A DNA stretch of 64,000 bases from Comamonadaceae bacterium (lineage in GTDB: Bacteria; Pseudomonadota; Gammaproteobacteria; Burkholderiales; Burkholderiaceae_C), in assembly GCA_947476285.1 (NCBI GenBank), contig CANJPU010000023.1, positions 1 through 64,000 on the forward strand. The letters are read 5' to 3'. Each line of letters opens with the position of its first letter. The first letter of the stretch is position 1. A program made the translations under genes and the position numbers. Below, piece by piece: positions 1-64,000 of this stretch. The notes below the pieces were generated by a model that was not told where the DNA came from, searched no databases, and worked only from the letters and a program-made list of their open reading frames with translations.

Positions 1-43
1 CAGCAGGGATCGCCCGCAGTGCGGACTTTGTGAGAGACTTCAT
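1..43 (-). CDS. N-terminal end of a truncated gene
   Basis: On the minus strand an ATG at 43 is preceded by a good ribosome binding site (AAAGGAACC, about 5 bases before the start) and opens a frame that runs off the window edge, reading MKSLTKSALRAIPA. The basic start followed by small hydrophobic residues would fit a signal peptide, but 14 residues are too few to assign a family. It could be another exported solute receptor; that is inference only. Confidence 0.45.
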   Translation of the reverse strand, partial: MKSLTKSALRAIPA

Positions 44-74
44 TTCGGTGGTTCCTTTCTTTGCTTGCTAGGCA

Positions 75-94
75 CCCGCATGTTCACATGCGGG
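75..94. repeat. Perfect hairpin, 8-bp stem and 4-base loop
   Basis: CCCGCATG (75-82), loop TTCA, CATGCGGG (87-94). It lies about 30 bases upstream of the minus-strand start at 43, so it is in or near that gene's leader or promoter. There is no T-run, so a simple intrinsic terminator is unlikely; an operator or leader hairpin is possible. Confidence 0.5.
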
Positions 95-284
95 CGAAAG
101 GAGCCGCCACCCTCAGCTCATCTGTTCAACAAGTTCTGGGACATCGCCTCCATTTACTACCCAATAGCCGCCACTCGTGATTACCTGCTCTTGGCCCACA
201 CGCGAACTCCAACATACTGATGGGGTTTCTCTGAAGCGGTCGTACGTTGCCGGGAGTTGAGCGCACTCGAATGACCGCAGTCAG

Positions 285-304
285 GCGACCAATTGATTGG
301 TCGC
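285..304. repeat. 20-base palindrome, candidate operator
   Basis: GCGACCAAT, two central bases TG, ATTGGTCGC: arms of nine bases match perfectly. It lies downstream of the RHH gene ending at 396 and is not inside a supported gene. The two-base centre suits dimeric protein binding better than an RNA hairpin loop. No partner is identified. Confidence 0.45.
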
Positions 305-395
305 TTCACCCGCAAGTGATCAAGCGCCATGCGATGGCGCCACGATGGCGCTGCGCTTAACGCGGACGCGCAAGCCTCGGTCATTGCAGTAGAGA

Positions 396-617
396 TCAGC
401 GGTGCGCAGCACCTGGCCGCGCGCGCAGGAGCGGCAGGTTGGAAGCCGCTACTTCAAGCCGCTCTGCCAGCCAGACTTTGATGACAGACTGCCTGGTGAC
501 CCCCAGTTTGCTGGCTTCGCGATCGAGCGAGTCAATCATCCAAGTGGGGAAGTCGACGTTCACCCGTTTCTGCACTTGCAGCGCGCGCCTGGCTTTGGAC
601 ACGTCAAGAGATGCCAT
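396..617 (-). CDS. Ribbon-helix-helix (CopG/BrnA-like) antitoxin, second copy
   Basis: A 73-residue protein beginning MASLDVSKARRAL. The segment QKRVNVDFPTWMIDSLDREA followed by SKLGVTRQSVIKVWLAERL fits the beta strand plus two helices of CopG/MetJ-type RHH antitoxins that bind operator DNA as dimers. The ATG at 617 has GAGG upstream and begins 17 bases after the stop of the first RHH gene, so both belong to the brnT transcript. It differs in sequence from the upstream BrnA and is not a simple duplicate. A longer frame exists upstream but overlaps the neighbour and lacks a ribosome binding site. Role as co-antitoxin or repressor is inferred. Confidence 0.7.
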   Translation of the reverse strand: MASLDVSKARRALQVQKRVNVDFPTWMIDSLDREASKLGVTRQSVIKVWLAERLEVAASNLPLLRARPGAAHR

Positions 618-633
618 CAGGTCCACACCCTCG

Positions 634-858
634 TCAAACAACCTGTGGCCAATTGATTTGCACCTTGCGGCTATTGGCAAGGCAGTCGCGCAGGTACAGG
701 TTAATGAGACTCTGATACGGAACGCCTGCCTCATCGGCCATACCTTTGAAATACTGCACAACGTCTTCTGACAGTCGCATCGTGACTGGCTTCTTCAATT
801 TGGAGGCGTAGGGGTTTTTGCGGGACTTCAGCTTAGAGAGATCGTATTGCGCTTTCAT
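634..858 (-). CDS. brnA: BrnA-type antitoxin
   Basis: A 74-residue protein whose central KKPVTMRLSEDVVQYFKGMA and following VPYQSLINLYLRDCL match the BrnA pattern: an RHH fold that neutralises BrnT and represses the operon. Its ATG overlaps the last codons of brnT (858 against the brnT stop at 855-857), the usual translational coupling of this toxin-first pair. BrnA is known to form a tetrameric complex with BrnT and autoregulate; that is family knowledge, not seen here. Confidence 0.75.
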   Translation of the reverse strand: MKAQYDLSKLKSRKNPYASKLKKPVTMRLSEDVVQYFKGMADEAGVPYQSLINLYLRDCLANSRKVQINWPQVV

Positions 859-1142
859 GTGTGACCACCTCGATAAAACGCGCTTTCACGCTTGGTTGCC
901 TTTCGGGCCGAAATGATGCGAATAGCAGCGCCGTGATGCCGTTCGCAATGACTGACGATGAGCAGATTCGCCCTGGAACTCATGCCAAGCATCAAGAAAC
1001 GCTGTTCATCAGAGGAATGCTCATCATCAAAGAACTGAACGCCAAACTCGTCGAAGAAAGTCGACTTCGCCTCTTCAAAAGACACCCGGTGCTTCTTGAG
1101 ATTTTCTCTTGCTTTCGCCTCATCCCACTCAAATGAAATCAT
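855..1142 (-). CDS. brnT: BrnT family toxin (DUF497)
   Basis: A 95-residue protein opening MISFEWDEAKARENLKKHRV and continuing SFEEAKSTFFDEF, the signature of BrnT, a RelE-fold ribonuclease that arrests growth when free of antitoxin. The C-terminal RIISARKATKRESAFY is also typical. It is first in a three-gene minus-strand operon with two RHH proteins. The ATG has no Shine-Dalgarno sequence, and the only strong promoter hexamers place the transcript start at or very near the ATG, so translation may be leaderless. Confidence 0.85.
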   Translation of the reverse strand: MISFEWDEAKARENLKKHRVSFEEAKSTFFDEFGVQFFDDEHSSDEQRFLMLGMSSRANLLIVSHCERHHGAAIRIISARKATKRESAFYRGGHT

Positions 1143-1148
1143 ACGTAC

Positions 1149-1176
1149 ATTGTATTTATGATGTTTTGAAAGTCAA
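1149..1176 (-). promoter_or_regulatory. Sigma-70 promoter of the brnT operon
   Basis: Read on the minus strand: TTGACT (1176-1171), a 16-base spacer and TACAAT (1154-1149). The -10 box ends six bases before the brnT ATG. The half-sites TAC/GTA around the -10 could serve as an autoregulatory operator. Confidence 0.6.
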
Positions 1177-1293
1177 GTGGCGATAAGGCAAAAAAGGAGG
1201 TGCAACAGGGGAGGCTGCCCGACGGTCGAGCCGAGCGCGGCGAGCGCCTTGATTATCCCAAGCGGCGAGTTCTCGTCGCCAACGACAACGGTA

Positions 1294-3570
1294 TCAAAAA
1301 TCCGCCACCAGCGACACCCGCGCATGCCGCGGCGCCTGGGTGTAAGCCTCTGTCACGGTAGAAGAAGCTGCCAGGCCCTGCACATCGGGCCACATCCAGT
1401 ACTTGCGCGAGGTGAGGTTGATTACGCTGGCGGTGAGGCGCAAGTCCTTGCGGATTCGCCATTGGCCTGACAGGTCCAGGGTGGTCGATGCGGGCACGGT
1501 GACCTGGGTGTTGGGGGCCTTCACCAGCAAGGGGCTGTCGATGTCGCTGGTGCTTTTGGCGGCGTGGTGGCGCAGGTCCAGGCGCAGGTCCCACTGCGCG
1601 GTGTCGTAGCCTGCGCCAAGCGATAGACGCGACGGGTCGATGGAGTTGAGTGGCTTGCCGTTGCTGCTGTTGACGCCGCGTGCCTGGCCGTAGGTGAACC
1701 ACAGGTTCACCTTGCCCCCTGCCACGCGGCCAGCTTCCATTCGGCCCTTTAGTTCCAGGCCATGAATGCGGGCGCGATCGGTGTTCACGGTCTGGAACAG
1801 CTTGGGGTCGCCGGCCACGCCGGTGCCGCTGATCAGCACGTTGTCAACGATCAGGTTGGAGAAGCGCCCGGTGAATGCGGCCAGGTCCAGGCTGGCGCGC
1901 TCGGTGCGCCAGCGCGCGCCGGCTTCGGCGCTGCGGCTCTTCTCTGGCTTGAGGTCCGGGTTGGGTACGACGACAACCTGCTCTGCCGCGTTTTCATAAT
2001 AGCCATTGACCTGATGGGCATTGGGCGCGCGAAAGCCGCCGGCGTAGTTGCCAAACAGGCTCCATTCATTGCCGGCCGCATAAAGCACGCCCAGCTTGGG
2101 CGAGACGGCCGATCCCGACAGCGAGCGGGCCGGCAGCTTGGCCGGCGGGTAAAAGCCCGACTGACTCAGCACTCTCAGATCGAAGCGGTCGACTCGCACG
2201 CCTGGGGTCACCGACCAGCGCGGCCCTATCCACTCAGACTGCAGGTAGAGCGCGTCGCTGCTCTCGCGCGTGTCGGGAAAGCGCTTGAGCGGAAACACCT
2301 CAGGCGGCAGTGAATTGATGCCGGTGTACACGTTGGTGATCTTGGCAGTGCTGTGATCAAAGCCATAGGTGAGCTTGTGCGACCAGTCAGGCGAGATGCG
2401 CGCTGCCTTGTCAAGCTGCAGGCCGAACTGCCAAGTGTTCTCAGCATAGGAGACATCGCGGAAACGATCGGGCGATGTGTTGAGATCGCTGTTGCCGAGC
2501 TGGCGGGATTTTGCATTTTGCGCACCCAGCACCGCTTGTATCTGGTCGGCCAACACGCTGCGCACCGGCATGCGCGAGTCCAGCGTCACGCGGTCTCGGG
2601 CCATGTCCATCGACGCGCGTTCGTCCATCACGGCAGAGGCGATCTGCGAGGCGGTGCCTGTCAGCGGCAAGCGGGCGCGGCTGGACAGCAGATTGACGTT
2701 CGATGCCCTGGCCACATGCTCCAGCGTCAAGGTGTGGCGCGCACCGGCGCCGGGGCGAAGCACGAACTTGCCCAGAAGCGCTTCGTCGCGATCATCCTGC
2801 GGATTGGGGCGGGTGCGGTCGATGTTGGGGGAATCCTTGCTGCCCATGTTGTCTCGCGCATGCGCGTTGCGGCCAGATGCGCTCACCAGCCAAGTGAGTG
2901 CATCGCTCGCGCGGCCGGCCAGTGTTGCCGAAAGGCGCAGGCCCTGGTCTTCTGCGCTCCAGCTTGCGCCAGCGCGGCCGCCCAATGTTCTGGGGCCTGC
3001 CGCACCGGGCGTGAGAAAGTCTTCAGGCACCAGGGTGACAAAGTTCACCAGCCCGGCCATGCCATCAGATCCGTAGAGGGCGGATGCGGGGCCGCGCACG
3101 ACCTCAATGCGTTTGACCAGATCGAGAGACAGATAGTCACGGCCGAACGCATTGCCGCCAAAGGCATAGCTGCGCGGCACACGGATGCCATCGACCAGCA
3201 TTAGCACCCGGTTGCCGCCCAGGCCTCTGATGGTGAAGCCGGTGTTGCCGTCGCGGCCAGTGCTGTTGGCCGGGCCAGTGATGGCAAAGCGAGATGGCGC
3301 ATGCCTCACCGAGACATTGCCCAGCTCTCGTGCCGCATCGCGGATGTCCATGATCTGTGCGCGCTCCATCTCGGGTGCGGCCAGCACGTCCGATGACAGA
3401 GGCAGTTCGTCGGCGGACTGCTCATGGCGCGAGCCGGTGATCAGCACCTGGCTGAGCGTGAGGGCGGGTGCCTGTGCGTGCGCGGCGGATAAGGCCGCGC
3501 TGGCCACAATGGCGCAGGCCACTTGAGCGGCACGCTGGACGGGATCTCGGGTGCGGTTAGGTGAATTCAT
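1294..3570 (-). CDS. TonB-dependent outer-membrane receptor, heme/hemoglobin type
   Basis: A 758-residue protein with a signal peptide (cleavage near AHA-QAP), a TonB-box-like segment (LTLSQVLITGSR), a plug domain with the motif IRGLGGNRVLMLVDGIRVPR and IEVVRGPASALYGSDGMAG, and a long beta-barrel ending in Phe. The FRAP motif followed downstream by NPDLKPE is the mark of heme/hemoglobin receptors (HemR/HmuR group), which take heme across the outer membrane using TonB-ExbBD energy. No ExbB/ExbD, heme ABC transporter or heme oxygenase is adjacent. It is divergent from nirS, whose product needs heme c and heme d1, so a link to heme demand is plausible but inferred. The start at 3570 has a weak ribosome binding site. 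Confidence 0.85.
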   Translation of the reverse strand: MNSPNRTRDPVQRAAQVACAIVASAALSAAHAQAPALTLSQVLITGSRHEQSADELPLSSDVLAAPEMERAQIMDIRDAARELGNVSVRHAPSRFAITGPANSTGRDGNTGFTIRGLGGNRVLMLVDGIRVPRSYAFGGNAFGRDYLSLDLVKRIEVVRGPASALYGSDGMAGLVNFVTLVPEDFLTPGAAGPRTLGGRAGASWSAEDQGLRLSATLAGRASDALTWLVSASGRNAHARDNMGSKDSPNIDRTRPNPQDDRDEALLGKFVLRPGAGARHTLTLEHVARASNVNLLSSRARLPLTGTASQIASAVMDERASMDMARDRVTLDSRMPVRSVLADQIQAVLGAQNAKSRQLGNSDLNTSPDRFRDVSYAENTWQFGLQLDKAARISPDWSHKLTYGFDHSTAKITNVYTGINSLPPEVFPLKRFPDTRESSDALYLQSEWIGPRWSVTPGVRVDRFDLRVLSQSGFYPPAKLPARSLSGSAVSPKLGVLYAAGNEWSLFGNYAGGFRAPNAHQVNGYYENAAEQVVVVPNPDLKPEKSRSAEAGARWRTERASLDLAAFTGRFSNLIVDNVLISGTGVAGDPKLFQTVNTDRARIHGLELKGRMEAGRVAGGKVNLWFTYGQARGVNSSNGKPLNSIDPSRLSLGAGYDTAQWDLRLDLRHHAAKSTSDIDSPLLVKAPNTQVTVPASTTLDLSGQWRIRKDLRLTASVINLTSRKYWMWPDVQGLAASSTVTEAYTQAPRHARVSLVADF

Positions 3571-3637
3571 GGGTGAACATGTTGGTTTGTCAGATTATTG
3601 AAGAGGCCTGCATAAATTAAAGATGCAAACCACATGA

Positions 3638-5509
<1,872 letters not shown>

Positions 5510-5576
5510 GCCAGTTCCACCAACGCATGCCGGCCCTGCGCCGGTGCGGTGCGGGGTGGACCCCAAGGAGAATTGC

Positions 5577-5882
5577 ATGAAGAGATTATGGGTGGCCAGT
5601 GCAGTGATGCTGGCTTTCGCGGCGCAGGCCGCCGCAATTGACGACACAATGACCAAGGTGGGGTGCATGGCCTGCCACACCAAGGACAAGAAATTGGTCG
5701 GGCCGGCTTTCAAGGACATCGCTGCCAAGTACAAGGGGCAGGATGCTGTGACCAAGCTGATGGAGAAGGTGCGCAAGGGCGGCTCGGGCGTGTATGGGCC
5801 GGTGCCGATGGCGCCCAATCCACCCGACAAGATCAACGACGCAGACCTCAAAGCGGCGGTGGAGTTGATCCTCAAGTCATGA
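5577..5882 (+). CDS. nirM: Cytochrome c551-type electron donor
   Basis: A 101-residue exported protein with a signal peptide ending AQAAA and a single class I heme c site CMACH (Cys30, Cys33, His34). The later GVYGPVPMAPNP supplies the axial Met (Met78) in the form typical of Pseudomonas-type c551/c8 cytochromes that pass electrons to NirS. The ATG at 5577 has AAGGAG eight bases upstream, and the gene starts 67 bases after nirS, so co-transcription is likely. The symbol is by analogy; a short NirC is an alternative. Confidence 0.8.
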   Translation: MKRLWVASAVMLAFAAQAAAIDDTMTKVGCMACHTKDKKLVGPAFKDIAAKYKGQDAVTKLMEKVRKGGSGVYGPVPMAPNPPDKINDADLKAAVELILKS

Positions 5883-5902
5883 CATGACATGACCTGACAT
5901 GA
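5878..5902 (+). repeat. Short GACAT/GACCT pentamer repeat
   Basis: Four near-identical five-base units (GACAT, GACAT, GACCT, GACAT) follow directly on the end of nirM. Such a run can arise by slippage. It lies 20-45 bases before the TTG start of the d1-like gene and may fall in its leader. Confidence 0.4.
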
Positions 5903-5924
5903 TCCGCACCTGACAGGGGCCGAC

Positions 5925-6617
5925 TTGCTGCCACGCATCGCGCGCTCTCTTGCAGCCGCCATGCTGGGTGCGATGTTTGCATCAGCGGCCGCGCAGGTGC
6001 AGGCGATCTCTGGTGATGGGCAGTGGCTCATCGCTGCGAGCGAGCAGCCTGTTTCGCTCAGCCTGTTCGATGCAGACCGCCGCCTGGTGCGCACGCTTGC
6101 GGCCGTCAGCCAGGATGGCCAGAGCGCATCACGGGTTGCGTCGCTGAAGGTTGCGCACTTGCGCAAGAGTTTCATCGTGACGTTCACCGACATGCGCGAG
6201 CTATGGGAGATCTCATACGACCCCAAGGCTGAGCCGATTTTTGACGGGCTGGTGCATGACTACCGCATGGGCGAGGGCATTGGGCGGCCGGGCTTTCTGG
6301 GCGCGCGGCGCACGGCGCTGGCGGCGCCGCTGGCTGTGCTGCTGCTCGATCACTTGCAGCGTCACGTGTTGGGCGCTTGGTTGGGGCAGGATGGTGGCAT
6401 GCAAGACAAGGAAGCTGCAGTGCAGGTGATCAATCTGGACATTCGACGGCGTATCACTGAAATCAAACTCGATGCGCCTGCAAGCAGCGGCGAGGCCGTC
6501 ATCCGCGACGGCCAGCAGTTGCTGACGCTGACGGTGCCGCAGAACAAGCAGGTGGTGGTCATCGACCCAAAGGGCTGGACAAAGCTGCGCACTGTCTCGT
6601 CTGATGATTCAAATTAG
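5925..6617 (+). CDS. Shortened cytochrome d1-propeller protein
   Basis: A 230-residue protein from a TTG start with AGGGG upstream. It has a signal peptide (LAAAMLGAMFASAAA) and then a segment resembling the middle of the d1-heme propeller in NirS/NirN-like proteins: WEISYDPKAEPIFDGLVHDY, a GFLGARRT-type turn, and VINLDIRRRITEI. The cytochrome c domain and roughly the last half of the propeller seen in full-length relatives are missing, and the usual GMPHLGSG-like segment reads DAPASSGE. It could be a stable small periplasmic protein or a decaying d1 gene with an open frame. It sits between nirM and nsrR, both on the same strand. Confidence 0.6.
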   Translation: MLPRIARSLAAAMLGAMFASAAAQVQAISGDGQWLIAASEQPVSLSLFDADRRLVRTLAAVSQDGQSASRVASLKVAHLRKSFIVTFTDMRELWEISYDPKAEPIFDGLVHDYRMGEGIGRPGFLGARRTALAAPLAVLLLDHLQRHVLGAWLGQDGGMQDKEAAVQVINLDIRRRITEIKLDAPASSGEAVIRDGQQLLTLTVPQNKQVVVIDPKGWTKLRTVSSDDSN

Positions 6618-6664
6618 AATCAAATGCGGCATTGCGGCACACCTGAACTCGGAGCGAACCTACC

Positions 6665-7168
6665 ATGCGCCTGACCCAATGGACTGACTACACCCTGCGC
6701 GTGCTGATGTACTGCGCAGCGTGCCGGTCCCGGCCGCAGCCTGTCACCATCAGCGAGATAGCCGACACCCACGGCATCTCACGCAGCCATCTGACCAAAA
6801 TCGTGCAGGAGCTCGCGGCCAAGGGGATGCTGGAGACCACGCGCGGACGCGGGGGCGGCATTCGCCTGCTGATGCCGGCCGAGCAGATCAACCTGGGCGA
6901 AGTGGTGCGCGCCACTGAGACCGACTTTGCAGAGACCGACTTTGCACTGGTTGAATGCTTTGATCCCGAGCACAATCGATGCCTCATGATCAATCGTTGC
7001 GATCTGCAAGACGTGCTGGAGCGAGCAATTAAGAGCTTTCTGGCTGTGCTCGATGCGGTAACGCTGGCCGATCTGGTGCCTGCGCCAAGGGCCACTGTCG
7101 CCCTGCCCATGCCGCGCCGCATGACCAGGGTGCCGGGAATGCCGCCCGTGCGCGCCCGCAGCAAATAG
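6665..7168 (+). CDS. nsrR: NsrR nitric-oxide-sensing Rrf2 repressor
   Basis: A 167-residue Rrf2-family regulator. The N-terminal winged helix (MRLTQWTDYTLRVLMYCA, later ISRSHLTKIVQEL and RGRGGGIRL) and three cysteines (Cys98 in VECF, Cys106 and Cys112) spaced as Fe-S ligands identify NsrR, whose cluster is destroyed by NO, relieving repression of NO-detoxification and denitrification genes. The residues just before Cys98 contain an in-frame duplication (ETDFA twice, residues 85-94) not expected in the family. It lies downstream of nirS, whose product makes NO, a sensible feedback arrangement. The extra five residues lie next to the cluster and could alter sensing. Confidence 0.87.
   Translation: MRLTQWTDYTLRVLMYCAACRSRPQPVTISEIADTHGISRSHLTKIVQELAAKGMLETTRGRGGGIRLLMPAEQINLGEVVRATETDFAETDFALVECFDPEHNRCLMINRCDLQDVLERAIKSFLAVLDAVTLADLVPAPRATVALPMPRRMTRVPGMPPVRARSK
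6917..6946 (+). repeat. Perfect 15-base tandem duplication inside nsrR
   Basis: GAGACCGACTTTGCA occurs twice back to back (6917-6931 and 6932-6946), adding five residues in frame to NsrR close to its first cluster cysteine. A perfect copy with no silent changes suggests a recent slippage event. Confidence 0.9.
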
Positions 7169-7171
7169 ACC

Positions 7172-8101
7172 ATGCCGCAGATTGAGCACCGCCTCGCATC
7201 CCTTCGCAAGATGGCCGTGTTGTGTGCGGTGCTGGTGCTGCTCATCACCAGCCTGAGCGCTTTCATCCGTCTGACGCGAGCCGGCCTGGGCTGTGAGCCG
7301 TGGCCGCAGTGTTATGGCCAGAGCGCGCGCCAGGTGCAGCAGTCGGCCGCGCCACCGGCCAGCGCGTGGGTGGCCGCAGTGCGCATCACACACCGAGTGA
7401 CAGCCGTTGCCGCATTGCTCTTGATCATCGTGATGCTGATGGCCACCTTGTCCAAGTCGCCCATGCTGTGGCGCGAAGGCCGCATGGTGCTCGGTCTGTT
7501 GGCACTGGCATTGTTTCTCGCGGTGCTGGGCCGCTGGACTGCCGACGCGCGCGTGCCGGCGGTGGTGCTGGGTAATCTGCTGGGTGGCTTCGCCATGTTT
7601 GCGCTCAGTTGCGGGCTGGCTCGGCGCGCTCCAGCCACTTCTGTGCCGTCGCGTGAAGACAGGGCGTTGCGGCGCTGGGCCGTGCTGGGCGTGATGGTGC
7701 TGGTGCTGCAATTGATTCTGGGCGGACTGGTCAGCGCGGCTCATGCATCGCTCAGTTGTGGGGGCCTCGCAAGCTGCGATCTCTCGGGCGCCTCATGGCA
7801 GTTGCTCAATCCATGGCATGAACCTTTGTTCGATCAGGGCGATCCGATCAACCGCGCTGGCGCCTTGGTGCATTGGCTGCACCGAGCCGGTGCGCTGCTG
7901 CTTGTTGCGGTCTTGCTGCCTCTGGGTGTGCTGGCATGGCGGCGTGGGCGCGCTGCCGGGTGGATGTTGATCTTGCTGCTGGTGTTGCAAGTGATGCTTG
8001 GCGCGGCGCTGGTGCTTGCCGGCGCGCCATTGGCAGTGGCGCTGGCGCACAACATGGTGGCCGCGCTGCTGCTGGCCGTGGCGCTGAGCATGTGCACTTA
8101 G
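7172..8101 (+). CDS. ctaA: Heme A synthase, COX15/CtaA family
   Basis: A 309-residue membrane protein with about eight transmembrane helices. It would oxidise heme O to heme A for aa3-type cytochrome oxidase. The first helix is followed by SAFIRLTRAGLGCEPWPQC, the family's opening signature with a cysteine pair in the first outside loop (Cys41, Cys47), and a second pair occurs later (SLSCGGLASC). Heme-ligand histidines are in ITHRVT, HWLHRAGA and AHN. It begins four bases after nsrR, so both share a transcript; CtaB and oxidase genes are not nearby. Confidence 0.82.
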   Translation: MPQIEHRLASLRKMAVLCAVLVLLITSLSAFIRLTRAGLGCEPWPQCYGQSARQVQQSAAPPASAWVAAVRITHRVTAVAALLLIIVMLMATLSKSPMLWREGRMVLGLLALALFLAVLGRWTADARVPAVVLGNLLGGFAMFALSCGLARRAPATSVPSREDRALRRWAVLGVMVLVLQLILGGLVSAAHASLSCGGLASCDLSGASWQLLNPWHEPLFDQGDPINRAGALVHWLHRAGALLLVAVLLPLGVLAWRRGRAAGWMLILLLVLQVMLGAALVLAGAPLAVALAHNMVAALLLAVALSMCT

Positions 8102-8185
8102 GTAATTTGCTTATTGCGTGGGCATTGTGTGGACGGCCGCATGGCCACGTGATCCTGGAGCGGCGCGGGCAAGTTCCTCACAAAC

Positions 8186-8208
8186 TTATCCACATAAATT
8201 GTGGTTAA
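8186..8208. promoter_or_regulatory. Inverted pair of DnaA-box-like sequences
   Basis: TTATCCACA (8186-8194) is a perfect consensus DnaA box; five bases on, TGTGGTTAA (8200-8208) reads TTAACCACA on the other strand, one mismatch away. The pair forms a near-perfect inverted repeat in the gap after ctaA. With only two boxes, no AT-rich unwinding region and no dnaA/dnaN nearby, this is not an origin; it may bind DnaA or be coincidental. Confidence 0.4.
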
Positions 8209-8217
8209 TTCAGTCGC

Positions 8218-8310
8218 TCACAGGCCGATGGTGTATCCGCCATTTGCGGAAAGGTGCTGCCCCGTCACATAGGAGGCTGCGTCCGACAGCAGGAAGCAGA
8301 CGGAACTCGC
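8218..8310 (-). pseudogene. C-terminal remnant of a short-chain dehydrogenase
   Basis: The minus strand reads an open tail of about 30 residues, ASSVCFLLSDAASYVTGQ then HLSANGGYTIGL and a stop. This is the standard end of an SDR (Rossmann) dehydrogenase, where FLxSDxASYVTGQ precedes the last strand. Nothing of the upstream gene is present; the reading frame merges directly with the stop region of the Bug gene at 8315. A deletion or rearrangement that replaced most of the SDR gene is the simplest reading. Confidence 0.8.
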
Positions 8311-8314
8311 GTGC

Positions 8315-9298
8315 TCAGTCCATCTGAAGGTTCATGGGTTTGATGATGCCGGCCCAGCGCGTGGTTTCGGATGCAATGAAGGCGCCGTATTCCTCGGGGG
8401 TGGCTGAAGGGGTGGGCACCTCGCCGCGCGCCTGCATTTTTTCAATCATGTCAGGCGACTTGAGCCCGGCGATCACGGCCGCATGCAGCCTGCGCATCAC
8501 CGCTGGCGGTGTGCCAGTTGGCGCCATCAGCCCAAAGTCAGCATACGAGAAGAGATCGGGATAGCCCGCTTCTTCAAAGGTCTGCACGCCTGCCGGCAGG
8601 ATGGCCTGCCTTTCCTTGCCCATGGAGACCACGATGCGCAGCTTGCCCGAGTTATGCATGACGGCTGCAGTGGAAAGCCCATCGACCATGAAGTCAAGCC
8701 GACCGCCGATGACATCGATGGACGACTGAGAGGTGCCCTTGTAGTGAATCGGCGTCACCTTGATGCCCAGGGCGCGCCCCAGCCATTCGGCCACGATGTG
8801 GGTTTGTGTGCCGGTGCCCACGGTGCCGATGGTGATGCCCTCGGGCTTGGATCTGGCATAGGCGATCATGTCGGCCACTGACTTGACCGGTATCGTGGTG
8901 TTTGCGTTGATCACGTAGGGAAACTTCATGATGCCGGAGATCGGTGCGAAGTCAGCCACCTTGTAGGGGAGGTTGCGAAACAGGCTGGGGTTGGTGGCGG
9001 TCATGGTGCCGTTGGACAGCAGCAGTGTGTAGCCATCCTTGGGTGCCTTGGCCACGGTGGTTGCAGCCACGAAGCCGCCTGCGCTGGGCTTGTTGTCCAC
9101 CACCACGCTCACACCCAGCGTCTTGGCCATCTCAGCAGCCAGGGTGCGCGCGCTGACGTCGGTGGAGCCGCCGGCCGCGTAGGGCACGACGATGGTGATG
9201 GTTTTGTTCGGGAAGTCCTGTGCCTGTAGCAAACCGCAGGCAGTGGACAGGGCCAGCAGCATCGCGGCGAACTTGGGTCTTCTTGATATGAGGTTCAT
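8315..9298 (-). CDS. Bug-family periplasmic solute receptor 1
   Basis: A 327-residue TctC-like binding protein of the tripartite tricarboxylate transporter type, which usually binds a carboxylated solute through two bridging waters. It has a signal peptide ending LLQAQ, the family opening FPNKTITIVVPYAAGGSTD and the DGYTLLLSNG segment. The ATG at 9298 is preceded by GGAGACA. It follows the tetR gene by 64 bases on the same strand and may belong to that operon. Its last codons abut an SDR remnant. The ligand cannot be read from sequence. Confidence 0.88.
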   Translation of the reverse strand: MNLISRRPKFAAMLLALSTACGLLQAQDFPNKTITIVVPYAAGGSTDVSARTLAAEMAKTLGVSVVVDNKPSAGGFVAATTVAKAPKDGYTLLLSNGTMTATNPSLFRNLPYKVADFAPISGIMKFPYVINANTTIPVKSVADMIAYARSKPEGITIGTVGTGTQTHIVAEWLGRALGIKVTPIHYKGTSQSSIDVIGGRLDFMVDGLSTAAVMHNSGKLRIVVSMGKERQAILPAGVQTFEEAGYPDLFSYADFGLMAPTGTPPAVMRRLHAAVIAGLKSPDMIEKMQARGEVPTPSATPEEYGAFIASETTRWAGIIKPMNLQMD

Positions 9299-9362
9299 GG
9301 GTTTGTCTCCGGCTTGTCTTTGGCGCATCAGATCCGCTGATGTCGGGTGGCTTGGGACTCTG

Positions 9363-10055
9363 TCATGTGGTGACTGTTTGCAGTGAGCGCCGCTGCCGCG
9401 CCGGCGTTGCGCGAGCGGTTTGCGGCCGCGGCCCCAGCCCCGCGAACAGGATGTCGCAGAACACGGCGGCGAGTTCCTCGGGCGATTTGATCTTGGGGTC
9501 GAACCATTCGGTGGTCCAGTTGATTGCCCCCATGAGAAACATGCGCGCCAGGCCTAGCTTGGCATCGTCTCGAAAATCATTGCGCTGCGCTGCCTGCGAG
9601 AAAAGGGTTTGCCAGAAATCGCCATACGTGGCGCGCAGCGCGTCGTGTTTGCGCCGCAGAGCCGGCGGTATCTGGCCCATCACGCGCCGGCCGGCAAGGG
9701 CGAAGTCGCCGTGCAGCACCATGGACCGAATATGGGTGGCGATGGCCACGCAGAAGCGTTCTCGCGGTGTGGCCTCTTGCGGTAACTGATCGAGCGCCTC
9801 GCGCACTTGTGCCATGACGCTGGTGATGGAGCGATCCAGCACGGCGTCGAGCAGCGCCTGTTTGGAGGCAAAGTGGTAGTAGAGCGCGCTGGGCTCAATG
9901 TGCGCGCGCTTGACGATGTCGCGAACGGAGGTGGCGGTGTAGCCCTTTTCGCGAAAGAGCTTGGCCGCATAGCCCAGCAGCAGTTCGCGCGAGTCTTTGG
10001 TGCGCGGCCGCGTGCCACGGGCCTTGCCGCCCGCTGCAGACGCCGCTGTGCTCAC
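9363..10055 (-). CDS. TetR family transcriptional regulator
   Basis: A 230-residue regulator. The N-terminal helix-turn-helix (LFREKGYTATSVRDIVKRA followed by IEPSALYYHFASKQALLDAV) is typical of TetR repressors controlling acyl-CoA metabolism; the C-terminal ligand-binding part is less conserved. Its start overlaps the end of the thiolase-like gene (ATGA, 10052-10055), so it is translated with the operon and probably regulates it through the palindrome at 11707-11730. The ligand is likely an acyl-CoA intermediate, by analogy. Confidence 0.87.
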   Translation of the reverse strand: MSTAASAAGGKARGTRPRTKDSRELLLGYAAKLFREKGYTATSVRDIVKRAHIEPSALYYHFASKQALLDAVLDRSITSVMAQVREALDQLPQEATPRERFCVAIATHIRSMVLHGDFALAGRRVMGQIPPALRRKHDALRATYGDFWQTLFSQAAQRNDFRDDAKLGLARMFLMGAINWTTEWFDPKIKSPEELAAVFCDILFAGLGPRPQTARATPARQRRSLQTVTT

Positions 10056-11209
10056 GAAAGAGTCTCTTGCGTACCGAAGATGGCCGTGACCTGGCTGGAC
10101 AGCACACCGCCATTGCCATGCGCCAGAGCCAGCTTGGCGCCGGGCACCTGCCGCTGGTCAGCCTGATTCATCAGTTGCTGCACCGCTTCGACCACGGTGA
10201 ACAGGCCGTACATGCCCGGATGCACGCAGGACAGGCCACCCCCGTTGGTGTTGACTGGCAGCGCGCCGCCCGGCGCGATTCGCCCGCCTTCCACAAAGCG
10301 CCCGCCCTCGCCCTTGGGGCAAAAGCCCAGGTCTTCCAGGAAGAGAATGGTGTTGATGGTGAAGGCGTCGTAGAGCTCCACCACATCGATGTCGCTGGGC
10401 TTGTAGCCAGCCTGCGCAAATGCGCGCGCGCCGGAGTCAACCGCCGCCGTGACGGTGAGGTCGGGCATGGATGCGATGTTGATGTGGGTTGTGGCTGCAG
10501 CCGCGCCCAGCAGGTAGGCCGGTATGCTGGCCAGGTCGCGCGCGCGGTCGGCACGGGTCATGACGATGGCGGCCGCGCCATCGGTGACAAGGCAGCAGTC
10601 GCGCACGGTCAGGGGGTCTGCCACCATGCGTGCACCCAGTACGTCCTGCACGCTCAGATCGCCGCGCATGAAGGCGTCGGGGTTCTTCTGGGCCCACTGG
10701 CGTGCCGCCACGGCCACTGCCGCGAGTTGTTCGCGGGTGGTGCCGTACTGATGCATGTGGCGCGATGCCGCCAGCGCGTATGCCGACACCGGCATCACCG
10801 GGCGATAAGGCGCCTCAAGATAGGGCTGCTTCATGGAGCTCACCAGCTTGCCAGCGGCGCTGCGCTGATTGCTGCCGTAGGCCACCAGCGCCACATTGCA
10901 CTGGCCTGAGGCCAGGGCCAGCGCGGCCCAGATGATGTGTGTGAGAAAAGCCGATCCGCCGGTGCGGTTGTTGTCGGTGACCTTGGGGTGTATTCCCAGG
11001 TATTCGGACAGCGACAGGCCCGAGAGAAAATCTTGCGGCAGACAGACGAACAGGCCGTCCACATCTTGCGGCGTGAGATTGGCGGCCTTCAGGGCCTTGA
11101 TGGCGGCATGTGCGGCCAGGTCGATCGAGTCAAAGCCCGGTGCTTCGCCAATGCCGTAGGTGGCTGCGCCAACGATGGCCGTCTGGCCGCGGGGGAATGC
11201 GTCTTTCAC
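10052..11209 (-). CDS. Thiolase-fold protein without nucleophilic Cys (Ltp-like aldolase candidate)
   Basis: A 385-residue thiolase-superfamily protein. Where thiolases have the acylated cysteine (NNCATGS-like), it has DNNRTGGSA (79-87), so it should not act as a normal thiolase. The C-terminal half keeps VELYDAFTINTILFLEDLGF, CVHPGMYG and ALAHGNGG. Such Cys-less proteins with a DUF35 partner include Ltp2 of steroid side-chain degradation, a retro-aldolase acting on 3-hydroxyacyl-CoA. The DUF35 gene directly upstream (21-base gap) supports that role. Annotation as acetyl-CoA acetyltransferase would be misleading. Confidence 0.75.
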   Translation of the reverse strand: MKDAFPRGQTAIVGAATYGIGEAPGFDSIDLAAHAAIKALKAANLTPQDVDGLFVCLPQDFLSGLSLSEYLGIHPKVTDNNRTGGSAFLTHIIWAALALASGQCNVALVAYGSNQRSAAGKLVSSMKQPYLEAPYRPVMPVSAYALAASRHMHQYGTTREQLAAVAVAARQWAQKNPDAFMRGDLSVQDVLGARMVADPLTVRDCCLVTDGAAAIVMTRADRARDLASIPAYLLGAAAATTHINIASMPDLTVTAAVDSGARAFAQAGYKPSDIDVVELYDAFTINTILFLEDLGFCPKGEGGRFVEGGRIAPGGALPVNTNGGGLSCVHPGMYGLFTVVEAVQQLMNQADQRQVPGAKLALAHGNGGVLSSQVTAIFGTQETLS

Positions 11210-11230
11210 AGTGTGTCCTTCAGATGCGGC

Positions 11231-11617
11231 TCAAGCCGAGATGGGGTCGAACACCACCAGGTGCTGGTCTTGCTCGCGGGCGATGCGCGCTTTCACGCGC
11301 ATGCCGATGCGCACGGCCTCGGGTGGCACGCCCTCGACGCGCGCCATCATGCGCACGCCTTCGGCCAGATCGATCAAGGCCACGTTGTAGTTGTTCGCCG
11401 GATCGCGCTGGCGCACTGCGGTAGTGGCATACACGGTACCCAGACCACTCGCTTCGACCCACTCAAGATCGGTTGCGCCGGTGCGCGGCTCGGCCACGCG
11501 CGGGTAGAACACATGGCGCCCGCTGCTGCGGCTGCGCTGGATCATGAAGCGGCCTTCGGCCAGGAAACGCAGGTAGTCCTGCTCGGGGTGAACAAGGGGG
11601 GCGGCATCGACAGCCAT
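11231..11617 (-). CDS. DUF35 OB-fold protein with degenerate zinc ribbon
   Basis: A 128-residue partner of thiolase-fold enzymes. The family usually has an N-terminal rubredoxin-like zinc ribbon (two Cys pairs) and a C-terminal OB fold that contacts acyl-CoA. Here the region reads FMIQRSRSSGRHVFYPRV and AEPRTGATDLEW: no cysteine remains at any ribbon position, while the OB part (GLGTVYATTAVRQRD, NVALIDLAEGVRMMARVEG) is intact. It is first gene of the minus-strand operon; GAAGGAATACATCC precedes the ATG. Confidence 0.8.
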   Translation of the reverse strand: MAVDAAPLVHPEQDYLRFLAEGRFMIQRSRSSGRHVFYPRVAEPRTGATDLEWVEASGLGTVYATTAVRQRDPANNYNVALIDLAEGVRMMARVEGVPPEAVRIGMRVKARIAREQDQHLVVFDPISA

Positions 11618-11673
11618 GGATGTATTCCTTCAGTGAACGCAGCGCCGCCACCATGCCGGCGCGAGCATCGCAG

Positions 11674-11702
11674 ACTGTAGCGTGTCGGTGCGGCAGCGTC
11701 AA
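11674..11702 (-). promoter_or_regulatory. Sigma-70 promoter of the DUF35-thiolase-tetR operon
   Basis: On the minus strand TTGACG (11702-11697), a 17-base spacer and TACAGT (11679-11674). The -35 box begins four bases after the palindrome at 11707-11730, and the DUF35 start codon follows about 57 bases downstream. Confidence 0.6.
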
Positions 11703-11706
11703 TCTC

Positions 11707-11730
11707 CTTACTGAACGATCGTTAAGTAAG
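11707..11730. promoter_or_regulatory. TetR-type operator, 24-base near-perfect palindrome
   Basis: Outer arms CTTACT and AGTAAG flank the perfect core AACGATCGTT; only one symmetrical pair of positions mismatches. The AACGATCGTT core is common in operators of TetR regulators of acyl-CoA catabolism. Its place next to the -35 box of the operon encoding the TetR protein at 9363-10055 makes autoregulation likely. It is also just past the end of the Bug gene at 11755. Confidence 0.7.
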
Positions 11731-11754
11731 AGCCGGCCAAAAGACCCAGTTGAT

Positions 11755-12723
11755 TTATCTGCCCAGGGCCGAGGCGGGAATGGCCTTGACCACCTCGCCC
11801 CATTTCACCAGCTCGGTCTGGGCCCGGGTGGCCAGGTCGGCGGCGCTGCCGGGCAGGGTCTGGTAGCCGCGTACTTCAAGGTACTTCTTGAAGTCGTCCG
11901 AGCGATGAATCTTGCCCAGCTCGTCGTTGATTTTGCGGGTGATATCGGCTGGCAGATTGGCCGGACCGAACAAGGCGAACCAGCCCACAATGTCGAACCC
12001 CGGCACCGTTTCGGCCACCGTTGGTACATTGGGTAGCAGCGGATGCCGGGCCGTATCGGTGGTGGCGATGACCCGTGCCTTGCCGCCGGTAATGATGGGC
12101 ATGGCAGAGCCGATCACCTCGAAGGCAAAGTCAGCATGGCCACCCATGATGTCGTTCATGACTGGCGCCGCACCCTTGTATTGCACGGCGTTGAATGTGA
12201 CCCCGGTGCGTTGTGAAAGCAGCAAGGCCGCCAGGTGCTGGCCGGTACCGACGCCGGCCGAGGCCGATGAGACTTCGCCGGGCCTTTGCCGTGCCCGCGC
12301 CAGCAGATCGGAAACCGAATTGAAAGGCGAAGACGGTCCCACCATCAACGCGAACGGAAATCCCGCAATGGTGCCAATGGGCGTGAAGCTCTTGACCGTG
12401 TCGTAGGGCAGCGGGCCCAGATGCGGCGCGATCGCCTGCAGTGTGTTGGCACTGGCGCCTATGGTGTAGCCGTCGGGGGCCGACTTGGCCAGGCGGTCCA
12501 GCCCGACTGAGCCGCCTGCGCCCACCACATTCTCAACCACCACCGCTTGGCCCAGCGCCTCGGCCAGCTTGGAGCCCACATGCCGCGCAAGCTGATCCGT
12601 TGGGCCGCCAGGCGCGAAGGGAACGATCAGCTTGATGGGTTTGTTTGGCCAGGCCTGGGCTTGCGCCCCGCCCACACACACCGCCAGGGCCACAGCCAGA
12701 CCGGCAAGAATTTTGATGCGCAC
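11755..12723 (-). CDS. Bug-family periplasmic solute receptor 2
   Basis: A 322-residue TctC-like receptor. I place the start at GTG 12723, nine bases after GGAGA, because this gives a compact signal peptide (VRIKILAGLAVALAVCVGG, cleavage at AQAQA) before WPNKPIKLIVPFAPGGPTDQ; the longer frame would add 33 unrelated residues. It is divergent from an acyl-CoA synthetase with 77 bases between, suggesting a shared control region and a substrate that is taken up and activated with CoA. Confidence 0.87.
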   Translation of the reverse strand: MRIKILAGLAVALAVCVGGAQAQAWPNKPIKLIVPFAPGGPTDQLARHVGSKLAEALGQAVVVENVVGAGGSVGLDRLAKSAPDGYTIGASANTLQAIAPHLGPLPYDTVKSFTPIGTIAGFPFALMVGPSSPFNSVSDLLARARQRPGEVSSASAGVGTGQHLAALLLSQRTGVTFNAVQYKGAAPVMNDIMGGHADFAFEVIGSAMPIITGGKARVIATTDTARHPLLPNVPTVAETVPGFDIVGWFALFGPANLPADITRKINDELGKIHRSDDFKKYLEVRGYQTLPGSAADLATRAQTELVKWGEVVKAIPASALGR

Positions 12724-12800
12724 AGCTTGTCTCCAGTATTCTTGGTATGGTGGGCATCTTATCTTTGCAGGATTGCCCACGCAACGCCTGTAACTTGACC

Positions 12801-14468
12801 ATGCTGACGCATTCCTCGCCAATGCCTACTGCCGTGACACCCGATCCTCACATCAAGGGTTTCCCCTGCGAGATGACCTTCGCGCAAGTGCTGGCCGACA
12901 AGGCGCGCCGCATTCCCGACAAGTACTTTCTGCACGACCTTCAAGACGGCCGAAAGTGGACTTACGCGCAGATCGATCGGGACAGCGCCGGCTTGGCCAC
13001 CGGCCTTGCGCGCGCTGGCATCGCGTATCAGGATCATGTGGCCGTCATCATGGACAACCGCGCCGAACAATTGTTGGCCTACTTCGCGCTGGGCAAGCTG
13101 GGTGCGGTGACAGCGCCGGTGAACACTGCGGCACGCGGCGATCTGCTGGTTTATTTTCTCGCGCATGGCGACTGCAGCGCGGTGTTGGTGGAAGAGGCCT
13201 TTTTGGCGCGCGTGCTTGAAGTGGCGGACCGGCTGCCTCTGCTCAAGCGCATCTTCGTGCTGGGCGAGAAGGGCCGCTCACCTGTGCTGCCCGCGCAATC
13301 GGGCCTGCGGTTGCTTGACCTGGGCCCGATGTTGGCTTGCGAGCCGCAGCCCTTGCCCGTGATGCCACTGTTTTCGGATCTGGCCTTCTTGATGTTCACC
13401 TCGGGCACAACGGGGCCGTCCAAGGCGATCATGATGACGCAGGCGCATGCGTTCTACTGGGGTTGGGACTACGCTGTGCACCATCACTATCAGCCCGATG
13501 ACATTGCTTATGTCTATCTGCCGCTCTTTCACGGCAATGGCTGGTTGTGCACCTCAATGGGCGCCCTGATGGCCGATGCGTCTGTGGCCTTGGCCAAGCG
13601 CTTCTCCGCCAGCCGCTTCTGGCAGGATGTCGCCGCATCGGGCGCCACTGTGACAAACTGCCTTGGCGCCGTGGCCTCGTTCCTGTGGGCGCAAGCGCCC
13701 AGTGCCGCCGAGCGTGAACACCGCATGCGGCGCATGGGCGTGTCACCCGTACCCGCCTTTGGCGCGGAATTCGAAAAGCGTTTTGGCGTGCGCATCATGA
13801 CCGCCTACGGCCTGACCGACTATTGCATGGCTACCGCCTATAGTGCCTTGAGCCCGCGAGACAAGCTTGGCAGCTGCGGCCCTGCGCGCATGGGGGTGGA
13901 ACTGCGCATTGCCGATGAACACGACATGCCCTTGCCGGCAGGGCAGGCGGGAGAGATTTTGATCCGCAGCAACAACCCTTGGGGCTCGTCTCTGGGCTAC
14001 TACAAAATGGCGCAGGCTTCGCTCGATTCTCGCCGCAATCTCTGGTTTCACACGGGCGACCGTGGCCATTTGGACAGCGATGGATATCTCTACTTCAAGG
14101 ACCGCATCAAGGACGCCATCCGTCGCCGTGGCGAGAACATCTCGGCCTTCGAAGTCGAAGGCGTGATCGCATCGCACCCGGCGGTGGCTGCCGTTGCGGT
14201 GTACGCGGTCAAGGCTGACGCCACCGAAGACGAAGTCGCCGCGTCCATCGTGCTGCGAGACGGCGCCGCGCTCACGGCAGAAGATCTGATGGCCCATTGC
14301 CAGAAGAACCTGGCCTATTTCATGGTGCCGCGCTATGTTGAATTTGTGTCGGCGCTGCCAATGAACCTTAGCCAGAAGATCGAGAAATACATCTTGCGCG
14401 AGCGGGCGCAGGCGCATCTGCATGAGATGTGGGACCGGGTGGCGGCCGGGATTGAGCTTGCGCGGTAA
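12801..14468 (+). CDS. AMP-dependent acyl-CoA synthetase
   Basis: A 555-residue ANL-superfamily enzyme joining a carboxylic acid to CoA with ATP via an acyl-adenylate. The P-loop-like FTSGTTGPSKAIMMTQ, the A5 segment MTAYGLTDYC, the hinge GDRGHLDSDGYLYFKDRIKD and the downstream RRRGENISAFEVEGVI are present; the C-terminal catalytic Lys lies in NLSQKIEKY. It resembles crotonobetaine/carnitine-CoA ligases in layout; the substrate is unknown. Start at 12801 is chosen over 12747, which lies close to the divergent Bug start; 12822 is an alternative. Confidence 0.85.
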   Translation: MLTHSSPMPTAVTPDPHIKGFPCEMTFAQVLADKARRIPDKYFLHDLQDGRKWTYAQIDRDSAGLATGLARAGIAYQDHVAVIMDNRAEQLLAYFALGKLGAVTAPVNTAARGDLLVYFLAHGDCSAVLVEEAFLARVLEVADRLPLLKRIFVLGEKGRSPVLPAQSGLRLLDLGPMLACEPQPLPVMPLFSDLAFLMFTSGTTGPSKAIMMTQAHAFYWGWDYAVHHHYQPDDIAYVYLPLFHGNGWLCTSMGALMADASVALAKRFSASRFWQDVAASGATVTNCLGAVASFLWAQAPSAAEREHRMRRMGVSPVPAFGAEFEKRFGVRIMTAYGLTDYCMATAYSALSPRDKLGSCGPARMGVELRIADEHDMPLPAGQAGEILIRSNNPWGSSLGYYKMAQASLDSRRNLWFHTGDRGHLDSDGYLYFKDRIKDAIRRRGENISAFEVEGVIASHPAVAAVAVYAVKADATEDEVAASIVLRDGAALTAEDLMAHCQKNLAYFMVPRYVEFVSALPMNLSQKIEKYILRERAQAHLHEMWDRVAAGIELAR

Positions 14469-14515
14469 GGGGGCATCAGATTGTGCGACATTCCCTGGAC
14501 ACAGGGTCTTCATTC

Positions 14516-14544
14516 TTGACGCACTGCGTCGCCTCGGTGATACT
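14516..14544 (+). promoter_or_regulatory. Sigma-70 promoter for the MBL-fold gene
   Basis: TTGACG (14516-14521), 17-base spacer, GATACT (14539-14544), placed about 75 bases before the ATG at 14618. A hairpin follows in the predicted leader. Confidence 0.6.
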
Positions 14545-14558
14545 TTTTTTTCCGCCCG

Positions 14559-14577
14559 CGAACGCGCATTGCGTTCG
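14559..14577 (+). repeat. Leader hairpin, 7-bp stem
   Basis: CGAACGC (14559-14565), loop GCATT, GCGTTCG (14571-14577). It would form near the 5' end of the transcript from the promoter at 14516-14544 and could stabilise the mRNA or act in regulation. The preceding T-run (14544-14551) is before, not after, the stem, so it is not a terminator in this direction. Confidence 0.45.
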
Positions 14578-14617
14578 TATCTGAACCATCCTGACCCAAT
14601 GAACGGAGACACCTCCC

Positions 14618-15655
14618 ATGAAATCTGTCGGCATGCTCATCGTTTGCCTGTCCGTGGCCTGCACCTTTGCCACCGGCGCTGCGGCCAATACCGTCAAGAT
14701 CACCCCGCTGGGCTCGCATGACGGCGAGTTCTGCAACAATGACCGGGCCATGGTTTTCGAAGACCCGACCGGCGTGCGCCTGGTCTATGACGTCGGCGCC
14801 TCGGTCGCCGGTGCCACCGACCCCCGGCTGGGCGATGTGCATGTCATGCTGCTCAGTCACGCCCATGGCGACCATATTGGGCAGAACAAAGCGGCCGGCC
14901 CCAATGCGGGCACCTGCGCCAGGCCCGACACCGTGACCGCAGGCCTGGCCACCAACACCGGCGAGATCACCGCCGCTAAAAACTCGGCCATCATGCTGGG
15001 CAACGACATGGCGGCGCTGATCGCCAAGAAAGTCGAGGTCATCCGCGGATCGGCCATAGTCAATTGCGCTGAATCGGGCTTGTCTCGCGACACCGTGGTG
15101 CCCTTGCAGGCACCGTGCCGCGCGGACGTGCAACTGGGCGGCAAGCGCACTTTCAAGATGGCGGGGCAGAGCAAGGGCGTGCAGGTGACCACGGTGTACG
15201 CCGAACACAGCAACAACATCAGGCGCCCCATGCTGGCCGAAAGCGCGCGCGTGCCATTGGTCGCCGATGACCTGGCTGCTTACGTGGGCCATGCCAACGG
15301 CTACATCCTGGTCTTCTCCAACGGGCTGCGGGTTTACCTCTCAGGCGACACCAGCATCATGGGCGAGATGAAAACCATCATCGGCGATTTCTACAAACCG
15401 CAGCTCACCGTACTCAACCTGGGCGCTACCACCATGCCCTCCGAGGAGGCCGCCTACGCTGCCAATACCTTGCTGCGATCTGCAGCGGTGATTCCATCGC
15501 ATGCGAATGAAGCCGCCACCGAAGGCGGCAAACTCAAGGCAGGTAGCCGCACCGAAGAGTTCGTCAAGCTGGTCAAGGGCCGCAAGGTGCATCTGCCGCT
15601 GAGCGGGCGCACCATGGAATTTGATGGCAAGGGCAAATGCATGGCCGGCTGCTGA
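14618..15655 (+). CDS. Exported metallo-beta-lactamase-fold hydrolase
   Basis: A 345-residue protein with a signal peptide (cleavage near TGAAA-N, residue 24) and the MBL dinuclear metal motif HAHGDH (81-86) in LLSHAHGDHIGQNK. Later metal ligands are likely in YAEHSNN, LSGDTSIMG and the SHANE segment. It has cysteine pairs suited to the oxidising periplasm. Substrate is not predictable; relatives act on esters, lactones or sulfated compounds. It sits upstream of an enoyl-CoA hydratase (16-base gap), which may be co-transcribed. Confidence 0.78.
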   Translation: MKSVGMLIVCLSVACTFATGAAANTVKITPLGSHDGEFCNNDRAMVFEDPTGVRLVYDVGASVAGATDPRLGDVHVMLLSHAHGDHIGQNKAAGPNAGTCARPDTVTAGLATNTGEITAAKNSAIMLGNDMAALIAKKVEVIRGSAIVNCAESGLSRDTVVPLQAPCRADVQLGGKRTFKMAGQSKGVQVTTVYAEHSNNIRRPMLAESARVPLVADDLAAYVGHANGYILVFSNGLRVYLSGDTSIMGEMKTIIGDFYKPQLTVLNLGATTMPSEEAAYAANTLLRSAAVIPSHANEAATEGGKLKAGSRTEEFVKLVKGRKVHLPLSGRTMEFDGKGKCMAGC

Positions 15656-15671
15656 ACCAGGAACATGACCA

Positions 15672-16448
15672 ATGGCCAAGCTGATAAGCAAAATTGAGGG
15701 TGCAGTGGGTTGGGTGATTTTTTCAAACCCCACCAAGTTCAATGCAGTGTCCAACGACATGTGGCTGGCGCTACCGCCCATGCTCGCTGCGTTGGACGCG
15801 AACCCCAATGTCCGGGTGATTGTGCTCACCGGGGATGGCGACAAGAACTTCATCTCCGGTGCCGACATCTCGCAGCTTGAGGCCAGCGGCGATGCGAATC
15901 AGATCGACTTGACTCAGGCGGTGATCGATGCCTACAAAGCCCCCGGGCTTTGTAGCAAACCGGTGGTTGCCAAGATACGCGGCATCTGCATGGGCGGTGG
16001 GCTTGGCATCGCGGCCGCGTGCGATGTGCGCCTGGCATCGGACGACGCGGTGTTTCGCATGCCGGCGGCGCGGCTGGGGGCTGGCTACAACTTCACTGGC
16101 ATTGCGCAGTTCGTGCATGCGGCGGGGGCAGCCAACACGGCGGACATATTCTTTTCAGCGCGCAAGTTCGACGCCGCAGAGGCCTTGCGAATGGGTTTCG
16201 TGAACCGGGTCGTGCCCACCGCAGACCTTGACCGCGAGACCGAGGCTTATTGCGAGATGGTGGCGCAGAACGCACCGTTGACCATGGCAGCGGCCAAGTT
16301 CGCGATCCGCCAGACAGGCGTTGATTCTGCCGCGCGCGACCTAGCCACCACCGAGAAAATGATAGAAGCGTGCTTTAGCAGCGACGACTACCGTGAGGGC
16401 CGCGAAGCCTTCATGCAAAAGCGCAAGGCCAATTTCACTGGCAGGTGA
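15672..16448 (+). CDS. Enoyl-CoA hydratase/isomerase family protein
   Basis: A 258-residue crotonase-fold protein that would add water to, or isomerise, an enoyl-CoA. The oxyanion-hole segments GDKNFISGADISQLEASG and KIRGICMGGGLGIAAACDVR are clear, and the 3' part MGFVNRVVPTADL is typical. Instead of the common catalytic Glu pair the second segment reads RMPAARLGAGY, so hydratase chemistry is not certain. A good ribosome binding site (AGGAA) precedes the ATG. Confidence 0.82.
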   Translation: MAKLISKIEGAVGWVIFSNPTKFNAVSNDMWLALPPMLAALDANPNVRVIVLTGDGDKNFISGADISQLEASGDANQIDLTQAVIDAYKAPGLCSKPVVAKIRGICMGGGLGIAAACDVRLASDDAVFRMPAARLGAGYNFTGIAQFVHAAGAANTADIFFSARKFDAAEALRMGFVNRVVPTADLDRETEAYCEMVAQNAPLTMAAAKFAIRQTGVDSAARDLATTEKMIEACFSSDDYREGREAFMQKRKANFTGR

Positions 16449-16459
16449 GCCAGTGAGCT

Positions 16460-17425
16460 TCAATCCACCTTCGCACCGCTTTGCTTGAGCAGCGCAGCCG
16501 AGCGCTGCCCCTCGCGCAGCGCGAACTCTCTGAACTCTGCCATGGACGCGGACGGTGCGGCGTCTTCGCCTTTGAGAGCCAGGTTTCGCTTCAGGTCGGG
16601 GTCGTTCAAGACCTTGACCGATGCAGCGTAAAGCCGCTCGGCCACCGCCGGTGGAATGTTGGCGGGCGCGAAGATGCCAAAGAAGTTCGAGATGTCGTAG
16701 CCTGGCACGCCGGACTCTGCGATGGTGGGATAGCTTGGCTCCAGCCGGAAGCGGGTGGCCGAGGTGACGGCGAGCACATCGACCTTGCCGGCCGCAACCA
16801 TGGGCTTGACCGATGCCGCAGTGGAAAAAGACAGATGCACGTCGCCGGCCGCAAGCGCTGCCGATGAAGGCCCGCCGCCCTTGTAGGGCACATGGGTCAA
16901 CTGCACCTTGGCCAACTCCATGAAGTGCACGGCCGCCACATGGATGATGGTGCCGGCACCGCCGGTCGAGAAGTTGTACTTGCCAGGGCTTTGCTTTGCC
17001 TTGGCCAACAAATCGGCCACACTGGTCAAGCCCGAATTCTTGTTGACCGACAGCAGCAGCGCCGCCTGCGAGATGCGGGTAATGGGAAGAAAGTCTTTCG
17101 GCTCGTAGCGTGCTGTCTTGTAGAGGTATTGGTCGCCACCAAACAGACTGGCAGATGCGAGCAACAAGGTGTAGCCATCAGCTGGTGAGCGGGCCACGCT
17201 CTCGGCGCCCATGGTGGTGCCGGCGCCGGCACGGTTCACCACCAGGATCGGTTGGCCCAACTCATTGCCCAGCGCCTCGCCATAGACGCGAGCCACCGTG
17301 TCCAGGCCGCCGCCGGGCGCGGAGCCAACCACGAGCGTGATGGGCCGCGTGGGAAACGCGCCTTGTGCCAGCGCGGCTCCATGCAAGGCCAAGAGCATTG
17401 CGACGCCCGTGCAGATTAAACGCAT
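16460..17425 (-). CDS. Bug-family periplasmic solute receptor 3
   Basis: A 321-residue receptor with a 20-residue signal peptide (cleavage at ALAQG) followed by FPTRPITLVVGSAPGGGLDT; the usual VPF is replaced by VGS in the first ligand loop. GGAGACAAATTC precedes ATG 17425, which I prefer to the 36-residue longer frame. It converges with the enoyl-CoA hydratase (11 bases apart) and is divergent from a CoA-transferase, the same receptor/CoA-enzyme pairing seen at 12.7 kb. Confidence 0.87.
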   Translation of the reverse strand: MRLICTGVAMLLALHGAALAQGAFPTRPITLVVGSAPGGGLDTVARVYGEALGNELGQPILVVNRAGAGTTMGAESVARSPADGYTLLLASASLFGGDQYLYKTARYEPKDFLPITRISQAALLLSVNKNSGLTSVADLLAKAKQSPGKYNFSTGGAGTIIHVAAVHFMELAKVQLTHVPYKGGGPSSAALAAGDVHLSFSTAASVKPMVAAGKVDVLAVTSATRFRLEPSYPTIAESGVPGYDISNFFGIFAPANIPPAVAERLYAASVKVLNDPDLKRNLALKGEDAAPSASMAEFREFALREGQRSAALLKQSGAKVD

Positions 17426-17551
17426 GAATTTGTCTCCATTTGGTTTGCTCCTGGCGCGGTGGGCGCCAGGGCTCTTGCATCGCTTGTGCGAGCCTGATGC
17501 TACGCCCGGCGTCACGGCGATGTCAATTGGCACGCACGACCACGCCTTGCA

Positions 17552-17566
17552 TAGTGATATCCACTA
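17552..17566. promoter_or_regulatory. Candidate operator between Bug 3 and a CoA-transferase
   Basis: TAGTG (17552-17556), centre ATATC, CACTA (17562-17566), roughly mid-way in the 247-base divergent gap. Five-base arms with a five-base centre fit a dimeric regulator. No other element in the gap is clear. Confidence 0.35.
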
Positions 17567-17672
17567 GCTGTGCCTCGGGCCGTCTGCGTATGATGCTTCG
17601 ACAGTTCACTCCATCGCCATTCTTCACACTCGCATGCTGCGAAGGCATGCAAGCCACCCCTAAAGGAACACC

Positions 17673-18887
17673 ATGGCACTACCCCTGGAAGGCCTGCGCG
17701 TGCTGGATCTGACGCGTTTTCTCGCGGGCCCGTTTTGCTCGATGATTCTGGGCGACCTGGGTGCCGATGTCATCAAGGTCGAGCCCACGCCCGACGGCGA
17801 ATTCGTGCGCAGGGTCGGGCCGTTCAAAGATGGGCACAGTGTTTACTTCCTCAGCGTCCACCGCAATCAGCGCAGCCTTGCCGTCAACTTTCGCGATCCG
17901 CGCGGGCTTGAGTTGCTGCGCGAGCTGGCCGACAAGGCAGACATCCTGGTCGAAAATTTCAAGCCGGGCGTGATGGCCGAAATGAACATGAGCTACGAGC
18001 AGCTTCGTGAGCGCAATCCGCGCCTGATCTTCACTTCGGTCACCGGCTTCGGGCGCGGCGGGCCCTACTCCGACTGGCCGGGTGTGGACCAGATCGCGCA
18101 GGGGATGTCGGGCCTGATGAGCGTGACCGGCCAGGAAGCCACCGGACCGACCCGCGTGGGCATACCCATTGGCGATGTGGTGGCGGGTATGTGGGGCGCG
18201 CTGGGCACGCAGGCCGCAGTGATCCAGCGCATGAGCACCGGGCGCGGCCAACTGGTGGAGACCTCGCTGCTAGGCGGCTTGATCGGCTTGCTCAATGTGC
18301 AGGCCCAGCGCGCGCTCACGCTCAACGATGTGTCCGGTGTGGTTGGCAACGATCACCCGGTCGTCTGCCCCTGCGGCGTGTTCATGGCCAGCGATGGCGC
18401 ATTCAACATGGCGGTGGTCAGCCAGGACATGTGGGTCAAGCTGTGCGAGTTGCTGGATGTGCCGGATATGGTCCACGACGCGAAGTACAAGGACAACACG
18501 GCCCGCCTTGCCAACCGCGACGAACTGCGAGAGCGCCTGAACGAGAAATTTGCGGCACGTGACAAGATGGCGTGGACCCATGAGTTGATCAAACTTGGGT
18601 TGCCCGCTGGCCCCTTGTTTACCATGGACCAGGTGTTTGCCGATCCGCATGTGATTCAGACCGGCATGGTCGAAGAGATCGAACACCCCACGCTGGGTAT
18701 GCTCAAGCAATTGAGCAACCCGATCCGCATGGAGGGCCTGGGGCCGCGCACGGTGCGCACCCCGCCACCGCTGCTGGGCCAACACACCGAGGAAGTGCTG
18801 CGTGACATGGGCGTGTCGCCCAGCCGCATTTCTGATCTGGCGCGCGATGGGGTGATTGCGTTTTGCGCTGAGCAAGCCAAGGTTTGA
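17673..18887 (+). CDS. Family III (CaiB/BaiF) CoA-transferase
   Basis: A 404-residue enzyme moving CoA between organic acids through an aspartyl-CoA intermediate. It starts LPLEGLRVLDLTRFLAGPFC and has NFRDPRGLELL, a GFGRGGPYSDWPG loop and the presumed catalytic Asp in GIPIGDVVAGMWGALG. AAAGGAACACC precedes the ATG. It leads a plus-strand set (CoA-transferase, SDR, MFS carrier, second CoA-transferase) with gaps of 27-46 bases, probably one operon for import and activation of one compound. Confidence 0.88.
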   Translation: MALPLEGLRVLDLTRFLAGPFCSMILGDLGADVIKVEPTPDGEFVRRVGPFKDGHSVYFLSVHRNQRSLAVNFRDPRGLELLRELADKADILVENFKPGVMAEMNMSYEQLRERNPRLIFTSVTGFGRGGPYSDWPGVDQIAQGMSGLMSVTGQEATGPTRVGIPIGDVVAGMWGALGTQAAVIQRMSTGRGQLVETSLLGGLIGLLNVQAQRALTLNDVSGVVGNDHPVVCPCGVFMASDGAFNMAVVSQDMWVKLCELLDVPDMVHDAKYKDNTARLANRDELRERLNEKFAARDKMAWTHELIKLGLPAGPLFTMDQVFADPHVIQTGMVEEIEHPTLGMLKQLSNPIRMEGLGPRTVRTPPPLLGQHTEEVLRDMGVSPSRISDLARDGVIAFCAEQAKV

Positions 18888-18931
18888 TATTGAGTTGCTG
18901 TTGAGTTGATGCGATTTGAAAGGAATGGATG

Positions 18932-19834
18932 ATGGATATCTCCGTACCCACAGTGGGCCAGACCGACGAAGATTTGCGCACCCGCCCCACCGCCTTGAAC
19001 GAGCAGTTGTACAAGGGCAAGGTCGTGCTGGTCTCTGGCGGGGGCACCGGCATTGGCCGTGCCACGGCTGCGCTGTTTGCGCGCTTGGGCGCGAGCATCG
19101 TGATTTGCGGCCGCACGCAGGACAAGCTCGATTCCGCTGCGGCATTTCTAACCAGCCTGGGTGCCAAGGTTTCTACCCGTGCGATGTCGATTCGCGATCC
19201 CGATGAGGTGGCCGCGTTGATGGATTTTGTCTGGGCCGAATACGGCAGGCTGGATGTGCTGGTCAACAATGCGGGCGGCCAGTTTTCGCAGGCCACCATC
19301 GACATCCGGCCCAAGGGATGGAACGCGGTGTTGGACACCAATCTCAATGGCACTTTCTACATGATGCAGGCAGCCGCGCGGCACTGGCGCGACGCGGGGC
19401 AGCCGGGCAGCATCGTCAATGTGGTGGCGGCCATCTGGCGCGGCATGCCGCAAGTGGCGCACACATGTGCCGCGCGAGCCGGCGTGGTCTTTCTGACCAA
19501 GACCGTGGGCACCGAATGGGCGCCGCTCAATATCCGGGTCAACTGCGTGGCGCCTGGCACCATTCGCTCTGAAGGCTTTGGCAACTATTCGCCGCAGGGG
19601 CGCGCCACTTTCAATCAGGCCAATCCAATGCTGCGCGCCGGCCATCCGTGGGACATAGCTGAGGCGATTGCCTATCTGGGCAGCGATGCGGCCAATTTTG
19701 TCACCGGAGAAACCTTGAACGTGGACGGCGGCGGCCAGAACTGGGGTGACCCCTGGTTCATCGGGCGACCGCCTTACTTTGAGCTTGACTACGAATCCAC
19801 GCGGCTCGATCCCGCGCCCGAGGTCGTGGGCTGA
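18932..19834 (+). CDS. Short-chain dehydrogenase lacking the YxxxK motif
   Basis: About 300 residues with the NAD(P) site VSGGGTGIGRATAALFARLG and VNNAGG. At the usual active site the Tyr and Lys of YxxxK are absent: the region reads QVAHTCAARAGVVFLTKTVG, with His in the Tyr position. The same HxxAARAGV pattern occurs in some 2,4-dienoyl-CoA reductase and citronellol dehydrogenase-like (AtuB/AtuG) proteins. NVDGGGQNWG ends the fold. ATG 18932 fits the AAAGGA site better than 18929. Confidence 0.83.
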   Translation: MDISVPTVGQTDEDLRTRPTALNEQLYKGKVVLVSGGGTGIGRATAALFARLGASIVICGRTQDKLDSAAAFLTSLGAKVSTRAMSIRDPDEVAALMDFVWAEYGRLDVLVNNAGGQFSQATIDIRPKGWNAVLDTNLNGTFYMMQAAARHWRDAGQPGSIVNVVAAIWRGMPQVAHTCAARAGVVFLTKTVGTEWAPLNIRVNCVAPGTIRSEGFGNYSPQGRATFNQANPMLRAGHPWDIAEAIAYLGSDAANFVTGETLNVDGGGQNWGDPWFIGRPPYFELDYESTRLDPAPEVVG

Positions 19835-19880
19835 TGACAGGTACTCGGCCACATGTTCAGCGTGAACGGAACAGAGCGGG

Positions 19881-21059
19881 ATGACGCCCCAACCTGACCC
19901 GCCGCCCCCGCTTCGCATCCTGCGCTACGTCGTTCCCATGACCTTGGTGCAGATCGCCTACTCGGGTGCGCGTGTGGGCCTGAGTCTGGACGCAATCCAC
20001 CTGGGCGCCTCGGGTCTGCAGGTGGGCATGCTGATCAGCCTCTTGTCGGTGTTACCGATGTTTTTGTCGGTGCAGGTCGGCCGGCTGTCAGACCGCGTCG
20101 GATATTTCATGCCGGTGCTGGTTTCAGCGGGGCTGGCTACCGGTGGCTGTGTGCTGCTGTTCTTCATGCAAAGCCTGACATGGCTTTTCGTGGCCAGCGT
20201 TGCCATCGGCTGCGGCTGGATGGGTGTGCACATTGCAATGACCAATGCCGTGGGTGGGCAGGCTACTCCCGAGCAGCGCACGCGCGCCTACAACATGGTG
20301 GCCCTGGGATACGCGATGTCAAATGTGGCCGGGCCGATTGTGACCGGCTTCGCCATTGACGCGTTTGGGCACGGGTGGGCATTTGCGCTGCTGGCGATTT
20401 TGCCGGCAACGGCCATTGTCATTGTGTTGAGTGTGCCCTCGAAAGCAAGGCCGCCCGCAGCCGCACCGGCTGTTGCGCAGAGCCACAGGGCGCTAGACCT
20501 GCTGCACCATCCGCAATTGCGATGGGCACTCATTGTCAGCGGCCTGATCTCCATGTCTTGGGACATGTTCACTTTCGTGATGCCGGTCGAAGGCGCGCGC
20601 AATGGCTTGTCCGCATCGGTCATCGGATTGATCATGTCTTCCTTTGGGGTGGGCACCTTCACCATTCGGCTGTTTCTGTCGCGACTCGTTCGGGTGTCTG
20701 GCGAATGGAAGGTGCTGGCATTTTTCATGCTGTTGGTGGCCCTGTGCTACGCGCTGCTGCCGTTGACGCAGATCGTGTCGCTGCTGATCGGCCTGGCTTT
20801 CATTCTTGGCCTGGGCCTGGGTGCCACCACACCCATCGTGATGAGTCTGGTGCACACTGCCGCGCCTGAAGGGCGCAGCGGCGAAGCCTTGGGCGTGCGC
20901 TCCACCATCATGAGCACCAGCCAGACCGTCCTGCCCCTGTTGGCCGGCGTCATCATGTCCACAGTGGGCGCGGGCGCGATGTTCTGGCTGTTCGCCTTGC
21001 TGCTCGCGGTGTGCGCCGCCCGTGTGCTGCGTCAGCAAAGGGCCGATGATGCATCCTGA
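19881..21059 (+). CDS. MFS transporter
   Basis: A 392-residue inner-membrane carrier with twelve predicted helices, two six-helix halves and a cytoplasmic loop around residues 185-215. The MFS loop motif GRLSDRVGYF is present after helix 2. Likely a proton-coupled uptake or efflux carrier for an organic acid; direction cannot be told. It lies between an SDR and a CoA-transferase on the same strand, which favours uptake of the compound those enzymes handle. Confidence 0.82.
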   Translation: MTPQPDPPPPLRILRYVVPMTLVQIAYSGARVGLSLDAIHLGASGLQVGMLISLLSVLPMFLSVQVGRLSDRVGYFMPVLVSAGLATGGCVLLFFMQSLTWLFVASVAIGCGWMGVHIAMTNAVGGQATPEQRTRAYNMVALGYAMSNVAGPIVTGFAIDAFGHGWAFALLAILPATAIVIVLSVPSKARPPAAAPAVAQSHRALDLLHHPQLRWALIVSGLISMSWDMFTFVMPVEGARNGLSASVIGLIMSSFGVGTFTIRLFLSRLVRVSGEWKVLAFFMLLVALCYALLPLTQIVSLLIGLAFILGLGLGATTPIVMSLVHTAAPEGRSGEALGVRSTIMSTSQTVLPLLAGVIMSTVGAGAMFWLFALLLAVCAARVLRQQRADDAS

Positions 21060-21086
21060 GTTTCCAGATAATCCGAGGAGAAAAGA

Positions 21087-22259
21087 GTGACACAAGCAGC
21101 TTCCAGCAATCCACGTCCCGGACCGTTGAATGGTTTTCGCGTGATCGAATTCGCAGGCATCGGCCCGCCGGACATGACAGCCATGCTGCTTGCCGACATG
21201 GGCGCCAATGTGCTGCGGCTCGAACGCAAAGAGCCAGTCGAGCTGGGCATACCGCGTGCGCCAAAATTCGATCTGCTCAAGCGCAGCCGCAAGGCAATCG
21301 CCCTTAATCTGAAGCAGGCTGCGCACAAAGAGCTGGCGCTTGAGTTTGTCTCGCAGGCTGATGCATTGATAGAAGGCTTTCGCCCCGGTGCGATGGAGCG
21401 GCTGGGCCTGGGGCCCGATGCATGCCTGGCTCGCAACCCGCGCCTGGTCTATGGGCGCATGACCGGCTGGGGCCAGAGCGGCCCGCTGTCGCAGGGCGCT
21501 GGCCATGACATCAATTACATCGCGCTGACTGGCGCGCTGGCGGCAATGGGCCGGCGCGATCAGCCGCCCACCATACCGTTCAACATCGTCGGAGACATAG
21601 GCGGGGGCGCGCTCTACCTGGCATTGGGCATGCTGGCTGCCATGCTGGAGGCTGGCAAGTCGGGCAAGGGACAAGTGGTGGACGCGGCCATCGTGGATGG
21701 TGCGGCATCGCTCATGACCATGATGTACGGCTTGCATGCGGCCGGCATCGTCAAGGCCGAGCACGGCACCAACGCGATGGATGGTGGCGCGCCTTTCTAC
21801 GATGCTTATCAGTGCGCCGACGACAAGTGGGTGGCCGTGGGGACGATAGAGGCCAGGTTCTATGCCGAGTTGCTGCGTTTGCTTGAAATCGACCCGGCGC
21901 AAATGGGCGCGCAGAACGACAGGTCGCGCTGGGACGCGCAAAAGGCGATGCTGGCCGCGCGCTTCAAGTGCAAGACGCGTGCGCAGTGGTGCGAGATTCT
22001 GGAAGGCTCCGATGCCTGCTTCGCGCCAATTCTGGATTTCACCGAAGCACCCAATCACCCCCACATGAAAGCCAGGGGCGTGTTCGTGCAAGTCGACGGC
22101 GTGGTGCAGCCGGCCGCGGCGCCGCGCTTCTCGCGCACACCGGCTGGCAATCCGACTTCCTATGTGCCGTCGGCGCTGGGGCGGATTGAAGAGGCGCTGC
22201 AGGGTTGGGTGCAAGACGGTGAGATGGCGCGCTATCGGGGCGTGATCACCGCGCCATGA
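21087..22259 (+). CDS. Family III CoA-transferase/alpha-methylacyl-CoA racemase-like
   Basis: A 390-residue protein starting at GTG with GAGGAGAAAA upstream. The opening LNGFRVIEFAGIGPPDMTAM with GxGP and the segment HDINYIALTGALAAMGRRD followed by NIVGDIGGGALYLALGMLAA follow alpha-methylacyl-CoA racemases, where the GDxGGG Asp and a His in GHDINY are catalytic. A racemase of 2-methyl-branched acyl-CoA esters is thus as likely as a CoA-transferase. It ends eight bases from the convergent Bug gene. Confidence 0.82.
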   Translation: MTQAASSNPRPGPLNGFRVIEFAGIGPPDMTAMLLADMGANVLRLERKEPVELGIPRAPKFDLLKRSRKAIALNLKQAAHKELALEFVSQADALIEGFRPGAMERLGLGPDACLARNPRLVYGRMTGWGQSGPLSQGAGHDINYIALTGALAAMGRRDQPPTIPFNIVGDIGGGALYLALGMLAAMLEAGKSGKGQVVDAAIVDGAASLMTMMYGLHAAGIVKAEHGTNAMDGGAPFYDAYQCADDKWVAVGTIEARFYAELLRLLEIDPAQMGAQNDRSRWDAQKAMLAARFKCKTRAQWCEILEGSDACFAPILDFTEAPNHPHMKARGVFVQVDGVVQPAAAPRFSRTPAGNPTSYVPSALGRIEEALQGWVQDGEMARYRGVITAP

Positions 22260-22266
22260 GGCCGGG

Positions 22267-23235
22267 TCAATCGATCTTCGCGCCGGACTCTTTCACCACT
22301 TTGTCCCAGCGCGCGATCTCTGCACGCAGGTTGGCCTTGAGCTCATCGATGGTGCCGCCGCCGGGCACCAATGCGAGCTTCTGGTAGACGTCCTGTACCT
22401 GCTTGTCGGCCACTGCACGGGTGATGATCTGATGCAGTTTGTCCAGGATGGGCTGCGGCGTGGCTGCGGGGGCGTAGATCGCATACCAGACGCCCGAGGT
22501 ATAGCCGGGCACGCCTTGTTCGGCAATGGTGGGCACATCAAAGCCGGGCACTCGCTTGTTGCTGGCCATGCCGATCATGCGCACGCGCCCCGAGGCGATG
22601 TGCTGCGCGAAGTTGGACGGCGGGCTGAGCATCAACTGAATGTCGCCGGCCAGCATGGCCGTGAGAGTCTGCGCACCGCCCTTGTAGGGAATGTGCAGCA
22701 TGTTGGTGCCCGTCATCGACTTGAACAGTTCCATGCCAAGGTGCACCGCGCCGCCGTTGCCCGATGAGCCGAAGCTGAGCTTGCCTGGGTTGGCGCGCGC
22801 ATAGGCCAGCAGTTCCGGTATGGTCTTGAATGGCAGGGCGGTGCTGACCACGATGGAGAAGGGCTGATCGCCTATGTAGGCCACCGGCGTCAAGTCGCGC
22901 AAGGCGTCGTAGCCCAGGTTCTTGTGCAGGGCCGGGCTGATGGCCAGGCTGCTGGTGGCCAGCAGCAAGGTGTAGCCGTCGGGCTTGGACTTGGCGACAA
23001 AATCAGACCCAATGTTGGTGCCAGCGCCCGGCTTGTAATCGGTGATCACCGATTGACCGAGCAACTCCTGCAGCTTGAGCGACAAGGGCCGAAGCACAGG
23101 ATCGACCGAGCCACCCGGCGTATAGGGGTTGATCACGCGCACAGGTCGGTTGGGGTATTCGCCCTCTTGGGCGAATACGGAGGCACCGGTCATCGCGGCG
23201 GCGGCGGCGAGCAAGCTGCGTCGGGTGAAGGCCAA
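22267..23235 (-). CDS. Bug-family periplasmic solute receptor 4
   Basis: A 322-residue receptor. The best start is TTG 23235, preceded at seven bases by a strong AAGGAGA; upstream ATG choices lack this. The signal peptide has a twin-arginine-like start (FTRRSLLAAAAAMTGAS), so export by the Tat or Sec route is possible. The ligand loop reads YPNRPVRVINPYTPGGSVDP. It follows a 2-hydroxyacid dehydrogenase gene by 43 bases on the same strand. Confidence 0.87.
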   Translation of the reverse strand: MAFTRRSLLAAAAAMTGASVFAQEGEYPNRPVRVINPYTPGGSVDPVLRPLSLKLQELLGQSVITDYKPGAGTNIGSDFVAKSKPDGYTLLLATSSLAISPALHKNLGYDALRDLTPVAYIGDQPFSIVVSTALPFKTIPELLAYARANPGKLSFGSSGNGGAVHLGMELFKSMTGTNMLHIPYKGGAQTLTAMLAGDIQLMLSPPSNFAQHIASGRVRMIGMASNKRVPGFDVPTIAEQGVPGYTSGVWYAIYAPAATPQPILDKLHQIITRAVADKQVQDVYQKLALVPGGGTIDELKANLRAEIARWDKVVKESGAKID

Positions 23236-23278
23236 TGCTGTCTCCTTGGGGTTTGCGCACATCACGATAACAACAATT

Positions 23279-24265
23279 TCAAGACCCTGCGGCTTCGTGC
23301 CCAATCACGCGCAGCGGCTGGCCGTCCAGCCAGGCTCGGATGTCCTGCACGATCTGCGTGAAGAACATCTGGTAGGCGGCCTCGGTGACATAGCCGATGT
23401 GGGGCGTGATCACCACATTGGGCAGGGTGCGCAGCGGATGGGCTGGGGCAAGGGGCTCGACATCGAACACATCCAGGCCGGCGCCGGCGATGCTGCCCGC
23501 GCGCAGCGCATCGACCAGTGCTGCCTCATCGACCAGCGGGCCGCGTGAGGTGTTGAGCAAGTAGGCGCTGGGTTTCATCTGGCGCAGCTCGGCGGCGCCC
23601 ACGATGTGATGCGTGCGCTCGGACAGGCGCAAGTGCAGGCTGATGAAATCGGATTCGTGCAGCAACTGCTCTTTGCTCACATAGGTGGCGCCGGCCAGCT
23701 GCGCGCGCTCGGGTGTGAGGTTTTGGCTCCAGGCCAGGACCTTCATGCCAAAGGCATTGGCCACCGTGGCCACCCGCGTACCGATGGTGCCCAGGCCCAG
23801 CAGCCCCAGCGTGCGCTTGCGCAAGTCTGTGCCAACGCCGGTCTGCCAGCCGCCGGCACGTACCGACGCAGCCTCTTTGTCGTAGTGCCGCGCCAGGGCC
23901 AGCAGCAGCAGCCAGGTGAGTTCGGGTGTGCCCGACTGAATGGACTGCGTGCCGCACACGGTGATGCCACGCGCGCTGGCATGGGCTGAGTCGAGCACGG
24001 CGTTCCACATGGCTGTGGTGACAATCAGGCGGAGCCGGGGCAGGGCGTCAATCACCCGGGCGGGAAACGGCGTGCGCTCGCGCATCAGGCAGACGATGTC
24101 AAAGGGCTGCAGCCTTTCGATCAGCGCGGCCTCGTCATGCAAATGGTCGGCGAAGACGGTGACTTCGACATCGTCTTGCACCTGCTGCCAAGGGCCGTAG
24201 CGCAGCGCAGCGCCTTGGTAGTCGTCGAGCACGGCGGCCCGTAGTTTTTGCGTGGGGCTGCTCAT
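23279..24265 (-). CDS. D-2-hydroxyacid dehydrogenase family protein
   Basis: A 328-residue NAD(P)-dependent enzyme. The dinucleotide fold LGLLGLGTIGTRVATVANAF, the active-site Arg in LLNTSRGPLVDEAAL, the Glu in FDVEPLAPAHPL and the His in VVITPHIGYVT form the usual triad. It would interconvert a 2-oxoacid and a D-2-hydroxyacid; serine-pathway phosphoglycerate dehydrogenase is unlikely as the ACT domain is missing. Its start overlaps the stop of the CoA-transferase (ATGA), so both are one operon with Bug 4 downstream. Confidence 0.87.
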   Translation of the reverse strand: MSSPTQKLRAAVLDDYQGAALRYGPWQQVQDDVEVTVFADHLHDEAALIERLQPFDIVCLMRERTPFPARVIDALPRLRLIVTTAMWNAVLDSAHASARGITVCGTQSIQSGTPELTWLLLLALARHYDKEAASVRAGGWQTGVGTDLRKRTLGLLGLGTIGTRVATVANAFGMKVLAWSQNLTPERAQLAGATYVSKEQLLHESDFISLHLRLSERTHHIVGAAELRQMKPSAYLLNTSRGPLVDEAALVDALRAGSIAGAGLDVFDVEPLAPAHPLRTLPNVVITPHIGYVTEAAYQMFFTQIVQDIRAWLDGQPLRVIGHEAAGS

Positions 24266-25458
24266 GCGAGTTTCACCACGCCCTGGTCGGCCAGGGTCTG
24301 AACCTCTTGCGCGCTGTAGCCGTTTTCCATCAGCACCTCCTGTGTGTGTTGGCCCAGAGTGGGCGCCGGGCCAGCAGGCGTGGCATCGCCGTGCGGTCCG
24401 CCGTCGCGCACCGGGAAAGACGGCACGCGCAGCAAGCCCTCGGTCGGGTGCTGCGCCGTGTGCCAGAACCCGACATCGTCCAGATGCTCATCGGCCACCA
24501 GGTCTTCCAATGTGTTGACCGGGCCGAAGGGCACATCATGTCGGGTGAATAGCTCCACCCATTGCGCTGTGGTGCGCGTGGGCAGGGTCTCGCTCACCAC
24601 CAGGTACAAGGCCTCGATGTTGCGTGAGCGGCCGGCAGGGTCGGCAAAACGCGGATCGGTGAGCACATCAGGGCGGCCCACCACGGTGAAGAACTTGCGC
24701 CACTGGCTTTCGCTGTGCGGCATCACCGCCAGGTAGCCGTCGCTGGTGCGGTGCGGGCGTCGATACGAAGTGAGCAGGCGGGTGTAGCCGGAGCTGGCCT
24801 TGGGCTCTTGCCAGGTCAGGCCGTTGAGGTGCTCAATGCTCACGAAATGCGTCATGGTCTCCAGCATGGGCACTTCAAGCTGCCGGCCCTTGCCATTACG
24901 CATGCGCTCCATCACCGCGCCCATGATGCCCAGCGCCACAAAGAGGGCGGTGGTCTTGTCGGCGATGATGGTGGGCGCATAGGTGGGCACGCCATCCACC
25001 CGGGCCTTGAGGGCGGCGATGCCGCTGCCGGCCTGAATGATGTCGTCGTAGGCAGGGCGCTTGGCCCCACGCCCGGCGGCGCCGTAGCCGTAGGTGGCGC
25101 AGTAAATCAGGTTTTCGTTGACAGCGCGCAGGCTGTCGTAGCCTATGCCCAGGCGCTGCGCAGAATCAAAGCGCATGTTGTGCAAAAAGACATCGGTCTG
25201 GCTGATCATGCGCTTGACGGCCTGAATTGCCGCGCCTTGGCGCAAGTCCATGCAGACGCTGCGTTTGCCACGATTGCAGTTGAGAAACAAGGCGGCCATG
25301 CCGGCATGCTCGGCATGCCCCAGGCTGCGGGTGCTGTCGCCCTTGAAGGACTCGATCTTGATGACGGATGCGCCCATGTCGGCCATCAATTGCGCTGCAT
25401 AGGGCGCCAGCACCACGCTGCCGACCTCGATGACCCGGATACCGGCCAGTGGCTTCAA
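24262..25458 (-). CDS. Family III CoA-transferase
   Basis: A 398-residue CaiB/BaiF protein starting at TTG 25458 (LKPLAGIRVIEVGSVVLAP), seven bases after GGAGAC; upstream in-frame ATGs lie in the divergent promoter region. The presumed catalytic Asp is in TIIADKTTALFVALGIMG. The segment LNCNRGKRSVCMDLRQ is typical. First gene of a minus-strand operon with a 2-hydroxyacid dehydrogenase and Bug 4, divergent from two acyl-CoA dehydrogenases. Confidence 0.86.
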   Translation of the reverse strand: MKPLAGIRVIEVGSVVLAPYAAQLMADMGASVIKIESFKGDSTRSLGHAEHAGMAALFLNCNRGKRSVCMDLRQGAAIQAVKRMISQTDVFLHNMRFDSAQRLGIGYDSLRAVNENLIYCATYGYGAAGRGAKRPAYDDIIQAGSGIAALKARVDGVPTYAPTIIADKTTALFVALGIMGAVMERMRNGKGRQLEVPMLETMTHFVSIEHLNGLTWQEPKASSGYTRLLTSYRRPHRTSDGYLAVMPHSESQWRKFFTVVGRPDVLTDPRFADPAGRSRNIEALYLVVSETLPTRTTAQWVELFTRHDVPFGPVNTLEDLVADEHLDDVGFWHTAQHPTEGLLRVPSFPVRDGGPHGDATPAGPAPTLGQHTQEVLMENGYSAQEVQTLADQGVVKLA

Positions 25459-25542
25459 ACTTTGTCTCCAGGAATATGAGTTCTCGACGTCGATACCACA
25501 AGGGCCGCACGGTCTGCTGTCGGTCTGCGTGACACTGCGAAG

Positions 25543-25558
25543 AATTCTACATAGAATT
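25543..25558. promoter_or_regulatory. Candidate operator palindrome in the divergent region
   Basis: AATTCTA, centre CA, TAGAATT: seven-base arms match perfectly. It is AT-rich in a GC-rich background and lies 85 bases from the CoA-transferase start and 76 bases from the acyl-CoA dehydrogenase start, which suits control of both. No regulator gene is adjacent. Confidence 0.5.
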
Positions 25559-25633
25559 TCATTTGCGCTTGTTCCTTTGTCCATAGACAATTCACCCACT
25601 GATGTCTTGCACTCATTTCCCAATCGGGCCGAC

Positions 25634-26839
25634 ATGGCGACCATGAGCGGCCCCGCGCAAGAAGACGCGGCGCGGCTCGAAGTCTTCCGGCAAGAGGTGC
25701 GTGCTTTCATAGCCGAGAACCTGCCCGAAGAGTTGCGCGCCCGCGTTGAGCGCGGCTACGATCTTCTCAGCCGAGATGACCACAGCTTTTGGCAAAAGAA
25801 ACTCTACGATCGCGGCTGGGCTGCACCGGCCTGGCCTGTCCAATATGGCGGCACCGGCTGGAGCGCCGCCATGCGCCAGGTGTTCGAGGACGAATGCGGC
25901 CGCGCCTCCTGTCCGCGCACCCAGCCGCAGGGGGTCAAGATGATCGGCCCCATCATCTTCACCCATGGCACGCCGGCGCAGAAAGAGCGCTTTCTTCAGC
26001 CGATTTTGAAATCCGACGAGTGGTGGTGCCAGGGCTACTCCGAGCCGGGCGCTGGCTCTGATCTGGCCGCGTTGTCCACCCGCGCTGTGGCCGAAGGCGG
26101 GCACTATCGGGTCAACGGCCAGAAGATCTGGACCACACTGGCGCACTGGGCCGACTGGATGTTCTGCCTGGTGCGCACCGATTCAAGCGGGCGGCGCCAA
26201 GAGGGCATCACCTTCTTGCTGATCGACATGAAAAGCCCGGGCATCACCGTGCGGCCCATTGTCTCGCTGGACCTGGCCCACCATTTCAACGAAGTGTTTT
26301 TCCAGGATGTGATGGTGCCCATGGAAAACCGCATCGGTGAGGAAGGCCGTGGCTGGACTTATGCCAAGGCTTTGCTGGGCCATGAGAGAGTGGCCATCAC
26401 CGAGCACGGGCGTGCCCATGAGCGGCTGGACCGCCTCAAGCGCATCGCCCGCGAGGCGCGCATCAATGGCAATGAACTGATCGACGATGCGGCCTTTCGC
26501 GCGCAGTTGGCACAGGTGGAGATCGAGCTCATGGCGGCGCAGGCCACCACGCTGCGCCTGCTGGAAGGGCAGGCGAGCCCTGCGCTGTCTTCCGTGCTCA
26601 AGCTGCGCAGCTCGGAGATCACCCAGCGCCTCTCGCGCATGAATCTGGATGCGCTGGGGCCTCATGCCTTGCGCTTTGATCTGGAGCAGGCTGAGCAAGG
26701 CCCGTCCCAGGGCGACCCTTTGCCATCGTTTGCCATAGGCCGCGGTGTCGAGTATTTGCGCTGGCGGGCGCTCACCGTGGCTGGCGGCACCAGTGAGATC
26801 CAGCGCAACATCATCGCCAAGATGATTTTTGGCGACTGA
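25634..26839 (+). CDS. Acyl-CoA dehydrogenase, first of a pair
   Basis: A 401-residue FAD enzyme introducing a 2,3 double bond into an acyl-CoA. The FAD-binding segment WWCQGYSEPGAGSDLAALST and the C-terminal RALTVAGGTSEIQRNIIAKM are family signatures. It lies 20 bases before a second, dissimilar acyl-CoA dehydrogenase; such side-by-side pairs often form a heteromeric enzyme for branched or bulky acyl-CoA, as in steroid catabolism, which is inference here. Start at 25634 is chosen because the family begins shortly before the first helix; 25643 is also possible. Confidence 0.87.
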   Translation: MATMSGPAQEDAARLEVFRQEVRAFIAENLPEELRARVERGYDLLSRDDHSFWQKKLYDRGWAAPAWPVQYGGTGWSAAMRQVFEDECGRASCPRTQPQGVKMIGPIIFTHGTPAQKERFLQPILKSDEWWCQGYSEPGAGSDLAALSTRAVAEGGHYRVNGQKIWTTLAHWADWMFCLVRTDSSGRRQEGITFLLIDMKSPGITVRPIVSLDLAHHFNEVFFQDVMVPMENRIGEEGRGWTYAKALLGHERVAITEHGRAHERLDRLKRIAREARINGNELIDDAAFRAQLAQVEIELMAAQATTLRLLEGQASPALSSVLKLRSSEITQRLSRMNLDALGPHALRFDLEQAEQGPSQGDPLPSFAIGRGVEYLRWRALTVAGGTSEIQRNIIAKMIFGD

Positions 26840-26859
26840 GGCAGACCGACATAGCCGCC

Positions 26860-28008
26860 ATGCAATTCGCATTGACGCAAGAGCAGACCCAGTTGCAGGA
26901 CGGTGTGCAGCGCTTCGTGCGCGAGCACTATGGCCTGCAAGCCTGGCGCCTGGCTGCCCGACAGGCGCCGGGCTTTCGTGAGGCGCTGTGGCGCCAGATG
27001 GCCGATATGGGCTGGCTTGCAGTGGGCATCTCGCAAGCGCATGGCGGCCTGGGCATGGGTGCGCGTGAGTTGGGCGTGGTCATGGAAAACCTGGGCGCCG
27101 GCCTGGTGCTAGAGCCTTACTTCAGCAGCGCCGTGCTGGGTGCGAAGCTGCTGCAAACTGCCGGCAGCGACGCGCAGTGCCGCGAGATGCTGCCCCAGGT
27201 AGCCGACGGCTCGTTGCGCCTGACCCTGGCCCTGCATGAGCCTGGCATGCGCTACGACTGGACGCGTGCGAATCTGCAGGCGCATGCCGATGGCGATGGC
27301 TGGAGGCTTTCTGGCGAAAAGTCTGCGGTGCTGGATGGGCCCAGCGCGCAGCGCCTGCTGGTGGTGGCGCGTGCAAGTGAGGGCTTGGCATTATTCTGTG
27401 TGGACGCTGAGGCGCAGGGGCTGCGGCGCAAGGACTACCCCACGGTGGACGAGCGGCGCTGCTCTGACTTTGTGTTCGATCAGGTGCGCGTTGGCGCGGG
27501 CCAGCGGCTTGCGGCGCAAGGCGATGCGCAGGCGGCGGTGCAAGAAGCGATCGACTGGTCGGTGGTGGCCCTGGGCGCCGAAGCGATGGGCGCGATGTCG
27601 GTGCTGCTGCAAAGCACGGTGGACTATCTCAAGACCCGTAAGCAGTTTGGCCGGCCCTTGAGCGAATTCCAGGCGCTGCGCCACCGGGTGGCCGACATGC
27701 TGATGGCCATTGAGCAGACCCGCTCGCTGGTGGACTCAGCGGCCATGGCGCTGGACGCACAATCATCCGATGCCAGCGCCAGAGCATCCGCCGCCAAAGT
27801 GCAAGCCGGCCAGGCCGGCCGATTCGTCGGGGAAAGTGCGGTGCAACTGCACGGGGGCATCGGCATGACAGATGAATTGCATCTGGGCCACTACGTCAAG
27901 CGCCTCATGGCCATCGACTTCCTGCTGGGCGACTCGGCCTATCACCTGCAGCGCTTCGCAGGTCTTGATCGGGAGTTTTCTGCACTCCCCGGTGCCACGC
28001 CGCGATAA
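26860..28008 (+). CDS. Acyl-CoA dehydrogenase, second of a pair
   Basis: A 382-residue acyl-CoA dehydrogenase-fold protein. The N-terminal helices (FALTQEQTQLQDGVQRFVRE) and the end part VQLHGGIGMTDELHLGHYVK are clear, but the middle FAD-contact region is weaker (LHEPGMRYDWTRANL in place of the usual EPxAGSD), as often in the partner chain of paired dehydrogenases. Tightly follows the first gene. Whether it is catalytic or structural cannot be told. Confidence 0.85.
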   Translation: MQFALTQEQTQLQDGVQRFVREHYGLQAWRLAARQAPGFREALWRQMADMGWLAVGISQAHGGLGMGARELGVVMENLGAGLVLEPYFSSAVLGAKLLQTAGSDAQCREMLPQVADGSLRLTLALHEPGMRYDWTRANLQAHADGDGWRLSGEKSAVLDGPSAQRLLVVARASEGLALFCVDAEAQGLRRKDYPTVDERRCSDFVFDQVRVGAGQRLAAQGDAQAAVQEAIDWSVVALGAEAMGAMSVLLQSTVDYLKTRKQFGRPLSEFQALRHRVADMLMAIEQTRSLVDSAAMALDAQSSDASARASAAKVQAGQAGRFVGESAVQLHGGIGMTDELHLGHYVKRLMAIDFLLGDSAYHLQRFAGLDREFSALPGATPR

Positions 28009-28106
28009 GGGCTTGTGCTTTGTTCGCTAGCGCACAGAAGCCGGTGCCTGGCTGCCTCACACTCAATCTGTCTAGTTTCAACAGCTTGAGCAACAGGAGC
28101 AGCCAA

Positions 28107-28328
28107 ATGAACCCAATCAAAATCGTGGGAATCGTACTGATCGTGGGAGGCGTTCTTGGACTGATGTACGGCGGTTTCAGCTTTACCAAGGAAACCCATC
28201 AGGCCAAGCTTGGCCCGATCGAGCTGTCGGTACAGGAAAAGAAGTCGGTGGACATCCCGACTTGGGCCGGCGTGGCCGGCATCGTGATCGGCGGGGCCTT
28301 GCTGTTGTTTGGCAAGGGCCGCAGCTAA
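28107..28328 (+). CDS. Small membrane protein with two helices
   Basis: A 73-residue protein: a first hydrophobic helix (IVGIVLIVGGVLGLMYGGF), a short polar stretch with THQAKLGPIELSVQEKKSV, then a second helix (WAGVAGIVIGGALLLF) and a basic tail. I know similar small proteins of unknown function in Proteobacteria. The ATG at 28107 has CAGGAG eight bases upstream; the longer frame from 28020 is not supported. Convergent with the lipoprotein at 28355. Confidence 0.72.
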   Translation: MNPIKIVGIVLIVGGVLGLMYGGFSFTKETHQAKLGPIELSVQEKKSVDIPTWAGVAGIVIGGALLLFGKGRS

Positions 28329-28354
28329 GCGGCATCGCCGCCGTCAACTAGGAA

Positions 28355-28492
28355 TCAGTAACCACCCGAAGTGGTGGGGGTGTTGTTCCTGTTGGTGCCG
28401 GCCTTCTGGTCCGCACCCGGGCCCCCCGGCGCGGCGCAGCCGCAAAGAACCAGAGCGAATGACAGGCTGATCAACAAGGTGATTTTTCTCAT
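28355..28492 (-). CDS. Small lipoprotein, 45 residues
   Basis: Minus-strand frame MRKITLLISLSFALVLCGCA with a lipobox-like LCGC, then a Gly/Pro/Asn/Thr-rich tail ending TSGGY. AGGAG lies eight bases before the ATG. The mature part would be only about 27 residues after lipidation at Cys19 (or Cys17). Downstream of Bug 5 by 49 bases on the same strand. Function unknown; the clean signal, lipobox and ribosome binding site make a real gene likely despite its size. Confidence 0.65.
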   Translation of the reverse strand: MRKITLLISLSFALVLCGCAAPGGPGADQKAGTNRNNTPTTSGGY

Positions 28493-28541
28493 GGAAGAAA
28501 CTCCTGGTGGGTTGCGCAAGGGCTGGGCATCGCGATTGGAC

Positions 28542-29522
28542 TCAATCGAGTTGGGCGCCTGAGTCTTTCACGATCTTTGCCCAGCGTACCAGATCTTCGC
28601 GCAACAGGCTGGCCAGTTGCTCGGGTGTGCTGGGTGCTGATTCGACGCCCAGGCCGGCCAGGCGCTCTTTCATGTCGGCTGTGCCCATGATTTTTGCAAT
28701 CTCGCTGTGCAGTTTGTTGATCACATCCCTGGGGGTGCCCGATGGCACAAACAAGCCGTACCACGCGTTCGCGTACAGGCCGGGGATGGTTTCTGCCAGC
28801 GTGGGCTGATCTGGCGCAAGCTGTGTGCGCTTTTCGGTGCACACGCCCAGCGTGCGCAACTGACCTGATTTCACGAAAGGCATCAGGCCGGCCAGACTGC
28901 CGAAGGTGATTTGCGCCTGGCCCGCGATCACGTCGGTGGCGGCTGCTGCGGCGCCGCGGTAAGGCACGTGCACGATGTCGATGCCCGCCGCAGTCTTGAG
29001 CATCTCGCCCAGCATGTGATTGACCGTGCCGTTGCCCGCCGATGCGTAGTTGATCCTTCCCGGCTGCGCCTTGGCCAAGGCCACCAGATCATTTAGGTTC
29101 TTCACCGGCAGCGCGGTGTTGGCCGCCAGCATGTATGGCGCGACACCCACCACCATCACCGGGTCAAAATCCTTGACCGGGTCGAAGGGAACCTTGCGGT
29201 AGAGAAACGGGTTGATGGTTTGCGCGCTCTGGGCATTGAGCAGCAGGGTGTGCCCGTCTTTGGGCTGGCGCGCGACATAGGTGGTGCCTACGTTGCCACC
29301 CGCGCCTTGCCGGTTCTCCACGATGACCGCGCCGCCTAGGCTGGCCGCCAGCTTTTGAGCCAACGCCCTGCCGATGACATCGTTGGCGCCGCCCGGAGCT
29401 TGCGGCACAACAATGGTGACAACTTTGGTGGGATAGGGATCGGCCGCGCGTGCTGCGCCGCTCCACAGGGCGGGCGCCGCCAGCGATGCGCCGCCGATGA
29501 TGATGTCTCGCCTGGAAGGCAT
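28542..29522 (-). CDS. Bug-family periplasmic solute receptor 5
   Basis: A 326-residue receptor with a Tat-like signal (MPSRRDIIIGGASLAAPAL, cleavage near ARAA) and the ligand loop YPTKVVTIVVPQAPGGANDV. CAGGAGA precedes ATG 29522. It is divergent from purU with 126 bases between. The mature part follows the family to its end (DLVRWAKIVKDSGAQLD). Confidence 0.87.
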   Translation of the reverse strand: MPSRRDIIIGGASLAAPALWSGAARAADPYPTKVVTIVVPQAPGGANDVIGRALAQKLAASLGGAVIVENRQGAGGNVGTTYVARQPKDGHTLLLNAQSAQTINPFLYRKVPFDPVKDFDPVMVVGVAPYMLAANTALPVKNLNDLVALAKAQPGRINYASAGNGTVNHMLGEMLKTAAGIDIVHVPYRGAAAAATDVIAGQAQITFGSLAGLMPFVKSGQLRTLGVCTEKRTQLAPDQPTLAETIPGLYANAWYGLFVPSGTPRDVINKLHSEIAKIMGTADMKERLAGLGVESAPSTPEQLASLLREDLVRWAKIVKDSGAQLD

Positions 29523-29648
29523 AAGCGTCTCCTGCCTTGTGAATTGGGGAATAGGTGAATAGAGTAACCCAATTCGAGCCTGTACAGTTGTCTGCAGTGC
29601 CCGTAACTGCCTTGTCATTCACCCTGTTATTCCAAGGAGCCTGAAGCG

Positions 29649-30533
29649 ATGTCGACACCCCAATCCATTGGCGCACAGCCGCGCCAGGCCAGCTTGTTGC
29701 TCCGGTGTCCGCTTCGCCTGGGGCTGGCGGCGGAGCTAACGAATTTGGTGTACACGCAGGGTGGGGCAATCCAGTATCACGACCAGAACGTCGATCCTGA
29801 CTCGCGCCACTACTACACCTGTCTCAAGTGGGATGCATCGGGCATGAAGGTCTCTGACCAGGGCATGCAGGAGCGGCTGCACACCATGATTGGCAGCGGC
29901 CCTGACATCGAATGGTCGGTGCGCTATTCGGACCAGCCCATGCGCATGGCGATCTTCGTCTCCAAGGACCCCTGGTGCCTGTACGACATCCTGGCGCGCA
30001 GCCACTCGGGCGAGTGGAATGTGCAGGTGCCGCTCATCATCGGCAACCATGCCGACATGGCGCCCATCGCCGAGCGCTTCGGCATCCCATTCCGGCTGTT
30101 CGCGATCAACAAGGAAAACAAAGAAGAAATCGAGACGCAGCAACTGGCCTTGCTCAAGAGCGAAGGCATCGACTTTGTCGTGCTGGCCCGCTACATGCAG
30201 ATTCTGAGCGGCCGTTTCGTGCAGGCCTACCCCAGCCGTGTCATCAACATTCACCACGCCTTTTTGCCGGCGTTTCCTGGGGCCAGGCCCTATCACTCGG
30301 CCCGTGAGCGCGGGGTCAAGATGATTGGCGCGACCAGCCACTATGTGACCGAGACTCTGGACGCAGGCCCCATCATCGAGCAGGACGTGCTGCGCGTGAG
30401 CCACCGCCACAGCGTGCAAGACCTGGTGCGCTTTGGCCGCGATCTGGAGAAGATCGTGCTCTCGCGTGCGATCTGGAGCCACATTCAGCGCAAAATCATT
30501 GTTCATAACGGGCGCACCGTGGTGTTCGATTGA
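29649..30533 (+). CDS. purU: Formyltetrahydrofolate deformylase
   Basis: A 294-residue enzyme hydrolysing 10-formyl-tetrahydrofolate to formate and tetrahydrofolate. An N-terminal ACT-like domain (about 1-90) precedes a formyltransferase fold with VPLIIGNHADMAPIAERFGI, RVINIHHAFLPAFPGARPY and the catalytic Asp region GATSHYVTETLDAGPIIEQD. PurU supplies formate for purine synthesis or balances the one-carbon pool in C1/demethylation metabolism. AAGGAG precedes the ATG. The next gene starts inside its stop codon region. Confidence 0.9.
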   Translation: MSTPQSIGAQPRQASLLLRCPLRLGLAAELTNLVYTQGGAIQYHDQNVDPDSRHYYTCLKWDASGMKVSDQGMQERLHTMIGSGPDIEWSVRYSDQPMRMAIFVSKDPWCLYDILARSHSGEWNVQVPLIIGNHADMAPIAERFGIPFRLFAINKENKEEIETQQLALLKSEGIDFVVLARYMQILSGRFVQAYPSRVINIHHAFLPAFPGARPYHSARERGVKMIGATSHYVTETLDAGPIIEQDVLRVSHRHSVQDLVRFGRDLEKIVLSRAIWSHIQRKIIVHNGRTVVFD

Positions 30534-32755
30534 CAAGGCCGTCCGCACCATTGCCGGCATGGGCCGGGGACGCGAAAGGCGGCGTCGTCTCCGGCGCCGT
30601 TGCCATCCCTCTGGCCATGGGCTATGGCATGTTCGCCTTCGTCTCGCTGGGGGATGATTTTTTTGCCACTGGCGTGCTGGCCGGCATGTGGAGCGCGCTG
30701 ATCGTGGGGCTGGTTTGTGTGCTGGCGGGCAATCGATCGATCACGGTGTATGCGCCGCGCATCACAACCACGTTCTACCTCGGCTCGGTCTTGTTCGGGC
30801 TGGCGCAGTCGCGGCTTGGGCCTTTGCAAGAGGGCGGGGTGCCGGCTGTGTTGGCGGCGTTCTTTGCCATCGTTTTCCTGGGCGGGCTGTTCCAGGCTTT
30901 GTTTGGCTTGATGCGCCTGGGCACGCTGATCAAGTTCACGCCGCATCCGGTGATGGCGGGTTTTCAGAATGCAGCCGCGCTCTTGCTGCTGCTGGTGCAG
31001 ACGGGCAATGTGCTGGGCTTTGAGCGCAATGTGGCCTTTGGCTCCGTGCCCGATCACTTGGGCGAGGCCAAGCCGCTCAGCCTGCTTGTGGCGGGTGCTT
31101 GCATGTTGGTGATGCTGCAGTCCAAACGCTGGTTGCCGCGTGTGCCGCCGCTGCTGTGCGGTCTGGCCGCTGGCACTGCCTGCTACTACCTGCTGGTCGC
31201 GTTCGGGCTGGGGCATCAACTGGGGCCGGTGATAGGCCAGGTGCCATCGGGCCTGCCCCATCCCGTGGCAGCGGGCGAGTTGATGGCATTGGCATCGCAG
31301 CCTGGTCTGGCTACTTTGGTCTGGGTCGTGGTGTCCGCTGCTCTGGGCCTGGCCTTCATCGCATCGGTGGACGCATTGTTGTGCGAAGGCCTGCTCAAAG
31401 GCGAGAGGGGCACTGCGCGCGGCAGCAATGCGCAATTGGTGCGGCTGGGCGTGGGCAATATGTTTGCTGCGGGCTTTGGTGGCATCACCTCTGGCGTGAA
31501 TCTGGGGCCCAGTGCGGTCAATCGATCCATGGGCGCGACCAGTGCTCGGTCGGTGCTGGTGAACGCCGCTGTCATGCTGCTCACCTTGTTATTGCTGATG
31601 CCGGTTTTGGGCGGTTTGCCGCGGGCGGCATTGTCGGGTGTCATCGTGGTGGTGGCGCTGCAGCACTTTGACCCATGGACGATGCAACTGCTGCGGCGTC
31701 TGGGCCGGCGGCCATCGCGCGGGCGCGCACACTTGCTGCGCGAGCTGTCGGTGGTGCTGGCGGTGGCGCTCTTGTCGGTGGTGCTGAACATCGTGGCGGC
31801 GGTCTTCATCGGCGTCCTGATTGCGGTCGGCTTGTTTCTGCTGCGCATGAGTCGCTCGGCAGTGCGGCGCAGCTATCGCTGCGACACGGTGCGCTCACGC
31901 AAGACGCGCGATGCAGCGCGAATGGCCTTGCTGGCCGAACACGGTCAGCGCATTCTGGTCTTCGAGCTGGAGGGACCGATCTTCTTTGGCAGCGCCGAGC
32001 GCCTGGCCAGCCAGGTGCACAGTGCCTGCGTCGACGGCACCAGCGATGTCATTCTGGATTTTCGCCGAGTCAACGACATTGACAGCACGGGCGCCAGGGT
32101 GGTGCAGCAACTTTATGAGAGCCTGGTGCAAGAAGGCCTGCGCGTGGGCTTTTGCGGCTTGCGCCAGCACACTGCGTGGAGCGAGCGTATCGAAGACCTG
32201 GGCTTGCTGGGCGACATGCATGCATCGCGCCAGTTTCCCGATGTGGACCGGGCGATAGAGGATGCCGAGGACGCGTTGCTGGCCAGCCTGCCCGATGCCG
32301 GCGTGCATTTGCAGGAAGTGCCGTTCGAGTCACTTGACCTGCTGCATGGGCTCACCCGCGATGAATGCGAGACCGTGCGCCGCTTTCTCTCGCTGCGGCA
32401 GTTCGCGGCCGGTGAAGTTGTCTTTCAGGAGGGCGATCCGGGCACCGAAGTCTTCGTCATCGCCAGCGGCCGTGCCAGCGTGGAAATGCGCCTGGGCGAA
32501 GCCCCCGCCATCCGCCTGGCCACCTTCGCCGCAGGCACCACCTTTGGCGAGCTTGCCATCCTGGACCAGCAGCCGCGTTCGGCAAGCATCGTCGCGGACG
32601 GCGCTCTGACTTGCTGGGTTCTGAGCGAGCAAAGCTTTGAGAAGATGAAAGCGCAGGCGCCCACGGTGGCCATTCAATTACTGGTCAACCTGGGGCGCGA
32701 ACTGAGCCAGCGCATACGGCGCGCCAATCAGATGCTCAATCAGTTTGCTTCCTGA
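30530..32755 (+). CDS. SulP anion transporter fused to STAS and cyclic-nucleotide-binding domains
   Basis: A 741-residue inner-membrane protein. Residues about 15-440 form a SulP/SLC26 transport domain (TPHPVMAGFQNAAALLLLLV, FGGITSGVNLGPSAVNRSMG). A STAS domain follows at about 470-570 (RILVFELEGPIFFGSAERLA, ILDFRRVNDIDSTGARVVQQ), and a cNMP-binding domain at about 610-730 (FQEGDPGTEVFVIASGRASV, TTFGELAILDQQPRSASIV). The fusion suggests sulfate, bicarbonate or organic-anion transport gated by a nucleotide. It starts at a TTG overlapping the purU stop, so it is translationally coupled to purU. Confidence 0.87.
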   Translation: MTRPSAPLPAWAGDAKGGVVSGAVAIPLAMGYGMFAFVSLGDDFFATGVLAGMWSALIVGLVCVLAGNRSITVYAPRITTTFYLGSVLFGLAQSRLGPLQEGGVPAVLAAFFAIVFLGGLFQALFGLMRLGTLIKFTPHPVMAGFQNAAALLLLLVQTGNVLGFERNVAFGSVPDHLGEAKPLSLLVAGACMLVMLQSKRWLPRVPPLLCGLAAGTACYYLLVAFGLGHQLGPVIGQVPSGLPHPVAAGELMALASQPGLATLVWVVVSAALGLAFIASVDALLCEGLLKGERGTARGSNAQLVRLGVGNMFAAGFGGITSGVNLGPSAVNRSMGATSARSVLVNAAVMLLTLLLLMPVLGGLPRAALSGVIVVVALQHFDPWTMQLLRRLGRRPSRGRAHLLRELSVVLAVALLSVVLNIVAAVFIGVLIAVGLFLLRMSRSAVRRSYRCDTVRSRKTRDAARMALLAEHGQRILVFELEGPIFFGSAERLASQVHSACVDGTSDVILDFRRVNDIDSTGARVVQQLYESLVQEGLRVGFCGLRQHTAWSERIEDLGLLGDMHASRQFPDVDRAIEDAEDALLASLPDAGVHLQEVPFESLDLLHGLTRDECETVRRFLSLRQFAAGEVVFQEGDPGTEVFVIASGRASVEMRLGEAPAIRLATFAAGTTFGELAILDQQPRSASIVADGALTCWVLSEQSFEKMKAQAPTVAIQLLVNLGRELSQRIRRANQMLNQFAS

Positions 32756-32783
32756 GTGGACATTCTCATCGCACAATCGGGCG

Positions 32784-33056
32784 ATGTTCCGTCGTTGTTC
32801 CGCCTCCACAGCAATCCGGGTTGAGCTTGTCTTGCTGTGTCTGCTGCTGTCCGGGTGCGGCGACTCCGGCGCCATGTTCACCCTGTACCGCGGCAGCGCC
32901 ACCGACCCGGCTACCCGAATGCACGTCTCGTCTTTCGACGCGGACACATCGGCCGCCTACAACGAGCAAAGCTGCCTGCTTGCCAAAGAGCACTTCGAGA
33001 AGCAGAACACCAAAGGACTCAGGTACTGGTGCGAACCAGGGCCTTACCGCAGCTAG
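32784..33056 (+). CDS. Small conserved-looking lipoprotein
   Basis: A 90-residue protein. A signal peptide with lipobox LLLSGCG places the mature N-terminus at Cys, followed by GAMFTLYRGSATDPATRMHV, SSFDADTSAAYNEQSCLLA and a C-terminal RYWCEPG. The two later cysteines could form a disulfide. Begins 29 bases after the SulP gene. I recognise the pattern as a small uncharacterised betaproteobacterial lipoprotein but cannot name it. Confidence 0.7.
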   Translation: MFRRCSASTAIRVELVLLCLLLSGCGDSGAMFTLYRGSATDPATRMHVSSFDADTSAAYNEQSCLLAKEHFEKQNTKGLRYWCEPGPYRS

Positions 33057-33141
33057 GGCTACGCAGGGTAAACCTGCTGCCCTGTGATTGTCGAATAGCC
33101 CAAAATAGTGGCACGATAGCGCCTGCCGCCACGGCGTGCCT

Positions 33142-33174
33142 GCCCGGCCGGGCATTGGGCACTCTTGGGCACTC
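33142..33174. repeat. 12-base palindrome and tandem 10-base repeat upstream of module A
   Basis: GCCCGGCCGGGC (33142-33153) is a perfect palindrome; two bases on, TTGGGCACTC occurs twice back to back (33155-33164, 33165-33174). Both are 40-70 bases before the dehydratase start codon, in the region expected to hold its leader or operator. A regulator that binds direct repeats is possible; no regulator gene is next to this operon. Confidence 0.5.
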
Positions 33175-33212
33175 TTTCTTTGGCGCGGCACATGCAACAG
33201 GAGCATTAATCC

Positions 33213-34466
33213 ATGGGAATGACAATGGTCGAGAAGATCCTCGCGCGGGCGAGCGGTCTGGCGTCGGTGGCGCCGGGTGATGTGGTCACCGTGAACGTGG
33301 GCACGGCAGTGGTGATCGATCAGAACTTCATGCACAACCGAATGCGTGAACCCAAGAAAGTCTGGGACCCAGACAAAATCACCATCATGCTCGACCACAT
33401 CGCGCCGGCCGACAGCATCATGCGTGCCAGCATGCACAAGGGCGCGCGGCGCTTCGCGGACAAGCAGGGCATCACCCGGTTTCACGACATCAACGCCGGG
33501 CTGGGCATTGCCCATCAACTGGTCTCCGATCATGGCTACGCATTGCCCGGCACAGTGCTCGCATGCGTGGATTCACACACTTGCAGCGCCGGTGCATTCA
33601 ATTGCGCGGCGCGGGGCGTCGGGCATCCCGAGATGGCCTACATCATCGCCACAGGCCAGACCTGGTTCCCGGTGGTGCAGACCATCCGCTACGAGCTCAC
33701 CTCCAAACTGGCGCCTGCGCTCAATGCCAAGGACATCATCTTGCATATCGCCAATGAGTATGGCGATCATGCGATGCGCAATGTGGAGTTTGTCGGCCCG
33801 GGCGTGCGCAACATGAGCATGAATTCGCGCCGCACACTGGCCACCATGTGTGCCGAGATCAGCGCGGAGTTCGCGGTGTTCGAAGCCGACGATCTGTGCA
33901 TCGCGCATGTGCGCGAACGCAACCCCGGCGCCGAGTTCGAGCCGCAATTTGCCGACGCGGACGCAACCTATGCGGAGAAACGAACAGTCGACCTCGGCGC
34001 GATCGAGCCGCTGGTGGCCTACCCCGACACCATCGTGCGCAACTCCAAGCCGGTGGCCCATGCCCGCGGCGTTCGCGTCGATCAAGCATTCATCGGCTCT
34101 TGCGCCAACGGCACGCTTGATGATTTTGAAATCGCGGCGCGCATCGTCAAGGGTCGCAAGGTCGCCAAATCCACCCGGCTCATCTTGACGCCTGCCTCCC
34201 AGGGCGTGTTTCTGGAAGCAGTCAAACGCGGCTACGTGGAGACCTTGATGAGTGCGGGCGCGGTTGTGACCAACTCCACCTGCGGCGCTTGCTGCGGCTA
34301 CAGCAACGGTGTGCTGGCGCCGGGCGAAGTGTGCATCACCGCCAGCACCCGCAACTACAAGGGCAGGATGGGAAGCTCGGAGGCGCAGATCTATCTTGCA
34401 TCACCCGCCACCGTTGCCGCGTCTGCTGTGTGCGGCACGATTACCGATCCACGTGAGCTTCTGTAA
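33213..34466 (+). CDS. Module A: aconitase-family dehydratase, large subunit
   Basis: A 417-residue Fe-S hydro-lyase subunit of the short LeuC/homoaconitase type, similar in size to 2,3-dimethylmalate dehydratase (DmdA). The three 4Fe-4S cysteines are present: Cys297 (FIGSCANG), Cys357 and Cys360 (STCGACCGY). The substrate motif DSHT is intact (120-123, ACVDSHTCSAGAFN). Leucine synthesis is unlikely, since leuA/leuB are absent and a lyase gene follows. It would interconvert an unsaturated dicarboxylate and a malate-type hydroxy acid together with the next gene's product. AGGAG lies 9-13 bases before the ATG. Confidence 0.85.
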   Translation: MGMTMVEKILARASGLASVAPGDVVTVNVGTAVVIDQNFMHNRMREPKKVWDPDKITIMLDHIAPADSIMRASMHKGARRFADKQGITRFHDINAGLGIAHQLVSDHGYALPGTVLACVDSHTCSAGAFNCAARGVGHPEMAYIIATGQTWFPVVQTIRYELTSKLAPALNAKDIILHIANEYGDHAMRNVEFVGPGVRNMSMNSRRTLATMCAEISAEFAVFEADDLCIAHVRERNPGAEFEPQFADADATYAEKRTVDLGAIEPLVAYPDTIVRNSKPVAHARGVRVDQAFIGSCANGTLDDFEIAARIVKGRKVAKSTRLILTPASQGVFLEAVKRGYVETLMSAGAVVTNSTCGACCGYSNGVLAPGEVCITASTRNYKGRMGSSEAQIYLASPATVAASAVCGTITDPRELL

Positions 34467-34480
34467 GGGGAGAATTCCAT

Positions 34481-34993
34481 ATGCAATTCAAAGCCAGAAC
34501 CTGGAAATTCGGCGACAACATCAACACCGATCTCATCTTGCCGGGCTTTGCGATGCTCAAGCCGATGCAAGAGCAGGCGAAGTACGCCTTCCACGCCAAT
34601 CGGCCGGGCTGGGTGGACATGGTCAAGCAAGGCGACATCGTGGTGGGCGGCTCGAACTTCGGCACCGGCTCGGGCCGACCGGGCGCACGCTCACTGAAGG
34701 TGTGCGGCGTCTCCTGTCTGGTGGCTGATTCGATCAACGGGCTGTTCTTTCGCAACTGCGTCAACTATGGCTTGTTCGCGATGGAATGCCCTGGCGTGTC
34801 CGGCGCATTCACCGAGGGCGATGTGATGGAGGTCGACTTCGACGCATTCAAGGTCACCAATGTCACCACCGGTGTCCAACTGCAGGGCCAGCGCTTCCCG
34901 CAAATGCTGCGGGACATCATGAATGCTGGCGGCATTTATCCGCTGATGGAAGCCAGGGGATTATTGGCCGAGCCCAATCCAGAAACCGCCTGA
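34481..34993 (+). CDS. Module A: aconitase-family dehydratase, small subunit
   Basis: A 170-residue swivel-domain partner (LeuD type). FGDNINTDLILPGFAM is the family start. The substrate loop that reads GCGSSRE in aconitase/LeuD reads GTGSGRPGAR (61-70), keeping one Ser and the Arg, as in dimethylmalate/homoaconitase-like small subunits. Gap to the large subunit is 14 bases, with AAGGGGAGA as ribosome binding site. Forms a two-chain enzyme with the protein at 33213. Confidence 0.85.
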   Translation: MQFKARTWKFGDNINTDLILPGFAMLKPMQEQAKYAFHANRPGWVDMVKQGDIVVGGSNFGTGSGRPGARSLKVCGVSCLVADSINGLFFRNCVNYGLFAMECPGVSGAFTEGDVMEVDFDAFKVTNVTTGVQLQGQRFPQMLRDIMNAGGIYPLMEARGLLAEPNPETA

Positions 34994-35040
34994 GTTTGAT
35001 CGCCTGAATTCGATCGCCCTATTTGCAGGAGACACATCAA

Positions 35041-36063
35041 ATGGATGAAAGATTGCGCTGGCTCGCACAGCCGTCTGGACTTGACCGCCGCAGCATGCTG
35101 CGGCTTTGCGCGGCCACTGCTGCATCGCTCGGTCTGCCCGGTGCCAAAGCGCAAACCAGCGCCGCCTATCCGAATCGATCGATTCGCTTTGTGCTGCCCG
35201 CAGCGCCCGGCGGTACGGGTGACGCGCTGGCCAGGGTGATTGCACAGGAGCTTGCAAAGAATGTCGGTCAATCGGTGGTGATTGACAACCGCACCGGCGC
35301 AGCCGGTATCGTGGGCACTGAATTGGCCGCAAACTCTGCGCCCGACGGCTACTCGGTGCTGGTGGGAACAGCAGGCGCGATGGTGGTCAACCCGAGTCTT
35401 TACAAGAAGCTCCCATACGACTCCGTCAAGAGCTTCGAGCCGGTGGCGATCATGGCCTTCTCCCCCTTGATGCTGATCGCCAATCCGTCGCTTCCGGTCA
35501 AGACAATTGGTGACCTGATCGCATTGGCAAAGTCCAAGCCGGGGCAACTGACCTATGCCTCCGCCGGCAGCGGAAGCACGCCGCACCTGGCTGGCGAACT
35601 GTTTCGCCTGATGACAGGTGTGGATATGCTGCACGTGCCCTACAAAGGCAGTACGCCGGGCGTCACGGCGGTCATGTCGGGTGAAGCGTCGGTCATGTTC
35701 ACCGGCATCTCGTCTTGCATCGGGCAGGTCAAGGCCGGCAAGCTGCGTGGTGTGTCGGTCAACGGTGTCAAGCGTTCCTTGGCCCTGCCCGATGTGCCCA
35801 CCGCGAGCGAGTCCGGCCTGCCGGGCTTTGTGGCCGATTTTTGGTATGGCGCGTTTGTGCCTGCAGGAACGCCGCGTGCCATCGTCACCACGCTCAATAC
35901 CGAGGTGAACAAGATTCTTAACCTGGCCGAGATCAAGGACAAGCTGGTCAATCTCGGAATCGAGCCGGGCGGCGGCACTGCCGAGCAGTTGGGCGAAACC
36001 GTGCGCAAGGATCGGGACCGTTGGGCCGATGTGATCAAGACTTCAGGCATGAAGGTTGATTGA
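35041..36063 (+). CDS. Bug-family periplasmic solute receptor 6 (module A)
   Basis: A 340-residue receptor. The long N-terminus holds a Tat-like RR motif (GLDRRSMLRLCAATAASLGL) before cleavage near AKAQ, then YPNRSIRFVLPAAPGGTGD. CAGGAGAC precedes ATG 35041. Inserted between dehydratase and lyase in module A, so its ligand is probably the substrate of those enzymes, a di- or tricarboxylate. Confidence 0.87.
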   Translation: MDERLRWLAQPSGLDRRSMLRLCAATAASLGLPGAKAQTSAAYPNRSIRFVLPAAPGGTGDALARVIAQELAKNVGQSVVIDNRTGAAGIVGTELAANSAPDGYSVLVGTAGAMVVNPSLYKKLPYDSVKSFEPVAIMAFSPLMLIANPSLPVKTIGDLIALAKSKPGQLTYASAGSGSTPHLAGELFRLMTGVDMLHVPYKGSTPGVTAVMSGEASVMFTGISSCIGQVKAGKLRGVSVNGVKRSLALPDVPTASESGLPGFVADFWYGAFVPAGTPRAIVTTLNTEVNKILNLAEIKDKLVNLGIEPGGGTAEQLGETVRKDRDRWADVIKTSGMKVD

Positions 36064-36111
36064 GCGGCAGACCCAGTCAACAAGCAACAACAACACCAGC
36101 AGGAGTCGGAT

Positions 36112-36990
36112 TTGAAACCCACCACCAAGTTACGCGAGCTGCTCGCCCGGCCTGGAATCATCACGCTGCCCGGCGCATACGATTGCATCGGAGCGCGATT
36201 CATCGAATCGGAAGGGTTCCCCGCCGCGTACATGACGGGGGCCGGCACGGCCGCAGCCCGCACCGGCCGGCCTGACGTTGGGCTGATCACGATGAGCGAG
36301 ATGGTTGACAACGCGCGCAGGATGGCACGGGCTGTTGATATTCCGATGATCGTCGATGCCGACACCGGCTATGGCAACGTGCTCAACGTCATGCGCACGG
36401 TCGAGGAATTCGAAGCCGCTGGCGTCGCCGCGATTCAAATCGAAGATCAGGTCTTCCCCAAAAAGTGCGGCCACTACGAAGGCAAGCAGGTCATTCCCGC
36501 CGATGAGATGGTGCAGAAAATCCGCATGGCCGTGGACACCCGGCGCGACAAGGATCTGGTCGTCATCGCGCGAACCGACGCCATCGCGGTCAAGGGCTTT
36601 GATGACGCAATGGCGCGGGCCCGCGCCTACGATGAAGCTGGCGCGGATGTGCTGTTCATCGAGGCACCGCGCACGCTGGAGCAAATCAAAACCATCGGAA
36701 GCTCGTTCAAGAAGCCACTTTTGTTCAACATGGCCACCAGCGGCAAGACGCCGATGCTCAGTACCCAGGAGATGGAGGCTTACGGTTTCAAGATTGCGCT
36801 TTTTGCCGGAACCGGCATGTACATGTTCGCCCACGTGATGCAAAACTTTCTTCGCGATCTGGCCAAGACCGGCAGCTTCGAGCAGCACAGGGATCAGATG
36901 ATGCCCTTCACCGAGTTGTGGAAGATCATGGGTTCGGCTGACATCGAACGCATGGAGCAGACTTACGGCGTGAGCGCAGGGCGCGAGTGA
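36112..36990 (+). CDS. Module A: isocitrate lyase/PEP mutase-family lyase
   Basis: A 292-residue TIM-barrel enzyme starting at TTG (CAGGAG upstream). The motif KKCGH (117-121, in FPKKCGHYEGK) holds the catalytic Cys of 2-methylisocitrate lyase, dimethylmalate lyase and relatives; metal-site acids are in VDADTGYG (81-88) and IEDQ (110-113). It would split a 2-hydroxy dicarboxylate, for example 2,3-dimethylmalate to propionate and pyruvate. With the dehydratase it repeats the logic of the last steps of nicotinate fermentation or of AcnD/PrpB. Exact substrate not determinable. Confidence 0.85.
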   Translation: MKPTTKLRELLARPGIITLPGAYDCIGARFIESEGFPAAYMTGAGTAAARTGRPDVGLITMSEMVDNARRMARAVDIPMIVDADTGYGNVLNVMRTVEEFEAAGVAAIQIEDQVFPKKCGHYEGKQVIPADEMVQKIRMAVDTRRDKDLVVIARTDAIAVKGFDDAMARARAYDEAGADVLFIEAPRTLEQIKTIGSSFKKPLLFNMATSGKTPMLSTQEMEAYGFKIALFAGTGMYMFAHVMQNFLRDLAKTGSFEQHRDQMMPFTELWKIMGSADIERMEQTYGVSAGRE

Positions 36991-37949
36991 TGAAATTTTT
37001 TGTCGCTCTGTTGGCGGCGCTGGTCATTTCACCGTCGGCGATGGCTCAGAGTTATCCGGCGCGGCCAATCCGTTTTATCGTGCCCTTTGCCGCCGGTGGT
37101 GGCACTGACTTGATCGCGCGGACTTTGGCGAACAAGCTGTCGCAGTCGCTCGGCCAGCCGGTGGTGGTAGAAAACCTCACCGGTGCCAGCGGCGTGATCG
37201 GCACGAATGCCGCAGCCAAGGCCAACGCGGACGGCTACACGATCATGATCGCGACGCCGACTTTCACGGTCAACCCCAGCCTGATGTCAAAGATTCCTTA
37301 CGATGCCATCAAGGACTTTGCCCCCATCTCGCTCGTGGCCAGAGCGCCGCATCTGTTGGCGGTGAATCCGTCGCTGCCGGTCACATCTGTGAAGGAACTG
37401 GTGGCTTTGGCGAAATCGCAAAATGTGCCGCTCACGTTTTCTTCGGGCAGTGTGGGTGGCTCCAGCCATCTGGGCGGCGAGCTTTTCAGCTCGTTCGCCG
37501 GCATCAAGATGACGCACATCCCCTACAAGGGCACCGGAGAGGCGGCCATTGCGGTGGTCAGTGGTACGGTGGCACTTGCGTTTCTTGACATGCAAACCAT
37601 GTTGCCGCTGGTCAAGAGCGGGCGGCTGCGCGCCATTGCAGTCACAAGCCCTTCGCGCTCTTCGGTTGCGCCCGATCTGCCAACCGTGGCCGAATCAGGC
37701 TACCCCGAGTTTCAATCGGGCCTGTGGTACGGCTTGCTCGCACCCGCCGGCACCCCTGCCAGGATCATCGCCACACTCAATGCCGAGGTGGTCAAGATCA
37801 TGCAGAGCGCGGACATCCGCAAGACGCTGGGCAGCGAGGGTGCCGAGGCAGTGGGCAGCACGCCCGAGGCCTTCGCCGAAGTCATCAAGACCGAAATTCC
37901 GCGCTGGAACAAACTGGTCAAGGAAGTTGGGATTCGCCCGACGAATTGA
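36990..37949 (+). CDS. Bug-family periplasmic solute receptor 7 (module A)
   Basis: A 319-residue receptor. The ATG shares one base with the lyase stop (TGATG), so translation is coupled. Signal MKFFVALLAALVISPSAMAQ; ligand loop YPARPIRFIVPFAAGGGTDL. It differs clearly from receptor 6, so module A has two receptors, perhaps for substrate and a related compound. It is the last gene of the operon. Confidence 0.88.
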   Translation: MKFFVALLAALVISPSAMAQSYPARPIRFIVPFAAGGGTDLIARTLANKLSQSLGQPVVVENLTGASGVIGTNAAAKANADGYTIMIATPTFTVNPSLMSKIPYDAIKDFAPISLVARAPHLLAVNPSLPVTSVKELVALAKSQNVPLTFSSGSVGGSSHLGGELFSSFAGIKMTHIPYKGTGEAAIAVVSGTVALAFLDMQTMLPLVKSGRLRAIAVTSPSRSSVAPDLPTVAESGYPEFQSGLWYGLLAPAGTPARIIATLNAEVVKIMQSADIRKTLGSEGAEAVGSTPEAFAEVIKTEIPRWNKLVKEVGIRPTN

Positions 37950-37959
37950 AGGCCAGTCC

Positions 37960-38256
37960 TCAGAGCCGAACGGCGGGCGCCAAAGAATTGTTGTCCAGCC
38001 CTTGGGCCACACCCAGAGCCCATGCCTGCCACTGCTGGGCGGCCGCCTGGGTTACAGCGCTTGCGCCCACTGAGATCTGAGCCATGGTTGTTGCCACGAT
38101 GCCGCGAATATGCTCGGCACGCTGCGCATCGCCAGCACTGTCAGCCAGGGCGGCGACTTGAGTGGTGTTGCGTTCTTGAGCCTGCGGGCTGATGGCCCGC
38201 TGCGCGGCTTGCTCGGCCATCGCTGCCAAGGAAGAGGGGGAGGTGTCGGTGGTCAT
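37960..38256 (-). CDS. Hypothetical Ala/Gln-rich small protein
   Basis: A 98-residue frame, MTTDTSPSSLAAMAEQAAQR and on, with about a quarter Ala and many Gln, no signal peptide or Cys, and predicted all-helical. Codon third positions are GC-rich like those of neighbours, supporting coding. The ribosome binding site is weak (AGGGCAG). It lies convergent with receptor 7. Phasin-like or RebB-like helical proteins have similar composition, but no motif supports either. Confidence 0.45.
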   Translation of the reverse strand: MTTDTSPSSLAAMAEQAAQRAISPQAQERNTTQVAALADSAGDAQRAEHIRGIVATTMAQISVGASAVTQAAAQQWQAWALGVAQGLDNNSLAPAVRL

Positions 38257-38415
38257 GACTGCCCTGGTTGTCGAGGTGAAAAGGCTGGCGGGTGCCAGGC
38301 GTGGGCATGCTGTCCGATGGAGAGCTGAGTATAGTTTAGATGCCGGGCATCGGCTGACGCGACACGCGACACATACCGCATGACGCGGGGCGTGCTTGGG
38401 TCGGCTCAGCTCCGC

Positions 38416-38964
38416 TCAACGTATCAGGCGGTCGAGCTCTGTCTGGTCCAATCCCTTTTGCTTGTAGTGTTCGCGGGCGCTGGCCAGCTTGGTGAACACG
38501 TCCTCGTAGCCGACCACGCGGTCGCCGTCCATGTAGTTGTACCCGGCAGCCACATGAAACCAGGTGATCATCTCGGGCACGTCAGGCGGCACCACGAGGG
38601 TATGGGTTTCGCCGGGTGCCTCCATCACAAAGGAGCCCTCGGTGGCAATCCAGTCGTGTTCCAGGTAGAACCAGCTACCCTTCATGACATGGGCGTGAAC
38701 GGCGCCGAAGTGGCGGTGGCAAGACAGGACGCCTGACTGCCTCACACGCAACAGGTTGACATAGTAGCCCTGCGTCACGCCAAAGCACAGCGGCAGGAAG
38801 GCCACGTTGTTCGCTTGCTGCACCCATCGGTCCTCGGGCACGCTGTTGATGTCCTGAATGAATATTTCAGGGCGGGCATTCGGTGGCAGCGGAATGCGTG
38901 AGGGCTCGATTCCAGCGGGATTGCGCGATGCGCGCTGGGTGGGGGCGGTTTGTGTCGTTGTCAT
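38416..38964 (-). CDS. Cupin dioxygenase-like protein (DAD/ChrR type)
   Basis: A 182-residue single cupin. VLSCHRHFGAVHAHVMKGSW and the second motif SFVMEAPGETHTLVV provide the His-rich Fe(II) site. Relatives include 2,4'-dihydroxyacetophenone dioxygenase and acetylacetone-cleaving enzymes, which cut a C-C bond next to a carbonyl with O2. Last gene of the eight-gene operon; begins 13 bases after the AtuA-associated gene. An in-frame ATG at 38991 overlapping that gene is an alternative start. Confidence 0.75.
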   Translation of the reverse strand: MTTTQTAPTQRASRNPAGIEPSRIPLPPNARPEIFIQDINSVPEDRWVQQANNVAFLPLCFGVTQGYYVNLLRVRQSGVLSCHRHFGAVHAHVMKGSWFYLEHDWIATEGSFVMEAPGETHTLVVPPDVPEMITWFHVAAGYNYMDGDRVVGYEDVFTKLASAREHYKQKGLDQTELDRLIR

Positions 38965-38977
38965 GTTTGTCCGAGCT

Positions 38978-39310
38978 TCATGTCTGGCCATCGATGGGCA
39001 TCAACAACAGTGCGTCTCCAAGCGCCTTGCCTTGTGGGTCCAGCCTGAGAGACCGCATGGGGCCGCCATCCAGGATCTGGGTGAGCACCAGGTTGACTGC
39101 GTTGAGATTGGGCAATGGGTAGCAGCGCACCTGGCCCTTGCAGATGTCGGAGAAATGGGCTGCCACCCGCTGCGGCGTGAGCAGGCGCAACAGCAGGGGA
39201 TAGTGCCTGGGTTCTCGTGCGGCGACGCCGATGTTCACCATGTCGCCTTTGTCGCCGGAGTGCGCCCAGGCGATGTCAGCCAGCAGTCGGGGCTGCGTCG
39301 TGTTCGTCAT
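38978..39310 (-). CDS. AtuA-associated small protein
   Basis: A 110-residue protein: LLADIAWAHSGDKGDMVNIG followed by PLLLRLLTPQRVAAHFSDI and NLNAVNLVLTQILDGG. This domain forms the C-terminal part of longer AtuA-type proteins or a separate gene next to them. The start overlaps the atuA-like stop (ATGA). Biochemical role is unknown; AtuA is required for acyclic terpene use in Pseudomonas. Confidence 0.82.
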   Translation of the reverse strand: MTNTTQPRLLADIAWAHSGDKGDMVNIGVAAREPRHYPLLLRLLTPQRVAAHFSDICKGQVRCYPLPNLNAVNLVLTQILDGGPMRSLRLDPQGKALGDALLLMPIDGQT

Positions 39311-40716
39311 GCCAATTGCCCTTTGCTGCTGTCCGCAGCCTGGGGAAAGCTCACCCGGGCTTTGACTTTGTCCACTGCAATGGTCGTGCCCCAGTGCGTG
39401 TAAATTTGCGCCACTTGGCCTCTGCCGCCTGCAAGCGAGCCGGCCAAGGCGGGCGGGCCGTGGTGCATCGGTGCTTGCAGGGCTGACAGGCGGTGCGCGT
39501 CTGCGCGGTGTGCGGTGCGGGCGCAATAGCGCGCGAAGGCCTCGGGTGGATCGGCGGCGACCGCACCCAGCACAGCCAGGCGCCCGCCGTGGATCGCGCC
39601 TGTGCCAAAGACGTCGCTGCGGCTCGCATCGATGCGCAAGCCCAGCCGCGCCACAGTGGCTTCGATCTTGTGCAGTGTCGCACGGGCCTTGGCCGCCGCC
39701 TGAGGCCATGCATAAGGCCACATCAAAATCACCCGCCAGCCGTCCGCGTAGGTCATGGACACCTTCAGTGTCGACGGGGGCGGCGAGCCCTTGATGCCGA
39801 AGACGCGCACCCGGTCGCCGCCCAGATCTTCCAGTGCGATGGTGGTCCAGTCCACCGTGGCGTCGGGCGTGAGCACCGCGCGCGGGTCGAAGATTTCGTG
39901 GAGCAATTGCTCGGTGGCGGTTGCGCAATTGACGATGCCGCCGGTGCCCGGTGCTTTGGTCAGTACGATGGTGCCGTCGCGTGAGACTTCCACGATGGGG
40001 TAGCCCACCTGGTCCAGGCTGGGCACTGTTTCCCAGCCGTGATAGTTGCCGCCAGTGGATTGGGCGCCGCACTCCAGCAGATGGCCGGCCACGGCACCGG
40101 CGGCAATGCGGTCCCAGTCGGTCCAGCCAAACTCATGCAGCAGCGGCCCCACGGTGAGGGACACATCGGCACAGCGGCCAGTGATGACAATGTGCGCTCC
40201 GCCATCGAGCGCCTGGCAAATCGGCGTGCCGCCCAGATAGGCATTGGCGCTGAGGATGCGACCGGCCACCTCGGAGAAAGGCCGGCCATCGTCCAGGCTG
40301 ACGAAGGCTTCTTGCTGCGCCAGCGCGGGCAGATCGGCCAGCAAGTCGTCGCCATCGACCACGGCCAGTTTGAAGCGATCGGCCATGCCCAGCTCGTGCA
40401 ATAGCGTCTGCACCGCGCGCGCGCAAGCCTGCGGGTTAAGACCACCGGCGTTGGTCACAAGTCGGGTGCCGGCGCTGTCCATCAGAGGCAGGATGTCGCG
40501 CAGCACAGTGAGGAAGTCGCTGGCCCAGCCCTTGGCTGGGTCTTTGTCCATTTGCGAGCGCATGATGCTGAGCGTGACTTCGGCCAGGTAATCCATGATG
40601 AGGTAGTCCACGCGGGTGCGGCTCATCAATTCGCGTGGCTCGCCCACATCGTCGCCCCATGAGCCGGCGCCGCAGGCGATTCGCACCACCTCCCTCGGTC
40701 TGTGCGTGTCGCTCAT
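39307..40716 (-). CDS. AtuA-like protein (DUF1446)
   Basis: A 469-residue protein from the AtuA/DUF1446 family: RIACGAGSWGDDVGEP near the start, YLIMDYLAEVTLSIM, VTNAGGLNPQACARAVQTLL and HIVITGRCADVSLTVGPLLHEFGW. AtuA is needed for citronellol/geraniol degradation in pseudomonads, where its reaction is unknown. Start overlaps the stop of the enoyl-CoA hydratase (ATGA) and the end overlaps the AtuA-associated gene, so all three are translated together. Terpene carboxylase genes (atuC/atuF) are not in the window. Confidence 0.85.
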   Translation of the reverse strand: MSDTHRPREVVRIACGAGSWGDDVGEPRELMSRTRVDYLIMDYLAEVTLSIMRSQMDKDPAKGWASDFLTVLRDILPLMDSAGTRLVTNAGGLNPQACARAVQTLLHELGMADRFKLAVVDGDDLLADLPALAQQEAFVSLDDGRPFSEVAGRILSANAYLGGTPICQALDGGAHIVITGRCADVSLTVGPLLHEFGWTDWDRIAAGAVAGHLLECGAQSTGGNYHGWETVPSLDQVGYPIVEVSRDGTIVLTKAPGTGGIVNCATATEQLLHEIFDPRAVLTPDATVDWTTIALEDLGGDRVRVFGIKGSPPPSTLKVSMTYADGWRVILMWPYAWPQAAAKARATLHKIEATVARLGLRIDASRSDVFGTGAIHGGRLAVLGAVAADPPEAFARYCARTAHRADAHRLSALQAPMHHGPPALAGSLAGGRGQVAQIYTHWGTTIAVDKVKARVSFPQAADSSKGQLA

Positions 40717-41480
40717 CGGCCTTGCCACTTGGGTTTGCGACGCTCGCGGAATGCGCGGGGGCCTTCCAGTGCATCTTCGCTCTTGTAGGCTTGCTCGAAA
40801 CAGTAGTCGCCCACCGGCAGGGCGGCCGAGCGCCCCATCTCGGTGGCCATGTAGGTCAGCTCGCGTCCGGCCTTGACGCCCAGCGGTGCATTGGCGACGA
40901 TGGTTCGGGCCAGCTTCATGGTCTCCTGTGCAAGCTGGTCGGCTGGCGCGATTCGGTTGACAAAGCCCAGCTCGTAGGCGCGTCGCGCGGGCATGGGCTC
41001 GCCAGTGACCAGCAGCTCCATCATGATTCTCTGGGGCAGCATCCAGATGAGGGGTGTGGCCCAGGGCGCGCCGCGGCCCCATCGCACTTCGGTCAGGCCG
41101 AAGGCGGCGTCCTCGGAGGCAGTGCACAGATCGCACATTTGAGCCAGCAAGAAGCCGCCCGCGTAGGCGATGCCATTGACCTGCGCGATCGTGACCTTGG
41201 AGACATGGAAGCTGCGACCCAAATGGGGAATGGAGGAGGGCGGCGGTGTGCCAAAGCTGGTGTTGGCCATCTCCTTCAAGTCGGCACCGGCGCAAAAGGC
41301 GCGGCCTTCGCCAGTGAGAATGGCCACATGGGCTTGTGGGTCGGCATCGAAGCGCTTGAACGCATCGACGATTTCCTGACGCATGGCGCCGTTCATGGCA
41401 TTGAGCTGTTCAGGCCGGCGCAAGGTGAGGATGGCCACGCCATCGTTCAATTCGTAGCTGACGGTCGGGTTTTCGGTCAT
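40713..41480 (-). CDS. Enoyl-CoA hydratase/isomerase
   Basis: A 255-residue crotonase. GEGRAFCAGADLKEMANTSF and VNGIAYAGGFLLAQMCDLCT form the oxyanion hole; the third segment AFGLTEVRWGRGAPWATPL carries a Glu in the position of the first catalytic acid. The end is RRKPKWQGR, typical of short-chain family members. Nine bases after the HpcH/HpaI gene, and overlapping atuA; the substrate would be an unsaturated acyl-CoA of this operon's pathway. Confidence 0.85.
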   Translation of the reverse strand: MTENPTVSYELNDGVAILTLRRPEQLNAMNGAMRQEIVDAFKRFDADPQAHVAILTGEGRAFCAGADLKEMANTSFGTPPPSSIPHLGRSFHVSKVTIAQVNGIAYAGGFLLAQMCDLCTASEDAAFGLTEVRWGRGAPWATPLIWMLPQRIMMELLVTGEPMPARRAYELGFVNRIAPADQLAQETMKLARTIVANAPLGVKAGRELTYMATEMGRSAALPVGDYCFEQAYKSEDALEGPRAFRERRKPKWQGR

Positions 41481-41489
41481 GGGTTTCTT

Positions 41490-42299
41490 TCAGGTGGTCA
41501 GGGGCGGCGGCTTGCCCCAGCGCGCATCCACGTCGCGCCGAAGGGCGCTGACCGCATCGAACAACAAGCCGGACTCGCTTGGAAATGCAAAGAAGGTGCA
41601 GCCACGCTGGGCCCAGGTTTCGCACTCAGCGGGGCTGTACTGGGCGATGCCCAGGCGCACGCCCGCACCAGCGGATGCGGCGATGATGGTCTCGGTGGCC
41701 GTCTCTACCAGCGGATCGGCCGTTTGCCCCGCACGGCCCAGATCGGTGGCCAGATCAGAGCGGCCGATGAACACGACATCCAGGCCGTTTTCCACGCCCA
41801 CGATCTCGCCGATATTTTCCAGACCTTTGCGGCTCTCGATCAGCCCGATCAGCAGCAGCTCCTGGTTGCACTCACGTGCGAACGCCATGAAGCGTGCGCG
41901 GTTGCCGCCATAGCCGGCAGCCCTTGTCTGGGTACAGGTGCCGCGCTTTCCGTCGGGCGCATAGCGCAGCGCCGAGACGGCACGCCGCACATCATCGGCC
42001 GATTCGACAAAGGGCACCATGATGCCCGCGGCGCCGATTTCCAGTGCATGCAGGATTTCCTTTTCTTCGATGCGCGCCACGCGCACCAGGGCCGCCATGC
42101 CGCACAGTTGCGCGGCGCGCACCATGTTCTCCGCGGTCTCCCAGCTCTTGGGGCTGTGCTCCTGGTCGATGATGACGAAGTCCAGTCCCGCCCGCCCAAG
42201 GATCTCCACCGCGCCTGGGCTGGGCAGGAAAGCAAATGAGCCAAGCAGTCGATGCCCGGCGCGTACCTGCTGCGCAAAGCTGAGCGAGCCATCAGACAT
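41490..42299 (-). CDS. HpcH/HpaI-family aldolase
   Basis: A 269-residue class II (metal-dependent) pyruvate-type aldolase. VIIDQEHSPKSWETAENMVR contains the acid/base His, VRVARIEEKEILHALEIG a substrate Arg, LLIGLIESRKGLENIGEIVG and VVFIGRSDLATDLG the metal ligands Glu and Asp. It would cleave a 4-hydroxy-2-oxo acid or a malyl-CoA-like ester to pyruvate and an aldehyde or ester. Starts inside the end of the TauD gene (8-base overlap). Confidence 0.85.
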   Translation of the reverse strand: MSDGSLSFAQQVRAGHRLLGSFAFLPSPGAVEILGRAGLDFVIIDQEHSPKSWETAENMVRAAQLCGMAALVRVARIEEKEILHALEIGAAGIMVPFVESADDVRRAVSALRYAPDGKRGTCTQTRAAGYGGNRARFMAFARECNQELLLIGLIESRKGLENIGEIVGVENGLDVVFIGRSDLATDLGRAGQTADPLVETATETIIAASAGAGVRLGIAQYSPAECETWAQRGCTFFAFPSESGLLFDAVSALRRDVDARWGKPPPLTT

Positions 42300-43200
42300 A
42301 GTAGCGCCCCCCGCGATCCTTGTTGTGCTGGCGGTAGAGCGCTTCGTCGCCAAGCACCTGCACCCTGTGCATCAGCCGTGGGGTGCTCGCGTCGTAGCCG
42401 CCCGTGGCCAGATGGATGGACGCGCAGTTGTCCCAGATCAGCGTGTCGCCGACCTGCCACTTGTGCGCATACGCAAAGCGTGGGTCTTCCGCATGATCGA
42501 ATAGAAAGTTGAGCAGCTCGTCGCTCTCACTGGGGCTCAGGCCAATGATGGACTTGGTCAGGGCGCGATTGACGTACAGTGCCTTGCGCCCGGTCCACGG
42601 ATGCACCAGCACCACTGGGTGAACCACCGCGGGCTTCTCGGCGCGCTGTTCATCGGTGTAGGGTGGTCTCTTGGAGCCCCTGGCGATCATGGCGCTCCAG
42701 AGTTGTTCAAACTCGTGCACCGCTTCCAGTTGGTCGAGCCGGGCGCGCAGCTCTGGCGCCAGCGCCTCATACGCCTGATACATATTGCGAAACGCGGTGT
42801 CCCCCAGCGGCTGACCGTCGCGCGTGGGAACCAAGTGGGCATGCAGCACGGTCGCGTGACCCGATATGCGGTTGTAGCAAAGGTCGGTGTGCCACATCTG
42901 GCCTGCGTCGGCCGAGCCCAGTGGTTTGCCATCGACCGTCAGATTGGACAGCACATTGATCTGAGGCAGATTGTCGTCGCGGAAAGTCCGGGCGACGTTG
43001 AGCTCCAGCTCGCCCAGGCGCTTGCCAAATCGGATCAGCGATTCGTCGTCATAAGGCTTGCCCGATATCGCGATCACCAGATTGTCGTGAAAGGCTTTTT
43101 CAATGAAGTCAAACTCTTCATCGGTAATGGGCTTGGACAAGTCGATGTTGTCCACGCGCGCGCCGAGCGCAGCGCCAGATGGTGTGACGGTAGGTTTCAT
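42292..43200 (-). CDS. TauD/TfdA-family Fe(II)/2-oxoglutarate dioxygenase
   Basis: A 302-residue oxygenase. The metal triad is seen as His and Asp in GQMWHTDLCYN and His in the segment NCASIHLATGGYDASTPRLM; MHRVQV supplies the 2-oxoglutarate Arg. It hydroxylates an unactivated carbon of its substrate, often an alpha-substituted acid. Its start overlaps the PrpD-like gene's stop (ATGA). Confidence 0.87.
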   Translation of the reverse strand: MKPTVTPSGAALGARVDNIDLSKPITDEEFDFIEKAFHDNLVIAISGKPYDDESLIRFGKRLGELELNVARTFRDDNLPQINVLSNLTVDGKPLGSADAGQMWHTDLCYNRISGHATVLHAHLVPTRDGQPLGDTAFRNMYQAYEALAPELRARLDQLEAVHEFEQLWSAMIARGSKRPPYTDEQRAEKPAVVHPVVLVHPWTGRKALYVNRALTKSIIGLSPSESDELLNFLFDHAEDPRFAYAHKWQVGDTLIWDNCASIHLATGGYDASTPRLMHRVQVLGDEALYRQHNKDRGGRYYV

Positions 43201-44597
43201 GGGTTCTCTGGGGTGTGTGAGTGGAACAGTCGGGTCAGTTCATCCAAGGAAGTCAACTGGGGCAGTGCGGCCAGCAGCTGGCCCGCCTGCGCGGCGCGAT
43301 CACCCAGCAAGGGGTGCACACGCTGCAGGAACGCGGCAGCAATGCGATCGGATGAAAACACCAACGCGGTTTGCGGGCCGGCCTGGGCCAGCTCGCGCTT
43401 GCCATCGCGCAGCACGACTTCGATGCGAATCCCGGGCGAGTCATGCGTGAGCAGCTCAACCCGGCTGGCCAGGGCCAGTGCTGCGCCATCGGCTGGTGCG
43501 GTCTCGAACCAGGCGGCCGAGTCCACCGGCCGGCCCAGCAGGGCAGCGGCCGTCGTGAAGCGTGCGGACATTTGCAATTGGAGCGGGTTGGCATCGGCGG
43601 GCACCGGTGCGGCCACGCCCGGGGCAGCCAGCCCGTGCAGGCCAGAGGCGGGGCGCGCGAGCGTGATGCGCTCGATGCTGTCGCCAGCCAATCCACCCGG
43701 AAACTGAAGCTGCACCAGCGCCAGCGTGCCCTGGTTGTAGAGGCAGGTGGCATAGTCCTTGGCGCCCACGCGGCACACCGCCCACTCGCGCAAGGCAGGG
43801 TTCAGTCTTGCATCGATGAGGTCGCGCTGCGGTGCGCGGCCGGCGAAGCTGGCGAAGAAACCGCGCGCGCCGTCCAGGCTGTGGGGTGATGCGGTGCATC
43901 CTGCCAGTACCAGCCGCACCGCCATCAGGCCATTGCGTGCGGCAAAGGCCGGGTGCAGATAGGGCTCCATGGTGCCGTCCACAAAGCCCTGGTTAAGCCC
44001 ACCCGAGAGATTGGCAGCCAGGCCGTAGGACGCGGCAAGCTGTGTCTGGGAAAGCCCGGCGAGCACACCCGCTGCAGCGGCCGCGCCGAAAGGTCCGAGC
44101 ACCGACACCGGGCGAAAGCCTCGCTGCGCGACTTCAGCGGGCATGATCGCGCCCAGCGCATCGACAGTCTCGTAGGCCGCACAAACCGCGCGCAGCAAGT
44201 CCATGCCGCAAGCTGCGCGCTCTTGCGCTGCGGCCAGCGCAGCCGGAAACACATATGTGGCCGGATGGCTGCCCGCGAGCATGCCGCCCGGGCCGGCATC
44301 TTCCAGCAGGCTGGCATGACCGGCAATCGCATTGGCGAAGGCGGCATCTTGCGCGCCATGCTGCGCGGCGCTGCCAAACATCAGGCAGGGGCCCGGCGTA
44401 TGCCCCAGGGCTTGACGCGCAATGACGCTGGGGCGAAGGGCGCTGCCCGCCACGCAGACGCCAAAGGCGTGCTGAATGAGGCGACGGGCGGCTTCCAGTG
44501 CGGCCGGCGCCACGGTGGCACGCGCAACCGATGTCGTCAGGCCCGCCAATCTGAAGCTCAGGCTTTCACTGTGGGGCGCAGGATGATCGGTGGTCAT
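43197..44597 (-). CDS. MmgE/PrpD-family dehydratase
   Basis: A 466-residue protein of the 2-methylcitrate dehydratase fold. FANAIAGHASLLEDAGPGGM and GSHPATYVFPAALAAAQE lie at the family's active-site regions, where PrpD has a conserved AHxxDxDD-like segment; here GHASLLEDA shows partial loss of acids, so the substrate likely differs from 2-methylcitrate. Family members dehydrate hydroxy tricarboxylates or act on itaconate. Second gene of the operon after the fused CoA-transferase. Confidence 0.82.
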   Translation of the reverse strand: MTTDHPAPHSESLSFRLAGLTTSVARATVAPAALEAARRLIQHAFGVCVAGSALRPSVIARQALGHTPGPCLMFGSAAQHGAQDAAFANAIAGHASLLEDAGPGGMLAGSHPATYVFPAALAAAQERAACGMDLLRAVCAAYETVDALGAIMPAEVAQRGFRPVSVLGPFGAAAAAGVLAGLSQTQLAASYGLAANLSGGLNQGFVDGTMEPYLHPAFAARNGLMAVRLVLAGCTASPHSLDGARGFFASFAGRAPQRDLIDARLNPALREWAVCRVGAKDYATCLYNQGTLALVQLQFPGGLAGDSIERITLARPASGLHGLAAPGVAAPVPADANPLQLQMSARFTTAAALLGRPVDSAAWFETAPADGAALALASRVELLTHDSPGIRIEVVLRDGKRELAQAGPQTALVFSSDRIAAAFLQRVHPLLGDRAAQAGQLLAALPQLTSLDELTRLFHSHTPENP

Positions 44598-44623
44598 CGC
44601 GGGGTTGACGCTGATCTACTTTG

Positions 44624-47014
44624 CTACTTTGCCAGGGCCGCGCCGCCCTGGACAGGCGCGTCTGCATGGCTGCCCAGGATCTCATCGGTGTGTTGCCCCA
44701 GCAGTGGCGCCGGCAAGGAGACACCGGCGCTTTGCTCGCCAAAGCGCCAGGGCGGCACAAACACTTCAAGCTTGCCCAGATAGGGATGGTCCACCATGCG
44801 TGTCAGTGCGCGTTGTTTTTTCCAGTGCGAGTCCAGCATTTGCTCGTAGGTGGCCACCGGTGCGCAGGCGATGCCTTGCGCTCGCAGCAGGGCGGCTGTT
44901 TGCGCCGCGCCGCGCGCGCGCGTCCAGTGGCCAATGATCTGATCGATCTGCGCTCGGTGGGCTTGCCGCGCGGCCAGGTCCATCGCTGCGAATGGCGCCA
45001 GGGCCGAGCCTACCGCCTGCACCAGGCTGTGCCACTGTGCGTCGGTGCGCACGGACAAGGCAAGCCAGCAGTCGTTCCCCAAGGCTGGGAAGTGCCCGTG
45101 CGGAAACAAATCAGGGTGGGTGTTGCCGCGTACCGGTACATGGCCCAGCAATTGGCTGTCCACAATCGGGGCGCCCATCACGGCAAGAATGGCATCGGTT
45201 TGGGCCAAGTCGATCCAGGTGCCGCGGCCAGTCGCGACGCGTCTGTACAGGGCCGCCAGCAGGGCTGCCATGCCGTGCGCCGCGCCATTGGGGTCGCCAA
45301 AGGCTGTCATGGTCATTCCGGTAAAGGGTGCATCGGGCAAACTCGATTCGTATCCGGTCACTGACTCCATGCCGGCCATCGATGTCATGATGCCTGCATA
45401 GCCCTTCATCTGCGCGAGCGGGCCGATCTGACCCGCCATGGACATCGACAGCATCACCAGCCCCGGATTGCGCGCGGCGAGATCATGGTAGCCCAGTCCG
45501 CTGGCTGCCAGCGCGCCCGGGCGCATGTTCTCCACCACCACGTCGCAACTGCGCGCCAGATGCAGCAAACGCTCGCGGCACTCGGGTGACTTCAGGTCGG
45601 CGATCACGCTTTTCTTGCCATGGTTAAGCTGATTGAACCACGGGTTGAGTTCGCCCGAAGGCGGCCCCTCGAAGGGCACGCCGTTGCGAAGCGGGCGCGC
45701 GCGCAGACGCAAGGAGTCAGGGCGTGAAGGGTGCTCGACCTTGATCACTTCGGCGCCCAGATCAGCCAGCAGTGAAGTGACCATGGGCCCGGACCAGACC
45801 CAGGTGAAATCAAGCACACGCAGGCCCTTGAGCAACTGCGAAGGCGCCGCTTGTGTGTGCGCCGCATGAGCCCAACGCGGCAGCTTCACTTGGGCAAGCT
45901 GATCGGGTGACTGAAACCGCCATGGCGGCGCGGGCACCTTGAGCGGTGGTTTCCCGGCCCGTTCGTGCGGTCTGAACGAGCCGCGAAACGCGAAGTGCGC
46001 GTCGTCCAGGGCCTCGCGCACATAGCGCACCGGGGCCACCGGAAAACCGAACTTGGAGCCAAGCTCCATCAACTGCGCACGGGTAAAGCCAGCCAGCCAG
46101 GGCATCATGTGGCTATCGGCCTCGTCCGCATGAAGCGTGGCGACCACCTTGGGGTCGAGGAAGCGCTCTTCCTGGCTCCAGGGCGGACTGCCCATGGCGC
46201 GCAGCATGCCATGCCACTCCGAAGTGCCGCGGCAATAGACAGCGACATAGCCGTCCTTACAGGGAAAGAGCCCGCAGGGATAGACGCCGCCCGACATTGA
46301 CGGCCGGGTGCCTTCGCGGCGCCAGGGGCGTCCGAAGGGCACGTAATTCTGCGCGAGGGTGCCCACCAGGTTGGCCAGTACATCGCGCGATGCCACGTCG
46401 ATCGCACCTGCGGGACCCATGTGGCCCAGCAGACCGGCGAGCGCTGCAGCCACACCATTGATGCCGCACTGGTAGTCGGTGATGTCATAGGGCAGAGTCA
46501 AAGGCGCCAGGCCGCGGCTGCCGATGGAAAAGCTCATGCCTGAATCGGCCGTGCTCGTCAGCGCCGATCCTGTGCCAGCTTCGTCTTCGCGGGCGCCATC
46601 GGACGACAACACCACCACGACGGCATCGGCCCGCAGGCCAGCGCGTCCGTGGGCCAATGCGCGCATGCGCAAAGCCTGTGGGTGCGCATCCGGGTACGAG
46701 TCAAGGATAAGGATGTGTGCCCTTGCCAAAGCGGCATCGAGCGCACCGGGCTCGATGGGCGTCTTTTCTCCATGAAGCACCTGCTGCATGACTTCTTTTG
46801 CTTGCGGGCTTGCGATGATGGCGGTGGGTGAGGGCACCCGCGACACATGCGCGCCCAGTTGCGCGAGCACCATGCCGCAGTAGGCACCAGCCACGCCCGA
46901 TGAGAGTTCCACCACCTCGATCCCGCCAAGCAAGTCAGCCCGAACAGTCCATGGGTTTTGAGGGGAAGTGTTCATCGGGTTTGAGGGTGGGGGGTGCACT
47001 GTGGTGGCCTGCAT
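44624..47014 (-). CDS. Tandem family III CoA-transferase, two domains in one chain
   Basis: A protein of about 796 residues with two CaiB/BaiF halves. The N-terminal half (about 20-370) starts LLGGIEVVELSSGVAGAYC; the C-terminal half (about 390-795) starts LLKGLRVLDFTWVWSGPMVT and has the presumed catalytic Asp in MTMTAFGDPNGAAHGMAALL. Normal family III enzymes are interlocked dimers of about 400 residues, so the fusion may fold as a built-in heterodimer. It is first in the eight-gene operon and probably activates the substrate. Start uncertain: ATG 47014 has AGGA close by; 46975 and 47026 are alternatives. Confidence 0.83.
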   Translation of the reverse strand: MQATTVHPPPSNPMNTSPQNPWTVRADLLGGIEVVELSSGVAGAYCGMVLAQLGAHVSRVPSPTAIIASPQAKEVMQQVLHGEKTPIEPGALDAALARAHILILDSYPDAHPQALRMRALAHGRAGLRADAVVVVLSSDGAREDEAGTGSALTSTADSGMSFSIGSRGLAPLTLPYDITDYQCGINGVAAALAGLLGHMGPAGAIDVASRDVLANLVGTLAQNYVPFGRPWRREGTRPSMSGGVYPCGLFPCKDGYVAVYCRGTSEWHGMLRAMGSPPWSQEERFLDPKVVATLHADEADSHMMPWLAGFTRAQLMELGSKFGFPVAPVRYVREALDDAHFAFRGSFRPHERAGKPPLKVPAPPWRFQSPDQLAQVKLPRWAHAAHTQAAPSQLLKGLRVLDFTWVWSGPMVTSLLADLGAEVIKVEHPSRPDSLRLRARPLRNGVPFEGPPSGELNPWFNQLNHGKKSVIADLKSPECRERLLHLARSCDVVVENMRPGALAASGLGYHDLAARNPGLVMLSMSMAGQIGPLAQMKGYAGIMTSMAGMESVTGYESSLPDAPFTGMTMTAFGDPNGAAHGMAALLAALYRRVATGRGTWIDLAQTDAILAVMGAPIVDSQLLGHVPVRGNTHPDLFPHGHFPALGNDCWLALSVRTDAQWHSLVQAVGSALAPFAAMDLAARQAHRAQIDQIIGHWTRARGAAQTAALLRAQGIACAPVATYEQMLDSHWKKQRALTRMVDHPYLGKLEVFVPPWRFGEQSAGVSLPAPLLGQHTDEILGSHADAPVQGGAALAK

Positions 47015-47050
47015 TCTTTCCTGCATACGCTGCCAGCGTCAATATTGGCG

Positions 47051-47060
47051 ATTCATGAAT
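47051..47060. promoter_or_regulatory. Candidate IclR operator in the divergent region
   Basis: ATTCATGAAT is a perfect 10-base palindrome, followed by GTGAATAGTGAATTC, giving several GAAT/ATTC half-sites in 25 bases. It lies between the fused CoA-transferase operon and the nitronate monooxygenase-IclR operon. The IclR protein at 48316 is the natural candidate to bind it. Confidence 0.4.
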
Positions 47061-47159
47061 GTGAATAGTGAATTCGGCGGGTTGATTTACGATGGAAGCG
47101 GCGATAAGGTCTGCCGTTTCATGTTGATTTGATTTTCAACCGCTCAGCCAGGAGTCGAT

Positions 47160-48281
47160 GTGTCGTCCAAAATTTGCAAAATGCTCGGATGCGAAGTACC
47201 TATCTTCGCCTTTTCCCATTGCCGCGATGTGGTGGTCGAGGTGACTCGGGCTGGCGGCTTTGGCGTGCTCGGCGCGTCCAGCTTCACCCCTGAGCAACTG
47301 GAAGTCGAGCTGCGCTGGATCGATGACCATGTGGGCGACAAACCCTATGGGCTTGATATCGTCGTCCCTGGCCGATACAGCAAAGAAGCCGAGGCACACG
47401 CCGGACGACTCGATGCACTGATACCGGCGCAGCATCAGGCCTTCATGGACAAGATCCTGGAAGACGCCAAGGTGCCGCCCTTGCCACCCGGCGAGGCCGA
47501 GCGAATTCACGATGAAATTCTGGAGATCGGCCGCAACCGCACGCCCACTGGCGGCATGCGCCTGGTGCAGATCGCCCTCAAGCACCCTCAGGTCAAACTG
47601 CTTGTCAGCGCCCTGGGCGAGCCCCGTGCCGATGTGGTGCAGGTGCTGCATGAGCGCGGCATCCTGGTGGGCGCCTTGTGCGGCAAGGCCGCGCATGCGG
47701 TGCGCAACCTTGAGGCTGGCGTGGATGTGCTCATTGCCCAAGGCACCGAGGCGGGCGGCCACACCGGCGACATCAGCACCATGGTGCTGGTGCCGCAGGT
47801 GGTGGAAGCTGCGGCAGGCCGCGCACCGGTGCTGGCTGCCGGCGGCATCACGCGCGGCAGCCAGGTGGCCGCCGCCATGGCGCTGGGCGCTGATGGGGTC
47901 TGGTGTGGCACGCTGTGGCTGGGCACGCGCGAGAGCGAACTTGCGCCCTTCGAGAAAGAGGTGATGTTTGCCGCCAAGTCCGAGGACGCGGTGCGCAGGC
48001 GGTGCCGCACAGGCAAGCCGGTGCGCATGATCAAGAGCCAAATGTCCGAAGCCTGGGAGCAGCCCGATGCACCCAAGCCGCTGTTGGCGCCCTTGCAGTC
48101 GGTGCTGTACAACCCAGCCCATGAGCGCGTGGTGCGGGCGCAGCGCAAAGAGCTGTATTCGCACGCCGCAGGACAAGCGGTCGGCGACCTCAAGCATGAG
48201 ACCAGCGTCAAGGACGTGATGTACACGCTGCAGCTTGAATACGCTCAGGCAGTGGAGCGGATGGCCTCGCTCAGTGAGTGA
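47160..48281 (+). CDS. Nitronate monooxygenase-like FMN enzyme
   Basis: A 373-residue NPD/NMO-family TIM barrel starting at GTG with CCAGGAG upstream. VEVTRAGGFGVLGASSFTPE near the start and AQGTEAGGHTGDISTMVLVP, followed by AGGITRGSQVAAAMALGADGVWCG, are the flavin and phosphate sites. Members oxidise nitronates, but many are of unknown role or act as enoyl reductases, and the gene's position beside a CoA-based operon makes nitronate only one option. First of a plus-strand set with IclR and Bug 8. Confidence 0.82.
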   Translation: MSSKICKMLGCEVPIFAFSHCRDVVVEVTRAGGFGVLGASSFTPEQLEVELRWIDDHVGDKPYGLDIVVPGRYSKEAEAHAGRLDALIPAQHQAFMDKILEDAKVPPLPPGEAERIHDEILEIGRNRTPTGGMRLVQIALKHPQVKLLVSALGEPRADVVQVLHERGILVGALCGKAAHAVRNLEAGVDVLIAQGTEAGGHTGDISTMVLVPQVVEAAAGRAPVLAAGGITRGSQVAAAMALGADGVWCGTLWLGTRESELAPFEKEVMFAAKSEDAVRRRCRTGKPVRMIKSQMSEAWEQPDAPKPLLAPLQSVLYNPAHERVVRAQRKELYSHAAGQAVGDLKHETSVKDVMYTLQLEYAQAVERMASLSE

Positions 48282-48315
48282 AGTCAGAGTGCAGCATGCG
48301 GGCTAGTCAAACGCC

Positions 48316-49110
48316 ATGAGCGCGACCGTCAAATCCGCCGTGCGGGTTTTGCAGGTACTCGAGTACTTCGACCGTGTGCGCCGGGCTGCGGGTGTGACCG
48401 AGGTGGCGCGCGAGTTGAATTTTCCGGCCTCCAGCACGACGGGGCTGCTGCAAAGCCTGGTCGATCTGGGCTATCTGGTGCAGGATGCGCAGCGGATGTA
48501 CCGGCCAACGCCTCGGGTGACGTTGCTCGGAACATGGATTGATCCGCAATTGGCGCCCGACGGGCCGGTGATCTCCATGATGAATGAATTGGGCGCGGCC
48601 ACCGGGGAAACCATTATTCTGGCCATTCCGTCAGGCATCACGGTGCGCTACATCCATGTGGTGCCGGCAACCAAGCCAATGCGCCTGCATGTCGGGCCGG
48701 GTGATGTGCGGCCCATGGCGCTGTCAGGAATCGGCCGGCTGTTTCTATCGCAGATGAGCGACGACGAAGTGCGCCAAGTGGTGTTCAGGCACAACGCATT
48801 GCAGCAGCAAGAGTCGGCGCATCTGTCCTATGCCGCCGTGCGACGCGACATCGAGGGCATTCGTGCCGCCGGATATTCCGTGTCGGTCGATCGTATTTCG
48901 CAGGGCGCGGGTCTGGTCTGTGTGCCTCTGCCGGCGCGCCCGCAAGCCGGCCCGATGGGCGTAGCGGTGGCGGGCCTGAGCAGTGTGATCCGCTCCAACT
49001 GCGGCATCATCGCCCAGCGCATCACAGAGACCATCTCGCGCCACCTCGAACCCAGCACCCACCGTGGCAAATCCGCCGCTTCCGTTTCAAAGAAAGGTCG
49101 ATCTTCATGA
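48316..49110 (+). CDS. IclR family transcriptional regulator
   Basis: A 264-residue regulator: winged helix (SAVRVLQVLEYFDRVRRAAG, VTEVARELNFPASSTTGLLQ, SLVDLGYLVQ) and a C-terminal GAF-like effector domain (TGETIILAIPSGITVRYIHV, PMALSGIGRLFL). IclR proteins control aromatic and organic-acid catabolic operons. Located between nitronate monooxygenase and Bug 8, whose start overlaps its stop (ATGA), so receptor and regulator are made together; the eight-gene operon across the divergent gap is the likely target. Confidence 0.88.
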   Translation: MSATVKSAVRVLQVLEYFDRVRRAAGVTEVARELNFPASSTTGLLQSLVDLGYLVQDAQRMYRPTPRVTLLGTWIDPQLAPDGPVISMMNELGAATGETIILAIPSGITVRYIHVVPATKPMRLHVGPGDVRPMALSGIGRLFLSQMSDDEVRQVVFRHNALQQQESAHLSYAAVRRDIEGIRAAGYSVSVDRISQGAGLVCVPLPARPQAGPMGVAVAGLSSVIRSNCGIIAQRITETISRHLEPSTHRGKSAASVSKKGRSS

Positions 49111-50081
49111 TTTCAAGAAAACTTTTTCTCAGCAGCCTGACCGTCTTGGGCGCCATCATTGCGCTCGCTCCTGCATGGGCGCAAGACTATCCCACCCGCC
49201 CCATCAAAGTGGTGGTGGGCTATGCGCCCGGTGGCGGCACCGATATTTTCGCGCGGGTGGTCGCTGAGCGAATGGGGCGGGCGCTGGGGCAGACCATGGT
49301 GGTGGACAACAAGGCCGGAGCCAACGGTGCCGTGGGCGCCGACCAGGTGGCCAAGTCGCCGCCGGACGGCTACACCTTGGCGTTTGTCGTCAACTCGCAC
49401 GTCACCAACGCCGACATGTACGCCGCATTGCCCTTTGACCCGATCAAGGACTTTGCCCCAGTCGGCATGGTGGTCTCAACGCCTTTGCTCTTGATCTCCA
49501 ATGCGGCCTTCGCACCGAACAACGTGACCGAGATGCTGGCCTTCGCCAAGGCCAATCCCGGCAAGGTGACATTCGCCTCGCCCGGCATGGGTTCACCGGG
49601 TCACCTCACCATCGAGATGCTCAAGGCGAGGGCGGGTGTCGATATTCAGGTGATTCACTACAAGGGTGCGGGCCCGGCGCAAAACGACGTCATGGCGGGC
49701 CATGTCAATTTGCAAATTCCCACCCTCGCGCAGGCCTTGCCACATGCCAAAGAGGGAAGAATCAAGATCTTGGCCCAGACCGGCTTGACCCGATCCATGC
49801 AATCACCGGAGGTGCCCACGATCAACGAGCAAGGCGTCTCGGGATTTCAATCCGATATCTGGTTTGCTTTGCTCGCGCCGGCAGGCACACCTCAGCCGGT
49901 GATCGCCAAGCTCAATCGTGCGCTCAACGAAGTGCTGAGCTCGGCCGAGACCATCTCCAGGCTTCGCACCATGGGCGGCGATGCGATGGGAGGCACGCCC
50001 GCACAGGCGCTAAAGCTGATGCAGGACGATCAGTTGAAATGGCGCAACGTGATCAAGACGGTGGGCATCAAGCCGGAGTGA
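49107..50081 (+). CDS. Bug-family periplasmic solute receptor 8
   Basis: A 324-residue receptor; start overlaps iclR by four bases. Signal ending PAWAQ, ligand loop YPTRPIKVVVGYAPGGGTDI, where VPF is replaced by VGY. Likely receptor for the substrate of the AtuA/CoA-transferase operon, given the shared transcript with its regulator. Confidence 0.88.
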   Translation: MISRKLFLSSLTVLGAIIALAPAWAQDYPTRPIKVVVGYAPGGGTDIFARVVAERMGRALGQTMVVDNKAGANGAVGADQVAKSPPDGYTLAFVVNSHVTNADMYAALPFDPIKDFAPVGMVVSTPLLLISNAAFAPNNVTEMLAFAKANPGKVTFASPGMGSPGHLTIEMLKARAGVDIQVIHYKGAGPAQNDVMAGHVNLQIPTLAQALPHAKEGRIKILAQTGLTRSMQSPEVPTINEQGVSGFQSDIWFALLAPAGTPQPVIAKLNRALNEVLSSAETISRLRTMGGDAMGGTPAQALKLMQDDQLKWRNVIKTVGIKPE

Positions 50082-50105
50082 GCGGGCAAAGGGCGCAGCG
50101 CTGTC

Positions 50106-51068
50106 TTAATCCAGCTTCATGCCGCTTGTTTCCACCAGCGTGCGCTTCTTGATGGTCTCGTCGCGGATCACTTGCTCGCCTTCATCCACTGTGGCCACAA
50201 AGGGGATGTAGTCGATCTTCTTGAGCTGCTCCACCACAGTTGCGGAGCTCAGGGCCTCGCTGAGGGCTTTCTGCAAACGCAGCACAGCATCCCTGGGTGT
50301 GGCCGCAGGCGCCAGGATGGCGTACTTCACGTCAAAGTCGAAGTCAGCCCTGCCTTGCTCTGCGAAGGTGGGCACTTCGGGCAGCACCGGTGAGCGCACG
50401 GGAAGGGTGATGCCCAGCGGGCGCATCTGCCCAGTCTTCACAAACTGCGCACTCGAAGAAGGCGTGTTGGCGATGACCGAGACACGCTTGCCCAGAAAGT
50501 CATTCACCGCTGCGGCACCGCCGCTGAAGGGGACATGCAAAATGTCAATCTGGTCCTTCTGCTTAAGGTACTCCAGCGCCTGATGCGAAGACAGCGCAGT
50601 GCCGGCCGAACCCCACACCAACTTGCCGGGGTTGGCCTTGGCATAGGCAATGAACTGTGCGAGATTGTTGACTGGCAGGGCTGGATCCACCAGCAGCAGC
50701 AAGCCGGTGCGACTGGCCAGGCCGATGAGCTTGAAGTCCTTGTACTGGTAGGGCAGCTTCTTGAACACGAAGGGATTGACGGCGAAGGCATCCACAGCGG
50801 CGTATGACAACATGTAGCCATCGGGCGTGGCCGTGGCAACCTTGCTCATGCCGATGACGCCGCCCGCGCCCGATGCATTGCTCACACGGACCGGCTGGCC
50901 CAGGCGTTCGGCCAGCCCCACGGCGATGATGCGCGCCGACAAATCTCCGCCACCACCCGATGGGAAGGGGACGACCATCTCGATCGGCTTCTCTGGAAAG
51001 GCAGCGTGCGACAAGCTAGCAAGGGTCAGCATGGCCGGCAGCACCAGGCTGCGCATCAAAGAACCCAT
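50106..51068 (-). CDS. Bug-family periplasmic solute receptor 9
   Basis: A 320-residue receptor. TGGAGACAC precedes ATG 51068. Signal ends LSHAA, and the ligand loop is FPEKPIEMVVPFPSGGGGDL. Convergent with receptor 8 (24 bases) and divergent from receptor 10; no enzyme gene is attached, so it is a stand-alone receptor here. Confidence 0.87.
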   Translation of the reverse strand: MGSLMRSLVLPAMLTLASLSHAAFPEKPIEMVVPFPSGGGGDLSARIIAVGLAERLGQPVRVSNASGAGGVIGMSKVATATPDGYMLSYAAVDAFAVNPFVFKKLPYQYKDFKLIGLASRTGLLLLVDPALPVNNLAQFIAYAKANPGKLVWGSAGTALSSHQALEYLKQKDQIDILHVPFSGGAAAVNDFLGKRVSVIANTPSSSAQFVKTGQMRPLGITLPVRSPVLPEVPTFAEQGRADFDFDVKYAILAPAATPRDAVLRLQKALSEALSSATVVEQLKKIDYIPFVATVDEGEQVIRDETIKKRTLVETSGMKLD

Positions 51069-51163
51069 TTTGTGTCTCCATGTTGTTCAGGTCGACGCAA
51101 TGATAGCCAGTGCAGCCGCAGCGCGCTTTCCTCGGTTGGGTGGCGCAGAGATCGTGTCACCAT

Positions 51164-51191
51164 TCAGGCCCCCTCAAAGGGGTACACCTGA
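51164..51191. promoter_or_regulatory. Nested inverted repeat between receptors 9 and 10
   Basis: Outer arms TCAGG (51164-51168) and CCTGA (51187-51191) surround inner CCCC and GGGG runs with a TCAAA loop. Position in a divergent gap of 177 bases suggests regulation, but G/C runs pair easily by chance. Confidence 0.3.
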
Positions 51192-51245
51192 CCCACGCCG
51201 CGGTTCAATCTACACTTGCCACATCAATCGCAAAAGGAGCTACCC

Positions 51246-52214
51246 ATGCGTTCTGCCTTCCGAATGGTCGCGGTGCTGTCCGCCGCCTTGCTTTGCACCA
51301 GTGCGGCAATAGCCCAGTCTTACCCCAACAAGCCGATCAAGGCGATCGTGCCCTTCGCAGCTGGCAGTGCCACCGACCAGATCGGGCGCGCTTTCGCGGC
51401 CAAGATGTCCGAGACGCTGGGGCAAACCATCGTGGTGGAGAACAAGGCTGGGGTCAACGGCATGCTGGGCGCCGATGCCGTGGCCAAATCTCCCGCCGAT
51501 GGCTACACCATCCTCATCGGCACCAACAGCACCAACGCGGCCCTCAAGAGCCTGATGAAAAAGCTGCCCTACGACCAGGACACCGCCTTCGCGCCGGTTG
51601 GCTACCTGGGTTCCGTGCCGCTGATCGTCGCAGTCAACAACGAGGTACCGGCCAAGACCCTGCCCGAGTTCGTTGCTCTGGCCAAGAGCAAGCCGGGCTA
51701 CGTGACTTTCGCCAGTGCGAGCACCTCCCAGCTCGTGTCCAGCGAAATGCTGGCCAGCATGGCCGGCATACAGATGACCAGCGTGCCCTACAAGAGTGGC
51801 CCCGCCGCCATGACCGATCTGATCGGCGGCCAGGTGATGATGTTCACCGCTGACTTTGCAGTGATGCTGCCGCAAGTCAAGGGCGGCAAGATTCGCGGTT
51901 TGGCGGTGACATCGACCAAGCGCTCGCCGGCCATCCCGGAGTTGCCAACGGTCAATGAGGCGCTGGGGCTCAAGGACTACGAACTCATCGCTTATTTTGC
52001 TGTGTTTGCACCAGCAGGCACACCCGCCGACATCGTTGCAAGGCTCAACGCAGCCGTCAACGCCGCCGCGCAAAGCAAGGACATCCAGGAAAAATTCGCA
52101 CCGATTGGCTTCGTGGTGGAGCCGCAGTCGCCTGAAGCGCTTGCGCAACGCAGCCGGACCGAAACAGCGAAGTGGGCCAAGGCGATACGGGATGCGAAGA
52201 TAGAGCCGCAGTAA
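51246..52214 (+). CDS. Bug-family periplasmic solute receptor 10
   Basis: A 322-residue receptor with an AAGGAG site seven bases before ATG 51246. Signal ends IAQS; ligand loop YPNKPIKAIVPFAAGSATDQ (GS in place of GG). Convergent with an acyl-CoA ligase, 19 bases apart. Confidence 0.88.
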   Translation: MRSAFRMVAVLSAALLCTSAAIAQSYPNKPIKAIVPFAAGSATDQIGRAFAAKMSETLGQTIVVENKAGVNGMLGADAVAKSPADGYTILIGTNSTNAALKSLMKKLPYDQDTAFAPVGYLGSVPLIVAVNNEVPAKTLPEFVALAKSKPGYVTFASASTSQLVSSEMLASMAGIQMTSVPYKSGPAAMTDLIGGQVMMFTADFAVMLPQVKGGKIRGLAVTSTKRSPAIPELPTVNEALGLKDYELIAYFAVFAPAGTPADIVARLNAAVNAAAQSKDIQEKFAPIGFVVEPQSPEALAQRSRTETAKWAKAIRDAKIEPQ

Positions 52215-52233
52215 GCGTGTCGGGGGTGCGGCG

Positions 52234-53781
52234 CTATCGAGCCTGGTGCTTCCAGTACGGCGCGCGCATCTGGGCTTTGAGCACCTTGCCCGCCGCCGAC
52301 AGCGGCAACGCGTCCCGAAATTCAACGCTGCCAGGGCACTTGTAGCCCGCAATGGATTGGCGGCAATGGGCGGTGATCTGATCGAGCGACAGAGTTTGGC
52401 CCGGGCGAAGAACCACGACCGCGTGCACCCGCTCGCCCCATTGGTCATCGGGCACACCGATCACCGCGCAGGCCGACACCTGTGCCATGCTTGAGATGGC
52501 GTTCTCCACTTCTGCGGAGTAAACATTCTCGCCGCCGGTCACGATCATGTCCTTGATGCGGTCCACCACGAACAGAAAGCCGTCGTCGTCCATGTAGCCG
52601 CCATCGCCGGTGTGCATCCAGCCATCACGCAGCGCCTGGGCGGTCTGCTCGGGTTTGTTCCAGTAGCCGGCCATCACGGTGGGGCCGCGCACGGTGATCT
52701 CGCCCACGGTGCCATTGGGCACGGGCTGCCCTTGCGGATCGACGATGCGCATTTCCACTGCCGGCATCGGGCGCCCGGCTGAGCGCAGCTTATTGGGGCG
52801 CCCGGCGTCGGGTTTGTGGCACCAGTCAGGCAGCACGGTCGCGGCGGGCGACAACTCGGTCATGCCATAGATCTGCCAGAAGCCCGCCTGCGGCAAGGCC
52901 TTGAGGGCGCTGGCCAGCAAGCCGCCGTCAATCGGCGCCGCGCCATACAGCAGCATGGCCAGGCTGGACAAGTCGTACTGCGCCAGGCGGGGGTGCTCGA
53001 TGATGCGCTTGAGCATGGTCGGCACGATGAAGGTCTCGGTGCCGCGCTCTTTCTCAATCGCGTCGAGCACCGCAGTCTCATCGAACGAGGGCAGTATCAC
53101 CTGCTGGCGCAGGCTCATCATGACCTGCAGCGTCAGGCCCGTGCCGCCCACATGGAACATCGGCGCAGTCTGAATGCACACCGAATCGCGGGCGCGGGGA
53201 ATGGCAGCCAAGGCGTTGAGCGAGTTCGTGTACATGTTGGCGTGCGTGAGCATCACGCCCTTGGGCAAGCCGGTGGTGCCGCCGGTGTACATGATGGCGG
53301 CCAGGTCGGCGCCGCTGCGCATTGCGTCGGGCACCGGCGCCGCATGAGCCAGCAGCCCCTCATAGCTGGCCATGCCCTCGGGCGGCGCGCCGTCCCCGGT
53401 GTGAATCAGGGTGCGCAGACTGGTCGAGAGTTTGAGCAGCTCAGTGCCCTGGGCCGCGAAGGTGTCGTCCACCAGCAGGATGCGGGTGTCGCAGTCATCG
53501 AGCGAATAGGCGACCTCCTTGGGGCTCCAGCGGATGTTGACCGGGTTGACCACCCCGCCGGCCCACCAGACGCCGTAGAGAAATTCGAGGAAGCGGTCGG
53601 AGTTCAGGCTCATCATGCCGACGCGCTCGCCCGGTTGCAGGCCCAGGCCGCGCAGCGCCCCGGCCAGCCGCGCGACCCGGTCGGTCAACTGTGCGAAGCT
53701 GTGCCTGCGCGCGCCAAACACCACCGCCGTGGCGTGGGGGCATTCAAGCAAGGATTTGTGAAGAGCTTGAGTGAGGTACAT
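52234..53781 (-). CDS. Long/medium-chain-type acyl-CoA ligase
   Basis: A 515-residue ANL-superfamily ligase. Seen are MYTGGTTGLPKGVMLTHANM (ATP loop), IYGMTELSPAATVLPDW, GDGGYMDDDGFLFVVDRIKD and VTGGENVYSAEVENAISSM, and the C-terminal catalytic Lys in LSAAGKVLKAQMR. The start at 53781 gives the common opening MYLTQALHKSLLECPHATAV; an in-frame TTG at 53814 with AAGGA upstream is an alternative and would overlap the neighbour. Substrate unknown. Confidence 0.86.
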   Translation of the reverse strand: MYLTQALHKSLLECPHATAVVFGARRHSFAQLTDRVARLAGALRGLGLQPGERVGMMSLNSDRFLEFLYGVWWAGGVVNPVNIRWSPKEVAYSLDDCDTRILLVDDTFAAQGTELLKLSTSLRTLIHTGDGAPPEGMASYEGLLAHAAPVPDAMRSGADLAAIMYTGGTTGLPKGVMLTHANMYTNSLNALAAIPRARDSVCIQTAPMFHVGGTGLTLQVMMSLRQQVILPSFDETAVLDAIEKERGTETFIVPTMLKRIIEHPRLAQYDLSSLAMLLYGAAPIDGGLLASALKALPQAGFWQIYGMTELSPAATVLPDWCHKPDAGRPNKLRSAGRPMPAVEMRIVDPQGQPVPNGTVGEITVRGPTVMAGYWNKPEQTAQALRDGWMHTGDGGYMDDDGFLFVVDRIKDMIVTGGENVYSAEVENAISSMAQVSACAVIGVPDDQWGERVHAVVVLRPGQTLSLDQITAHCRQSIAGYKCPGSVEFRDALPLSAAGKVLKAQMRAPYWKHQAR

Positions 53782-53810
53782 TGCTGCTGGCAAGAGGCAC
53801 GAGTTGTCTT

Positions 53811-54452
53811 TCAACGTCCTTCGGAGAAGTCTTCGGCGAGTGCCTTCACTTTTTGAAGCTTGCCCTGCGCAAGCGCTGCGAGCGGCGTTTCACCCGAAAG
53901 GGAGCCTCTCCGATTCAGAAAGAACTGAAGCTTGGCCCCGCCAGGCAAGTCCCCCAAAGCCTTTGAGGCGGCTTCAAGCTGTGAGCGCTGATAAGCTGGG
54001 TCGGCAAAGAATGCAGGGAAGTACCGGTCGCCTTTGAAATCGACGTAGAAGACCCGATTGGCGGCCAGCGCTTTGCTGAGCGCCTGCCGCGTCCAGCCGA
54101 GTGCCACCGCAAATTGGGCAGATGCAAGCAGCTCCCCGCGTTCGACCATGGAGTCGAGCTTCGCGCGAACTGCAGCTGGCTGAGAGCCGACTTCATGCGC
54201 CTGCGCTCGCGGCGAAGACCCGGCTGCTGCCTCTTCTTTGGGTTCGGCGTCAATCTCCACCGCAATTTCGTGAATGGTGCGCTCAAGCCGGCGCAACAGC
54301 TGCAGGTATGAGCGCTTGCGCGCGTGGCGGACGACCCCCCCAGTCCTGAAGGCCTTCTTCACTTGTCCAGCAGTCCCATTGAGGGACCTGGCCTCATCGA
54401 AGAAAGTCTTGAGGGTCCGTTCAGCTTTTGCTTCAACGGCAGCGTTGGTCAT
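53811..54452 (-). CDS. Hypothetical protein with possible ParS/MbcA-like C-terminus
   Basis: A 213-residue soluble protein. An N-terminal helical part with TFFDEARSLNGTAGQVKKAF, a charged linker (about 75-105), and a C-terminal part ending FFLNRRGSLSGETPLAALAQ then GKLQKVKALAEDF, which resembles the short DUF2384/ParS-MbcA antitoxin tail where a GxTPLxxL turn is typical. No RES toxin gene is adjacent. The strong promoter at 54481-54508 puts the transcript start after the first in-frame ATG, so I use ATG 54452. Lies next to a transposase remnant, so horizontal origin is possible. Confidence 0.5.
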   Translation of the reverse strand: MTNAAVEAKAERTLKTFFDEARSLNGTAGQVKKAFRTGGVVRHARKRSYLQLLRRLERTIHEIAVEIDAEPKEEAAAGSSPRAQAHEVGSQPAAVRAKLDSMVERGELLASAQFAVALGWTRQALSKALAANRVFYVDFKGDRYFPAFFADPAYQRSQLEAASKALGDLPGGAKLQFFLNRRGSLSGETPLAALAQGKLQKVKALAEDFSEGR

Positions 54453-54480
54453 GGTGCTTCGCTTCAGAGTGTTGGCGCTC

Positions 54481-54508
54481 AGTATAGCAACCATGTCTAC
54501 ATTGTCAA
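54481..54508 (-). promoter_or_regulatory. Strong sigma-70 promoter of the gene at 53811-54452
   Basis: On the minus strand TTGACA (54508-54503), a 16-base spacer and TATACT (54486-54481): a full consensus -35 and five of six -10 bases, the best promoter match in the window. It lies about 30 bases before ATG 54452. Confidence 0.65.
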
Positions 54509-54517
54509 CCAAGTTAA

Positions 54518-54622
54518 CTAGGCGGGGCCTGCCTGAGTGACTTCACCCCACAGGCGTACTGCCTCCAGCTTGAATTCCAGGGTGTATCCGCACCGGGCTT
54601 GTCCGTCATTGCTCTTGCTCAT
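54518..54622 (-). pseudogene. N-terminal remnant of an IS3-family transposase OrfA
   Basis: Minus-strand frame of 34 codons with GGAGA before the ATG reads MSKSNDGQARCGYTLEFKLE then AVRLWGEVTQAGPA and a stop. The RYTLEFKLEAVRL pattern is the start of OrfA (helix-turn-helix) in many IS3 elements. The rest of OrfA and all of OrfB are missing, so only an insertion scar remains, just upstream of the hypothetical gene's promoter. Confidence 0.65.
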
Positions 54623-54828
54623 CTTCGATCTCCAATTGCTGAATTTTCACATCAGCGATGGAGTACGTTTTTCGGGGCAAGATCACCCACTCGAGCGCGT
54701 CCAACTGCCGTTTCCAGGTTGAATCCCCAATTCGTCGCTCTGGACGATTCGACGGGTCATTCGGTCGGTGTAGTGTTTGGCGTAAGCTTGCCATGCCGCC
54801 AGATGAATCAACCCTCCCAGGAGACATA

Positions 54829-55707
54829 ATGAAAAAGACCGCGATGATGAGAAAGGCTCTGCAGGAGGAGTCCTTGCTGGTGACGGCGGGTGTGCATGAT
54901 GCGCTCAGTGCGAAGCTGGTGGAGGCTGCGGGATTCAAATTCGCTTTTCTCTCCGGATTCGGGTTTGAAGCCAGCTTGCTGGGCAAGCCTGACGTCGGCC
55001 TGCTTACGATGATGGAGATCGTCAACCATGCCCGCAACATCGATTCGGCAGTCAACATACCTGTGCTGGCTGATGCGGAGGCAGGGTATGGGGGGCCGTC
55101 CAACATTCAGCGCACGGTGCGCGAATTCGAGAAATCAGGCATTGCGGGCATCTTCATCGAAGATCAACCGCACCCCAATTTTTGCGGCAGCCTGAAGAAA
55201 TTCAAGAAGCTCATCCCAGCGGACCACATGGTGATGAAAATCAAGTGTGCGATCGAGGCACGCGAAGACCCGGACTTCATCATTTGCGCGCGCACCGATG
55301 CGGACATCGTGTCCATGCAGGAGCAGATCGATCGCTGTCATGCGTATCTGGAGGCCGGCGCCGATTTCGTGACCGCCCTGCCTGCGACCAGAGAAGAATT
55401 TCAGATGCTCGCCGATCAGGTGAAGGCACCGCTGTGGCTTTACCTGCATGCCCAAAGTGATGTCACCCCCGATGAGCTCAGGGCCATGGGAATCAAGGGC
55501 ATTGTGGTTTACCCGGTAGAGCCCTTGTTTGTCGCAACCCATGCCATGATGGGATTGCTCAAAGAGCTGAAGGAAAAGGGTACGGTCAAGGAGACCTTCG
55601 ATAAAGGCAATGTGATCAACTACAAAGAGTTCTTCAGCCTCATCAACCTTCGAAGTGTCATTGATGTGGAAAGCAGGTACCCTTACCTTGAAGATAAACG
55701 CAACTGA
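54829..55707 (+). CDS. Module B: isocitrate lyase/PEP mutase-family lyase, divergent active site
   Basis: A 292-residue TIM barrel, the same length as the module A lyase and alignable without gaps through residue 121. The loop KKCGH of module A reads NFCGS here (117-121): the catalytic Cys119 is kept, but the flanking basic residues and His are lost. The metal motif DADTGYG reads DAEAGYG (Glu84 for Asp, Ala85 for Thr). The Cys favours lyase over phosphonomutase chemistry, with a different substrate. AGGAGACATA precedes the ATG. First gene of module B. Confidence 0.83.
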   Translation: MKKTAMMRKALQEESLLVTAGVHDALSAKLVEAAGFKFAFLSGFGFEASLLGKPDVGLLTMMEIVNHARNIDSAVNIPVLADAEAGYGGPSNIQRTVREFEKSGIAGIFIEDQPHPNFCGSLKKFKKLIPADHMVMKIKCAIEAREDPDFIICARTDADIVSMQEQIDRCHAYLEAGADFVTALPATREEFQMLADQVKAPLWLYLHAQSDVTPDELRAMGIKGIVVYPVEPLFVATHAMMGLLKELKEKGTVKETFDKGNVINYKEFFSLINLRSVIDVESRYPYLEDKRN

Positions 55708-55721
55708 CTAGGTGCACTGCC

Positions 55722-56963
55722 ATGGGCTATACGATTTCTCAGAAGATATTGGCCAGAGGCTGCGGACGAGAATCCGTGCAGCCCGGTGAGATCATCTATG
55801 CCAAGCCCGATCTGCTGTGGCTGTACGACTGGCATGGCTTTGACGGCCTGATCCGCAACATCAACATCGACCCCGACAAGGTCGCGCTCAACATCGACCA
55901 CTACTTCTCGCCCAGCAGCGAGAACGTTGCCAAACTGCATCAGAACTTCCGCAACACCGTCAAGAAATACGACATCAAGAAGTTCTACGATGTCGGGCGT
56001 GGCGGCATCGGCTTTCACCTGTTCGCCGAGGAAGGTCATATCCGGCCGGGCATGCTGATCATGCACATCGACCCGCATGTCAGCACCATGGGTGCACTGG
56101 GCGCCTACTGCGTGGGTGTAGGCGGCGACGTGATGGCGGGCTTCATGACCGGCGAGATCTGGCTGCGTGTGCCAGAAACCTTGAAGGTCACGCTGACCGG
56201 GAAGTTCAGAAACGGCGTGACCAGCCGCGATGTGTTCGAGCGGCTGCTGCACGATCTGGGGCCCGATGGTGCCCAGGGCAAGGTGATCGAATTCACCGGC
56301 CCCGCCATCCGCGAGATGAGCATAGAAGGCCGGCTGGTGCTGTGCAATTCGGTGCAATACCTCTCCGCGGAAACCGCAATCGTTGCCGGCGACGAGATCA
56401 CCCGCGACTACCTCAAGGACAAGACCGACATTGCCTACGAGATGGTGCAAAGCGACCCGGACGCGGTGTACGCGCAGGAAGTGAGCTACGACGTCTCCGA
56501 GATCGAACCCATGGTGGTCACGCCGCCCGATGTCTTCTACATCAAGCCGGTGACCCAGGTGGTGGGCAGAAAGATCAACCAGGCCTTTATAGGCACCTGC
56601 GCCGGCGGCAGGCTGGAAGACCTGCGCGTCGCAGCCCAGATCCTCAAGGGCAAGAAGGTGCATCCCGATGTGCGCTTCCTGGTCTTTCCCATCACGCCCA
56701 AGACTCACCGCGATGCGAGCAAGGAAGGCCTGATCGACATCTTGGTCGAGGCCGGTGCCATGATAGGGCCGTCCACCTGCGGCCCGTGCTTTGGTGGGTT
56801 TGCCCAGTTGCTGGCGGGCGAGACCTGCATCTCCACCGGCACCATGAATGTTGCAGGACGCATGGGCAGCGTGCAGGCGGAAATCTTCATGGGGAATGCG
56901 GCCACTGTGGCGGCCTCGGCATTGACCGGGGAAATCACTGACCCGCGCGCGTTTCTGTCGTAG
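55722..56963 (+). CDS. Module B: aconitase-family dehydratase, large subunit
   Basis: A 413-residue short LeuC-type subunit. Cluster cysteines are present: Cys293 (FIGTCAGG), Cys353 and Cys356 (STCGPCFGG). The DSHT substrate motif is changed to DPHV (117-120, in MHIDPHVSTMGALG). Its N-terminal third has little likeness to module A. Together with the next gene it would form a two-chain Fe-S hydro-lyase for a different dicarboxylate. Gap to the lyase is 14 bases. Confidence 0.83.
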   Translation: MGYTISQKILARGCGRESVQPGEIIYAKPDLLWLYDWHGFDGLIRNINIDPDKVALNIDHYFSPSSENVAKLHQNFRNTVKKYDIKKFYDVGRGGIGFHLFAEEGHIRPGMLIMHIDPHVSTMGALGAYCVGVGGDVMAGFMTGEIWLRVPETLKVTLTGKFRNGVTSRDVFERLLHDLGPDGAQGKVIEFTGPAIREMSIEGRLVLCNSVQYLSAETAIVAGDEITRDYLKDKTDIAYEMVQSDPDAVYAQEVSYDVSEIEPMVVTPPDVFYIKPVTQVVGRKINQAFIGTCAGGRLEDLRVAAQILKGKKVHPDVRFLVFPITPKTHRDASKEGLIDILVEAGAMIGPSTCGPCFGGFAQLLAGETCISTGTMNVAGRMGSVQAEIFMGNAATVAASALTGEITDPRAFLS

Positions 56964-57004
56964 GCCACTGCTGCACCCATCAAACTCGGAGGAAAACGCG
57001 ACTC

Positions 57005-57517
57005 ATGGAAAGACTATTCAAGGGCAAGACAGTTTGGCAGTTCGGTGATAACTACAACGCCGATCTGATCGTGGGCTCCAAGCACATTGGCACCACCGAC
57101 CGTGATCTGCTGGGAAAAGTCTGCCTGGCAGACTACGACCCAGAATTCACAGCCAAGATTTCTCCTGGCGACTTGATGATCGCAGGCAAGAATTTCGGTT
57201 ACGGCCACCCGCATTACCAGGGCATCATCTCTCTGCAGATGAACCGCATCTCCACGCTCATCGCGGAGTCCTTCTATCCGCTGTGGTACCGCGTTGCTGT
57301 TTTCTATGCGTTCCCGGCGATTGTCTGCCCCGGCATTAGTCAAGCCGCGAAGCTGGGCGACGAGCTGGCCGTCAATGTCGAGACCGGGAAGATCGACAAC
57401 CTCAGCACCGGAGTCAGCTTGCAGGGCGAGCCGGTGCATCCCTCGTTGCTGGAAATCATGGAAGACGGCGGTCTGCCGGCGCATCTCAAGAAAAGGGCGG
57501 CCAAGCAGGCCGCATGA
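57005..57517 (+). CDS. Module B: aconitase-family dehydratase, small subunit
   Basis: A 170-residue LeuD-type swivel domain (QFGDNYNADLIVG at the start). The substrate loop, GCGSSRE in most relatives and GTGSGRP in module A, reads GYGHPHYQG (65-73): the Ser acting as base in aconitase and the Arg binding the carboxylate are both gone, with two His instead. The rest of the fold is intact (VFYAFPAIVCPGI, LSTGVSLQGEP). GGAGG precedes the ATG. Unlikely to be an isopropylmalate isomerase subunit. Confidence 0.82.
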   Translation: MERLFKGKTVWQFGDNYNADLIVGSKHIGTTDRDLLGKVCLADYDPEFTAKISPGDLMIAGKNFGYGHPHYQGIISLQMNRISTLIAESFYPLWYRVAVFYAFPAIVCPGISQAAKLGDELAVNVETGKIDNLSTGVSLQGEPVHPSLLEIMEDGGLPAHLKKRAAKQAA

Positions 57518-57562
57518 ACAATCCTGGATCATTCGCTGCTTCAATAAAAGGAGACATAAAAA

Positions 57563-59146
57563 ATGTTGCAACTCTATAAAACCGGTCGCCGCATGGCCTT
57601 GGCGCTTGTCGTGGCCAGCGCCGCCATTTGCCTGCCCGCCAGTGCCCGTGATCTGCGGGTGGCGATGCCGATCGAGGCCACATCGATCGACCCGGCCGCC
57701 ATGATCCAGCCCTACAACGGCTCGATCAGTCTGCATCTGTTCGATGGCTTGATTCGGCGGCGCCCCGACATGAAACTGGAGCCCGGGCTTGCCACGGCTT
57801 GGAAGCCGATCACCGACACCACCTGGGACTTTGAGCTGCGCCAAGGCGTCAAGTGGCACGACGGCAGCGATTTCACTGCGGCCGACGTGATCGCCACCAT
57901 CGAGCGGATCAAGGCGCTCGACGTGCCGGTGTCGTTTCGGCTCTACACCAGCACCATCGATCTGATGACCTCGCCCAACCCGCACACCCTGCGCATCCGC
58001 ACCAGCGTGCCCGATCCTTTGCTGCCGGGCAAGATGTCTTTCCTGTTCATCACGCAGGCCAAGGCCAAGACCGCCACCAGTGCCGAGTTCAACAGCGGCG
58101 CCGCCGCCATCGGCACCGGGCCCTACAAGTTCACCGAGTATGTCCCCGGCCAGCGCATGGTGTTCAGCAAGTTCCCCGGCTACTGGGGCGGCGCGCCCGC
58201 ATTCGACCGCATCATTTTCAGCACGGTGCCCAATGAGGCGTCACGTGTCGCGGCATTGTTGTCAAACGGTTCCGATCTGATCATCGATCTGTCACCCGAC
58301 AGCGTCGGGCAGTTGAAGACAAACAAGGCGCTGAACGTAGCGGTCGGCCCGCAGGACCGTGTCATCAGCATGTTCTTTAATTTTGGCGACACCACCAAGT
58401 ATGTGAGCAGCATCGATGGCAAGCCGCTGGCCACCAACCCCTTCAAGGATATTCGCGTTCGGCGCGCCTTCAGTAAAGCGATTGACCGCGATGCGATCTT
58501 GAACCGAGTGCTCGACGGCATGGGCCGCAAGGAAGGGCAGATTTTCCCGAGCGGCTATGCAGGTACCTCGCCGACACTCAAGCCGGAAGCTTACGACCTG
58601 CCGGGCGCGCGCGAGCTGATGAAGCAAGCAGGCTTCCCTTCCGGCTTTGCCTTGACGGTGCAGTGCACGGCCGGCCGCTTCATGCGTGACAAGGAAGTGT
58701 GCGAAACAGTGGCCGCCATGCTCTCGCAGATCGGCGTGAAAGTCACGGTGCAGGCCATGCCCTTTGCGGTGCACACCAAGGAGCGACTGACGCGTCAGCT
58801 TAACTTCTACATGTACAGCGGTGGCACAGGCTGGGGTGAAATTCTCAGCACCTTCATCGCTGTTGCGCCCACGCAGAACCCCGCCGCTCGCCTGGGCAGT
58901 GCCAACTCATTCAACTACTCCAACCCGGAGGTGGATCGCCTGCTGATAGGCGCCACCCGCACCATTGACGACAAGACACGCTGGGCGGCGCAGGCCAAGG
59001 CCATGGAAATCCTGATTCGTGACGACGTTGCCGCAGTGCCGCTGTTTCGCCAGAGTTCGATCGCCGCGAGCAAGAAAGAGCTGAGTTACCAGACGCGTGA
59101 GGACGGCATGTTCAACGCCCTGCATGTGAAGGTGGTGGGCAAGTAA
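57563..59146 (+). CDS. Module B: ABC transporter solute-binding protein (family 5)
   Basis: A 527-residue periplasmic protein of the peptide/nickel/opine-binding type. Signal peptide ends PASARD; DLRVAMPIEATSIDPAAMIQ, WDFELRQGVKWHDGSDFTAAD and DIRVRRAFSKAIDRDAILNR are family signatures. It delivers a ligand to the permeases encoded next. Position after the lyase/dehydratase genes suggests the ligand is their substrate or a conjugate (for example an amide or opine). AAAGGAGAC precedes the ATG. Confidence 0.88.
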   Translation: MLQLYKTGRRMALALVVASAAICLPASARDLRVAMPIEATSIDPAAMIQPYNGSISLHLFDGLIRRRPDMKLEPGLATAWKPITDTTWDFELRQGVKWHDGSDFTAADVIATIERIKALDVPVSFRLYTSTIDLMTSPNPHTLRIRTSVPDPLLPGKMSFLFITQAKAKTATSAEFNSGAAAIGTGPYKFTEYVPGQRMVFSKFPGYWGGAPAFDRIIFSTVPNEASRVAALLSNGSDLIIDLSPDSVGQLKTNKALNVAVGPQDRVISMFFNFGDTTKYVSSIDGKPLATNPFKDIRVRRAFSKAIDRDAILNRVLDGMGRKEGQIFPSGYAGTSPTLKPEAYDLPGARELMKQAGFPSGFALTVQCTAGRFMRDKEVCETVAAMLSQIGVKVTVQAMPFAVHTKERLTRQLNFYMYSGGTGWGEILSTFIAVAPTQNPAARLGSANSFNYSNPEVDRLLIGATRTIDDKTRWAAQAKAMEILIRDDVAAVPLFRQSSIAASKKELSYQTREDGMFNALHVKVVGK

Positions 59147-59182
59147 GCCACTTGCACAGACTGAGCCGCGAACCGACGAATC

Positions 59183-60166
59183 ATGTTGTCTTACCTGGCC
59201 CGGCGGCTTGCATCTTCGGTTGCGACGCTCTTTGTTATCGCCGGGCTGGTGTTCCTGGCGATGTTCGCGGTGGGCGATCCGGTGCAGATTCTGGCGCCGG
59301 CCGATGCGAATGCAGAGGACATCGAGCGCATTCGCACGAGCCTCGGTCTGGACCGATCGATGCTGGAGCAGTTCATTCTGTTCTTCCAGAACGTCTTCAC
59401 CGGTCACCTGGGCGAATCGTTCGTCTATAAGCGCCCGGTGGTGGACGTCATCATGGAGCGGCTTCCCGCCACGCTGGAGCTCGCCCTGGTGGCCTTCGTC
59501 TTCGCGGTGCTGGTGGGCATTCCGCTGGGCATGTATGCCGGCGTCAAGCCCGATGGCCGGCCAGCGCGGGCCATTATGGCCTTGTCGCTGGTGGGCATCA
59601 GCCTGCCGTCATTCTGGATAGGCATTTTGCTGATGCTGGCCTTCGGGGTCGGGCTGGGCTGGCTGCCCACGGGCGGGCGCGGCGAGACTGCCAGTGTGCT
59701 GGGATTGAGCCTCAGCATCTTCACCGCGGATGGATGGGCCCATATCATTTTGCCCGCGCTTAATCTGGCACTGTTCAAGATTGCGCTGGTGATCCGCATC
59801 ACCCGCGCGGGGGTGCGCGAGATCTTGCCGCTGGACTACATCCGATTCGCGTATTGCAAGGGCCTTTCACCGGCGCGGGTTTATGGCATTCATGTGCTCA
59901 AGAACCTGATGATTCCGGTTGTGACGGTGCTGGGAATCGAGCTGGGCAATCTCATCGCCTACACCACCATTGTCGAGACGATTTTTTCCTGGCCAGGCAT
60001 CGGCAAGTTGCTGATCGACTCCATCAATCTGGTGGACCGTCCGGTGATCGCGATCTACACCTTGTTTGTGATCACCGTATTCTTGATCCTCAACCTATTG
60101 GTCGATCTTGCCTATGTGGTGCTGGACCCGCGTGTGCGTCTTCCTGGCTCGGGGGCCGGGGCATGA
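59183..60166 (+). CDS. Module B: ABC transporter permease, DppB/OppB type
   Basis: A 327-residue inner-membrane protein with six helices. MLSYLARRLASSVATLFVIA is the usual start, and the cytoplasmic EAA-like loop reads YIRFAYCKGLSPARVYGIHV followed by LKNLMIPVVTVLG. Pairs with the next permease, whose start overlaps its stop. Confidence 0.88.
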   Translation: MLSYLARRLASSVATLFVIAGLVFLAMFAVGDPVQILAPADANAEDIERIRTSLGLDRSMLEQFILFFQNVFTGHLGESFVYKRPVVDVIMERLPATLELALVAFVFAVLVGIPLGMYAGVKPDGRPARAIMALSLVGISLPSFWIGILLMLAFGVGLGWLPTGGRGETASVLGLSLSIFTADGWAHIILPALNLALFKIALVIRITRAGVREILPLDYIRFAYCKGLSPARVYGIHVLKNLMIPVVTVLGIELGNLIAYTTIVETIFSWPGIGKLLIDSINLVDRPVIAIYTLFVITVFLILNLLVDLAYVVLDPRVRLPGSGAGA

Positions 60167-61059
60167 GTGCCGTGGTGAGCGCGGCCCCAGAGGGTTTTTG
60201 GCACCGGACGCTGCGGCGCTTCACGCGCAGCCCGGATGCGGTGGTCGCCGGCGTGGTGCTGCTGATCTTGCTGGCACTGGCGATTCTGGCGCCCTGGGTG
60301 GCACCGCAAGACCCCTATGACCTTACCCAATTGAGCGTGATGAACAGCCGGCTGCCGCCGATGTCGCGCGGAGCCGATGGCGTTCTGTATCTGCTGGGCT
60401 CGGATCAGCAAGGGCGCGAGATGCTCAGCGTGATGCTCTACGGCTTGCGCGTGAGCTTGTTCGTTTCTTTCACCAGCGTGGGCATCGGCTTGGCCATCGG
60501 CATTGTGCTGGGCTTGCTGGCGGGCTTCAACGGCGGCCTGCTTGATGCCGCCATCATGCGCGTGGTCGATGTGCAGCTGGGCATACCGGCCATCTTGCTG
60601 GCCATCATCATCCTGGCGGTGCTGGGCCAGGGCATAGACAAGACCATCGTGGCCATCACGCTCACGCAGTACGCCTACTTCACCCGCACGGTGCGCGGCG
60701 CGGTGCTGGTCGAGCGGCAGCGCGACTATGTGCTGGCCGCGCAGGGGCTGGACATCGGGCCCGTGCGCATCTTGTTCCGGCACATCCTGCCCAATTGCCT
60801 GCCGCCGGTGATCGTGGTGGCCACGCTGCACACCGGCGGTGCCATCGCACTGGAGGCCACGCTCTCGTTCCTGGGCCTGGGCGTGCCGGTGACGCAGCCC
60901 TCGCTGGGCATGGTGATCGCCAATGGCTTTCAGTACCTGATGAGCGGGCGCTACTGGATCAGCTTTTTCCCCGGCGTGCTGCTGATGGTGCTGGTGATTG
61001 CCATCAACCTGATCGGAGACCGCCTGCGCGACATTCTCAACCCGAGGCTGCAGGCCTGA
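60163..61059 (+). CDS. Module B: ABC transporter permease, DppC/OppC type
   Basis: A 298-residue permease, ATGA-overlapped with the first. N-terminal RRFTRSPDAVVAGVVLLILL, the periplasmic LGSDQQGREMLSVMLYGLRV segment, and the EAA loop YVLAAQGLDIGPVRILFRHI with LPNCLPPVIV are characteristic. It ends in NPRL, as DppC proteins do. Confidence 0.88.
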   Translation: MSAVVSAAPEGFWHRTLRRFTRSPDAVVAGVVLLILLALAILAPWVAPQDPYDLTQLSVMNSRLPPMSRGADGVLYLLGSDQQGREMLSVMLYGLRVSLFVSFTSVGIGLAIGIVLGLLAGFNGGLLDAAIMRVVDVQLGIPAILLAIIILAVLGQGIDKTIVAITLTQYAYFTRTVRGAVLVERQRDYVLAAQGLDIGPVRILFRHILPNCLPPVIVVATLHTGGAIALEATLSFLGLGVPVTQPSLGMVIANGFQYLMSGRYWISFFPGVLLMVLVIAINLIGDRLRDILNPRLQA

Positions 61060-61110
61060 GCAGGGCGCGGCCCCCAACCCTTTCACACCACTTCACTCTG
61101 GAGTTTGCAC

Positions 61111-61626
61111 ATGGCCCGCATACCGTATGTCGACAGCGAGAACTGCCACTGGCTGACCAAGGAAATCCTGGCCCGACGCAACAACCGCAACATCCACCGC
61201 ATGCTGGGGCATTCGGGGCCGGTGGGCGACGCCTTCGTGCGCCTGGCGGTGACGCTGCGCTACGAATGCGATCTCGACCCCATCCTGCGCGAGCTGGCGA
61301 TACTGCGCACCGGCATGCTGTCGGGCGCCACCTACGAGGTGCGCGCGCACAAGAAGATCGCGCTGCGCTTTGGCATGACGCAGGAGCAGCTGGACAAGCT
61401 GGAGGCAGGCGACATGGAAGGCGGCGGCTTCACCGAGCTGCAGAGGAACGTGGTCGCCTTCACCGATGATCTGGTCAAGAACGTGCGCGCGTCCGACTCC
61501 ACCTTCAAGCCGCTGGCTGCCGTGCTGGGCGAGCGGGCCATGGTGGAACTGGTGATCACCATCGGCTACTACATGTCGGTGTGCCGCTTCCTGGAAACCT
61601 TCGACGTGGACGTCGACCCTTCGTGA
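61111..61626 (+). CDS. Carboxymuconolactone decarboxylase/AhpD-fold protein
   Basis: A 171-residue all-helical protein. RELAILRTGMLSGATYEVRAH matches the CMD signature, with the His present but the two redox cysteines of AhpD absent, so a peroxidase role is unlikely. TGGAG sits eight bases before ATG 61111. It is inserted between permease and ATPase genes of the ABC transporter, so it probably acts on the transported compound or an early product. Confidence 0.8.
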   Translation: MARIPYVDSENCHWLTKEILARRNNRNIHRMLGHSGPVGDAFVRLAVTLRYECDLDPILRELAILRTGMLSGATYEVRAHKKIALRFGMTQEQLDKLEAGDMEGGGFTELQRNVVAFTDDLVKNVRASDSTFKPLAAVLGERAMVELVITIGYYMSVCRFLETFDVDVDPS

Positions 61627-61642
61627 CGCAGGCCGCCCGCCC

Positions 61643-63634
61643 ATGACCCAGCCCGTGCTCTCGGTGCAGAACCTGTCCGTCGCCTTCGACGCGCAGGGTG
61701 GGGCGGTGCGCGTGGTCGAGGATGTGTCTTTTGATCTGAATCGCGGGCAGGCGATGGGGCTGGTGGGCGAGTCCGGCTCAGGCAAGACCATGATCGGGCT
61801 CTCGGCGATGCGTCTGGTGCCGCATCCGGGTCGAATCGCAACAGGCACGATCAAGCTCGATGGCATTGACATCATGTCGCAGGGCGAGGCGCAGATGCGC
61901 GCCGTGCGTGGCTCTCAGATTGCGATGGTGCTGCAAGACCCAATGACCTCGCTCAACCCCACTCTGACCATCGGCACCCAGATGATAGAAGCGGTTCGGG
62001 CGCATTCTCAGGTGTCTGCGCCACAGGCGCGCGAGCGGGCGCGCGATGCCCTTGGCAAGGTGGGCATCAACAATCCAGAGGAAAGACTGGACGCCTATCC
62101 CCATCAGTTTTCGGGTGGTATGCGACAGCGCGTGGCCATCGCCACGGCCATGATCAACCGGCCCAAGGTGCTGATCGCAGATGAGCCGACCACTGCGCTG
62201 GACGTCACCATACAGGCGCAGATACTGGCCGAGGTGCGCAAGCTGTGCCAGCAAGAGGGCACGGCGCTGCTATGGATATCGCATGATCTCGCGGTGGTCT
62301 CCGGCCTTGTCGACAAGGTGGGCGTGATGTACGCCGGCCAGCTTGCCGAGTGCGGGCCCATTCACGATGTCATTCACCAACCCAGGCATCCGTACACCAG
62401 CGGCCTGATTGCCTCGATTCCAGACCGCACTCCCTCGGGCCATCGCTTGCCGCAGATTTCAGGCATGGTGCCGCCGCCCTCGGCCTGGCCACAGGGCTGC
62501 CGTTTCGCGCCGCGCTGCTTCCAGGCCAGGGCCGCCTGCAGCGAGCCACCGCCTCTGGCCTTGCTTGATGGCAGCCGCCTGGTGCGATGCTTCTTTCCGC
62601 TGGCGCCAAGCGGCGATCGGGCAGCGCGCGCGCCGCTTGCTCAGCCGCAGGCAGAACCGAGTGTCCAGCCCGTTCTGATCGAGGTTGAACAGGTGACCAA
62701 GACCTTTCGGCGCAGCGCGTCGCTCCTGAGCAAGCTTGCACACATGGCTTTGGCCAAGCGGCCGGACGCGATGCCGGCGCTCGATCGCGTGAATCTGAAA
62801 GTCCACAAGGGCGAGGTGCTTGGCATTGTCGGCGAGTCGGGAAGCGGAAAGTCCACTCTGGCCCGCATTCTGGTGGGCATGATGGAGCCTGACTCAGGCA
62901 CGGTTCATCGCCATCTGCGGCGTGCAAGTGGGCGCCTGGGCGCGCAGATGATCTTTCAGGATGCGATGGCTTCGCTCAATCCCAGGCAGTGGGTTGGGCA
63001 GGCAATTTCAGAGGCGCCATTGCTGCACGGAATATGGGGGCAAGAGGAAGCGGCGGCCAGGCTGGAGGCGCTGCTGCTGCAGGTGGGCATTGATCCGGGT
63101 TACGCCACGCGCTATCCACATCAATTCTCCGGCGGTCAGCGCCAGCGCATCGCCATCGCGCGCGCGCTGGCGGTCGAGCCCGAGGTGCTGATTTGCGATG
63201 AGGCAGTGGCGTCACTGGATGTGTCCATTCAAGCGCAGATCATCAACTTGCTCGCCGATTTGCGAAAGTCGCTCGATCTCACCTATGTGTTCATAGGGCA
63301 CGATCTGGGTGTCGTGCGCCATGTGAGCGATCGGGTGCTGGTGATGTACCTTGGGCGCATCGTGGAAGAGGGCAGGGTGGGTGATGTATTCAACTCTCCT
63401 GCGCATCCCTACACACAGGCGCTGGTTGCAGGCGCACCCAGGGTCGACAAAGTCGCGCCACCCGATGAGATGAAAGTGCCTTGGGTCGACCTGTCGCGCG
63501 TGCCGGTCTCCGGCTGCGGCTATGCGCCGCGATGTCAACACGCGACAGCGCAGTGCAGCGCACAAGTGCCAGAGCTCCAATCGATTGGAGCGGAACGTCG
63601 TGTTGCGTGTTTTGTTGCGGGAGCCTGCGCATGA
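61643..63634 (+). CDS. Module B: fused ABC transporter ATPase (DppD-DppF)
   Basis: A 663-residue protein with two nucleotide-binding domains in one chain, replacing the usual two ATPase genes. Domain 1: Walker A GESGSGKT (42-49), signature FSGGMRQRVAIATAM, Walker B VLIADEPTTALD. Domain 2 (from about 345): GESGSGKST, FSGGQRQRIAIARAL, VLICDEAVASLD. Each is followed by the oligopeptide-type C-terminal segment with cysteines (GCRFAPRC, GCGYAPRC). Energises the permeases at 59183 and 60163. Confidence 0.9.
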   Translation: MTQPVLSVQNLSVAFDAQGGAVRVVEDVSFDLNRGQAMGLVGESGSGKTMIGLSAMRLVPHPGRIATGTIKLDGIDIMSQGEAQMRAVRGSQIAMVLQDPMTSLNPTLTIGTQMIEAVRAHSQVSAPQARERARDALGKVGINNPEERLDAYPHQFSGGMRQRVAIATAMINRPKVLIADEPTTALDVTIQAQILAEVRKLCQQEGTALLWISHDLAVVSGLVDKVGVMYAGQLAECGPIHDVIHQPRHPYTSGLIASIPDRTPSGHRLPQISGMVPPPSAWPQGCRFAPRCFQARAACSEPPPLALLDGSRLVRCFFPLAPSGDRAARAPLAQPQAEPSVQPVLIEVEQVTKTFRRSASLLSKLAHMALAKRPDAMPALDRVNLKVHKGEVLGIVGESGSGKSTLARILVGMMEPDSGTVHRHLRRASGRLGAQMIFQDAMASLNPRQWVGQAISEAPLLHGIWGQEEAAARLEALLLQVGIDPGYATRYPHQFSGGQRQRIAIARALAVEPEVLICDEAVASLDVSIQAQIINLLADLRKSLDLTYVFIGHDLGVVRHVSDRVLVMYLGRIVEEGRVGDVFNSPAHPYTQALVAGAPRVDKVAPPDEMKVPWVDLSRVPVSGCGYAPRCQHATAQCSAQVPELQSIGAERRVACFVAGACA

Positions 63635-64000
63635 CCAGTCACCATTTTTCTAACGCCAACAGCGCCAAGCCGGCACTGATTTTCAGCAGCGGCCGGTCTG
63701 TGGACTACGGCACCCTGGATCGGCGGGTCAATCAGGCGGCGCACCTCTTGCGCGCACTCGGTTTGCGTCGGGGCGATGTCGTCTCCATCCTGATGGAAAA
63801 CTGCGAGCAGTTTGCGGTGTTCTGCTGCGCAGCGCAGCGCGCTGGCCTGTACTACTGCTGCATCTCCATCCAGCTTGCGGTGGCGGAGGCGGCCTACATC
63901 GTGAACGACAGCGGTTCCAAATTGCTGCTGACCTCTGGCAAGCGGGCCCAATCAGCCGAGCAGATCGTCGCCAGTGCGCCGCAGCTGCAGCACCGAATGA
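63631..64000 (+). CDS. Acyl-CoA synthetase, 3' end outside the window
   Basis: The ATG at 63631 overlaps the stop of the ATPase gene (ATGA), and an open frame runs past the window end. The first 123 residues (SSGRSVDYGTLDRRVNQAAH, LRALGLRRGDVVSILMENCE, IVNDSGSKLLLTSGK) match the N-terminal domain of AMP-dependent acyl-CoA ligases. It extends module B and suggests that the imported compound or a cleavage product is activated with CoA. Confidence 0.8.
   Translation, partial: MTSHHFSNANSAKPALIFSSGRSVDYGTLDRRVNQAAHLLRALGLRRGDVVSILMENCEQFAVFCCAAQRAGLYYCCISIQLAVAEAAYIVNDSGSKLLLTSGKRAQSAEQIVASAPQLQHRM

Follow-up and report, generated by a model that had tools for sequence, protein, structure and literature searches.

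Dimethylmaleate hydratase (DmdAB) and 2,3-dimethylmalate lyase (Dml) act in the fermentation of nicotinate by Eubacterium barkeri. The other described systems closest to the locus reported here are the archaeal-type 3-isopropylmalate/citramalate isomerase and homoaconitase (MJ0499, 4kp1 and 4nqy; MJ1003, 4kp2; small subunits 3vba, 2pkp, and 1v7l), the PEPM/isocitrate lyase (ICL) proteins PrpB, isocitrate lyase, and petal death protein, and Aconitase X (AcnX). In the isomerising branches of the aconitase superfamily, Ser642 is described as the general base, and the homologous serine, Ser70, serves as the base in AcnX (PMC8184944). Our residue assignments also draw on the roles of Cys191 and Asp108 in isocitrate lyase, for which, as for Ser642, we rely on PMC8184944 and PMC7609661.

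The window, by which we mean the whole 64,000-nucleotide stretch of Comamonadaceae DNA that was analysed, carries a triad of genes for a lyase and the two chains of a dehydratase (54829–57517). An earlier note had listed changed motifs in all three proteins, and every one of these changes was confirmed in the sequences. The lyase (54829..55707, + strand, 292 aa; petal death protein, 1zlp, being the top PDB hit) has an open reading frame that is listed from 54658, and we chose the start at 54829, which fits the homologues. It reads DAEAG in place of DADTG at residues 82–86 (55072..55086, +) and NFCGS in place of KKCGH/KRCGH at residues 117–121 (55177..55191, +), with Cys119 retained. The LeuC/aconitase-like large subunit (55722..56963, +, 413 aa) contains the motifs IDPHVS, GTCAGGR, and CGPCFGG. 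By alignment, DSHT has become DPHV and an invariant His115 has been gained within H-I-D-P-H-V (residues 115–120; 56064..56081, +), and Met375 occupies the position of aconitase Arg447 (56844..56846, +). In the LeuD-like small subunit (57005..57517, +, 170 aa), which contains GYGHPHYQG, a GHPHYQG loop replaces GSSREHA (57203..57223, +), so that Ser642, Ser643, and Arg644 correspond to His68, Pro69, and His70 in alignments to 3vba and others. The AF2 models predict familiar folds for both dehydratase subunits, with 4kp1/4kp2 the closest structures to the large subunit (pLDDT 88.3; TM 0.90–0.91) and 3vba the closest to the small (pLDDT 96.2; TM 0.91). Elsewhere in the same window, module A (33213–34993 and 36112–36990) reads KKCGH, DADTG, DSHT, and GSGRP.

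Downstream of the triad lies a transporter, of which the first gene encodes an SBP_bac_5 solute-binding protein (57563..59146, +; PF00496, 287.8 bits), followed by dipeptide/nickel-type ABC permeases and fused ATPases (59183..63634, +; assigned from open reading frames and Pfam), with a CMD-family protein between the permease and ATPase genes (61105–61626). A divergent acyl-CoA ligase (AMP-binding; 52234..53814, −; Pfam) clusters broadly with ligases near other triads, and its link to the triad is uncertain.

Each protein scores as a member of a broad family and falls short of the narrower, function-specific models. The large subunit matches PF00330 (Aconitase) with 227.7 bits against a Pfam gathering score of 28.7, and the cluster cysteines Cys358, Cys421, and Cys424 are found as Cys293, Cys353, and Cys356. 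It exceeds the cut-off of the broader PRK00402 subfamily model NF001614 (420.6 vs. 385), narrowly misses that of the homoaconitate hydratase family model TIGR01343, also a subfamily (384.6 vs. 385.7), and lies well below the NCBIfam LeuC equivalogs TIGR02083 (359.8 vs. 610.65) and TIGR00170 (180.1 vs. 560.25). The small subunit has no Pfam match; it belongs to the LeuD/DmdB subfamily TIGR02087 (117.4 vs. 108.95) and is below the LeuD equivalog TIGR02084 (100.6 vs. 245.85). The homoaconitase equivalogs NF040615 (318.7 vs. 550), NF040604, and NF040625 (87.8 and 102.9 vs. 230) are likewise missed, and Aconitase X (PF04412) gives 19.9 bits, under its cut-off of 31.5. The general base Ser642, common to the mAcn, AcnA/B, IPMI, and HACN branch, is absent by alignment, with His68 in its place. 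The lyase is placed in the PEPM/ICL superfamily of C–C lyases by PF13714 (153.7 vs. 31.5 bits) and by the presence of its Mg ligands and catalytic cysteine (Asp55, Asp82, Glu84, Glu111, and Cys119). It reads NFCGS where PrpB has KRCGH and scores below the PrpB model TIGR02317 (211.2 vs. 354.4), and also below the equivalog models for PEP mutase (TIGR02320, 108.8 vs. 319.55), phosphonopyruvate hydrolase (TIGR02321, 113.1 vs. 374.4), and CPEP mutase (TIGR02319, 173.1 vs. 420.05). Nesting within the characterised IPM isomerase or methylisocitrate lyase clades was not seen, given that the equivalog cut-offs are missed and that LeuD and PrpB of E. coli take other positions in the trees.

We then asked whether the changes travel together. 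Groups were defined by the small-subunit motif, GHPH or Ser-type, which yielded 90 GHPH small subunits. These relatives were found partly with a search pattern that contained NFGYGHPH, and the share of GHPH among relatives is therefore uninformative; the partner proteins alone test linkage. The set leaves aside 198 further relatives. A large subunit is present in the piece for 89 of the 90, and DSHT has been lost in all 89, being replaced by FDGHVS (45), FDGHIS (39), IDPHVS (2), ADPHVS (2), or FDTHIS (1). Similarly, CGH is kept in none of the 87 lyases within 8 kb of a GHPH small subunit (86 intact and one with a broken frame), in contrast to 24 of 26 lyases within 6 kb of Ser-type small subunits; the two exceptions are Ser-type small subunits with a nearby PEPM homologue that carries GKR(K/R)TQ. 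Both motif sets are retained by Ser-type triads, of which three belong to the window's own genome. The co-occurrence of the large-subunit and lyase changes with GHPH exceeds chance, and the counts rule out motifs that are scattered and unlinked between genomes. Nevertheless, the survey includes another 19 non-Ser small subunits for which the examined piece shows no lyase within 6 kb, and loss of the serine thus does not require the lyase. In all 86 sets that have a complete trio in range, the three genes share a strand, in one of two gene orders (53 and 33 sets), and the lyase is less than 500 bp from the pair in 76 of these and 1.2–4.7 kb away in ten. Distance matrices for 31 triads correlate with r of 0.94, 0.93, and 0.90, values not reached in any of 2000 permutations, in a comparison uncorrected for species kinship.

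GHPH relatives with the accompanying large-subunit and lyase changes span at least five named phyla, but the number of independent co-changes may be small. The window-type small subunits group with other GHPH proteins (support 94/93). The first lyase trees made an independent co-loss in two GHPH lyase groups look likely; however, a single clade was not rejected by the AU test (p 0.267), and in a 54-row set, from which seven sister-group rows were removed and to which other lyases were added, the window-type lyases join those of the other GHPH sets (91/65, a node that is not starred). Convergence is therefore not claimed, and the GHPH clade may represent one event. Two further candidates for separate events, L178 (GKHLEG with KKCGA) and L120, gave AU p values of 0.315–0.376, by which their separateness is unsupported.

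Among the relatives examined, window-type sets were observed solely in the window and in three MAGs, in one of which, G100, the lyase gene is on the opposite strand at a distance of about 9.6 kb. The sister group is widespread and is usually accompanied by an IclR regulator and a transporter. Of 85 loci, 68 have a transporter gene no more than 5 kb away, and 64 have an IclR-type regulator. The L035 pair has a gene for an FAA hydrolase next to it, and an amidohydrolase is encoded near the L033 set. At each of the three window-type relatives, HpaB-family genes, which NCBIfam does not place, occur no more than about 7 kb from genes of the triad. They were rejected as a clue to the substrate, since HpaB matches number 3, 6, and 9 in these genomes and none in that of the window passes the cut-off. 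Other neighbours, FAD_binding_4 (3 of 85 loci), FAD_binding_2 (4), and alpha/beta hydrolase (5), are too rare to indicate a substrate.

The residue changes bear on what the triad does. One alternative is an ordinary dicarboxylate isomerase–lyase pair, like dimethylmaleate hydratase and 2,3-dimethylmalate lyase, in which residues have been swapped and the type of substrate has not. The folds are alike, the gene content matches that of the Dmd/Dml system, and TctC, BCAA-type, or TRAP transporters lie near many loci. We nonetheless consider it unlikely, since the position of Glu262 is Phe or Tyr and that of Arg447 is Leu or Met in 89 of 89 GHPH large subunits, a narrow set of replacements unlike drift (Glu and Arg, respectively, in 52 of 52 Ser-type proteins), and since the Ser-type triads, including those of the same genome, retain both motif sets.

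A second alternative concerns the lyase chemistry. Equivalents of Asp58, Asp85, Asp/Glu87, Glu115, Cys123, and Arg158 are kept in 86 of the 87 lyases near a GHPH small subunit, the exception being the broken L106, and none of the 87 keeps the His of CGH. This pattern would suit a retro-aldol route, in which hydration of a 4-oxo-2-enoic acid (or amide) by the hydro-lyase would be followed by cleavage of the 2-hydroxy-4-oxo product by the lyase, with the carbonyl and not a carboxylate as electron sink. The FAA-hydrolase and amidohydrolase neighbours would agree with such a route, but each was noted at a single locus, and we regard the route as quite improbable. Regarding DADTG, which the earlier note had counted among the substrate-contact motifs, this is in fact the Mg-binding motif and makes no carboxylate contact. 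Its Glu variant (DAE) occurs only in window-type lyases (3 of 3, plus DAEDG in G100), and 83 of 84 sister-group lyases keep Asp there, the remaining one being a broken piece.

His115, present in 89 of 89 GHPH and 0 of 52 Ser-type large subunits, is part of an invariant His115-x-Asp117-x-His119 that, together with an equally invariant His60 (89 of 89), the loop residues His68 and His70, and the missing catalytic serine, could indicate a second metal site for another reaction or a non-catalytic partner of the lyase, but the retention of all three Fe–S cysteines and of the His101/Asp100, Asp165/His167, and Arg452 equivalents in 89 of 89 makes it very improbable that the pair is no longer a hydro-lyase.

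The reading that we favour, and think probable, is that the three genes form one co-inherited catabolic unit, with a His-base hydro-lyase and a Mg-dependent C–C lyase acting on a modified, imported acid. The LeuC/LeuD-like pair would be a [4Fe–4S] hydro-lyase that dehydrates or isomerises the acid at the open-site Fe. In it a small-subunit histidine, His68 or His70, would take the place of the Ser642 alkoxide as general base, and the pocket would lack the arginine and serine residues that contact the second and third carboxylates of usual substrates. Through Mg-dependent retro-Claisen/retro-aldol chemistry, the lyase would then split the 2-hydroxy acid so formed into a 2-oxo acid and another product, Cys119 acting as the acid and the site for the leaving half being altered. 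The linkage, the replaced residues, the retained Fe–S, Mg, and Cys residues, and, as models, the folds of both dehydratase subunits are shown; we infer the histidine base, the order of steps, import, and a substrate in which one carboxylate is swapped for a neutral or hydrophobic group. The earlier interpretation stands in part, in its linked motifs and its distinctness from characterised families. The loss of Arg447, Arg644, Ser166, and Ser643 fits a substrate without the usual carboxylate arrangement, which belongs to the inferred part; the small-subunit loop did change, but because the general base Ser642 sits in GSSRE, losing that motif alters the mechanism and not binding alone. As for an undescribed pathway, the term rests on searches of one open-access library, which found no account of a LeuCD-like enzyme without the serine in partnership with a lyase of this type.

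More tentatively, with somewhat less than even confidence, we propose a widespread aconitase branch in which three histidines replace the Ser642 base and the Arg447/Arg644 carboxylate clamp and which acts in step with a PEPM-type lyase lacking the His of CGH; this would constitute a second design of [4Fe–4S] hydro-lyase and a full import–dehydrate–cleave route for acids without the usual second carboxylate. Recurrence of the matched replacements together in other bacteria suggests that these genes serve to break down an acid. A branch that spans at least five named phyla, has His for Ser642, and shows linked changes in a partner enzyme would represent a new catalytic variant and mark a catabolic route. 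Generic annotation hides this function: on two annotated plasmid records, the genes are named “aconitase family protein”, “3-isopropylmalate dehydratase”, and “isocitrate lyase/PEP mutase family protein”. Since loci occur in named Variovorax, Nocardia, Rhodococcus, and Neobacillus strains, with Variovorax sp. SRS16 and Neobacillus niacini as examples of cultured members, the question is open to a direct test.

Compared with the archaeal-type isomerases, the window pair has the same two-subunit layout, folds, Fe–S cysteines, Asp100/His101, and Arg452. It differs in lacking DSHT, Arg447, and GSSRE, in the replacement of Glu262 and, in the window type, of His147, and in the gain of His115, His68, and His70. 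The lyase shares with PrpB, isocitrate lyase, and petal death protein the family match, the Mg ligands, the catalytic Cys, and the Arg158 equivalent, but KKCGH/KRCGH gives way to NFCGS in the window and mostly to KRCP or KSCP in the sister group. DmdAB and Dml likewise pair a LeuCD-like hydratase with a PEPM-type lyase. Finally, Aconitase X, with its C3LHyp and MVA5P dehydratases, is a superfamily precedent for other substrates, having lost most mAcn sites (PMC8184944); however, AcnX retains its serine base (Ser70), whereas the window small subunit has a histidine at the Ser642 position.

The triad comprises three forward-strand ORFs, encoding a lyase (54829-55707; 292 aa), a LeuC-like large subunit (55722-56963; 413 aa), and a LeuD-like small subunit (57005-57517; 170 aa). 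A 233-aa frame without a Pfam match lies directly upstream on the reverse strand (53811-54512), and a dipeptide/nickel-type ABC transporter with a CMD-family gene inside it lies downstream (57563-63634). Based on Pfam and NCBIfam, the lyase belongs to the PEP mutase/isocitrate lyase superfamily, and the two subunits to the aconitase superfamily, in its LeuC and LeuD lines. The broad subfamily models NF001614 (420.6 vs. 385) and TIGR02087 (117.4 vs. 108.95) were passed and TIGR01343 was narrowly missed (384.6 vs. 385.7), while none of the NCBIfam equivalog cut-offs tested (isopropylmalate isomerase, homoaconitase, methylisocitrate lyase, PEP mutase, and phosphonopyruvate hydrolase) was reached. 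The AlphaFold model of the small subunit (pLDDT 96.2) matches isopropylmalate isomerase subunits at TM 0.91, and that of the large subunit (pLDDT 88.3) at TM 0.90. The window also contains a second, ordinary set, module A (33213-36990), with LeuC (33213-34466; DSHT), LeuD (34481-34993; GSGRP), and a lyase (36112-36990; DADTG and KKCGH). By eye, two TctC-like genes adjoin module A.

The earlier note had claimed that motifs are changed together in all three proteins, pointing to a substrate that lacks the usual carboxylate arrangement and perhaps to an undescribed pathway. When residues were mapped to aconitase, the changes proved to be real and to extend further than noted. The window proteins were aligned to bovine aconitase (1c96) and methanogen isomerase subunits, with the Asp100/His101 pair and the small-subunit sites placed via the isomerase alignments; the usual aconitase numbering, used here, is the 1c96 chain index plus one. 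Mapped residues other than Ser642 and the cysteines are given the functions generally assigned to them in aconitase. Nine of the 17 mapped positions are kept in the window dehydratase (Asp100, His101, Asp165, His167, Asn258, Cys358, Cys421, Cys424, and Arg452). The large subunit has exchanged His147 for Phe98, Ser166 for Pro118, Glu262 for Tyr213, Asn446 for Thr374, and Arg447 for Met375, and the small subunit Ser642 for His68, Ser643 for Pro69, and Arg644 for His70. PMC8184944 describes the roles of Ser642 and the cysteines, and states that the other aconitase branches have more than 15 of 20 active-site residues in common and that AcnX retains a serine base. In the lyase, Asp55, Asp82, Glu84, Glu111, Cys119, and Arg155 correspond to Mg, proton-shuttle, acid, and product-binding residues, by counterparts whose roles are given in PMC7609661 and PMC11982470; Glu84 is Asp in other lyases, and the Lys and His of KKCGH are missing.

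A small-subunit profile was searched for in 84,980 species genomes, with two peptide patterns, one being NFGYGHPH, used for the scan. This matched 449 stretches, 278 of which encode relatives, and the best 80 of the 278 were kept. All 80 carry GHPH, a motif that the search pattern favours; they come from Pseudomonadota (45), Actinomycetota (29), Bacillota (3), Chloroflexota (1), Thermodesulfobacteriota (1), and one genome with no assignment. Three of the 80 are of the window's own type: L041, from a Deltaproteobacteria MAG (small subunit 74%, large 80%, and lyase 82% identical to the window), L042, from a Chloroflexi MAG (small 63%, large 62%), and L043, from a Desulfobacteraceae MAG (small 56%, large 64%, lyase 64%). 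The remaining 77 make up a sister group, in which the large-subunit motif is FDGH(V/I)S and the lyase motif mostly KRCP or KSCP; departures are L120, whose large subunit reads FDTHIS, and L102, whose large subunit is cut.

To assess linkage, groups were set by the small-subunit motif and the partner proteins served as the test; the resulting counts are of sequences, several from close species, rather than of independent events. A PEPM-type lyase lies within 8 kb of 87 of 90 GHPH small subunits, and none of the 87 has the ordinary CGH motif; instead, they carry CP- (80), CGS (2), CAA (2), CGT (1), or CGA (1), and one further piece (L106) is broken. No lyase was found in the piece for L035, L042, and L059, although L042 does have one (DAEDG, PVRCGA), encoded elsewhere on its contig on the opposite strand, ~9.6 kb away from the small-subunit gene. 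A large subunit is present for 89 of the 90 (it is absent at L102), and DSHT occurs in none of the 89. Beside Ser-type small subunits, CGH was found in 10 of 11 cases in a first survey (omitting L009, a duplicate of L184). A second, overlapping survey covered 74 small subunits in 71 pieces. Of its Ser-type proteins that have a lyase within 6 kb, 24 go with CGH and two with GKR(K/R)TQ. The non-Ser proteins accompanied by a lyase are those of the window (CGS) and L178 (GKHLEG with KKCGA), whereas those with none in range comprise 26 Ser-type, one GHPH (L035), and 19 further non-Ser. The changed motifs are thus linked across genomes. The two GKR(K/R)TQ proteins (L186, 10522-13245; L245, 2787-3848), exceptions to the CGH rule, are PEPM-family members without the catalytic Cys.

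Conservation by column follows the same division. His115 of the large subunit is invariant in 89/89 GHPH proteins and absent from all 52 of the Ser-type, 41 of which have Gly; the Glu262 position is Phe/Tyr in 89/89 vs. Glu in 52/52, and the Arg447 position Leu/Met in 89/89 vs. Arg in 52/52. His147 is retained throughout the sister group (85/85) and is Phe in all four window-type proteins, and the Mg, Cys, and Arg positions of the lyase are retained in 86 of 87, all but L106. Judged from these columns, a site built on serine, arginine, and glutamate has given way in the GHPH clade to one that is rich in histidine and more hydrophobic.

In the small-subunit tree, the GHPH proteins occupy one side of a branch (94/93, not starred), and in a quick large-subunit tree the window type stands next to the sister group, along with the divergent L040 and L181. 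A 47-row lyase tree separates the two GHPH groups, with a single clade not rejected (AU p 0.267); in a 54-row tree they form one clade (91/65), apart from E. coli PrpB and module A. Among 31 GHPH triads, pairwise divergences are correlated (r 0.943, 0.934, and 0.899; 0/2000 permutations as high, species kinship uncorrected). In all 86 sets with the complete trio in range, the genes share a strand and follow one of two orders (53 and 33 sets); 76 of the 86 have the lyase no more than 500 bp from the pair. Correlated divergence, shared strand, and closeness fit a triad that is one old unit, inherited and transferred together.

At E 1e-30, no window-type matches beyond the three genomes of L041-L043 were found among 155 genomes of L041's class, or among 294 and 291 genomes drawn from the larger groups of L042's and L043's classes. 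A scan of 399 genomes sampled from the window's order, at E 1e-28, likewise gave none; the five other matches there are 38-43% identical. GC is slightly lower in the triad (0.60-0.61) than in the rest of the window (0.61-0.65, 4-kb steps). Given 74-82% identity to a Deltaproteobacteria MAG against ~40% to the window's own order, the simplest account of these sequences would be horizontal transfer between distant phyla, although contamination of either assembly may lie behind that high identity.

Among 85 clustered GHPH loci, an IclR-type regulator occurs at 64, a transporter gene within 5 kb at 68 (overlapping kinds: TctC receptor 28, BCAA-type ABC 19, MFS 18, TRAP 7), and an AMP-forming acyl-CoA ligase at 30, each neighbour cluster being identified from a single member. 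At several Burkholderiales loci (e.g., L061, L081, L095, L115), clustering finds the regulator, triad, and TctC receptor alone, and the GHPH unit therefore looks like a short route of import, dehydration or isomerisation, and cleavage. HpaB-family genes lie near all three window-type relatives (L041, 1-1197 and 16521-18038; L042, 2733-4226; L043, 5221-6822), whose genomes have 3-9 matches each; none exceeds the cut-off in the window's genome. Beside TRAP-linked triads (Roseovarius, Aestuariivita) lies a ~550-aa protein (L075, 10334-12025, no Pfam match; also L070, L074, L083).

Other divergent proteins occur in the window's genome. A second non-Ser set is L178 (G000:C52, 6172-9516), whose lyase has KKCGA, its large subunit ADTQGP/ENWPGRMGS, and its small subunit GKHLEG; it is possibly an independent case of the same motif linkage. 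L181 (G000:C80:12000-18350, 3381-5836) has a large subunit with NDGHTT/CNYPGRMGS, then two small-subunit-like frames (FGYGHDHDHA and DPHQ), both without the Ser motif, and L128 (G000:C59) is a PEPM-type protein with KRVSG, lacking the catalytic Cys. LeuCD-like pairs within the window's order that also lack the Ser motif are GGGGKT(V/I)EGP with NESHTP (L003-L008, L010, L011, L036, L037), HHNHVEV with DEGNIA (L039, L040, L194), GKAH or GKPH with D(M/P)HC (L038, L190, L199), and GPKM(N/Q)G or GQKATG with ND(R/T)H (L187, L191, L195, L256); no lyase was found at these four groups in the pieces examined, several of only ~3.5 kb.

The retained cysteines, Asp100-His101, and Asp165-His167 suggest that the GHPH pair would perform Fe-S hydro-lyase chemistry. 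As Ser642 is missing, a new general base would be required, for which His68 and His70 are candidates. Arg447, Arg644, Ser643, and Ser166 are carboxylate contacts, and with these lost, the substrate probably lacks one carboxylate. The lyase, we infer, retains the half handling the 2-oxo-acid product, and is altered on the leaving-group side. Searches of one open-access library found no description of such a serine-less pair with a lyase. The triad differs from the characterised enzymes in missing their tested cut-offs; it works like the Dmd/Dml system, in which a LeuCD-type hydratase is teamed with a lyase of PEPM type.
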